Part shown: one piece after another, positions 1 to 29,620 of the stretch
How the letters are laid out: the number at the start of each line of letters is the position of its first letter
Position numbering within the stretch: position 1 is the stretch's first letter
Origin: a virus
Direction: 5' to 3' (one strand)
DNA: 29,620 nt
IMG/VR virus record: IMGVR_UViG_3300044971_001831
Span: 1-29,620 of that record
Program-made: the position numbers and the translations under genes
The notes under the pieces: generated by a model
The model's input: the letters and a program-made list of their open reading frames with translations, nothing else
Databases searched by the model: none
What the model was told of the DNA's origin: nothing

Positions 1-563
1 CAGCGTTATTCAACAGACGAGTAGTTGGTGGTGAGATTATGATTGTGAACAAATACTTAATTGCGGACTTTGAGAAAATTGGTATATGGTCAGAAGATTT
101 AAAGAATGAAATTATCATGAATGAAGGATCAATCCAAAACATTAATTTCAATAATTATTTAGATTCTGAAGACAAAAATTATAATAAGAAAGTTAAAAGA
201 ATTGAGCATTTGATTCCAAAATATAAAACAATTTGGGAGATTTCACAAAAAGAACTTATTAACATGGCGGCGGACAGAGCACCATTCATTGACCAATCAC
301 AATCGATGAATATCTATATGTCAAACCCAACATTATCTAAGATCACCTCATCACACTTCCATTCATGGGAGAAAGGATTAAAAACACTTTGTTACTACGT
401 AAGAACAAAAGCAATTTCAACAGGAGCGAAACACTTAGCGTTGGATATGACAAAAAGAGAACCGATTAAAAAAGTTGAAACACCTAAAGTAGACTTTTCT
501 AATATGAATCTACCTCCAAAACCTGACAATACTGAGTTTGAATGTTTTGGTTGTTCATCGTAA
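1..563 (+). CDS. nrdA: Ribonucleotide reductase class I, large (alpha) subunit, C-terminal part (partial at 5' edge)
   Basis: The frame is open from the window edge (first full codon at base 3), so only the C-terminal part of the protein is present. It matches the end of class I ribonucleotide reductase alpha, which reduces ribonucleoside diphosphates to deoxyribonucleotides in the cytoplasm. Recognisable blocks are GSIQNI, WEISQK, MAADRAPFIDQSQSMN (the strongly conserved C-terminal barrel region) and a GLKT segment. The protein ends in CFGCSS, a Cys-x-x-Cys pair like the CLMC tail of eukaryotic and T4-type enzymes, which re-reduces the active site. A methionine at base 39 is internal and not the start, because homology continues upstream (NRRVVGGE). 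Large phages often carry this enzyme to supply dNTPs. A terminator follows directly, separating it from the baseplate operon. The family call is firm; the rest of the gene lies outside the window. Confidence 0.93.
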   Translation, partial: ALFNRRVVGGEIMIVNKYLIADFEKIGIWSEDLKNEIIMNEGSIQNINFNNYLDSEDKNYNKKVKRIEHLIPKYKTIWEISQKELINMAADRAPFIDQSQSMNIYMSNPTLSKITSSHFHSWEKGLKTLCYYVRTKAISTGAKHLALDMTKREPIKKVETPKVDFSNMNLPPKPDNTEFECFGCSS

Positions 564-586
564 GATGAATAGCGTATCACGAAGGG

Positions 587-620
587 AAATCACGGCTTAG
601 GTCGTGATTTTTTATTTTAT
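587..620 (+). terminator. Rho-independent terminator after nrdA
   Basis: A perfect 8-bp stem (AAATCACG at 587-594 with CGTGATTT at 603-610) encloses an 8-base loop. The stem runs into a T-rich tract at 608-620. It lies 24 bases after the nrdA stop and before the baseplate genes, so it likely ends the metabolism transcript. Confidence 0.85.
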
Positions 621-623
621 ATG

Positions 624-657
624 TATTTATTCAAAACACATCGATACTATATTTATT
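624..657 (+). promoter_or_regulatory. Candidate late promoter, two TATTTATT boxes upstream of the baseplate operon
   Basis: TATTTATT occurs at 624-631 and again at 650-657, the second reading CTATATTTATTAG just 4 bases before the ATG at 662. The same core recurs in front of the structural genes at 3037, 12246, 19371 and 20720, and on the minus strand before 27723. There is no Shine-Dalgarno sequence. The second box is so close to the start codon that, if it is a -10 element, transcription of this gene would be nearly leaderless or would start from the upstream copy. The promoter role is inferred from recurrence. Confidence 0.45.
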
Positions 658-661
658 AGAT

Positions 662-1120
662 ATGGCAAATGGAATCACATATGGAATAAATTTTCCTTTT
701 AGAGAATCTTACGTTGGTAAATATTTGGATGTTTCTGATAATACCGATGAGGAAGTTAGAAGTAATTTAATTCATTTATTGTTAACTAGAAAGGGGTATA
801 GATATTATCTTCCTGATTTTGGAACAAGATTGTATGAATATATTTTTGAACCACTTGATGGTCCTACGTTCAGTGAAATTGAGGGTGAGATTAGAGATTC
901 GGTAGAAAAATATATGCCAGGTGTCTTAATAACGAATATTTCGATAACAGATGCTTCTTTAGGTGAGGAAAATAAAGGTACTTATATAAATTCAGATGGA
1001 GAACGAGAATTTAAGGTACAAGGTATTAGTGAAAAAGAACATACCGCAAAAATTAAAATAGACTATAGAGTCACAAATCAAGCCTTTGAAAGTAGTGATT
1101 TTGTTATTATCAATATTTAA
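662..1120 (+). CDS. Baseplate wedge protein, T4 gp25-like (GPW/gp25 family)
   Basis: This 152-aa protein has the hallmark of the GPW/gp25 family: a segment at about residues 40-65 reading LLLTRKGYRYYLPDFGT, followed by RLYEYIFEPLDG, then an amphipathic helix and a beta-strand end. In T4 and related contractile machines (R-pyocins, type VI TssE), gp25 sits in the inner baseplate wedge and helps start sheath assembly. Length is close to the family norm (T4 gp25 is 132 aa), with an insert at residues 100-125 (GEENKGTYINSDGERE). The gp6-like gene starts 6 bases downstream, the same 25-6 order as in T4, which supports the call. No Shine-Dalgarno sequence is seen. Confidence 0.88.
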   Translation: MANGITYGINFPFRESYVGKYLDVSDNTDEEVRSNLIHLLLTRKGYRYYLPDFGTRLYEYIFEPLDGPTFSEIEGEIRDSVEKYMPGVLITNISITDASLGEENKGTYINSDGEREFKVQGISEKEHTAKIKIDYRVTNQAFESSDFVIINI

Positions 1121-1126
1121 TAGTAT

Positions 1127-2965
1127 ATGGCTGAGAAAAAAATATCCTACACAACCAGAGATTTTCAGGGAATAAGAACTGAGTTAATTAACTTTACTCG
1201 AACTTACTATCCTGAATTGGTTCAAAACTTTAACGATGCTGGGGTTTTCTCGGTGATGTTAGATTTAAATGCTGCCGTTACGGATAACCTACAATTTAAT
1301 ATTGATAGGAGTATTCAAGAAACGGTATTGCAATTTGCTCAACAAAAATCTTCAGTTTATAATATCGCTAAGACTTACGGGTTAAAAATTCCGGGTCAAA
1401 GACCTTCAGTGGCATTAGTTGATTTTTCAATAACGGTTCCTGCATTTGGTGATAGAGAAGATTTAAGATATTGTGGTATCCTTAGAAGAGGATCGCAAGT
1501 TAGCGGTGCGGGTCAACCATTTGAAACCGTTTATGATATAGATTTTGCTTCGGCAATCAACTCTGAAGGAACATTAAATAGATTAAAAACTCCTAATTTT
1601 GATGCTAATGGTAATTTATTAAATTATACAATCACAAAAAGAGAAGTTGTTGTTAATGGATTTACTAAAGTTTTTAAAAGAGTTATTACACCAAATGACG
1701 TTAAACCATTCTTTGAATTATTCTTACCTGAAAAAAATGTTTTGGGAATTACGAGTGTTATATTAAAAGATGGAACACAATTCAATACAATACCAAATCC
1801 ACAAGAATTTTTAGGTTTGGAAAATAGATGGTATGAGGTAAAATCACTAGCGGAAGATAGAGTTTTTATTGAGGATCCAACAAAAGTTTCAGATCAACCT
1901 GGTGTAAAAGTTGGAAAATACATATTAACAAATACTAAGTTTACATCTGAATATACACCTGAAGGTTATTTAAAAATGACATTTGGTGGTGGTAATGTTT
2001 CTGCTGAAGAACAACTTAGGGATTTTGCAAGGTCAGGAAAAGGATTTGATTTAAACAAATATTCGAATAATTTAGCTTTAGGTTCAGCATTAAAATCGAA
2101 TTCAACTTTATTCATTCAATATAGAGTTGGTGGTGGACAGGCAACAAACTTAGGTATTAATGTTATCAATCAAATTGGTACGGTATCATTTTTTGTTAAT
2201 GGTCCTTCAGAAAGTGTTAACAGATCCGTTATAAACACATTAAGTTGTAATAACGTAACTGCAGCAATTGGAGGAGCAAACGCACCAACACTTGAAGAAG
2301 TTAGAAATATGGTTTCATATAACTTCTCAGCTCAAAATAGAGCGGTAACTATAAATGATTACGAATCTATTATTAGAACAATGCCTTCTCAGTTTGGTGC
2401 ACCTGCTAAAGTTGCGATTACCGAGGAAAATAATAAGATAAAAATAAAAATGTTATCTTACGATACAAGTGGTAATTTAACTGACACGGTTTCTAATACT
2501 TTAAAAAGTAATGTGGCAAACTATCTATCTAACTATAGAATGATTAATGATTACATTTCAATTGAAAGTGCAAATCCTATTGATTTATCTGTTAATGTTG
2601 ATGTTGTATTAGATGCTAGTCAAAACCAAGGGGCGATTGTTTCTAAAATTATTGATATCATTACCACATACTTTAGTCCTACAACAAGACAATTAGGCCA
2701 AAATGTTGTTGTATCTGAGTTAAGAAGATTGATACAAGCCGAAAATGGAGTGATCAGTATTTCGGATATGGAGTTCTTCAATAAAGTTGGAGGTCAGTAC
2801 TCGTCAAATCAAACATCTCAAAAATATTCAGATCCTGCGACCAAACAAATACAATTAATTGCGGATACTATTTTTGCTGAACCAACACAAATTTACCAAA
2901 TTAGATTCCCTAACAAAGATATTAACGTTAGAGTTATCAATTTAAGTACAGTTAATTTCTCCTGA
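1127..2965 (+). CDS. Baseplate wedge protein, T4 gp6-like / Baseplate J family
   Basis: This 612-aa protein resembles T4 gp6 in length (660 aa) and N-terminal layout: a stretch of about 90 residues with FNDAGVFSVMLDLNAAVTDNL, then a region aligning wedge-like helices with SSVYNIAKTYGLKIPGQRPS, the usual entry into the Baseplate_J fold. A later block, EVRNMVSYNFSAQNRAVT followed by NDYESIIRTMP (about residues 385-425), is the conserved segment typical of gp6 and BaseplateJ proteins. The C-terminal half has alternating strands and a last helix pair (VVVSELRRLIQAENGV). gp6 forms the baseplate ring that rearranges on sheath contraction. It ends in TGA, one of only two TGA stops here. It is directly after the gp25-like gene and is probably co-transcribed with it. 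Confidence 0.87.
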   Translation: MAEKKISYTTRDFQGIRTELINFTRTYYPELVQNFNDAGVFSVMLDLNAAVTDNLQFNIDRSIQETVLQFAQQKSSVYNIAKTYGLKIPGQRPSVALVDFSITVPAFGDREDLRYCGILRRGSQVSGAGQPFETVYDIDFASAINSEGTLNRLKTPNFDANGNLLNYTITKREVVVNGFTKVFKRVITPNDVKPFFELFLPEKNVLGITSVILKDGTQFNTIPNPQEFLGLENRWYEVKSLAEDRVFIEDPTKVSDQPGVKVGKYILTNTKFTSEYTPEGYLKMTFGGGNVSAEEQLRDFARSGKGFDLNKYSNNLALGSALKSNSTLFIQYRVGGGQATNLGINVINQIGTVSFFVNGPSESVNRSVINTLSCNNVTAAIGGANAPTLEEVRNMVSYNFSAQNRAVTINDYESIIRTMPSQFGAPAKVAITEENNKIKIKMLSYDTSGNLTDTVSNTLKSNVANYLSNYRMINDYISIESANPIDLSVNVDVVLDASQNQGAIVSKIIDIITTYFSPTTRQLGQNVVVSELRRLIQAENGVISISDMEFFNKVGGQYSSNQTSQKYSDPATKQIQLIADTIFAEPTQIYQIRFPNKDINVRVINLSTVNFS

Positions 2966-3007
2966 TAATTTATTTTTTTTTAATTAGAACTATTTTTTGA
3001 AAATAGG

Positions 3008-3023
3008 AAATAAACTATTTATC
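3008..3023 (+). promoter_or_regulatory. Candidate late promoter AAATAAACTATTTAT upstream of the giant baseplate gene
   Basis: The 15-mer AAATAAACTATTTAT (3008-3022) lies 14 bases before the ATG at 3037. The identical 15-mer occurs at 20698-20712 before another virion gene. Shorter matches (AAATAAACTA) lie at 12218 and 29567. Exact recurrence in short intergenic gaps suggests a promoter element. Confidence 0.55.
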
Positions 3024-3036
3024 AAAAAAGACTTTA

Positions 3037-6000
3037 ATGCCAAAATCATACAGAATAAGGACCCAAGTAGGTGTCGACAAGTACATCAATGTAAAGTTAG
3101 ATCAAGATTTTGATTTTTTAGAAATCCTATCTTTAAAAATTAACCAATCAGATCTTTATACAAAGGTGTGTTCTGACTACGGTGTTGTAGTTGGTAGGAT
3201 TTTAGTAAATGGAGGTTTTGGTATACCAAATGCTAAAGTTTCGGTATTCATACCTTTATCTAACGAGGATGAATTAAATCCAACAATCAGTGAGTTATAT
3301 CCTTATAAAACATTGTCCGATAATAATGATGCGGGTTATAGATACAATTTATTACCACACGATCCATCATATAGTGTTCACGCAGCGACAGGAACTTTCC
3401 CAAATAGAGATGAGGTATTATTAGATCAGACTTATATTGAGGTATATGACAAATATTACAAATATACGGTTAAAACAAATGATAGTGGTGATTACATGAT
3501 TTTTGGAGTTCCAACGGGGACTCAAACAATTTTCATGGATGTTGACTTATCTGACATTGGGTGTTTTTCATTAACACCGCAAGATTTAATTAATGCGGGT
3601 CAAGCAACGGAAACACAAGTTAATGGGGCAACATTCAAAAGGTCTTCAAATTTAAGTGAATTACCTCAAATTAAGACATTAAATAAGAATATTGATATAT
3701 CACCACTTTGGGGTCAAGAAGACATCTGTCAGATAGGAATTACAAGAGTTGATTTTGATTTAACATCTGAGGCAAATGTGACCATTAGACCTAATGCAAT
3801 TTTCATGGGGTCTATTATATCAAATACTAATGATGACGCTCTTAAAACAAGTTGTAAACCTAAAAACGACACAGGTAATCTATGTGATTTAATATCAGGA
3901 CCTGGACAAATACTTGCAATAAGACAAACAATATTTCCTGATAAAAATAATTTACCTGTTCTTGAAGAACATAAGTTTGAACAAGATGGGAAGATCATTG
4001 ATGGGGACGGAGCATTTTTAGCGAATGTACCGATGAACTTAGATTACATAGTTACTAATGAATTTGGAGAACAAGTAATTTCAAACGACCCGACAAAAGG
4101 TATTCCAACAAAAGGTAGATATAGATTTAAATTCAAATGGAATAATGAAGGTGGGTTACAGAATGAATTCCAAAGAGCCAATTTCTTAGTTCCGAATATT
4201 AAAGAACATGGATGGAGTTCATCTGGTTCTGAACCATTTGCACCAAATTCGACAACACCAAAAGTTTTTGATACGATTGCTGGTAATACTATTAGTGGTG
4301 CTGAATCGATTGCTCAAGATGGTGGTTTGTTATTTAATAGTCAAATAAACACTGAAAATTTTACGGTATTTATCAATGGTTCACCATATTACGGTGATAC
4401 TACAGTAATACCTGTTAGTGCTGGTGATATTTTAACAATACAATCAACACCAATTGACAATACACAACCACAACAATTTAATTTCACGTTCTTCCCACAA
4501 AGTTATTTTGATTTATTACGTTCTTATACGTTTAGTTTGGATTGGGATGATTATGTTGATCCTATTTCTGCAATTAACTGTGAGGATACATTCTATGAGA
4601 TGAACTATAATAAAGTTTATACAACCGCAATGTTTCTTGATAGGTATAAAAATGGAATATCAAGAGCGAGACACTTAGGGATTAAAGAGATTGATGATAG
4701 AACTTGTAAATCAACGAATAATACATTCCCTGTTAATGATATTATTAGAAATTTTGATTTTATATTTTTCATATTTAACATATTAATAAACGTATTAACA
4801 TTTCCGTTATTAGTTTTATTATTTGTTGCCCACTTTATTGCTTGGGCTTGGCCGGTTTTAAAATACTTACTTATTGTTTTGGGTATTGTGTTTGCAATAT
4901 GGGCGATTTGGTCGGCAATTGATACCATTAATAATTTATTGGAATCAACTGCAACTGCGGTACCTGGTGGACCTGTAATTAACATTGGTCTTATTCTTAG
5001 AATTGCATTTCAGATAATAAAAGCAATTTTCTACGTTGCATTAGCGGCGGCTTTTATTGCATTTACGGTAAAGTATCTTCTTAAGATTAAGAATTTCCCA
5101 CGAATAGGACTACCTATGATTTCATATCCTGAGTGTACAAGTTGTGACTGTGATTGTGGTCCTGCAACATTGGATGATGATATTGATGCGGCTTCAGTAC
5201 AAGCAAGTATTGATGCGGAAAGTGAGAGTTCATCAAGTAAAGCAAGTATAGGTGCGGCAAACACATTCTTAGCACCTGTAATTAGTTCGGGTTCATATAA
5301 GATAGACCACCCAAATATGGAAAATCCTGAGGATGAAGATATTGACGATAGAAGTGCTGGTCCGTATTGGTGTGGGTCGGGTTTCTTTCAAACTATAATT
5401 ACGGGGGCGGTTAAACAAGATTATAGTGCCGATGTTGCAGCAAGAGCTTTATTAGATTATAAAAGATTATTTTCGGGGTATGATATTTTATTTGACCCAA
5501 CCAAAACGGCTGCGGATGTTGGAAAAACAACATATTTTGCCAATGAGTTTTCATTGTATCATGCTCCGCAACCATTTATGTGGGCAGCAGAAGAAAACTC
5601 AGGTGTGGACCCAAGATATTGGGCATATCCTTTAAGTGAGACTTATCCTCAAAAATTAAATGAGTTTAATACAAGAGATAAATTTTTCATAACCTTACCG
5701 AATGGACCTGATGCTCCTAACATAATTAGAACAACTGTTAATGAATTTACGGGTAATACTTTTTATGAGGACCAAGTAGTGGTTTTACTTGCTAGTTCAG
5801 GGACTAAAAATCAGATGGGTACTGGTGAAATTATAACATTCCAAAACCCAACACAATCGAGTGGTTTAGTTAACATCACTGGAGGTACTGTAAACCAATA
5901 TGGTAATAACGCGGTCACTGGAACAACTATAACGGGTACCACAGTTGTCCAAGTTTCAGGTGCGGACACTAATAACATTAATAACCCATCAAACACAACT

Positions 6001-8490
6001 ACAATAAATTTAACGATATATCAAGAAAATGATGGTGGTTTCTTAAAGTACCCTACCGATGTGGAATATTTCCAAATGATTACTGGGTTAACGATTAATG
6101 AGTTTTTTGCGTTAGATGATACAACAAATCCCAATTTATACCCTTCTAAATATTTAAGACACGCCATTAGAGTTGCAATGCCAACTTGTGGGGCGGCTTT
6201 TAATAATACTGCCTTAACACCTAAAGTTGCTTTATATCAGATGGAAAACTATCAAGATTATGAGGTTATTATTTTGGTTAGAGGTGTTGACCCTAATACG
6301 ACTAAACAAACTATTAAATACGATTTATCAAGAATATTTGGATACACTTCATGGGGTGTTTCTGTTGGTTCGACACCTCTTAGTGTTGAAGGTTCTTATT
6401 ATATGAATATACCTATTCAGGCAAATCCTGACGGGTCGGCACCATATAAACCTATTACACACAATACACCAAATAATAACGTACCTAATCTATATCACAA
6501 TTCATTTACATTTACACCTGACTCAACAATATATACTGCGTTTACATCGAATTATCCTTATTATTATTTATCTACTGACGATACGTCTCTTGCCGATTAC
6601 ACACCTTCTTCTGGTGGATGGCCGACTTTGGGTGCTTTAACTGTAAATAGAACTAACCTACCATCAAATAGTGATTATACTTTACCAAGGCAGCAAACTG
6701 ATTACATTGGTGGAGGATCTTTCATTGGGTCAAAAAATAATACACCAATTGTTAGTGAATTTCTTTATCCGAATACATGGACAACTAACACCCCAGATGG
6801 TGGTAATGAAGGTGAAATTCAGTTAGGTTATCCTCCAGCAATGTTAAATGCGGTTTACTCACCAGCATATTATCGTTATGGGTTGGGTGGTGTTGACTTT
6901 AATAATTCACAAAAAATTGTAATGAGAAGTGATAGGTTACCAACATCAACAAAAACTGAAGATGGTGCGGGAAGTAGAACTGGTTTTGCGTTATTCCAAA
7001 ACAGAAACTTTACTTTTTATACTGCGGATGGTGCGGAACAACAACAATCAACGGGAATTGCATCGTCATTACCGTCAGGTGAACAATTTGATTTACCTTC
7101 AGGTATTTCATCAATTGCATCTACATTAGATTGTGATAATATTGTATCATTAAAATGTTATCAAGGTTCGGGTACTAATGTTACCGTTATACCTCCTGAC
7201 CAATGTTCAGTACCTGCAAATAGAGTGAAAAAAGGTTGTTATTGTTTATTGAATAAAGAATATATTTCACAATATGATGAAGATGTTGCGTTATTCTTAG
7301 AATGGAAAACAAGGTTTACAATTACATTTGCCGCTTGTCGTGGAGTCTTTGCTCAAGTGTTCCAAAATAACTGGATAAATGGAACTTTATATATGTTTGC
7401 GTTTAATAAAACTGCAACTTATACTTTAACAAATCCTAATGAACCAACATATAATTATTGTGATGATGTCATCATCTTTAATGAATTAACTAATGGTTTT
7501 TACTATAGATCATCACCTTGGAAAGAAAGTACTCAAGAATTTATTGGTAAAAATTCACCATCGGTAAATCCATTGTGGCCAACTTCACTCATTACTGGGT
7601 ATCCAGGATTGGGGTATAATAAAAAACAAATCCAATTCCCAACTACGATTGCCGATTTAGGACCAAGAGATAAATTTATTAGTGAAATATGTAATAATTC
7701 AAATTTCAATGGGTATATGGCTGATCAAGTTAAATCAACATCATACCAAGATAATTCAGATGTTATACAAATTGGGTTTTTATCAAGATTATTAAATGAT
7801 ACCTTTAGACAAGCTATTTTACCTATTGCAAATCCAAATGGTAATACGGAAGGTGTTGGTATTGTTCAGTTCTTTAATAGTACAAGAGGGGCGGACAGAA
7901 TAGATGGTGACTTTGCTCAATCGTTATCAATTAATTCTGAATGGAAGGTAAGTCCGTTCTTAGTTGAGAACTACCCAAATGCCAATTCTATTTTTTTTGG
8001 TGATGACTCACTAATACCACCTAGACCTGTATTTGGAGTGTTTTATGAAGTACCTGAAGAAAATTATAATTACAGAAGAAAACTTTCACCAGGGTTTGAA
8101 ACATATAGTCTTAACCCTTTAATTCAAGATTATTACGGATTCCCAAAAACACAAGATGTACCACATTATATGTGGACGGTTACACCATCACCAAATATTT
8201 TTGGTTCTGAAAATAATAATTGGTATACAGATGTTACAGTTACCGGAGGTTTCTATAAGAAAGGATACCAAGATTTGGATTCTAATGTGGATCCTTACTA
8301 CTCAACTTCAACCACGAAGTTAGGTGTTTTAACGAATTTTGATGTTAACGGGGATCCAATCCCAACACCTCAAGCGGCAACGTATAACCCTATTATTGTT
8401 GGGGCACCTTACTTCTTTTACTTTGGATTAAGTAATGGTAAAACTGCAATGGATTTATTTGCTAAACTATATATTAATACAAACGAATAA
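3037..8490 (+). CDS. Giant virion protein (1817 aa) with internal membrane-spanning block, probable baseplate/tail component
   Basis: I do not recognise a named family. It follows the gp6-like gene, where T4 carries gp7, so a peripheral wedge role is possible but only from position. Residues about 50-180 look like a beta-sandwich of the carboxypeptidase-regulatory type (GRILVNGGFGIPNAKVSVFIP, cut here, then DSGDYMIFGVPTGTQTIFMD). Residues 573-682 hold a long hydrophobic block that reads as three or four membrane segments, separated near 635-655 by a polar and Gly/Pro-rich loop. Just after it is a cysteine knot-like motif with C700, C703, C705 and C707 (CTSCDCDC), then an acidic Ser/Ala-rich stretch. 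The remaining 1100 residues are aromatic, Asn/Thr-rich and beta-like, as in phage tail proteins. It ends in a TAATG overlap with the next gene. Membrane segments inside a wedge-region protein are unusual. Confidence 0.7.
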   Translation: MPKSYRIRTQVGVDKYINVKLDQDFDFLEILSLKINQSDLYTKVCSDYGVVVGRILVNGGFGIPNAKVSVFIPLSNEDELNPTISELYPYKTLSDNNDAGYRYNLLPHDPSYSVHAATGTFPNRDEVLLDQTYIEVYDKYYKYTVKTNDSGDYMIFGVPTGTQTIFMDVDLSDIGCFSLTPQDLINAGQATETQVNGATFKRSSNLSELPQIKTLNKNIDISPLWGQEDICQIGITRVDFDLTSEANVTIRPNAIFMGSIISNTNDDALKTSCKPKNDTGNLCDLISGPGQILAIRQTIFPDKNNLPVLEEHKFEQDGKIIDGDGAFLANVPMNLDYIVTNEFGEQVISNDPTKGIPTKGRYRFKFKWNNEGGLQNEFQRANFLVPNIKEHGWSSSGSEPFAPNSTTPKVFDTIAGNTISGAESIAQDGGLLFNSQINTENFTVFINGSPYYGDTTVIPVSAGDILTIQSTPIDNTQPQQFNFTFFPQSYFDLLRSYTFSLDWDDYVDPISAINCEDTFYEMNYNKVYTTAMFLDRYKNGISRARHLGIKEIDDRTCKSTNNTFPVNDIIRNFDFIFFIFNILINVLTFPLLVLLFVAHFIAWAWPVLKYLLIVLGIVFAIWAIWSAIDTINNLLESTATAVPGGPVINIGLILRIAFQIIKAIFYVALAAAFIAFTVKYLLKIKNFPRIGLPMISYPECTSCDCDCGPATLDDDIDAASVQASIDAESESSSSKASIGAANTFLAPVISSGSYKIDHPNMENPEDEDIDDRSAGPYWCGSGFFQTIITGAVKQDYSADVAARALLDYKRLFSGYDILFDPTKTAADVGKTTYFANEFSLYHAPQPFMWAAEENSGVDPRYWAYPLSETYPQKLNEFNTRDKFFITLPNGPDAPNIIRTTVNEFTGNTFYEDQVVVLLASSGTKNQMGTGEIITFQNPTQSSGLVNITGGTVNQYGNNAVTGTTITGTTVVQVSGADTNNINNPSNTTTINLTIYQENDGGFLKYPTDVEYFQMITGLTINEFFALDDTTNPNLYPSKYLRHAIRVAMPTCGAAFNNTALTPKVALYQMENYQDYEVIILVRGVDPNTTKQTIKYDLSRIFGYTSWGVSVGSTPLSVEGSYYMNIPIQANPDGSAPYKPITHNTPNNNVPNLYHNSFTFTPDSTIYTAFTSNYPYYYLSTDDTSLADYTPSSGGWPTLGALTVNRTNLPSNSDYTLPRQQTDYIGGGSFIGSKNNTPIVSEFLYPNTWTTNTPDGGNEGEIQLGYPPAMLNAVYSPAYYRYGLGGVDFNNSQKIVMRSDRLPTSTKTEDGAGSRTGFALFQNRNFTFYTADGAEQQQSTGIASSLPSGEQFDLPSGISSIASTLDCDNIVSLKCYQGSGTNVTVIPPDQCSVPANRVKKGCYCLLNKEYISQYDEDVALFLEWKTRFTITFAACRGVFAQVFQNNWINGTLYMFAFNKTATYTLTNPNEPTYNYCDDVIIFNELTNGFYYRSSPWKESTQEFIGKNSPSVNPLWPTSLITGYPGLGYNKKQIQFPTTIADLGPRDKFISEICNNSNFNGYMADQVKSTSYQDNSDVIQIGFLSRLLNDTFRQAILPIANPNGNTEGVGIVQFFNSTRGADRIDGDFAQSLSINSEWKVSPFLVENYPNANSIFFGDDSLIPPRPVFGVFYEVPEENYNYRRKLSPGFETYSLNPLIQDYYGFPKTQDVPHYMWTVTPSPNIFGSENNNWYTDVTVTGGFYKKGYQDLDSNVDPYYSTSTTKLGVLTNFDVNGDPIPTPQAATYNPIIVGAPYFFYFGLSNGKTAMDLFAKLYINTNE

Positions 8491-10223
8491 TGATTGATAA
8501 TACAACAAATATAGTATTAGGGAGTTTAAGATATAAAGGATCTAGTGACACAAATCTTTTTGTTAACGTACCTTTAGAACAGACTCAAAAAGAAATTGAT
8601 GAATTTGACAGAAATGTTAATATAAGTTTACAACAAGTTTTTGATGATGAACGACAATCATCTACAATTTTTAGACCCGTTACAAAATATACATTCCTAT
8701 TTAAAAATGAATATGTTGGGTCAGCTACTTATGTTCCGTTTAGAAATAATTTGTATTACACTAACGCAATTAATAACGCAATATCTTACGCAACTAACCC
8801 TAACACACCATGGGAGGGTTATCCTCAATATACTGAGTTTGATTTTATAAGATTAGATAATAATATTCAGGGTTATACTCAACCACCAAATAACCATGTT
8901 ACATTTATTAATAAAAGTGCATCAACATATAATTGGACTCACTATGTAAGTTATCCATTTATTAATGATTATAATAAACCATTATTTGCGATTGACCCTA
9001 AAACTTCTGTTTCTTGGTATTGGACATCTTCCGATGGTATTCCTTTTACTATAACATCTGGAAGTGATGATAATGGTAATTATATAACATTTAATTGTCC
9101 TATGAAACATGGATTGTTGGTAGGTGAATATGTTGAGTTACCTTTTGATTATAATGGTGAGACAATATTTCAGGTTAATAGTCTTGGCGACTCAGGATTT
9201 GGTAGTGAGGAATATATATTCAAGATTTTTAATGTAGGTTTCATTGGAACCACATTCCAAAATGGGACTTCAGGTACATTTAAAAGAATTGTGAATAAAA
9301 GTAATCCAAACGAAACTAGGTCTGAGTATTATATTAGAAAACATAAGATTTTAACTAATTCTGAATGTGCCTTATTAATAAAGGCTGGATTTGAACAAAA
9401 CATTTTTGAATCTAAATCCAAATTTGAAAAAGATGTTTTAAGTCCTAACAATGTAAATCGTACTTCGGTTAAAGAAGGAAATCAATCTTATACGTTATCG
9501 TTTAATTGTGACATTGACATTAAACCATTACGTGATAATCAAAATAGACCGATAACTGAGTTGTTTTTCACAACAATATGGAAAGGGTATTTTGGTTGGA
9601 CTAAAGGAATGAAACAGGGTTGGGAATTTAACCAACCATTAGAAGCTTCTCTACCTAATTCTTGGTGGGACCAAAATAACTTCCTATCAAATACAACTAT
9701 AACTGAAGGTCAATATAATTCAAATACATTACCACCTGTTGGTCCTTTTTATTATAATGAGGATTTAATTTCTGGTGATACTATTGATGGTGATTTTTGT
9801 GAATGGAATGATTATGATCAAACAGAAAGAGTTATTTCAAGACACGTACATAAAATTATATATAATGATTTAAAGTTTAACGTTGAAACTAAGGCACCCC
9901 CATCAAATGAATTTGGTTATTACTATAATCCACATAACTCAATTGTGTTACGAGAATTTTCCGATTACATTGAGGAGGCAGAAGCTGGTTTAATATTCGG
10001 TGTTCCTGATTATGCATTCTATTCTAACCTATCAAATAGTTTTAGATGGAGAGACCTATATACTTATGGTTATATAGATAGTACAGGAGTTGGGGTTAAT
10101 TATCCTTTTATGAATGGTAAACATTACCCATACGTAAATACAATATTTAGATTAACGCCTGAAGGAATTGGAGTACAAAACATAAATAATATTGCAGAAC
10201 CGATCATTGATGAGTGTGAATAA
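8490..10223 (+). CDS. Virion-associated protein of unknown family (577 aa)
   Basis: The ATG at 8490 overlaps the preceding TAA (TAATG), so translation is coupled to the giant upstream protein and the two are probably made together. The product is rich in Tyr, Trp, Phe, Asn and Asp with no signal peptide, membrane segment or catalytic motif that I can see. This composition is typical of beta-rich tail and baseplate proteins. An aromatic WYWTSSDG stretch (about residue 174) and WNDYDQ (about residue 438) are candidate surface loops. Position within the baseplate operon suggests a structural role; T4 has genes 8 to 10 in this region, but I see no residue-level similarity to claim one. Confidence 0.6.
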   Translation: MIDNTTNIVLGSLRYKGSSDTNLFVNVPLEQTQKEIDEFDRNVNISLQQVFDDERQSSTIFRPVTKYTFLFKNEYVGSATYVPFRNNLYYTNAINNAISYATNPNTPWEGYPQYTEFDFIRLDNNIQGYTQPPNNHVTFINKSASTYNWTHYVSYPFINDYNKPLFAIDPKTSVSWYWTSSDGIPFTITSGSDDNGNYITFNCPMKHGLLVGEYVELPFDYNGETIFQVNSLGDSGFGSEEYIFKIFNVGFIGTTFQNGTSGTFKRIVNKSNPNETRSEYYIRKHKILTNSECALLIKAGFEQNIFESKSKFEKDVLSPNNVNRTSVKEGNQSYTLSFNCDIDIKPLRDNQNRPITELFFTTIWKGYFGWTKGMKQGWEFNQPLEASLPNSWWDQNNFLSNTTITEGQYNSNTLPPVGPFYYNEDLISGDTIDGDFCEWNDYDQTERVISRHVHKIIYNDLKFNVETKAPPSNEFGYYYNPHNSIVLREFSDYIEEAEAGLIFGVPDYAFYSNLSNSFRWRDLYTYGYIDSTGVGVNYPFMNGKHYPYVNTIFRLTPEGIGVQNINNIAEPIIDECE

Positions 10224-11019
10224 GATTAAAATAATAAGACCAGTTAGTGACCAATACGTGGATATTCCTATTGAGATGAAATGGGATTTTTCAGGTAGGG
10301 AAGATAGTATAATGGACTATGAGAAAGAAATGGTAAAAGAAGTGATTGGTTTAGCCAATGATTTTGAAGTAAGTCGTTTTTCCCATAATTCAGACATTAA
10401 TGGTAATACGGACATTAATTATGAGTTTTATTTCTATGATGGAGTTTTACCGATAACCTCAAATAATGTAAACCAAACAAATTGGGGTATATCCTATATT
10501 AATGAAGGTTTTACAAATGAGGAGGTATATTATTATAGTAAACCTTTTACTAAGTCATTCTTCAAGTTGGATTTTTACGATACAACTGATGAGAAAACTC
10601 AAAAAATATTTTTCACAATAATAGTACCTGTCCAACAGGGTGAGTTTATGAGTGTAACGTTAAACGCTTTATTGCCTAATGTTGATATCAGAAAACCTAA
10701 GTATAAGTTGGATTATATTGGTGATAAAGAAGGATTCTTTATCTACTGGTTAAGAGAAAGGGATTTTTATGACATAAGTGAATTTTATGTTTCGGGAAAA
10801 TTCTTTGATGGTAAATTGGGAACTTATGTTGTAATGACTAATACTCCACAACCATTAATAACACCAAATAAATTTAATTTTTCACCTCAAGACTATTTTT
10901 ATTACAAAGTAAACTTAGATTATAATAACAAGACATATGAGGTATCGTCCACTTCAACAACTTTAAGAGTTGGTAGTGCAACGACACCAATAAGATGGTA
11001 TGAATACGTAAACCCATAA
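10210..11019 (+). CDS. Virion-associated protein of unknown family (269 aa)
   Basis: The frame opens with a TTG at 10192, but the ATG at 10210 (MSVNKIKIIRPVSDQYVDIP) is the better start. It lies just inside the end of the previous gene, giving a 14-base overlap that fits the tight packing of this operon. The protein begins with a short beta-strand and an acidic segment and continues as alternating strands. A block reading FFIYWLRERDFYDISEFYVSG (cut within, about residues 175-195) is its most distinctive part. No known domain is recognised. The TAATG overlap with the next gene indicates coupled translation. A minor baseplate or tail component is the likely role, from context only. Confidence 0.6.
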   Translation: MSVNKIKIIRPVSDQYVDIPIEMKWDFSGREDSIMDYEKEMVKEVIGLANDFEVSRFSHNSDINGNTDINYEFYFYDGVLPITSNNVNQTNWGISYINEGFTNEEVYYYSKPFTKSFFKLDFYDTTDEKTQKIFFTIIVPVQQGEFMSVTLNALLPNVDIRKPKYKLDYIGDKEGFFIYWLRERDFYDISEFYVSGKFFDGKLGTYVVMTNTPQPLITPNKFNFSPQDYFYYKVNLDYNNKTYEVSSTSTTLRVGSATTPIRWYEYVNP

Positions 11020-12197
11020 TGGAAGAACAAAAATATTATTTTAAAATATCACCCGAAAACATTTTTGGAGATCTTAGATTGGTTCAATACACCGGTGGTA
11101 CTGATGTATTTGATACTACCGATCCTTGTTGTCCTGTTTTAACGGGAGAAACAACCGTAACGGGTGTTGACTTTATTGGGGTATACACTGGTATGACTGA
11201 CGTTTTATCGGGAGGAACTAATGGTGATTCTTTATTAACAGGGTTAACCATTCCAATATTATTCACACAAACTGCGGTGGATATGGGTTATTATTCTGTT
11301 TTTGATGGGGCAATCTTACAAAAAGAAGTTATAAATAATTTCTTATTTTCCGCAACAACAGTAAATCCATACACTTATTATTTTTATAATACTTCTGATA
11401 CTGAATTTATTAAATTTTTATCATTGGTAACGTATGTTGTTGATTGGGGTGACGGATCACCAAAAGTTACATTAACAAGTGCTGCTCCTATATCACATAA
11501 CTACCCAACATCCAATAGTGAATACGTAATAACTATGACCGCAACTTCACCGTGGGGTATATCGACAATCACTAAAACTATAACAACACCATTTGATGAT
11601 GTGATGATAACTAACCCTAATGGGAATGCAACATTTACACCGGCTGGTGGTAATTGGGCCTCCACTTCATTTAATTATGATTACATTTTTAGTGGAGATT
11701 CAAATACGGATATAAATGACTTTTTCAGTTATAACTACACTACGGTACCATTCTTAGTGACAGGGTATACGGAATCAACAATAAATGACTTAGCTCAATA
11801 TGGACCTAAGAGTAGTTTATATGGTGGTAAATTTAAATTGGGTATACAAGTTACGGGTACTTCAGGTAATGTTGGAACTGTTTGGGGTGAAGATCCAAGT
11901 GGATTATATACCGCATATACAATAAATCAAATTGATTATTTTGATTATGAGGATTTCACTCTTTTCATGGTGTATTCCTCAGGATTAACTCAAGATGATA
12001 TTGTAATGTCGGGTTTAACAAAAAATGAGGCTTTAATAAATGTCATTGACCAACCAGAAGTCCAAACAGATATTTTCATAGAAAGAGGTAAAAACTCAGC
12101 GTTGGAATTTGTTGAAAGACTTGGTGAAGTTGACAATGTTGGGGACTTAGAAAAATACGGATATGGATTTTTTAATGTCAAAAAAGATCTTAGTTAA
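11019..12197 (+). CDS. Virion-associated protein with PKD-like domain (392 aa)
   Basis: Residues about 120-190 contain the pattern of a PKD or Ig-like beta-sandwich: VVDWGDGSP with W143-G144-D145-G146, then HNYPTSNSEYVITMTATSPWG. PKD domains are common in surface adhesins and phage tail proteins, where they serve as spacers or ligand-binding modules. The N-terminal 100 residues are Gly/Thr-rich. The C-terminal 45 residues (FIERGKNSALEFVERLGEVD, then NVGDLEKYGYGFF) are charged and helical, unlike the rest, and may be the docking segment to the baseplate. It starts by a TAATG overlap with the previous gene. No signal peptide is seen. The PKD assignment is by motif only; the virion role is from context. 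Confidence 0.62.
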   Translation: MEEQKYYFKISPENIFGDLRLVQYTGGTDVFDTTDPCCPVLTGETTVTGVDFIGVYTGMTDVLSGGTNGDSLLTGLTIPILFTQTAVDMGYYSVFDGAILQKEVINNFLFSATTVNPYTYYFYNTSDTEFIKFLSLVTYVVDWGDGSPKVTLTSAAPISHNYPTSNSEYVITMTATSPWGISTITKTITTPFDDVMITNPNGNATFTPAGGNWASTSFNYDYIFSGDSNTDINDFFSYNYTTVPFLVTGYTESTINDLAQYGPKSSLYGGKFKLGIQVTGTSGNVGTVWGEDPSGLYTAYTINQIDYFDYEDFTLFMVYSSGLTQDDIVMSGLTKNEALINVIDQPEVQTDIFIERGKNSALEFVERLGEVDNVGDLEKYGYGFFNVKKDLS

Positions 12198-12198
12198 G

Positions 12199-12230
12199 TA
12201 TTTATTAAATAAGAAAAAAATAAACTAAAT
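12199..12230 (+). promoter_or_regulatory. Candidate late promoter with TATTTATT and AAATAAACTA boxes
   Basis: The 48-base gap before the GTG at 12246 holds TATTTATT at 12199-12206 and AAATAAACTA at 12218-12227. Both halves of the motif seen elsewhere (AAATAAACTATTTAT at 3008 and 20698) are present here but split and reversed in order. This suggests the downstream structural genes can be transcribed separately. Confidence 0.4.
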
Positions 12231-12245
12231 ATAAATTAAATTCTT

Positions 12246-13151
12246 GTGGCTACAGGTAATTACGGAACAATAAGAAGTGCGGACGTTAGTCCTGATGATG
12301 TAGAGATCATCTTGAATTATACGCCATCAAGGGACGAAACAGATAATTTTATTTTAACTAAGTTAGATGCGAAATCAATTTTACGACCATACTTTCATAA
12401 CTCAACTACTGGTGGTAACTCAGGGGTTGAAATTTTAGGTGGTTTATATAACTTAAAATTACCTGCGGACCAATTCAATAAATTGGGGATTTATACCCTT
12501 TATATTAGACCTGCGGAAATAAGAACTAAGATAACTGATTGTGGTGTATTATCATCATTACCTAATGTGAAAGGTATTGTTATAGATTTAAATAACGTTC
12601 CTTCTCAATATAGAAATAAATTTGTTAATCAAGGTTTAATTGGTTTTAGAGTTGAGTACTTAAACTCGGATGGTACCAAAATACCTAATTTCTTTAGAGT
12701 GGTAACCTCATCTTTCTATTGTGAGCCAGTTATTCAAAACTTAACAAATACATCACAAAAAGCAATCAGATATAGATATGTTGAAAGTACGTCAAACTTA
12801 CTTTTCTGTACTCTTTCACCATCATCATCACCAACTAACAAACCAAACGCAACACCGTTTATTGGTCAACCTGATCAGAATATTATTATAACAAACACAT
12901 TCTTCAATCCAATCACAACTGAGGTTGAAATCGTAGAACATGATATATCTACATTGGCAATTGCTCTTTATGGTAATCAAACTAAATCTATTGATGATGG
13001 AATTTACACAATCTACGATAGTGCAAATAACATATACAAACAATACAACTTATTTGAGGTACGTGATCAATTTAATGAATTATTATATGAGGTTAGACAA
13101 GATAGAAATAATAACATTGATTTTAGTAAAAGTTTTAACAACATAGTATAA
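12246..13151 (+). CDS. Virion-associated protein of unknown family (301 aa), GTG start
   Basis: The only usable start is GTG at 12246 (MATGNYGTIRSADVSPDD), because an in-frame TAA lies nine bases upstream and no ATG follows soon. The product has strand-rich segments such as VEIILNYTPSRDETDNFILT (residues 18-37) and GIYTLYIRPAEIRTKITDCG (about residues 83-102), and a Pro/Ser spacer (LSPSSSPTNKPNATP, about residues 190-204). Its last 30 residues are charged (LLYEVRQDRNNNIDFSKSF). No family is recognised. It precedes the large tail protein by 2 bases and probably shares its transcript. A tail or baseplate-peripheral role is inferred from position only. Confidence 0.6.
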   Translation: MATGNYGTIRSADVSPDDVEIILNYTPSRDETDNFILTKLDAKSILRPYFHNSTTGGNSGVEILGGLYNLKLPADQFNKLGIYTLYIRPAEIRTKITDCGVLSSLPNVKGIVIDLNNVPSQYRNKFVNQGLIGFRVEYLNSDGTKIPNFFRVVTSSFYCEPVIQNLTNTSQKAIRYRYVESTSNLLFCTLSPSSSPTNKPNATPFIGQPDQNIIITNTFFNPITTEVEIVEHDISTLAIALYGNQTKSIDDGIYTIYDSANNIYKQYNLFEVRDQFNELLYEVRQDRNNNIDFSKSFNNIV

Positions 13152-13153
13152 AA

Positions 13154-16100
13154 ATGGCAGTAACAAGATATACGTGTCCACCTCAGTCTGCAAGCGGTCA
13201 AGGTACTTTTTCTGACAACTTAGTTGGTTTACAACTTGTTGATGGGGGAGGTTTTACCCAAGCAAATTTTGAATTTACTACTTCTATTACGGAAAAACAA
13301 GACAGAAACTTTTCAATCGGGGCATTTTCTGAACCTATTTCTTTAGATAGTTTAAATATTGAAAATGTAACGGAATCAAGAGTTCTTCAGGCTAATAATT
13401 TCAGAGTTTATCCTAATTTTGATTTATCGCAGGTTACTAATTTTACGTTATATGGGTCTTTAGTAAAAAGAATATCAACATCGGTATCTCACATTATTAA
13501 CTTTTTCCCTGGTGGGATTGAAATTACTTCAAACCTACCTAACTTCAGTACTAGTGAGACTGCAACAAACATACAATATGATTCTGTTGAAAATGAAACA
13601 TCATTTGATGTGTACATTAATGCGTTAAGAAACCCATTTGATATTGACTATAGTTCAAATGCGAATAGAAATTTTGAATTACTTGAAATTGAAGTTTCTT
13701 CTTTAAGAAATTTTACATCAAATTATGCAAAATATTCATTATTTATAAATGATGGTGAATACCCTTTTATATTCTTTAGTCCGTCAAACAACACGTCTAC
13801 AACATTAAGTTTTGTTGTAAAAGGTAATCCTTTTTCTGGTAATAACATATCTTATGACACATTGGTCATTAGACCTAATGATATGTATGTTAATAAGACA
13901 TTCAACGAATCTATGGATGAGGTTGAACAATTTTTGTTAAATAGATCAATAACTCCGATTTATACATCAACGTTTACCGTTCCAAGAGAGAATGAAGATG
14001 GGACAATTTATTTGACTACTCAAACAATCACATTCCCTAAAAATGGGGTATGGAATTTGGATATTACATCAGCGGCTTTTGATAATTACCTTTTAACATT
14101 AAATGAATTTGCCGCAAATTTAGATTCATATAGAACTAATTTAATATCACGTTTTTTAACTACAGGGGCAATTAAAGAGTTTGATACTCCTGATCAAAAA
14201 ATAGAAAAAGTTTTACAAATTTATGGTAGAAGTTTCGATGAAACTAAAAAGTTTATATCGGCTTTATCAAACATGAATAATGTTAACTATAATATTAAAA
14301 ATGATATACCATCACAATTACTAAAGAATTTAGCAATGACGTTAGGTTGGGACACAAATATATCCCCAATCACAAACGATCAATTATTAGATTCTGTATT
14401 TGGTACTGGTAGTAACAATTTTAGTGGTTTATCGGTTGGTATGACACCTGAGGAACTTAACTACCAATACTATAGAAACTTAATATTAAATTCGGCTTAC
14501 TTATTCAAATCTAAAGGTACTAGAAAATCAATTGAAATATTATTAAGATTGATTGGGGCACCTGAAGCTTTAATTGAATTTAACGAATACATTTATATTG
14601 CGGATCAAAAGATTAATATACAAGAATTTAATGGTCAATACGCTCAATTATCGGGAGGTACTTACATACAACAATTACCAACATTAGACACTACAGATAT
14701 ATTCTCAATACAAGGGCAACAATTCACAGGTTTTACTACAATTAGTGTTGTAACAGATGTTAATGTATTCCCTGAAGATTATCCGATAGACGACTTTGGT
14801 TATCCTATGATGCCTGCGGTTAGTGATTCATACTTCTTCCAAATTGGAGGAGGTTGGTTCGAATCTACACCACAACATAGGATGCCTGAACAAGTGGATC
14901 TAACTAATAGTGTGTTTACTGGTAGTAATCCTAATTATCAAACTACGTTATTACCATTCAATTATGGTGAAGAATATCTACAAAGATATAGAACATTCCC
15001 TTATATGAATTTAGGATATAAATTACGTAGAGTTGTTGATAATAAAAAAAGTTGGACAGATACTGAAAATGGTTTAAGAGAAAATTACGATGGTAACTTT
15101 AATGCTTATTATCCTGTTAGTGACGATAAGTTAGTTATTAACGTTAAGAATGTTGACATATTTATGAATCCGGCTCAAGGGTTGGTTTATGATGTATGGA
15201 CGATGTCAAGACAATATAATTACCCTATACCTAATGAAGGTTTAAACTATATTGAACCAACACGATGTAATCCAACACCAAACACTCCATACCCACAAAG
15301 AGGTGGGATTGATTGGACTGAGATTAATCCAAAACCTAAAGAAAAAACATTTTTTGAATTTGCCCAAACTTTTTGGCATAACATGATTAATGTTAGAAAT
15401 AGACAATTTATAACGGATGGTAAAACGGGGGGTTACCCAACTCTTCAATCTATCTACTGGAAATACTTAGAATCAGGTCAAGCAATTAATGTACCTAACG
15501 ATAACTTTACATATCAAACAATGATTGATTATGTTAATGGTTTAGGGACTTATTGGATAAAATTGATTGAACAGATGGTACCAGCTACCACAATATGGAA
15601 TACGGGTACCAAATTAGAAAACTCAATCTTCCATAGACAAAAGTTCGTATGGAGAAGACAAACAGGTTGTCAACTTGTGCCTGTACCATGTGACCCGTGT
15701 TATGCGGTTGGTCAATTAATACCATTTGATTGTCCGATACAATCGGTTAATTGTCCTATTTATCCTTGGGGATCAAGTCCATCTGTTAATTCATTTGGAG
15801 TTGTCTTAGGTCAGGTTTTGACTACATATTTGGATAATAATGGTTATGATTTAAATAATGATTGTTTGGTTAATACTTTAACATCCGAATGGTATGTTGA
15901 TGTTAGATTAAATGGGAATCAAATTATAGATTATAAATTCTTTGATGGATATGGATATTCTGTAAGTGGAACAAGTTTCCCAACACAGACTAATTGGTTA
16001 AACGCTTTATACGACTCATTACCTCAATTAATTGATAGTGGGTTAACATTTAATATTGATGAAACAACAAATGTTGTGACGATTTATAATAATAATTGTA

Positions 16101-16171
16101 TGACTTTAAGTGGTACCGATAATTTAGAATTAAATGTGGGAATAAATTTTGATATAATATGTAATCAATAA
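13154..16171 (+). CDS. Large tail/baseplate structural protein (1005 aa) with cysteine cluster and a C-terminal domain shared with the next gene
   Basis: The start lies two bases after the previous stop, with an A-rich leader and no Shine-Dalgarno sequence. Around residues 430-490 a segment SAYLFKSKGTRKSIEILLRL, then IGAPEALIEFNEY, resembles a helix motif (Y-x-S-K-G-T-x-x-x-I) seen in long tail proteins of large phages. That resemblance is from memory and tentative. Residues about 835-870 hold a cysteine-rich linker (TGCQLVPVPCDPCYAVG, then FDCPIQSVNCPIYPW). The last 115 residues (VDVRLNGNQI through VVTIYNNNC to NFDIIC) align by eye with the end of the downstream SprB-repeat protein, suggesting a common trimerisation or attachment domain. 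The TAATG overlap with that gene implies coupled, stoichiometric production. A tail spike or baseplate hub-to-fibre connector fits, but is inference. Confidence 0.68.
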   Translation: MAVTRYTCPPQSASGQGTFSDNLVGLQLVDGGGFTQANFEFTTSITEKQDRNFSIGAFSEPISLDSLNIENVTESRVLQANNFRVYPNFDLSQVTNFTLYGSLVKRISTSVSHIINFFPGGIEITSNLPNFSTSETATNIQYDSVENETSFDVYINALRNPFDIDYSSNANRNFELLEIEVSSLRNFTSNYAKYSLFINDGEYPFIFFSPSNNTSTTLSFVVKGNPFSGNNISYDTLVIRPNDMYVNKTFNESMDEVEQFLLNRSITPIYTSTFTVPRENEDGTIYLTTQTITFPKNGVWNLDITSAAFDNYLLTLNEFAANLDSYRTNLISRFLTTGAIKEFDTPDQKIEKVLQIYGRSFDETKKFISALSNMNNVNYNIKNDIPSQLLKNLAMTLGWDTNISPITNDQLLDSVFGTGSNNFSGLSVGMTPEELNYQYYRNLILNSAYLFKSKGTRKSIEILLRLIGAPEALIEFNEYIYIADQKINIQEFNGQYAQLSGGTYIQQLPTLDTTDIFSIQGQQFTGFTTISVVTDVNVFPEDYPIDDFGYPMMPAVSDSYFFQIGGGWFESTPQHRMPEQVDLTNSVFTGSNPNYQTTLLPFNYGEEYLQRYRTFPYMNLGYKLRRVVDNKKSWTDTENGLRENYDGNFNAYYPVSDDKLVINVKNVDIFMNPAQGLVYDVWTMSRQYNYPIPNEGLNYIEPTRCNPTPNTPYPQRGGIDWTEINPKPKEKTFFEFAQTFWHNMINVRNRQFITDGKTGGYPTLQSIYWKYLESGQAINVPNDNFTYQTMIDYVNGLGTYWIKLIEQMVPATTIWNTGTKLENSIFHRQKFVWRRQTGCQLVPVPCDPCYAVGQLIPFDCPIQSVNCPIYPWGSSPSVNSFGVVLGQVLTTYLDNNGYDLNNDCLVNTLTSEWYVDVRLNGNQIIDYKFFDGYGYSVSGTSFPTQTNWLNALYDSLPQLIDSGLTFNIDETTNVVTIYNNNCMTLSGTDNLELNVGINFDIICNQ

Positions 16172-18348
16172 TGGGAGTAATAACAATATATGATTATTCT
16201 GTTACGGGCGATTGCTCAAACGTAGGTGCGGGTGAAGTAACATTTAAAGTGACGGGTGATAGCCCTACTTGGTATGTTGTTCAAACCCCAACACCTAATA
16301 ACCCACTACCAACTTCAGGTTTAACGGGTTCGGATACCTATTATTTTTCTGGATTAACGGGAGGATCGTACTTTTTAAATGTATATGACTCAAGTGGTGA
16401 ACCACCAACACTTCGGGAAGTTTCCATTTATATATCGACAGGTACTTGTGTTTCTATAGAAACTATGGACACAACTTGTGGTTTTGATAATGGAGGTATA
16501 ACCGCTTACACCCAATCTGTTTATAATTACGCTTCATTTTACTTATTCGATATTGATCACAACTACGTTAATAGTGGTACTTCAATTACAAATGAATATG
16601 TTTTTCCACCACTTTCTGCTAACACGTATTATGTAATTGCAGATGATGGAGGTGGTTGTTCAGGTAGAAGTGAATCTTGTATTATTGGAGACTCAACACC
16701 ATTCACATACGGTTATTATGTTGTGAATAATGGTAGTTGTATATCTGGAAATACGGGTGGGACAGGTAAAATATTTTTAACAGGATTATCCGATCCAAGT
16801 TTATATACGATTAATTGGTTAAATGGTATAACGGGTCAATCAGGTCCTAACGTAACTGGATTAACAGAAGGTGTTTATAACGTGCAAGTTATTGATCAAA
16901 ATGGTTGTGAGTCAAATAAATCAATTATAATATCGGGAACTCAACCATTAGGTATTGCGGGATATATGACATATCCTCCAGATTGTTTTGATAATAACGG
17001 AGAGATAACAATAATTGTAACGGGAGGTACTGCGCCTTATTATATTGGATGTTCTAATGGTGATAGCGCAATAATATTTGAAAATGAATATACATTCACT
17101 GGTTTATTCTCAGGAACTTATACTTTTAATATTATAGATGCTGGTATTTGTACAGTGTCGGGAGCTACTTCAATAAACACACCAAATAGTTTTAGTGTTG
17201 TTAGTGTGACTAGCTCAAACTCGATGTGTAACGATAATTCGGGATCTGTAAGTATTATATTAAATGGGTCTGGATCTTACACGTATAGTTTAACGGATTC
17301 GTTAGATAATACAACAATTTATGGACCAACAACTAATATAACTCAACAATTTAATACCTTATCTTCGGGTGATTATGATTTAATAATCACGGATGGAGTA
17401 TGCACTTACGAAACTACCGTTACCATAGATAATACTGAAAAGTTTACAATATCTGCAATAACTCAAAATACAACTTGTGGATCAAATAACGGATCTATCC
17501 AATTATTTGCAAGTAGTGGTGGTACATTACCTTATAGTTATCAAATAACAGGGTTTCCACCTTCATTAACAACAAGTTTTAATAATTTGGCTCCTGGTAA
17601 TTATGTTGGAACCGTTACGGATAGTACGGGGTGTTCACAAACTTTAAATTTATATGTGAATAACTCTAATGGGGTACAATTTGATTTTGTTGTGACTCAA
17701 CCAACAAATGGTAATAATGGTGAATTATCAACATTAATATTCAATGGGTCTCCAACATTTACATATAATTGGAGTTCTAATGTTAATGGACAAACGGGGT
17801 CAACAGTGACATCATTAAGTGCTGGTACGTATAGTTTAGAGATTATAGATTCAAGTGGGTGTACTTTAACTAAAACGGTAGACCTTTTTGGGAAAAAGAG
17901 TTCAATAAGTTACCAAACATATAATATATGTAATGACGACTTCCAAAATACCGGTATATTAGGTAAACGAGGTATGCAACAAATGTTATTAGAAGGTTTT
18001 AATGATTTAACTCTTGATGATGTTGGTTGTGTAATATCAACCGCCGATTTTATTGCCGATGTTACCGTCGATGGTGAGAACGTCCAACAATCATTTTATG
18101 TGTCATCAGGTTTAACTGATTATCCTTCTGATTATACTTGGGGTCAAACTTTAATTGATGTTTTAGAAAGTTATGATGGTGTAAGTAAAGTTGAAATTGA
18201 TTACACCACAAATGAAATTAAGATCTATAATAAATGTGTTGAAGAGGCGGGATGTGTTGGTGGTACAACATATTATTTATCGGATGCAAATATTATAATC
18301 AACTTAAAATTGGTATATAATATTTCTTGCGTTCAGTGTAACATTTAA
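16171..18348 (+). CDS. SprB-repeat fibre/adhesin-like virion protein (725 aa)
   Basis: The protein is a chain of about seven repeats of 70-85 residues. They begin near residues 1, 100, 187, 270, 350, 434 and 511. Most follow the SprB pattern: a Cys and Asn/Asp-Gly start (TTCGFDNGG, PPDCFDNNGE, NTTCGSNNG), a central Pro-Tyr or Tyr strand, then L-x-x-G-x-Y-x-V-x-V-x-D-x-x-G-C (LTEGVYNVQVIDQNGC, LSAGTYSLEIIDSSGC). SprB repeats are known from the giant gliding adhesin of Flavobacterium johnsoniae and other Bacteroidota surface proteins. There is no signal peptide or type IX sorting domain, so this is not a secreted host-type adhesin. Residues about 575-725 form a distinct C-terminal domain like that of the preceding gene. 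The TAATG start and the tail operon argue for a tail fibre. Receptor binding is inferred. Confidence 0.8.
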   Translation: MGVITIYDYSVTGDCSNVGAGEVTFKVTGDSPTWYVVQTPTPNNPLPTSGLTGSDTYYFSGLTGGSYFLNVYDSSGEPPTLREVSIYISTGTCVSIETMDTTCGFDNGGITAYTQSVYNYASFYLFDIDHNYVNSGTSITNEYVFPPLSANTYYVIADDGGGCSGRSESCIIGDSTPFTYGYYVVNNGSCISGNTGGTGKIFLTGLSDPSLYTINWLNGITGQSGPNVTGLTEGVYNVQVIDQNGCESNKSIIISGTQPLGIAGYMTYPPDCFDNNGEITIIVTGGTAPYYIGCSNGDSAIIFENEYTFTGLFSGTYTFNIIDAGICTVSGATSINTPNSFSVVSVTSSNSMCNDNSGSVSIILNGSGSYTYSLTDSLDNTTIYGPTTNITQQFNTLSSGDYDLIITDGVCTYETTVTIDNTEKFTISAITQNTTCGSNNGSIQLFASSGGTLPYSYQITGFPPSLTTSFNNLAPGNYVGTVTDSTGCSQTLNLYVNNSNGVQFDFVVTQPTNGNNGELSTLIFNGSPTFTYNWSSNVNGQTGSTVTSLSAGTYSLEIIDSSGCTLTKTVDLFGKKSSISYQTYNICNDDFQNTGILGKRGMQQMLLEGFNDLTLDDVGCVISTADFIADVTVDGENVQQSFYVSSGLTDYPSDYTWGQTLIDVLESYDGVSKVEIDYTTNEIKIYNKCVEEAGCVGGTTYYLSDANIIINLKLVYNISCVQCNI

Positions 18349-18362
18349 TTTTAATAATTTTC

Positions 18363-18396
18363 TAATATCTTTTACTTTATGGAAGATATTATTTTT
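18363..18396 (+). promoter_or_regulatory. Hairpin around the glycosyltransferase start codon
   Basis: TAATATCTT (18363-18371) is the exact inverted complement of AAGATATTA (18383-18391), giving a 9-bp stem whose 11-base loop contains the ATG at 18379. A run of five T follows at 18392-18396. It could limit initiation or act as a weak terminator for readthrough from the fibre gene. It is AT-rich, so stability is modest and the role is uncertain. Confidence 0.35.
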
Positions 18397-19353
18397 GTAA
18401 CCGCACAACCTGATGTACCATATTTTCATTGGCAGGTAAAACTTTATACTCATAATTTTATTGAGAAGGGAATTAAACCTTGTCAGATTCATGTTATATT
18501 TGGGTTACAGAAGAAACAACAACCATCACAAGGTGCTTTGGAATTATGTGATTATGGGTTTAATGTTCATTTTTATGATGACGATAGAGATATTAAATCA
18601 TACATCCCAAGTATTAAACCATATTTAATTTTTCAATGGTTAAAAGAGTATCCTGAAAATGGGAAGTTATTCTTTTTACATGACTCAGACATCATATTCA
18701 ATAAATTACCTGATTTTAGTAAATTACTCAATGATGATATTTCATATTTGTCTGACACCATAGGTTATATTGGGTATAATTACATTAATGATTGTTGTGT
18801 TAGGTATGAGAAGGCACACCCAACGTCAAGTAAAGGGCAACTATTACAAGAGATGGCTGACGTTATTGGGATTGATGTTGAGTTGATTAAAAAAAATCAA
18901 GAAAACTCAGGCGGAGGACAATACCTCATCAAAAATACGGATCCATTATTATGGGGTAAGATTTATGATGATTGCACACCATTGTATAACCAAATGTTAG
19001 ACTACCAAAGGAGGTTCCCAATAAATCCTGGTCAAATACAATTTTGGACTGCGGAAATGTGGTCGTTATTATGGAATATGTGGAATTCGGGTTATGAAAC
19101 AAAAATAACAAAAGAGTTAAATTTTTCTTGGGCAACCGACGACATTAATATTTATAATGAAAATCCAATATTACACATGGCAGGAGTTACCGACCAGTTA
19201 AGACATACGAAATTTTATAAAGGAGATTTCATAAACAGAAATCCAATTGAGGATTTAAAAAACGATGAAAATTTCTTTAATTATGTGGATGAAAATAGTT
19301 CTACGATTAAATATATTGAAGTAATGAAGTCATTTTTGGAAAAAAATAAATAA
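18379..19353 (+). CDS. GT-A-fold glycosyltransferase, resembling peptidyl Ser/Hyp glycosyltransferases
   Basis: This 324-aa soluble protein starts MEDIIFVTAQPDVPYFHWQV, the usual first strand of a GT-A nucleotide-sugar transferase. LFFLHDSDIIFNKLPDF carries D102-S103-D104, the metal-binding DxD. Further on are a TAEMW motif (residues 224-228, E226 a candidate catalytic or acceptor-site residue) and a late histidine H266 in HMAG, which would be the third metal ligand. The spacing D-x-D-x-I-F-x-x-x-P, then E-M-W/Y, then H recalls plant and algal serine/hydroxyproline O-glycosyltransferases. It sits between fibre genes and its neighbours carry Thr/Pro-rich stalks, so modification of virion proteins is an attractive inference. 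Alteration of host surface glycans is the alternative. It lacks the TATTTAT box of the virion genes. Confidence 0.68.
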   Translation: MEDIIFVTAQPDVPYFHWQVKLYTHNFIEKGIKPCQIHVIFGLQKKQQPSQGALELCDYGFNVHFYDDDRDIKSYIPSIKPYLIFQWLKEYPENGKLFFLHDSDIIFNKLPDFSKLLNDDISYLSDTIGYIGYNYINDCCVRYEKAHPTSSKGQLLQEMADVIGIDVELIKKNQENSGGGQYLIKNTDPLLWGKIYDDCTPLYNQMLDYQRRFPINPGQIQFWTAEMWSLLWNMWNSGYETKITKELNFSWATDDINIYNENPILHMAGVTDQLRHTKFYKGDFINRNPIEDLKNDENFFNYVDENSSTIKYIEVMKSFLEKNK

Positions 19354-19358
19354 CTGAT

Positions 19359-19366
19359 TATTTATT
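19359..19366 (+). promoter_or_regulatory. Candidate late promoter box TATTTATT
   Basis: The 17-base gap before the ATG at 19371 contains TATTTATTAG followed by TA and the ATG, nearly the same arrangement as at 650-664 upstream of the baseplate operon. The close repeat at the same distance suggests a shared initiation signal. Confidence 0.4.
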
Positions 19367-19370
19367 AGTA

Positions 19371-20690
19371 ATGGGAACTCAACCGATAACAATAAAACCT
19401 GTAAATGAATGTACAATAGTTACGTTATTTCCAATGACGGCTATATGTAATAATGTTAACCCAACTAACCCACAATCATATGATGGGTCAGTTAGTTTAA
19501 TGATTAGTGGTGGAACTCCACCGTATAATATTATATGGGAAAACGGGGGTTCAGGTCCAACAAAAGACAATCTTGGTATTGGAGATTATAAAGCAACGGT
19601 AGTTGATTTTTATGGTGATTTTACCGCATATACAACTTGTAGTTTAACGGCTACGACAACAACTACGTCAACGTCAACGTCAACTACGACATTACCAAGT
19701 TATGAAGATCTATGTATGTATTTCTATGAAAGTGCTGGATCTAACATTGAAACTCACCAATTCTTATTTAATGGTTATTTAAATGGAAAACCAACTTGGG
19801 TATCTGATGACGACGAGTATTCAATTTATTGGAGTACTGGTACAACAAATCAATGGTTAGTCGATGGATGGGATAACGGGATTATTTATAATTCAAATAC
19901 TTCTTCATTACCGTTAACAGGATGGCAATTCTTGGGTGGAAGTTATTCAGGATTCTATACCATTTCAGTTAATGAAGGAAGTTGTGTTCAAAACGTAACT
20001 ATTAATTTATCTATAAGTTCCCAATCACCAACCTGTGGTGGTAACGGTAGTATAATAGTAAGCGCAAATGGAGGAAGTCCAGCTTATCAATATTCTGTTA
20101 ATGGAGGAACCACTTATCAATCAAGTCCTGTATTTAACAATTTAACAAGTGGTATGTATTCGGTTACGGTTAAAGATTCGAATAATGTAACAACTACTCA
20201 AACAATTACATTATCACCACCACCGCCAAATCAAACTTATCAATTAACATTAGCGTTAAGTGGTCCAAATGCATTTAATGTTACCGTTTCACCGGCATTA
20301 CCTGTCGGAGCTAGTATAACTTATACTATAAAACACGAAAGTGTGTTTACGACCGCTCCGTCAACTACTGTGGCGGTATACAATAATGTTGTAACGATTA
20401 GTATCAATGGAGTTCCGATTACGACTCCAACACCTATATTAACTCCAACAACATCATTTAACCCTTGTAATTCAGGTTCGTTCTTTACTAATACAAATGT
20501 TACCACTTGGCCTAATTTAACGTTTAACTCAACCACTACGGTAACTGGTACATATACCAACACGGTAAATCCAATTACTCCTTTGGCGGAATGTTATTCA
20601 GTTGACGCAACAACGGCAATATATATTTCAAGTGCAACATTAAACAATTGTAATTGTTGTAACCTAACAATAATAAATCCAAAGAGATAA
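19371..20690 (+). CDS. Mosaic fibre-like protein with two SprB-like repeats and Thr-rich stalk (439 aa)
   Basis: Domains in order: a SprB-like repeat (about residues 25-90, YDGSVSLMISGGTPPYNIIW), a Thr/Ser-rich linker (residues 93-108), a Trp- and Gly-rich domain (about 110-205, including IYWSTGTTNQW and LTGWQFLGG) that recalls lectin-like modules of phage proteins, then a second SprB-like repeat (about 218-282, SPTCGGNGSIIVSANGG, then LTSGMYSVTVKDSN). Next come a Pro run, a beta-rich Thr/Val segment, and a short cysteine end (NCNCCNLTI). The linker DNA contains the 6-base tandem repeat TCAACG, which could change length by slippage in frame. There is no signal peptide. Between the glycosyltransferase and another fibre gene, it likely forms part of the host-recognition apparatus, and its linker is a plausible O-glycosylation substrate. 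Confidence 0.68.
   Translation: MGTQPITIKPVNECTIVTLFPMTAICNNVNPTNPQSYDGSVSLMISGGTPPYNIIWENGGSGPTKDNLGIGDYKATVVDFYGDFTAYTTCSLTATTTTTSTSTSTTTLPSYEDLCMYFYESAGSNIETHQFLFNGYLNGKPTWVSDDDEYSIYWSTGTTNQWLVDGWDNGIIYNSNTSSLPLTGWQFLGGSYSGFYTISVNEGSCVQNVTINLSISSQSPTCGGNGSIIVSANGGSPAYQYSVNGGTTYQSSPVFNNLTSGMYSVTVKDSNNVTTTQTITLSPPPPNQTYQLTLALSGPNAFNVTVSPALPVGASITYTIKHESVFTTAPSTTVAVYNNVVTISINGVPITTPTPILTPTTSFNPCNSGSFFTNTNVTTWPNLTFNSTTTVTGTYTNTVNPITPLAECYSVDATTAIYISSATLNNCNCCNLTIINPKR
19667..19684 (+). repeat. 6-base tandem repeat in Thr-rich linker
   Basis: GTCAAC is repeated in tandem about three times (ACGTCAACGTCAACGTCAAC region), encoding alternating Thr-Ser. A change of unit number keeps the reading frame and adds or removes two residues. 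Confidence 0.6.
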
Positions 20691-20697
20691 AAATGAT

Positions 20698-20713
20698 AAA
20701 TAAACTATTTATT
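20698..20713 (+). promoter_or_regulatory. Candidate late promoter AAATAAACTATTTAT
   Basis: An exact copy of the 15-mer found at 3008-3022 lies 7 bases before the ATG at 20720 in a 29-base intergenic gap. Two exact copies of a 15-mer, both just ahead of virion genes, are the strongest support for the motif. Confidence 0.55.
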
Positions 20714-20719
20714 GATTAA

Positions 20720-23263
20720 ATGAGCTATATATTAAAAAATACATCAGGTTTAGTTAACACTAGAATTACCGATACCGGAAGGTTAAAATTATCACAAGGT
20801 AATTTTAATATATCCTATTTCCAAATTGGGGATAGTGAAGTGTCATATAATGAATTACCAAACACTTATAACCAATTTAATAGTGTGGTTTTAGAACCAA
20901 GTTTTAATAGTCAAAATAGTGCAGGTATACCTGAATCAAACAAACAAAACGTTAAGTATCCATATTATGTGGATGATAATAATAGTAACACTTATGGTAT
21001 TCCATTTATGGATTCCGTTATTGAACCTGTTTATAACAGAGCACCATTAAGAGGGTTTTTTACGGGTAACACAACCGCAAGTACGATTAATTATAGTGCA
21101 TTTACGGGATCTAAATATGTTGTAACATCTAACTACATTGTTGATATGGCAACATTAAATGGAACAAATCAAATTAAAATTATATATGATGTGTGTGATC
21201 CGACAAACACTAGAACACCTAATGTTGGGGATTTCATAACAATATATTATGATGGTTTAGGAAAATTAGATTGTTCTTGTTATGACCTACCAACACCAAC
21301 ACCTACGGCAACCATAGGAACAACCCCAACATTAACAAATACACCAACTGCGTCAAATACGAATTATAATCCATGTGCGTCACCGACACCAACACCGACA
21401 CCATCGGCAACACCGTGTTTGACTCCATCTAGTAGACCTGTATGTCCTTTACCGCCTGATCCTTCATGTGTTAAACCGGCACATTCTTGTTTCCCTATTT
21501 TAACATATAGAATAATAGATATATGTGAGGATAATGTTACATTAGATAGACCTACACCTAATTATGTTGGATTAAGTACATTTTGTTTTGGTAGAGTATT
21601 AGTATACCCACCAAACATGACAACAATCTATGATAGTATTACACCAAGACCTCATTGGGCTGACGATGTGATTAATTATGAATCAATATGTGATATTGAT
21701 CAGTTTGATGTTAAAGTTTGGAACATGAACATTCCTTGGACCGAAAGTCCAGCTGGTTTAAGATCAACTGAGTTTGAAGATTATACTTATTTTGGATCTA
21801 TAGATTATATTGGTAGTAAAGAATATTTCGGATACAACTCAACTTCGGGTCAAACTGACACAAGTTATACATATTATTACAATTCATTTGATGAGATTGT
21901 ACAGGTTAAACCTGAAGAACAAAAAGCTATTGCAATTATACACTATACCAATCAAACTATTGATTTCTTCTATGGTGAGAAATTTGCGTTAGAACCTTAT
22001 GATAATTCAAATCCTGATGATACAACGGGTCAGGCAAGAAACTTTAAATTACATATCCCTACATTAATGTGGCATAAAAATCCTGAATGTTGTTATGGAC
22101 AAACATTTTGGGTTGATCCTCCAGGATTTGATGGTAAAGACTTATTCCAAGTTCAACACATTAAGTCAACTAAGAATAGTGATATGAACCAACCTGGTAT
22201 ACGTTACTATCACTTATGGGACACTAACGCAAATGCAGATGGATTACCAAGTAGAATTGGTAAAGTATTCCCTGATAGTAAATTAATTATTATTGATGAT
22301 GAGGAGATAATTGCGGCATTATCATATAAGTCAAATCGAAATTGGACATTAACGGCACCTCAAGTATCGTTAATAACTCCGAACACTTGTGGTTTAACAA
22401 CCGCAACAACAAATGGTATTTTAACTGGTAATGGTGAAACTATGTATGTTACTTATCGTTTAAGTAATCCAAGTAATTTTACTAATTCATTACATTCTAA
22501 CTATTACTCTAAAATTGTGGGTAATAATAATGATTGTAATCCCGATACATCTAAAAATGTGGCGGTTAGATTTGGTGCTGAATTTAAATGTTTAACTCAG
22601 CCATCGTATAATCCTATTACGACTACATCAACAACGTATTCACCTTTAACGACAACAACCACTTATTACCCAATAACTACAACAACAACTTTCCATCCTC
22701 TAACCACAACGACTACCACGCTATGTCCTACGGTTTGTGATACACCAAATGGGTTCTTCGCCACTACTTTCCAAGTAATTGCACAAAAAGTGGTTACAGG
22801 TCAAAGACCTGATCCATCTAAATGGAAAGTTATTGATTATACAAGTTCATTATCTACAACTACGGTTAATGGATATATTACTGAGGATGGGTTAACAGGT
22901 ACTACATTTGTTATAACACCTGATCTTTATAATAACGCACCATACTATAATCTTAATAACTACATACCATTAACACCACTTGGTAACACATCACAAAAAC
23001 TTAATTTTGGTGATGAATACTTTTTCTATGGGGCATTTGAAAGTGATATTCAGGCAACAATTTATGAGATGAGGTATAAGGTTAATTTAAGTTTTGCTGA
23101 GTTCCAAACCACAACAAATCCTACATGGAAAAAAGGAGGAAATTCTTACATTACTGAGATTGCGTTACTTGATAGTAATAAAGATGTTATGGTTATTTCT
23201 AAGATGCAATCACCAGTCTTAAGGCAGGGTATCCAACAGTTCGTAGTCAAGTTAGATTTGTAA
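20720..23263 (+). CDS. Mosaic virion/fibre protein with Pro-Thr and Thr-rich linkers (847 aa)
   Basis: The N-terminus (MSYILKNTSGLVNTRITD, then SQGNFNISYFQIGDSEVSY) looks like a virion attachment domain: a compact, conserved-looking start without signal peptide. A Pro-Thr-rich linker with cysteines spans residues 191-247 (PTPTPTAT, SPTPTPTPSATPC, then CPLPPDPSCVKPAHSC). A large Tyr/Asp-rich globular domain covers about 250-630. A second linker at 632-668 repeats the unit Y/F-x-P-L/I-T(4-6) four times, ending LCPTVC. The C-terminal 175 residues form another beta-rich domain. The multi-linker layout suggests an extended, flexible fibre or whisker. The Pro-Thr linker DNA is an inverted match to linkers of the minus-strand fibre gene at 24011-27502. 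The exact virion role is unknown. Confidence 0.66.
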   Translation: MSYILKNTSGLVNTRITDTGRLKLSQGNFNISYFQIGDSEVSYNELPNTYNQFNSVVLEPSFNSQNSAGIPESNKQNVKYPYYVDDNNSNTYGIPFMDSVIEPVYNRAPLRGFFTGNTTASTINYSAFTGSKYVVTSNYIVDMATLNGTNQIKIIYDVCDPTNTRTPNVGDFITIYYDGLGKLDCSCYDLPTPTPTATIGTTPTLTNTPTASNTNYNPCASPTPTPTPSATPCLTPSSRPVCPLPPDPSCVKPAHSCFPILTYRIIDICEDNVTLDRPTPNYVGLSTFCFGRVLVYPPNMTTIYDSITPRPHWADDVINYESICDIDQFDVKVWNMNIPWTESPAGLRSTEFEDYTYFGSIDYIGSKEYFGYNSTSGQTDTSYTYYYNSFDEIVQVKPEEQKAIAIIHYTNQTIDFFYGEKFALEPYDNSNPDDTTGQARNFKLHIPTLMWHKNPECCYGQTFWVDPPGFDGKDLFQVQHIKSTKNSDMNQPGIRYYHLWDTNANADGLPSRIGKVFPDSKLIIIDDEEIIAALSYKSNRNWTLTAPQVSLITPNTCGLTTATTNGILTGNGETMYVTYRLSNPSNFTNSLHSNYYSKIVGNNNDCNPDTSKNVAVRFGAEFKCLTQPSYNPITTTSTTYSPLTTTTTYYPITTTTTFHPLTTTTTTLCPTVCDTPNGFFATTFQVIAQKVVTGQRPDPSKWKVIDYTSSLSTTTVNGYITEDGLTGTTFVITPDLYNNAPYYNLNNYIPLTPLGNTSQKLNFGDEYFFYGAFESDIQATIYEMRYKVNLSFAEFQTTTNPTWKKGGNSYITEIALLDSNKDVMVISKMQSPVLRQGIQQFVVKLDL
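21290..21312 (+). repeat. Pro-Thr linker repeat, inverted partner of 25377-25399
   Basis: CCAACACCAACACCTAC (21290-21306) is identical to the reverse complement of 25383-25399. With one mismatch the match extends to 23 bases. Both copies lie in the same codon phase (Pro-Thr) of two convergent fibre genes. Confidence 0.7.
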
Positions 23264-23315
23264 AAAACTTTAGTTTTAACATCTTACTATTATATTATAA
23301 TAAAACAATCTTTTT

Positions 23316-23924
23316 ATGAGAACACCAATTAAGAATACACCCAAAGTGTTGGGGTTAGACATTTCAACTAAAACAATAGGATGGGCACTTTTTGATATTA
23401 AAACTAAAGAGTTATTAGAATTAACTCACGTATCTCCGAGACCAAAAAACAAAGATACTGAAGAAAATAAAATGTTAGAGTTAATATTAAAATCTGAGGT
23501 TTTTAAAACTAAATTAGAAGACTATAAGAAATTAGGTATTGTTAGTGTTATTATTGAAGAACCTTTATTAAATTCAAATTATGTCTATACAATCCAAACG
23601 TTATTAAGATTTAATACATTAATCTGTAAGACAATTTATGATATATTGGGTATTGTCCCTGAATTCATTTCCACTTACAACTCAAGAAAGTTTGCCTTCC
23701 CTGAGTTAGTACAAGAAAACGATAAAAAGAAACACGTTCTATTTGGAGGTCTTCCTAAGGACATTGATAAGAAAATGATCATATGGGAGTTGGTTGCTAA
23801 AAAAGAGCCTCAGATCCAATGGCAATACACTAGAAACAATACTTTAAAGAAAGAGAACTTTGACCAAACAGATGCTTATACTTGTGTATTAGGTTATATG
23901 AGAAGTAAGGAAATTTGGGAATAA
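23316..23924 (+). CDS. RuvC-like Holliday junction resolvase (RNase H fold)
   Basis: This 202-aa protein shows the RuvC-type metal-site residues in order: D15 in VLGLDISTKTIGWALFD (first strand of the RNase H fold), E81/E82 in VSVIIEEPLL, and D183/D186 in the final helix DQTDAYTCVLGY. Length is near that of bacterial RuvC (about 170-175 aa) with an insertion around residues 140-175. RuvC-type enzymes cleave four-way DNA junctions and in phages resolve recombination intermediates and branched concatemers before packaging. The gene has its own leader without the TATTTAT motif, so it may belong to an earlier expression class. It is followed by two hairpins and faces a minus-strand fibre gene. 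An unusual feature is its isolation from other replication genes by the fibre cassette. Confidence 0.85.
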   Translation: MRTPIKNTPKVLGLDISTKTIGWALFDIKTKELLELTHVSPRPKNKDTEENKMLELILKSEVFKTKLEDYKKLGIVSVIIEEPLLNSNYVYTIQTLLRFNTLICKTIYDILGIVPEFISTYNSRKFAFPELVQENDKKKHVLFGGLPKDIDKKMIIWELVAKKEPQIQWQYTRNNTLKKENFDQTDAYTCVLGYMRSKEIWE

Positions 23925-23948
23925 TATATGTTAAACAACATATATTTT
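23923..23948 (+). terminator. Hairpin terminator after the resolvase gene
   Basis: AATATATGTT (23923-23932) pairs perfectly with AACATATATT (23937-23946) around an AAAC loop and runs into TTTT at 23945-23948. It starts within the stop codon of the resolvase. It is AT-rich but has a perfect 10-bp stem. Confidence 0.6.
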
Positions 23949-23977
23949 GGTTTATATGATAATTAACATATAAATTT

Positions 23978-24007
23978 AAATATCGTCTTTTTAGACGATA
24001 TTTTTTT
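23978..24007. terminator. Bidirectional terminator between convergent genes
   Basis: A perfect 11-bp stem (AAATATCGTCT at 23978-23988 with AGACGATATTT at 23993-24003) closes a TTTT loop. It is followed by a T run on the plus strand and, read from the minus strand, by the A/T-rich tract 23971-23980. It lies 4 bases beyond the stop codon of the minus-strand fibre gene, so it can end both transcripts. Confidence 0.85.
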
Positions 24008-24010
24008 GCT

Positions 24011-27000
24011 TTATACGTTTAGATTTACCGTTAAACAATTTGGTACTTGAGATGCTCCGAATACAGAATAACCACCCCCTCCGGTTTGAATTGTCTGAAC
24101 GTAGACTGGTGTGTGAGGAGCATTTAGTGGAATATTGTAAACATTACCATCAACATTTGTTATATAAAGTAAACCTGATGATTGGAAAATACCGTATGGG
24201 TATGGTGTAAAGTTTGTTATTTCCACATCAACTTCTAATGTCCCTGTTGAATAATCATATTGACTTAAGAATGTTTTAAATGTAGGGTTGTACGATACTG
24301 AAGTCACTAAAACCTTGCCGGTTGTCGTTAATAATAAATCTCCCGAAACTACTCTATCCGATGATAACGTGAATAATATTGTTGGAACCGCATTATTTGT
24401 TGTAATGTCAAGTTCAATTATTTGGGCTGGTATAGTACTTCCATTTGAACTTAATAATTTAGTGTTTGATACGGCACCCATACCACTACCTAACGGATAA
24501 GGTTGTGTAATATCCCTATTAAATGTTAATGACCAAGGAGAAAGTGTAATATCATATTCTTTTATTACTCCACCACTAGTAACCCAAAGTTTATTTTGAG
24601 TGTGTGCAATATCTGTTGAAATTGGTATTACACCTAATTCTGTTGAAATATTAGTTGACAAGTCATAAGAGTAATAATATGGACTATTAGTATTAAATAT
24701 TAACGAACAAGTAGGAACATAAACTCCTTGTGTTGGTGTAGGTGTGGGTGTAACTGATGTTGAGGTTGGTGTGGGAGTTGGATTACAAAGACCAATATTA
24801 GTTATTGAGATGAAACTTGAAGTTGTTGTTGGAAGTGTAGATGAACATATTGTTGTTGATCCATATCCGTCAAGAACTCCGTCAACAGGTAAACCAGTAA
24901 TACATGATGTATATGAGAATGTTTGAGTTTGTATGTAACTATTTTCGATTAAATAGTTATTACAAGTTGGTAGAGGTGATGAAGCCGTTGGTGTTGGTGT
25001 ACTAGTTAATGTTGGGGTAGGTGTTGGGGTATTTATGATAACACATTGTGAACACGCTCCGTCAATCAATTTACCAAGTATACTCGTTAAATTAATAGTA
25101 TTAACTCCTGCGATATTACTAACAAATCCTTCGTATGATATACAAGTTGAAATACCATCAACAAATGATTGATATACGTAACCCTCAGCCGGTGTACCAC
25201 CAAATGGATCTAATACTACATCCGTTGTGTGATACAACATTCCTGACACACAATCTTTGAAACGTTTACTTCCGTTACATCTGATGTAGTCATCAAATGT
25301 ATTGAATACCACTGAACCATCAAAATTACAATTATATTGAGGTGATGCGGTTGGTGTTGGTACCATTTTACCTCCAGTTGCGGTAGGTGTTGGTGTTGGA
25401 GTGTATACAACTACATTTATTGACATTGCTCTACCACCACATAATTCAGTTGCGGTAGGTGTTGGGGTTGGTGTTAGTGTTTTTGTAGGTGTTGGTGTGG
25501 GTGTTGGAGTTATAGGTAAATCACAATCAAACGCCGCCTCAAAAGATATTGTTTGACAATATTGAGTTGGAGTTGGTGTAGGCGTAGGACATACTCCTGG
25601 ATTGAAAAACCCATCACATAAATCGGGACAATCATTGTTACATGGTGACGGACCAAATAATAAACATGGGTCTGCAAAGTCAGTTGATAAACACCAACAA
25701 TTTTCGGTAGGAGATAAGAATATTAGTAAATTATTTGTTTCACCCGTCCAAAATGTTTGATCATTATATGTACCCGCACTATAGTAAGTACCATCATAAA
25801 AAATATTACCTGTAGAAACACAGTAAGATTCAAACGGGCATTGAGGTGGTTCTTCATTACAAACACTACAATCATTAAATTCAGATTCAACTGTAAGAGG
25901 TGTTAATGTTTCATAATTAGATGTTTGACCACTATATTCCCAACATCCACTAACTTCTTCAAATGTATAAACATTACCTAAAACAACACCTGAAGTTGTA
26001 TTACTAAATAAACTATTTGATGGTTGTTGAAAACCATCAAGAAATATATCATAAAATTGACTAGAACTTTGAGATGCGGTTAAGTAACCTATTCTTGTTG
26101 ATCCGGTAAATTTTAATAATTCATCACCGACTGCGTAATTTGGAGCTCCGGTCCAAGTATTTATATCTGTTAAATCAAATTGAAATAATAATGTATATGG
26201 GTTTGGTTGACCTGGTTGAATAGCTCCAGAAAATAGACCCATTCTACTTGTTGTATATATTTCAATTATATTACCGGTTTTAACTATTCTAACTCTAACT
26301 TGTCCTTTTGTATTATAATCCCCATTTCCAAATGGAGATGTTACACCAGACATTACTTGAGATGATGTTGTGCTACCGTTGTTAAATGCGTAAATATCTT
26401 GACCCGAATTATAATAAACGAAAGCTCGACCAAGATTTCCTGGTTGTGAATTTCCATTAAATGATAATGATAGGTAGTCAGTAACTTCAGGATTAGTACC
26501 CAAACCTTTATTAGCGGCTAAAACGATACCTATGGTATCATCATCTGAATCAGTACTACCAATAGTTATTTCGTGGGTATAATCACCGTACGCACAAACA
26601 CTATAAAACCCATTAACTAAACCTGAGTTTAGACTACATTGAATCATTTTTGGGACACCACCAGCATCATTAATTTTATTACTAGCTAAAACTACGGTAT
26701 TAGTTAAACCACTTACAGTATATTGTGTTGAGGTTAAGTTAGTTGTAGACCAATTTGTCGATGTTGTTAACCCTTGTGCTGCGGTTGGATTCCCTAAAGG
26801 TATACTAACATTCGCGGTTGGGTTAAATGTTGTCCATACTTGGACTGAGGTACCATAAGCACGAAAAGCGGTAACAAATTTATTTATAACCGTATTATAA
26901 TAAAATGTATTTAAAGGGTATGAAGATGGTAAACCTGGTCCAACATCTTCACCTTCAGTCATTGGAATATTTAATTCACCTAAATAATATGTGTTGGTTG

Positions 27001-27502
27001 CTCCTGTGTAAAAATAATATGATGGGTTATTAGTTATTATACTTCCGTCAGGTTGTAATCCTGTATTTTGTAAAGGAATAGGACTGAAAAGAATAGTTCT
27101 TCCTGCAAAGAACGCAAACCTGTTCCAGGTATTAAAAATATCGTCAGGATCATCACTAGGACCGAACTCAACAAAACCATTTTCACAATCGACTACTTCA
27201 CCACAACCCACAAAATAATCAACAGGGGGTAAAGTTGTAGTTGTTGTGGTTGTTGGACATAAATTAGGGTCACCAACAACGGTACCACCACTATAGTAGT
27301 AAAAATAACCTAAATACGAAAAATAAAATGGTCCTGATATTAAGTCTGGACCATTACAACCAGGTGCGGAATAAAGTGAATATGGTGTGGGAAAAACAAA
27401 ATATGTGTCATCACCCCAAACCAATACACTATCTAAAATACTTTCGTCGCATAAACCTTCGGATGTTGCACCCGTATATATTAAAAAACTACTACACGCC
27501 AT
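24011..27502 (-). CDS. Large fibre protein with five Pro-Thr stalks, lectin-like middle and propeller-like C-terminus (1163 aa)
   Basis: The frame opens at 27532, but the ATG at 27502 (MACSSFLIYTGATSEG) overlaps the stop of the upstream gene as TAATG, the coupling used throughout this window, so I choose it. Order: N-terminal Cys/Tyr/Gly-rich domain, a Thr run (about residues 82-90, CPTTTTTTTLPP), a beta-rich region, and about residues 290-490 resembling a concanavalin/thrombospondin-type lectin sandwich (STDSDDDTIGIVLAANKG). A cysteine-rich segment (about 555-640) follows. Pro-Thr stalks lie near 635-646, 661-687, 697-721, 823-845 and 905-925. The C-terminus (926-1163) shows at least four spaced motifs of type Y/L-D-x-S/T-T (YDLSTN, EYDIT, ELDITTN, QYDYSTG), like blades of a beta-propeller. 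There is no signal peptide. Likely role: long receptor-binding fibre with glycan-binding tip. Domain calls are by eye. Confidence 0.68.
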   Translation of the reverse strand: MACSSFLIYTGATSEGLCDESILDSVLVWGDDTYFVFPTPYSLYSAPGCNGPDLISGPFYFSYLGYFYYYSGGTVVGDPNLCPTTTTTTTLPPVDYFVGCGEVVDCENGFVEFGPSDDPDDIFNTWNRFAFFAGRTILFSPIPLQNTGLQPDGSIITNNPSYYFYTGATNTYYLGELNIPMTEGEDVGPGLPSSYPLNTFYYNTVINKFVTAFRAYGTSVQVWTTFNPTANVSIPLGNPTAAQGLTTSTNWSTTNLTSTQYTVSGLTNTVVLASNKINDAGGVPKMIQCSLNSGLVNGFYSVCAYGDYTHEITIGSTDSDDDTIGIVLAANKGLGTNPEVTDYLSLSFNGNSQPGNLGRAFVYYNSGQDIYAFNNGSTTSSQVMSGVTSPFGNGDYNTKGQVRVRIVKTGNIIEIYTTSRMGLFSGAIQPGQPNPYTLLFQFDLTDINTWTGAPNYAVGDELLKFTGSTRIGYLTASQSSSQFYDIFLDGFQQPSNSLFSNTTSGVVLGNVYTFEEVSGCWEYSGQTSNYETLTPLTVESEFNDCSVCNEEPPQCPFESYCVSTGNIFYDGTYYSAGTYNDQTFWTGETNNLLIFLSPTENCWCLSTDFADPCLLFGPSPCNNDCPDLCDGFFNPGVCPTPTPTPTQYCQTISFEAAFDCDLPITPTPTPTPTKTLTPTPTPTATELCGGRAMSINVVVYTPTPTPTATGGKMVPTPTASPQYNCNFDGSVVFNTFDDYIRCNGSKRFKDCVSGMLYHTTDVVLDPFGGTPAEGYVYQSFVDGISTCISYEGFVSNIAGVNTINLTSILGKLIDGACSQCVIINTPTPTPTLTSTPTPTASSPLPTCNNYLIENSYIQTQTFSYTSCITGLPVDGVLDGYGSTTICSSTLPTTTSSFISITNIGLCNPTPTPTSTSVTPTPTPTQGVYVPTCSLIFNTNSPYYYSYDLSTNISTELGVIPISTDIAHTQNKLWVTSGGVIKEYDITLSPWSLTFNRDITQPYPLGSGMGAVSNTKLLSSNGSTIPAQIIELDITTNNAVPTILFTLSSDRVVSGDLLLTTTGKVLVTSVSYNPTFKTFLSQYDYSTGTLEVDVEITNFTPYPYGIFQSSGLLYITNVDGNVYNIPLNAPHTPVYVQTIQTGGGGYSVFGASQVPNCLTVNLNV
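25340..25600 (-). repeat. Cluster of Pro-Thr coding repeats (GTAGGTGTTGG units)
   Basis: The unit GGTGTTGG, coding Pro-Thr on the minus strand, recurs many times. A 19-base sequence CAGTTGCGGTAGGTGTTGG occurs as exact direct copies at 25375-25393 and 25447-25465. Further units lie near 24730-24780, 24995-25035 and 25485-25515. Exchange between copies would keep the reading frame. Confidence 0.75.
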
Positions 27503-27723
27503 TATACACTTATATTTTCTATTATCGTACAATCATTATCATCAATCACTTTAACCACAAAATCTGTTAATGAGGAAAAAATTGATGGAATCATAAAAGA
27601 ATATGGTAAGTTACCACTATTAATAGTTGACACATAAATACAAGTTGTGTATCCTGTGTCACACACGTAAACATCATAAGGTGATATTCCGGTAATAGAA
27701 GTGATTGTAATGTTTGTACCCAT
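27502..27723 (-). CDS. Small single-domain SprB-like protein (73 aa)
   Basis: The protein is about one SprB-like repeat long. It starts MGTNITITSITGISPYDVYV and ends FVVKVIDDNDCTIIENISV, matching the Y/F-x-V-x-V-x-D-x-x-x-C close of the repeats in the 725-aa fibre protein. Two further cysteines (YVCDTGYTTC) are in the first half. The MG-x-x-I-T-I start is shared with the virion genes at 16171 and 19371. Its TAA overlaps the ATG of the large fibre gene, so it leads a two-gene minus-strand operon and may help that fibre fold or attach. It has no signal peptide or membrane segment. Function is unknown beyond this. Confidence 0.65.
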   Translation of the reverse strand: MGTNITITSITGISPYDVYVCDTGYTTCIYVSTINSGNLPYSFMIPSIFSSLTDFVVKVIDDNDCTIIENISV

Positions 27724-27740
27724 AAATTTTTATTCTATTG

Positions 27741-27750
27741 TATAAATATA
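27741..27750 (-). promoter_or_regulatory. Candidate late promoter of the minus-strand fibre operon (possibly bidirectional)
   Basis: Read on the minus strand the gap contains CTATATTTATAC about 17 bases before the ATG at 27723, matching CTATATTTATTAG upstream of the baseplate operon. The plus-strand reading is TATAAATATA, identical at its core to the T4 late promoter TATAAATA and pointing toward the primase 60 bases on, so direction is ambiguous. Confidence 0.4.
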
Positions 27751-27809
27751 GTGGGAATGAAAAACTTGTGAAGTTGATTAACTGAAATAATTTGTTTATA
27801 TTACTAAAG

Positions 27810-28709
27810 ATGGAAGAAAATGAGGCAATTGTTGAGTTATTAGAGGACCTTTTGGGTGACCACGGTCTGCACTACCCCAACAAGGGTCAGATTTCCTTTA
27901 ATTGCCCCGTTTGTGATGAGGATAGAAATAAACATAATTTAGAAATAAATTACATAAATAATGTTTATAAATGTTGGTCTTGTGGTGATGTGGATGGTAC
28001 CCACGGATCTTTGGGTAAACTTTTTGATAAGTACGGGAATAGGAAATTAAAGAAATTATATAACATCCTAAAACCTGAGACGGTACAACCAAGACAAAAA
28101 CGAACAAAAAAATTAACACTTCCTGAGGGGTTCACCTTGTTTACGGAATCAAGCCCGGTGTATCCTGTTAGAAGACAAGCATATAATTATTTGAAAAATA
28201 GGGGAATAACGGATGAAATCATTAAGAAATATAATATTGGCTTTTGTGATCGTGGTAGTCATACAGGTCGCATTGTCGTCCCATCATACGATGGTGATGG
28301 AGAATTAAACTACTATGTTGCTCGTAGTTGGGACACAAAAAGTAAGTTTAAATATAAAAACCCTGAAGCCGAGAAAGATAAGATCATCTTCAATGAAAGA
28401 TTAATTGATTGGGATAAAGATATCTATTTGGTTGAGGGTGTGTTTGACGGATTTTTCTTGGACAATTCAATACCGATGTTGGGTAAACATATGTCGGAAA
28501 TTCTATTTGAAAAGATTTATACTAAAGCGAAGGGAGACATTATTATCGCTCTTGATGGTGATGCTTGGGATAATGCGATTAAATTATATCGTGAACTTAA
28601 TGGTGGTGAATTATATGAACGTATCAAAATTGTTCATTTACCTATGGACCAAGATGTGTGTGATTTAAGAGGAAATATAAACGAATACTTTGTAAAGTTA
28701 AAAGATTGA
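27810..28709 (+). CDS. DnaG-type DNA primase (zinc finger plus TOPRIM)
   Basis: I place the start at ATG 27810 (MEENEAIVELLEDLLGDHGL) rather than the TTG at 27792 that opens the frame, giving 299 aa. The N-terminal zinc-binding domain has a CPVC pair and, 20-odd residues on, KCWSCG, the Cys4 ribbon of phage and bacterial primases. A catalytic core follows, with a NIGFCDRGSHTGRIVVPSYD segment (cut here), then the TOPRIM signatures IYLVEGVFDGFFLD (acidic E) and DIIIALDGDAWDNA (DxD). The size and the lack of a fused helicase make it like T4 gp61 rather than T7 gp4, so it probably works with a separate helicase. It synthesises RNA primers for lagging-strand DNA synthesis. A TGATG overlap couples it to the next gene. 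Confidence 0.88.
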   Translation: MEENEAIVELLEDLLGDHGLHYPNKGQISFNCPVCDEDRNKHNLEINYINNVYKCWSCGDVDGTHGSLGKLFDKYGNRKLKKLYNILKPETVQPRQKRTKKLTLPEGFTLFTESSPVYPVRRQAYNYLKNRGITDEIIKKYNIGFCDRGSHTGRIVVPSYDGDGELNYYVARSWDTKSKFKYKNPEAEKDKIIFNERLIDWDKDIYLVEGVFDGFFLDNSIPMLGKHMSEILFEKIYTKAKGDIIIALDGDAWDNAIKLYRELNGGELYERIKIVHLPMDQDVCDLRGNINEYFVKLKD

Positions 28710-29572
28710 TGGATTTAAAAAAAATAGCGGAAGAGATTAGAGAAATAATCTCACAGAAACAGAGTGAGTTCCAGCTAACATTTGAGGAGGATGCTCACAA
28801 ATATACTATGTTGGATGAGAATGGTAAATTAAGAGATGATTTTCCTTCTGTTTCTAAAGTATTGAAATATTTCTATACGGAATTTGATTCTGAGGGTATT
28901 TCATTTAGAAAAGCGAATGGTGACCCTTATGAACAACAACGATTGTTGGAGGAATGGGCGGCGGCGGGTACGTACTCAACAAATATGGGATCCCGTGTCC
29001 ATTTCCTATTGGAAAAACATACGTTAGAAGAGTTTGGTATTGAGAAGGAAGTACGTCAACCTATATATGAATGTGATGCCGAACAAATTGTTAAAGGTGA
29101 TACAATGGTTATTGCGGGTAAAAGATATATTGATCTACTTAAAGAACGTAATTGCATATTACTTGATACGGAAATGGTTTTGGGTCATCCTGAGTTAGGG
29201 TACACTGGACAACCCGATAAGGTATGGTTAATTATTGGAACCAATGGTGATCTTGGTATTTTAATTACAGATTGGAAAACAAACAAACCTAAAAACTTTG
29301 AAAAGAATAAGTTTACAAAACCAATGAAGAAACCGTTTGAGGATTTACCTGACAATGCTCTTGGACATTATAATACTCAATTACCATTTTACGGTAAGTT
29401 ATTATTAAAGATGTTGGAAGGGACAAAATATGAAAACATTAAATTAATGGGTTGTATTGTTGTATTATTAACGGAAGAACGAGAATTTGTCGAACATAGG
29501 GTTCCAAGGAAAACTATTAACACAATTCTTGAAATGGATATGAAACAATATTTGACTAAAACTAAAAAATAA
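28709..29572 (+). CDS. PD-(D/E)XK superfamily nuclease, RecB/Cas4-like
   Basis: The ATG at 28709 overlaps the primase TGA (TGATG); the TTG one codon earlier is less likely. The 287-aa product carries the RecB/Cas4-type motifs: STNMGSRVHFLLEKH (G-x-x-x-H, residues about 93-107), GYTGQPDKVWLI (motif II Asp), LITDWKTNKPK (motif III D-x-K) and a downstream YNTQLPFYGKLL with the Q-x-x-x-Y pattern. Proteins of this group are metal-dependent 5'-3' or branched-DNA exonucleases. In phages they act in recombination or DNA processing. A UvsX-type partner is not visible here. The operon with the primase supports a replication/recombination role. The superfamily is clear; the precise activity is not. Confidence 0.83.
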   Translation: MDLKKIAEEIREIISQKQSEFQLTFEEDAHKYTMLDENGKLRDDFPSVSKVLKYFYTEFDSEGISFRKANGDPYEQQRLLEEWAAAGTYSTNMGSRVHFLLEKHTLEEFGIEKEVRQPIYECDAEQIVKGDTMVIAGKRYIDLLKERNCILLDTEMVLGHPELGYTGQPDKVWLIIGTNGDLGILITDWKTNKPKNFEKNKFTKPMKKPFEDLPDNALGHYNTQLPFYGKLLLKMLEGTKYENIKLMGCIVVLLTEEREFVEHRVPRKTINTILEMDMKQYLTKTKK

Positions 29573-29585
29573 ACTATAATTCATT

Positions 29586-29620
29586 ATGGAAATGACAATT
29601 ACACCAATTTGGTATACCAA
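29586..29620 (+). CDS. Start of a further gene, cut by the window edge
   Basis: An ATG at 29586, 13 bases after the nuclease stop, opens a frame reading MEMTITPIWYT to the window end. The 13-base spacing fits the operon. The gap contains the start of the AAATAAACTAT motif (29567-29577). Only 11 residues are visible, so no product can be named. Confidence 0.45.
   Translation, partial: MEMTITPIWYT

Follow-up and report, generated by a model that had tools for sequence, protein, structure and literature searches.

Seven SprB-family repeats in a phage tail-operon protein, the likely constant stalk of a modular tail fibre

SprB and the SprB-type gliding adhesins found in Bacteroidota, which are type IX secreted, contain PF13573 repeats with an Ig-like fold. 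Another type IX secreted Bacteroidota adhesin, the very long GhpA (Aureispira grappling hook protein A), forms heptamers (PMC11205867, from the part of the article available). On the phage side, crAss-like phages carry tandem BACON domains in tail-associated proteins; in one lineage these were duplicated within the phage and are distinct from the bacterial ones (PMC6949934, available in part). In T4 Hoc, a capsid protein, an alpha/beta domain comes after a row of Ig-like domains (PMC10385173, available in part). Gliding proteins are reported to matter in phage adsorption, and SprB and RemA have been proposed as phage receptors (PMC13288928, available in part). A literature search whose coverage leaves most subscription journals outside returned no description of SprB repeats in a phage fibre, including in the accessible portions of PMC13288928 and PMC7345892. 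Here we analyse a stretch of 29,620 nucleotides (hereafter the window), IMG/VR record IMGVR_UViG_3300044971_001831, which comes from a large lake-water phage, probably of Bacteroidota.

Gene I of the window is an intact open frame with an ATG start, lying exactly at 16171-18348 on the + strand and encoding an SprB-repeat protein of 725 aa. Its start codon and the stop codon of H, the tail gene before it, share bases in the sequence TAATG. A sequence-only reading had proposed about seven SprB-type repeats in this frame, and the count holds. The protein scores 44 bits against the Pfam SprB family PF13573 (cut-off 28, E = 1.7e-11, four stretches), a family found above its cut-off in none of 14 control genomes. 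Seven copies of the end motif L-x-x-[GN]-x-Y-x-[hydrophobic]-x-[VIA] are present, at residues 62, 148, 231, 312, 397, 473 and 549, against a mean of 0.03 and a maximum of 2 in 2000 shuffles of the protein, for a pattern composed only after the sequence had been seen. The AlphaFold model (mean pLDDT 78) contains seven Ig-like beta-sandwiches and a C-terminal alpha/beta domain, so that structure prediction agrees with the proposed repeats; its pTM of 0.35 places the overall shape outside what is predicted.

Taken singly, the repeats differ in how they are recognised. Only three of the seven match PF13573 at E <= 1e-3: R4 (residues 256-337; 16936-17181) with 32 bits at 16975-17061, R5 (residues 338-421; 17182-17433) with 18.4 bits at 17206-17301 (E 7e-5), and R6 (residues 422-499; 17434-17667), the best SprB match, with 36.2 bits at 17455-17553. 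The expectation that each repeat would match the family on its own is thus borne out for these three, and the other four are assigned to it because of profile-profile comparison (hhalign) with other repeats. R1 (residues 1-93; 16171-16449), a beta-sandwich domain in the model and the least conserved repeat, reaches 80-95% with R3, R4, R6 and R7. R2 (residues 94-173; 16450-16689) reaches 88-98% with R4, R5 and R6, R3 (residues 174-255; 16690-16935) 95-99% with R4-R7, and R7 (residues 500-576; 17668-17898) 98-99% with R3-R6. Over the 21 repeat pairs, probabilities are 79-99% except for four weak pairs: R2/R3 (only 2%), R1/R5 (42%), R1/R2 (65%) and R2/R7 (67%).

The final ~150 residues (577-725; 17899-18345, + strand like all the repeats) fall outside the repeat array and make up an alpha/beta domain of their own, which the sequence-only reading had passed over; in profile-profile comparison it scores at most 1% with any repeat. 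The domain is conserved in the group, and the extensions seen in relatives come after it, at the place where the window has a stop codon. From profile comparison it is probably common to the end of H (hhalign 92% with the H end domain, ~15731-16168); hmmsearch with a profile of the gene I domain did not find H. A phmmer search of the PDB with the gene I protein gave no match. Profile A1 gave there only low complexity, a neck-whisker protein (E 0.024) and three matches that we set aside (E 0.04-0.31). Pfam at E <= 10 returned only SprB, DUF4926 and Por_Secre_tail for gene I, with no BACON match. The weak Pfam matches to DUF4926 and Por_Secre_tail, and those to TSCPD and to PKD in 11019-12197, all lie under their own cut-offs and were set aside.

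Gene I sits in a tail module. A gp25-like baseplate protein (662-1120, +; BLASTP E 2e-10 to the frame of the baseplate assembly protein of Flavobacterium phage immuto) and a gp6-like baseplate wedge protein (1127-2965, +; phrog_219, E 1e-25) are encoded in the same window, and gene H (13154-16171, +; 1005 aa, 63-91% conserved) lies directly upstream. H has no PDB match and no clear PHROG match, and we call it baseplate-type because of its context. Among 475 IMG/VR relatives of gene I, 80 were kept for locus comparison, and H stands immediately upstream of the homologue in all 79 loci with upstream sequence; the coupling to tail genes that had been proposed is therefore well founded. The gp6-like protein has relatives at 25% identity in a Microcystis phage and, equally, in Flavobacterium phages; a genome scan with it matched no bacterial contig. 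One protein of a Bacteroidota metagenome-assembled genome (2861 aa, 27%), an ordinary adhesin, was matched by profile A1.

One rival explanation makes gene I cargo, a host adhesin that the infected cell displays. The gene I protein has no hydrophobic core at its start by crude hydropathy, i.e. no signal-peptide-like start, and neither does any of 16 aligned homologues. No type IX sorting domain was recognised in it by NCBIfam at E <= 0.01, a search in which two control adhesins match TIGR04131, and its Pfam Por_Secre_tail score is 9.2 bits, below 27. Both absences had been noted in the sequence-only reading. Two huge phage-labelled records do encode SprB proteins with a signal-peptide-like start, and in one of them a type IX sorting domain was confirmed, which lends the cargo explanation some colour; the missing start and sorting domain, the stop-start overlap with H and the constant adjacency of the two genes nevertheless lead us to reject it as extremely improbable for gene I.

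The repeats themselves appear old. In a tree built from nine of the 16 aligned phages, all divergent, each of R2, R3, R4, R5 and R7 gathers into a single clade, and the adhesin repeats cluster separately (R1 was left out, and R6 formed no resolved clade). The repeats are thus positional orthologues across the group, so that the seven-repeat array is old and any capture from a host ancient. The GC and GC3 of gene I are in line with those of its neighbours. The suggestion that the phage had captured adhesin modules from its host keeps its first part, that the repeats belong to the SprB family; as a recent event it is weakened by the positional orthology in the nine phages and by the ordinary composition, on which grounds we reject it.

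Related phages carry the same gene. Of 37 related contigs searched, 23 stop short of the locus and the 14 that reach it all encode SprB repeats, which answers the earlier call to look in relatives. They include a 296-kb contig that has no exact closing overlap, its ends sharing ~174 nt inexactly, and that IMG/VR classes as linear. The nearest named Flavobacterium phage, immuto, has no SprB match, and profiles of I, H and J matched nothing in the ~42-kb stretches searched of LR756508 and Mel-JY01.

The closed homologous frames measure 705-1413 aa and are conserved over residues 1-724, with one exception in 75, which a premature stop shortens to 167 aa. After residue 724 the relatives diverge: they have either a Pro/Thr linker with a tip, or a small connector with a separate distal fibre, or nothing. 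The extensions range from 0 to 691 aa and belong to differing families. The tips include BspA/DUF285 (E 3e-96 and 2e-46), leucine-rich and other types; the distal fibres, read by eye, are collagen-like, YadA-like or C1q-like. Among Pro/Thr-extended proteins 3 of 22 have a separate distal fibre beside them, vs 38 of 51 others (Fisher p 1.6e-6, kinship uncorrected; 7 of the 80 loci, with less than 600 nt downstream, were dropped). A constant part with a variable end, as expected of a tail fibre, is thus found across the relatives; in the window itself, gene I stops without an extension.

The variation lies after residue 724, which suggests that the repeats form a stalk and that receptor binding falls to a tip, either the far C-terminus or a separate fibre. 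In this reading, which we consider likely, gene I supplies a constant stalk, proximal to the baseplate, for a modular receptor-binding tail fibre, in a large phage with a contractile tail and probably a Bacteroidota host. The seven Ig-like SprB-family domains, recognised from sequence and predicted structure, would form an extended flexible rod that mainly keeps the receptor-binding part away from the tail. The alpha/beta domain after the rod may serve in docking or multimerisation, and the variable part after residue 724 would most likely touch the host receptor. In the window phage, gene N (24011-27532, - strand), a putative fibre of 1173 aa with Pro/Thr linkers, may take the role of tip; it ends in a tip (24020-24613) that occurs on the SprB fibre of another phage, L217. 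The nearest support for a possible place in the virion is a distant match of gene I to gp98 of Cellulophaga phage phi19:1, a protein identified by MS/MS.

Some observations weigh against this reading. The window's gene I has neither a tip nor a distal fibre, a lack also seen at 10 of 73 other loci, and the C-terminal profile missed H, as noted above. Its orientation, which we infer, also has a counterexample in T4 Hoc, where on the same plan the C-terminal alpha/beta domain is the virion-bound one (PMC10385173, available in part).

Hoc also inspires a distinct explanation, in which gene I would be a Hoc- or whisker-like decoration: the alpha/beta domain would anchor it to the virion, and the Ig-like domains would point outward and stick weakly to cells or polymers, without being the main receptor-binding fibre. 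The order of domains is that of Hoc (PMC10385173, available in part). One of two homologues scanned, L121, matches phrog_2973 (Hoc-like decoration, E 8e-7) through its Ig repeats, and another SprB protein weakly matches whisker and Hoc-like proteins (E 0.009-0.09). A PHROGs search at E <= 1 with the gene I protein itself (P0001) returned no Hoc family. Hoc has a conserved anchor and varying Ig domains, whereas in the gene I group it is the repeats that show positional orthology, with an end domain no better conserved in distant relatives (43% vs 40-50%). Furthermore gene I always stands beside H in the tail module, and the variable tips come after the end domain. We therefore hold the decoration explanation to be unlikely.

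Still less probable, in our view, is the stronger form of the sequence-only reading, in which the repeats bind the partners of the host SprB, or its moving gliding filaments, and the phage would thereby ride on the gliding machinery or grip it. The presence of an SprB-family fold in a probable Bacteroidota phage is in keeping with it, as are the part of gliding proteins in adsorption and the suggestion of SprB and RemA as receptors (PMC13288928, available in part). But the repeats are old and have diverged from the sampled adhesin repeats. The variable, specificity-like region is also situated elsewhere, and we know of no partner of SprB repeats.

Downstream of the proposed stalk gene, four genes on the + strand form a block. 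Gene J (18379-19353) encodes a GT-A-fold glycosyltransferase-like protein (phrog_4417); it has no PDB match by sequence, and its model (mean pLDDT 70) gives 35 PDB fold matches at E <= 1e-3, the best at 4.9e-5. Gene K (19371-20690), absent from the sequence-only reading, encodes a second SprB-repeat protein of 439 aa (PF13573 28.3 bits, just above the cut-off of 28), with repeats near 19482-19550 and 20016-20114. Gene L (20720-23263; 847 aa), with Pro/Thr-rich linkers, is a conserved neighbour, and gene M (23316-23924), RuvC-like (phrog_159 and phrog_827, E 3e-6), ends the block. A bidirectional terminator-like hairpin (23978-24003) between M and N travels together with M in L121 and L157, relatives in which the block is inverted.

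This layout allows a tentative, rather doubtful idea: the locus may be a tip-exchange device, in which I and the opposite-strand N flank J-K-L-M and the terminator, recombination at the converging 3' ends swaps tips between the two fibres, and the resident glycosyltransferase modifies the Pro/Thr linkers. The block exists in both orientations, being inverted in 2 of 55 loci (among the 80) with readable orientation, plus L121. In L157 the Pro/Thr run of the stalk gene runs on into the last part of an N-type tip, though not in the same frame, which leaves a simple reciprocal swap unsupported. An inverted-repeat scan of the window revealed no clean recombination site; its matches were imperfect (70-92%), and the longest of them lay in DNA that codes for Pro/Thr. 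The inverted block and the tip common to I and N are nonetheless a concrete lead on how tips change.

These results indicate that a common group of environmental phages has, since long ago, built a tail-operon fibre from the gliding-adhesin domain of its probable Bacteroidota hosts. A defined stalk with interchangeable tips is useful for studying how such phages find gliding hosts, and it opens to experiment the question whether SprB domains serve only as spacers or contribute to adsorption.

Among known systems, SprB adhesins share the repeat and fold with gene I, which differs in its seven repeats of fixed identity, its place in a tail operon and the absence of a signal-peptide-like start or sorting domain. 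GhpA provides the best Foldseek PDB matches (9fly, 9flp and 9flw; E 1.1e-18 to 1e-16, 16-18% identity); in the VIA listing it ranks level with Ig/FN3 proteins of a generic kind (Z 9.3, in a range of 10.8-8.6). Hoc, on the same plan, is a capsid protein, to whose family gene I itself has no match in PHROGs at E <= 1. The protein gp98 of phi19:1 (phrog_26672), recorded as a virion structural protein found by MS/MS, gives a profile match with the fibre over R6-R7 (E 4.8e-10 among the ORFs searched), and the homologue L131 matches the same family at 1.8e-6; gp98 has only about two such repeats, no PF13573 match and differing N- and C-terminal parts. A0A6J5LD72 (714 aa, BFVD; Foldseek E 4.8e-56, 746 columns, 31% identity), known here by its UniProt name alone, 'SprB repeat [uncultured Caudovirales phage]', evidently belongs to the family of gene I in a different environmental phage, and its name already records the repeat. 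The closest published parallel is that of the BACON tail proteins of crAss-like phages, where a Bacteroidota-associated domain likewise stands in tandem beside tail proteins (PMC6949934, available in part). The domain family there is another and the phages are from the gut, whereas gene I combines SprB repeats, an end domain probably common with H and interchangeable tips.

Gene I lies in a tail module within the window, a virus record of 29,620 bases; a gp25-like protein and a gp6-like baseplate wedge (phrog_219, E 1e-25) precede several large unassigned proteins and then genes H to N. H (13154-16171), I, J (18379-19353), K (19371-20690), L (20720-23263) and M (23316-23924) are on the + strand, N (24011-27532) on the - strand. 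Gene I is intact at 16171-18348 (725 aa), its start codon overlapping the stop codon of H in the sequence TAATG.

The sequence-only reading saw about seven SprB repeats in gene I, recognized by a recurrent end motif. This motif indeed occurs seven times, at a spacing of 76-86 residues, against a mean of 0.03 in shuffled sequences. The whole protein matches the SprB family PF13573 (44 bits, cut-off 28), a family that scores above threshold in 0 of the 14 control genomes. Taken one by one, R4, R5 and R6 match it (3 of 7); it is the profile-profile comparison of R1-R7 that ties the seven together, 17 of the 21 pairs reaching 79-99% (the weakest, R2/R3, 2%). From a 16-row alignment AlphaFold predicts seven beta-sandwiches, followed by a low-confidence hinge (575-596) and an alpha/beta domain (600-724); the model has a mean pLDDT of 78 and a pTM of 0.35. 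Its top Foldseek matches in the PDB are pieces of GhpA, the type IX secreted grappling-hook adhesin of the Bacteroidota member Aureispira (E 1e-18 to 1e-16); Ig proteins of vertebrates come next. In a VIA re-check the likeness to GhpA was level with that to generic Ig/FN3 proteins; the safe statement is therefore that the repeats have an Ig-like fold and belong to the SprB family by sequence.

The search with gp6 gave 80 related loci, and the contigs of 37 were searched for PF13573. Fourteen are positive. The SprB gene starts 13.2 kb past gp6. Every one of the 13 contigs that extend 15.4 kb or more past gp6 is positive; the 23 negative ones all end sooner. The 14th positive is a 296-kb contig whose tail module spans the contig ends; both ends lie inside H with about 174 nt in common, inexactly, and the genome of about 296 kb is probably nearly complete. 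In a wider scan gene I had 475 relatives, of which 80 were kept. H immediately precedes I in all 79 kept loci having upstream sequence. Identity to the gene I protein is 72-77% in near relatives and 41-52% in distant ones; H is more conserved (63-91%). In one contig (L186) an early stop or frameshift shortens the SprB fibre ORF to 167 aa. Repeats, gene order and the constant and variable parts of gene I are directly observed.

The age of the array was approached with a tree of 76 repeats from nine phages, two bacterial-type adhesins and one K repeat. R2, R3, R4, R5 and R7 each form a single clade across phages, R6 is not resolved, and the repeats of the adhesins cluster together, apart from the rest. 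The array was therefore already established when these phages split from one another. Of the two adhesins taken as "host", one comes from LR756502.1, a record labelled phage; this protein nevertheless begins like a signal peptide and carries a type IX sorting domain. Two huge "uncultured phage" records carry SprB proteins with such starts, LR756502.1 (13825-18834 of locus L127) and LR745206.1 (5077-7272 of L152). The sorting domain is confirmed in the former, and the C-terminus of the latter looks alike by eye. Either phages carry these adhesin genes, or the records include bacterial DNA.

Homologues of I are constant up to residue 724 and divergent beyond. In some a Pro/Thr-rich linker and a tip follow; the tip has DUF285/BspA repeats in both L116 (E 3e-96) and L131 (E 2e-46), and L117 shows a weak leucine-rich match. 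Others stop there, and a connector of about 100 aa comes next, then a distal fibre as a protein of its own, in which YadA-like, collagen-like or C1q-like parts were recognized by eye. Among the 73 of 80 loci usable for this count, such a fibre is present with 3 of 22 Pro/Thr-extended proteins versus 38 of 51 others (Fisher p 1.6e-6, relatedness uncorrected); in 10 of the 73, as in the window, both the extension and the separate fibre are missing. Connectors (L128:4083-4409, L135:7785-8096, L138, L139) end in a motif like FQDGDxFxFMDxExxxFQ, and a similar tail of 22-24 aa, identified by eye, is fused to the SprB fibre at the end of I in L176, L181, L182, L184 and L228. Perhaps this end is a socket for the distal fibre.

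The block J-K-L-M (18379-23924) is flanked by two converging fibre genes. The tip of N (residues 974-1171; 24020-24613) has a counterpart on the SprB fibre of L217 (38.5%, E 2e-29). L157 and L222 (2 of the 55 loci readable for orientation) have J-M inverted, and so does L121, where N keeps its orientation. A bidirectional terminator-like hairpin (23978-24003), between M and N in the window, is located between I and M in L121 and L157; thus it moved with M. In L157 the Pro/Thr run of the stalk gene leads on to the final part of an N-type tip, but in a different reading frame. These arrangements suggest a possible exchange of tips by inversion.

Within this block K is a second SprB-repeat protein, with a Thr/Ser-rich linker, variable among relatives (34-74% identity). 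J is glycosyltransferase-like (phrog_4417; GT-A-like by fold). It is on the + strand 3' of I in 53 of the 80 kept loci, followed by K in 48 of these. Given its position between two SprB genes, adjoining genes with long Pro/Thr linkers, fibre glycosylation is conceivable.

Presence of the gene I protein in virions of this group is possible, the nearest lead being a distant match: over R6-R7 its profile hits gp98 of Cellulophaga phage phi19:1 (E 4.8e-10 within the set of ORFs searched). The gp98 record reports experimental MS/MS identification as a virion structural protein; gp98 does not reach the PF13573 cut-off. Most likely, gene I encodes the stalk of a receptor-binding fibre. Its SprB/Ig beads would give reach and flexibility, and an exchangeable tip would contact the receptor; baseplate attachment, orientation and this contact are what we infer. 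The end domain is probably common with the neighbouring tail protein H: the final ~150 residues of the two proteins align by BLASTP at 29% over a stretch of 78 residues (single-comparison E 3e-5 to 5e-5) and by hhalign at 92% over 95 columns. Against this, H was missed by hmmsearch with a profile built from the I domain. Homology is probable on these alignments, and we would guess at a docking or multimerisation module. The C-terminal domain could instead be the anchor of a Hoc-like protein, a reading that keeps weight because T4 Hoc has the same domain plan (PMC10385173). The stalk remains our preferred reading.

A Bacteroidota host is likely, from the SprB family itself, from Flavobacterium phages whose gp6 matches at 25%, and from the gp98 likeness to a Cellulophaga phage. 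It is not proven, since gp6 matches a Microcystis phage equally well and none of the bacterial contigs searched with the phage gp6 carries it. That phage, Mel-JY01, recorded from a cyanobacterium (related gp6, 25%), has a similar layout of baseplate genes, large unnamed genes and then a primase-like gene.

In the open literature searched, no paper describes a phage fibre with SprB repeats. A database entry is already named "SprB repeat [uncultured Caudovirales phage]", and the tandem BACON domains in tail-associated proteins of crAss-like phages (PMC6949934) offer a precedent.

Follow-up and report, generated by a model that had tools for sequence, protein, structure and literature searches.

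Glycosylation of virions by phage-encoded enzymes is established in mycobacteriophages, where Che8 gp108-110 and Corndog gp38 act in this way (Freeman et al. 2023, cited through PMC12619734 and PMC12363180), and the glycans are reported in these two papers to lie at the C-termini of the capsid and tail-tube subunits. The locus analyzed here belongs to a virus record 29,620 bases long, the whole of which is referred to as the window. It is similar to the mycobacteriophage system in that a phage-encoded glycosyltransferase is associated with capsid and tail subunits, which in Firmicutes relatives of the window carry poly-Thr tails, although the glycan here is a predicted one. It is different in that the Che8 enzymes belong to PHROGs 8858, 1721 and 854 rather than to PHROG 4417, and in its acceptor and hosts. 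When Che8 gp108, gp109 and gp110 were compared with the profile of the present family, no significant match was obtained, and the capsid and tail proteins of Che8, the one mycobacteriophage checked, contained no Ser/Thr run longer than 2. As judged from these comparisons, the enzyme family and the acceptor differ between two systems that would work alike. No report of poly-Thr virion tails or of PHROG 4417 was found in the open-licence literature.

The enzyme and the Thr runs of the window

The tail region of the window is of the myovirus type, with the products of the 662 and 1127 genes matching PHROG baseplate-wedge families. The baseplate-wedge genes are followed by large virion-type genes and then by genes for a RuvC-like resolvase, a primase and an exonuclease. 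The features discussed below are listed in Table 1.

Table 1. Position and basis of the features of the window discussed in the text
Feature	Position (nt)	Strand	Basis
Virion-type protein with SprB repeats, encoded immediately before the enzyme gene	16171..18348	+	SprB, E 1.7e-11
GT-A-type glycosyltransferase-like enzyme of 324 aa (PHROG 4417), presumed to O-glycosylate poly-Thr	18379..19353	+	Profile, AF2, Foldseek, conserved residues
439-aa virion-type protein with SprB repeat and 13-residue Thr/Ser run; presumed acceptor	19371..20690	+	SprB, E 1.4e-6; run at nt 19653
847-aa conserved protein in the tail/baseplate gene block; presumed acceptor	20720..23263	+	Thr5+ in homologues; contrast between GT-positive and GT-negative relatives
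Poly-Thr cassette in the 20720 protein: TTTSTT / TTTTT / TTTTT / TTTTTT, with 4-residue spacers containing Pro	22619..22720	+	Absent in GT-negative relatives
1173-aa protein with T7 run near the N-terminus and Pro-Thr repeats; possible further acceptor	24011..27532	-	Residue runs

The open reading frame of the enzyme is present, and the residues that the initial annotation had named as its active site (D102, D104, E226 and H266) were all found at those positions, within D102-S-D104-I-I-F and E226-M-W and as a late His. The span that it had assigned to the glycosylation module, 18379-20690, contains the enzyme gene, but it also takes in the 19371 gene, whose product is the presumed substrate and not an enzyme. 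The protein is a full-length member of PHROG 4417 (phrog_4417, E 8.4e-70, residues 6-318 aligned to positions 3-290 of the 293 in the profile), a family annotated as being of 'unknown function'. Sequence searches of Pfam, NCBIfam and the PDB gave no match for this protein; in the PDB, the single sequence retrieved nothing and the family profile retrieved chance hits only. Among 80 diverse homologues, the alignment revealed that D102, D104, W223 and H266 are invariant, while position 226 is either E or D.

As pointed out in the initial annotation, a D-x-D motif that runs on into I-F-x-x-x-P, together with a His late in the protein, resembles the arrangement in HPAT and Ser O-galactosyltransferases. 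However, the kinship with HPAT that had been proposed on this ground was rejected by the profile tests, in which the plant/algal HPAT family (PF23452) did not match at the glycosyltransferase gene in any of 49 records (E<=10) and matched 1 of the 80 homologues, at E 0.14. The profile check for the CAZy family GT8 also turned out negative, since the window protein had no Pfam hit and GT8 was absent from the list obtained for the 80 members.

An AlphaFold2 model built from the alignment of the 80 homologues had a mean pLDDT of 97.0 and a pTM of 0.93. A Foldseek search of the PDB with this model returned 338 matches at E<=0.001, and the best of those listed were mostly GT-A enzymes. The nearest solved folds were WbbM, UGGT, XXYLT1, LARGE1, GT6 and glycogenin (E about 1e-7 to 1e-5), all of them remote, with TM values of 0.38-0.47 and about 10% identity. 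The initial annotation had held that a best match to a lipid or polysaccharide glycosyltransferase would speak against its reading. The first rank is indeed taken by WbbM, a bacterial polysaccharide (O-antigen) glycosyltransferase, which formally counts against that reading, but its TM is 0.47 and the scores of the protein-acting UGGT and of XXYLT1 and LARGE1, which act on glycans on proteins, are nearly equal. According to the model, the likeness to these four enzymes, as to GT-A folds of the GT8/GT24/GT6 types, reflects the same superfold only, and the fold does not decide the class of acceptor. Among viral structure models, only those of the enzyme's own family and LP65 orf49 were close to it. 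The model and the invariant DxD thus identify the gene product as a GT-A glycosyltransferase-like enzyme, for which sugar transfer is predicted.

The Thr, Ser-Thr and Pro-Thr stretches described for the 19371, 20720 and 24011 proteins are present. The 19371 protein carries 'TATTTTTSTSTSTTTLPS', in which 13 consecutive residues are Ser or Thr, a length reached in none of 5000 shuffles. The 20720 protein, the predicted structure of which is of low confidence (pLDDT 45.8), has a cassette of four 'P(I/L)TTTTT'-type units, and the 24011 protein has 'CPTTTTTTTLPP' in addition to its Pro-Thr repeats. Taken singly, the runs of these last two proteins are weakly unusual for their composition, being reached in 264 and 184 of 5000 shuffles, respectively, but those of the 20720 protein are conserved, as 73 of its 78 homologues have five or more consecutive Thr. 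No Ser/Thr run of at least 5 was found in the protein encoded directly upstream of the enzyme. This protein and the 19371 protein contain SprB repeats, which are otherwise known from gliding adhesins of Bacteroidota; their presence suggests that the phage has a Bacteroidota host.

Distribution and phylogeny of the enzyme

The enzyme family covers several hundred viral contigs, with at least 254 and at least 492 relatives recovered in single scans. Relatives occur in Bacteroidota-type phages, with an identity of 65-90% for the window's clade. The enzyme was also found in 74 phage records that nearly all belong to phages of Bacillota hosts, and the cultured phages that encode it infect Enterococcus, Lactobacillus, Lactococcus, Staphylococcus and Chryseobacterium. 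Examples are Lactococcus phage 1706, Lactobacillus phage iLp84 and Enterococcus phages phiFL1A and VPE25, and a prophage with the enzyme is bIL285 in Lactococcus lactis IL1403. Homologues also exist in bacterial genomes; many homologues are located in prophages or bacterial contigs, and the enzyme occurs in small prophages of about 36-40 kb. The gene sits in the late head/tail block, where it immediately follows a capsid, tail or tagged gene. In one contig (IMGVR_UViG_3300031565_000415, loci L513 and L009), a 12246-type gene apparently runs opposite to the enzyme block, unlike in the window, which might be a rearrangement or an assembly artefact.

In the phylogenetic tree of the enzyme, we recovered a Bacillota clade (support 100/100), a chromosomal clade of Bacteroidota (100/99) and several other phage clades, for which the label 'Bacteroidota phages' rests on Chryseobacterium phage MA9V-3, one Bacteroidetes MAG and SprB repeats. 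The chromosomal clade comprises ten Bacteroidota loci (L246, L247, L248, L250, L254, L279, L280, L286, L287 and L288) that neighbour, in varied combinations, genes for GG-leader peptides, C39 peptidase transporters, HlyD, LanC-like proteins and grasp-with-spasm maturases; TIGR04192 and TIGR04193 scored above their cut-offs in L250 and L288. The precursors contain Ser and Thr and no run of five Thr. In at least four members (L250, L280, L287 and L288), the enzyme is joined to a second glycosyltransferase domain, which belongs to PHROG 15655 and weakly matches PHROG 1721, where gp109 of mycobacteriophage Che8 is also placed, and all of the fused relatives tested match PHROG 4417 at E about 1e-50 or better. 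From this gene content, the products of these RiPP-like clusters are probably glycosylated ribosomal peptides, and the setting, which is independent of phages, would also point to peptide or protein acceptors for the enzyme.

Association of the enzyme with Thr runs

We scored runs of five or more consecutive Thr (Thr5+) within three genes of the enzyme in 112 non-redundant loci. An open reading frame with such a run was found in 95 of them, and these frames were concentrated at positions -1 or +1/+2. By group, the neighbour was present in 31 of the 33 loci of the window's clade, 27/29 of those from other Bacteroidota phages, all 12 from Bacillota phages and 25 of the 38 chromosomal ones; the exceptions mostly belonged to the chromosomal clade in RiPP clusters. 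The length of the runs peaks at 6 Thr (5-7). All four Thr codons are used, and 474 of the 475 runs contain more than one of them, illustrating that the runs are under selection at the protein level and ruling out DNA slippage as their origin.

In Bacillota phages, a protein ending in poly-Thr is usually encoded directly upstream of the enzyme, as with the tail protein of phiFL1A, which has ...DNGTTTTTSTTTTTTSSTTTTTTTQASSK. Nine annotated isolates were read closely, and in each of them Thr5+ was carried by a capsid protein, a tail protein or a small Ig/Fn3-like protein encoded close to the enzyme. The 'fibre stalk' of the initial annotation was not borne out, because the tagged proteins of Firmicutes phages are mainly major capsid and major tail proteins. 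In addition, we noted small proteins with long (PTTTTTTT)n-type tails encoded immediately before the enzyme (L085:7643-7990, L295:3614-3991, L122:5642-6001 and L290:5633-5986). The protein of L122 has an Fn3 domain, and some of these proteins are annotated as 'major tail protein'; they look like dedicated glycan-display decoration proteins.

The presence of the tag was then compared between genomes with the enzyme (GT-positive) and without it (GT-negative). In the siphophage major tail protein family (79 viral loci), a C-terminal Thr5+ occurred in 14/14 GT-positive and 1/65 GT-negative members, the only exception being from a truncated contig of 5.5 kb. The capsid protein of the same genomes, which is unrelated to the tail protein, had Thr5+ in 13/13 GT-positive and 0/43 GT-negative cases. 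Fisher tests gave 1e-14 for the tail protein and 5e-13 for the capsid protein, values that overstate independence and are indicative only, as the rows are related. On the tail-protein tree, the distribution of the enzyme requires 5 changes, 4 of which are forced by well-supported branches (about 4 independent changes), and the Thr tag switches in step with the enzyme, apart from the truncated contig.

The same pattern was found in the window's own clade, in which some contigs are near-identical: the 20720 homologue had the Thr cassette in all 14 GT-positive contigs and in none of the 7 GT-negative ones, the cassette being the part that is missing from the latter. Five GT-negative relatives could be read at the syntenic site, where the order of the 16171, 19371, 20720 and RuvC genes is kept and the enzyme is absent; their 19371 and 20720 homologues are present and contain no Thr run over 4. 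Pro-Thr alternation, which had been put forward as the acceptor, is kept in both the GT-positive and the GT-negative contigs of this clade, whereas the Thr runs vanish with the enzyme. Thus, the correlated feature is the Thr run and not the Pro-Thr stalk, and Pro-Thr stretches were discarded as acceptors. As the alternation does not depend on the enzyme among the 20720 homologues, the Pro-Thr repeats of the 24011 protein are probably not acceptors either.

A scan for T8-coding DNA was made blind to the enzyme. Among the viral contigs that it returned, the enzyme was present in 9 of the 48 whose open reading frames include a T7 run and in 0/26 of the others. The other 39 of the 48, many of which are fragments, carry no PHROG 4417 enzyme, so the link goes from the enzyme to the tag and not the reverse; some of these contigs may use another glycosyltransferase family. 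The enzyme and the Thr tags are tightly gained and lost together.

Proposed modification of virion proteins and its alternatives

The best explanation for these observations, and in our view a highly probable one, is that this phage enzyme is an O-glycosyltransferase and adds sugar to the poly-Thr tags of virion proteins. In this scenario, the cytosolic GT-A enzyme would take a sugar from a nucleotide-sugar donor and transfer it, before or during assembly, to the Thr hydroxyls of short poly-Thr tags on virion proteins encoded in the same late gene block. In the window's phage, the sugar would be placed on the 19371 protein, on the four Thr units of the 20720 cassette and perhaps on the T7 stretch of the 24011 protein; the acceptors of Firmicutes siphophages would be the tails at the C-termini of their major capsid and major tail proteins and of the small Fn3-like proteins with (PTTTTTTT)n. 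The outcome would be a virion studded with O-glycans. We infer the reaction, the donor sugar and the Thr O-linkage, as well as a retaining mechanism, which is suggested by the GT8-like fold, and a purpose that could be to stabilise the virion, to shield it from factors of the host or of animals, or to aid adhesion. Of the O-glycosylated virion stalks first envisaged, the Thr-rich virion proteins stand as the best candidate acceptors on comparative evidence, while the HPAT kinship, the Pro-Thr acceptor and the fibre stalk do not.

The link between the enzyme and the tag could also be genuine if the Thr run served as a docking site or spacer and the glycan were attached elsewhere, to an adjacent domain or to Ser/Thr that are not part of the runs, as might be imagined from the RiPP-clade relatives, which adjoin peptides without Thr runs. 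We consider this improbable, since the Thr run is the sole feature common to three unrelated types of protein, all four Thr codons are in use and the peak at 5-7 residues is what might be expected for an acceptor motif. The hypothesis that the enzyme acts on glycans of the host surface (teichoic acid, LPS or capsule) for lysogenic conversion or superinfection exclusion, with Thr-rich neighbours by coincidence, would fit the first rank of the O-antigen enzyme WbbM among PDB folds and the frequent occurrence of homologues in prophages or bacterial contigs. The position of the gene inside the late head/tail block and its tracking of Thr tags on two unrelated virion proteins make this hypothesis quite improbable. 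That the enzyme glycosylates modified bases of phage DNA seems extremely improbable. Phage glycosyltransferases often act in this way, as is generally known and is cited in PMC12619734, but profile searches of the window recognised no modified-base pathway among its genes, the gene is placed in a structural operon and associated with Thr tags, and the enzyme is found in small prophages of about 36-40 kb.

It is reasonably likely that the enzyme and the poly-Thr runs form a portable two-part tagging system, in which short Thr runs on any virion protein provide a transplantable acceptor for one small soluble PHROG 4417 enzyme. Such a system would be common to Bacillota and Bacteroidota phages, would have been co-opted for ribosomal peptide natural products, with a second glycosyltransferase fused to the enzyme, and would represent a mucin-like system in viruses of bacteria. 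The poly-Thr link suggests a function for a widespread family that has none annotated, and predicts sugar-coated capsids and tails in many dairy phages and in some enterococcal and staphylococcal phages, where the coats could affect stability, immune recognition and adhesion. The frequency of virion glycosylation beyond mycobacteriophages thereby becomes directly testable in phages already cultured, and the pairing of a small, soluble enzyme with so simple a tag as poly-Thr is potentially useful for producing glycoproteins in bacteria. In one Bacteroidota-type phage, a stand-alone PHROG 1721-like glycosyltransferase (L171:6890-8599, E 8e-15) is encoded directly downstream of the enzyme and may extend the glycan.
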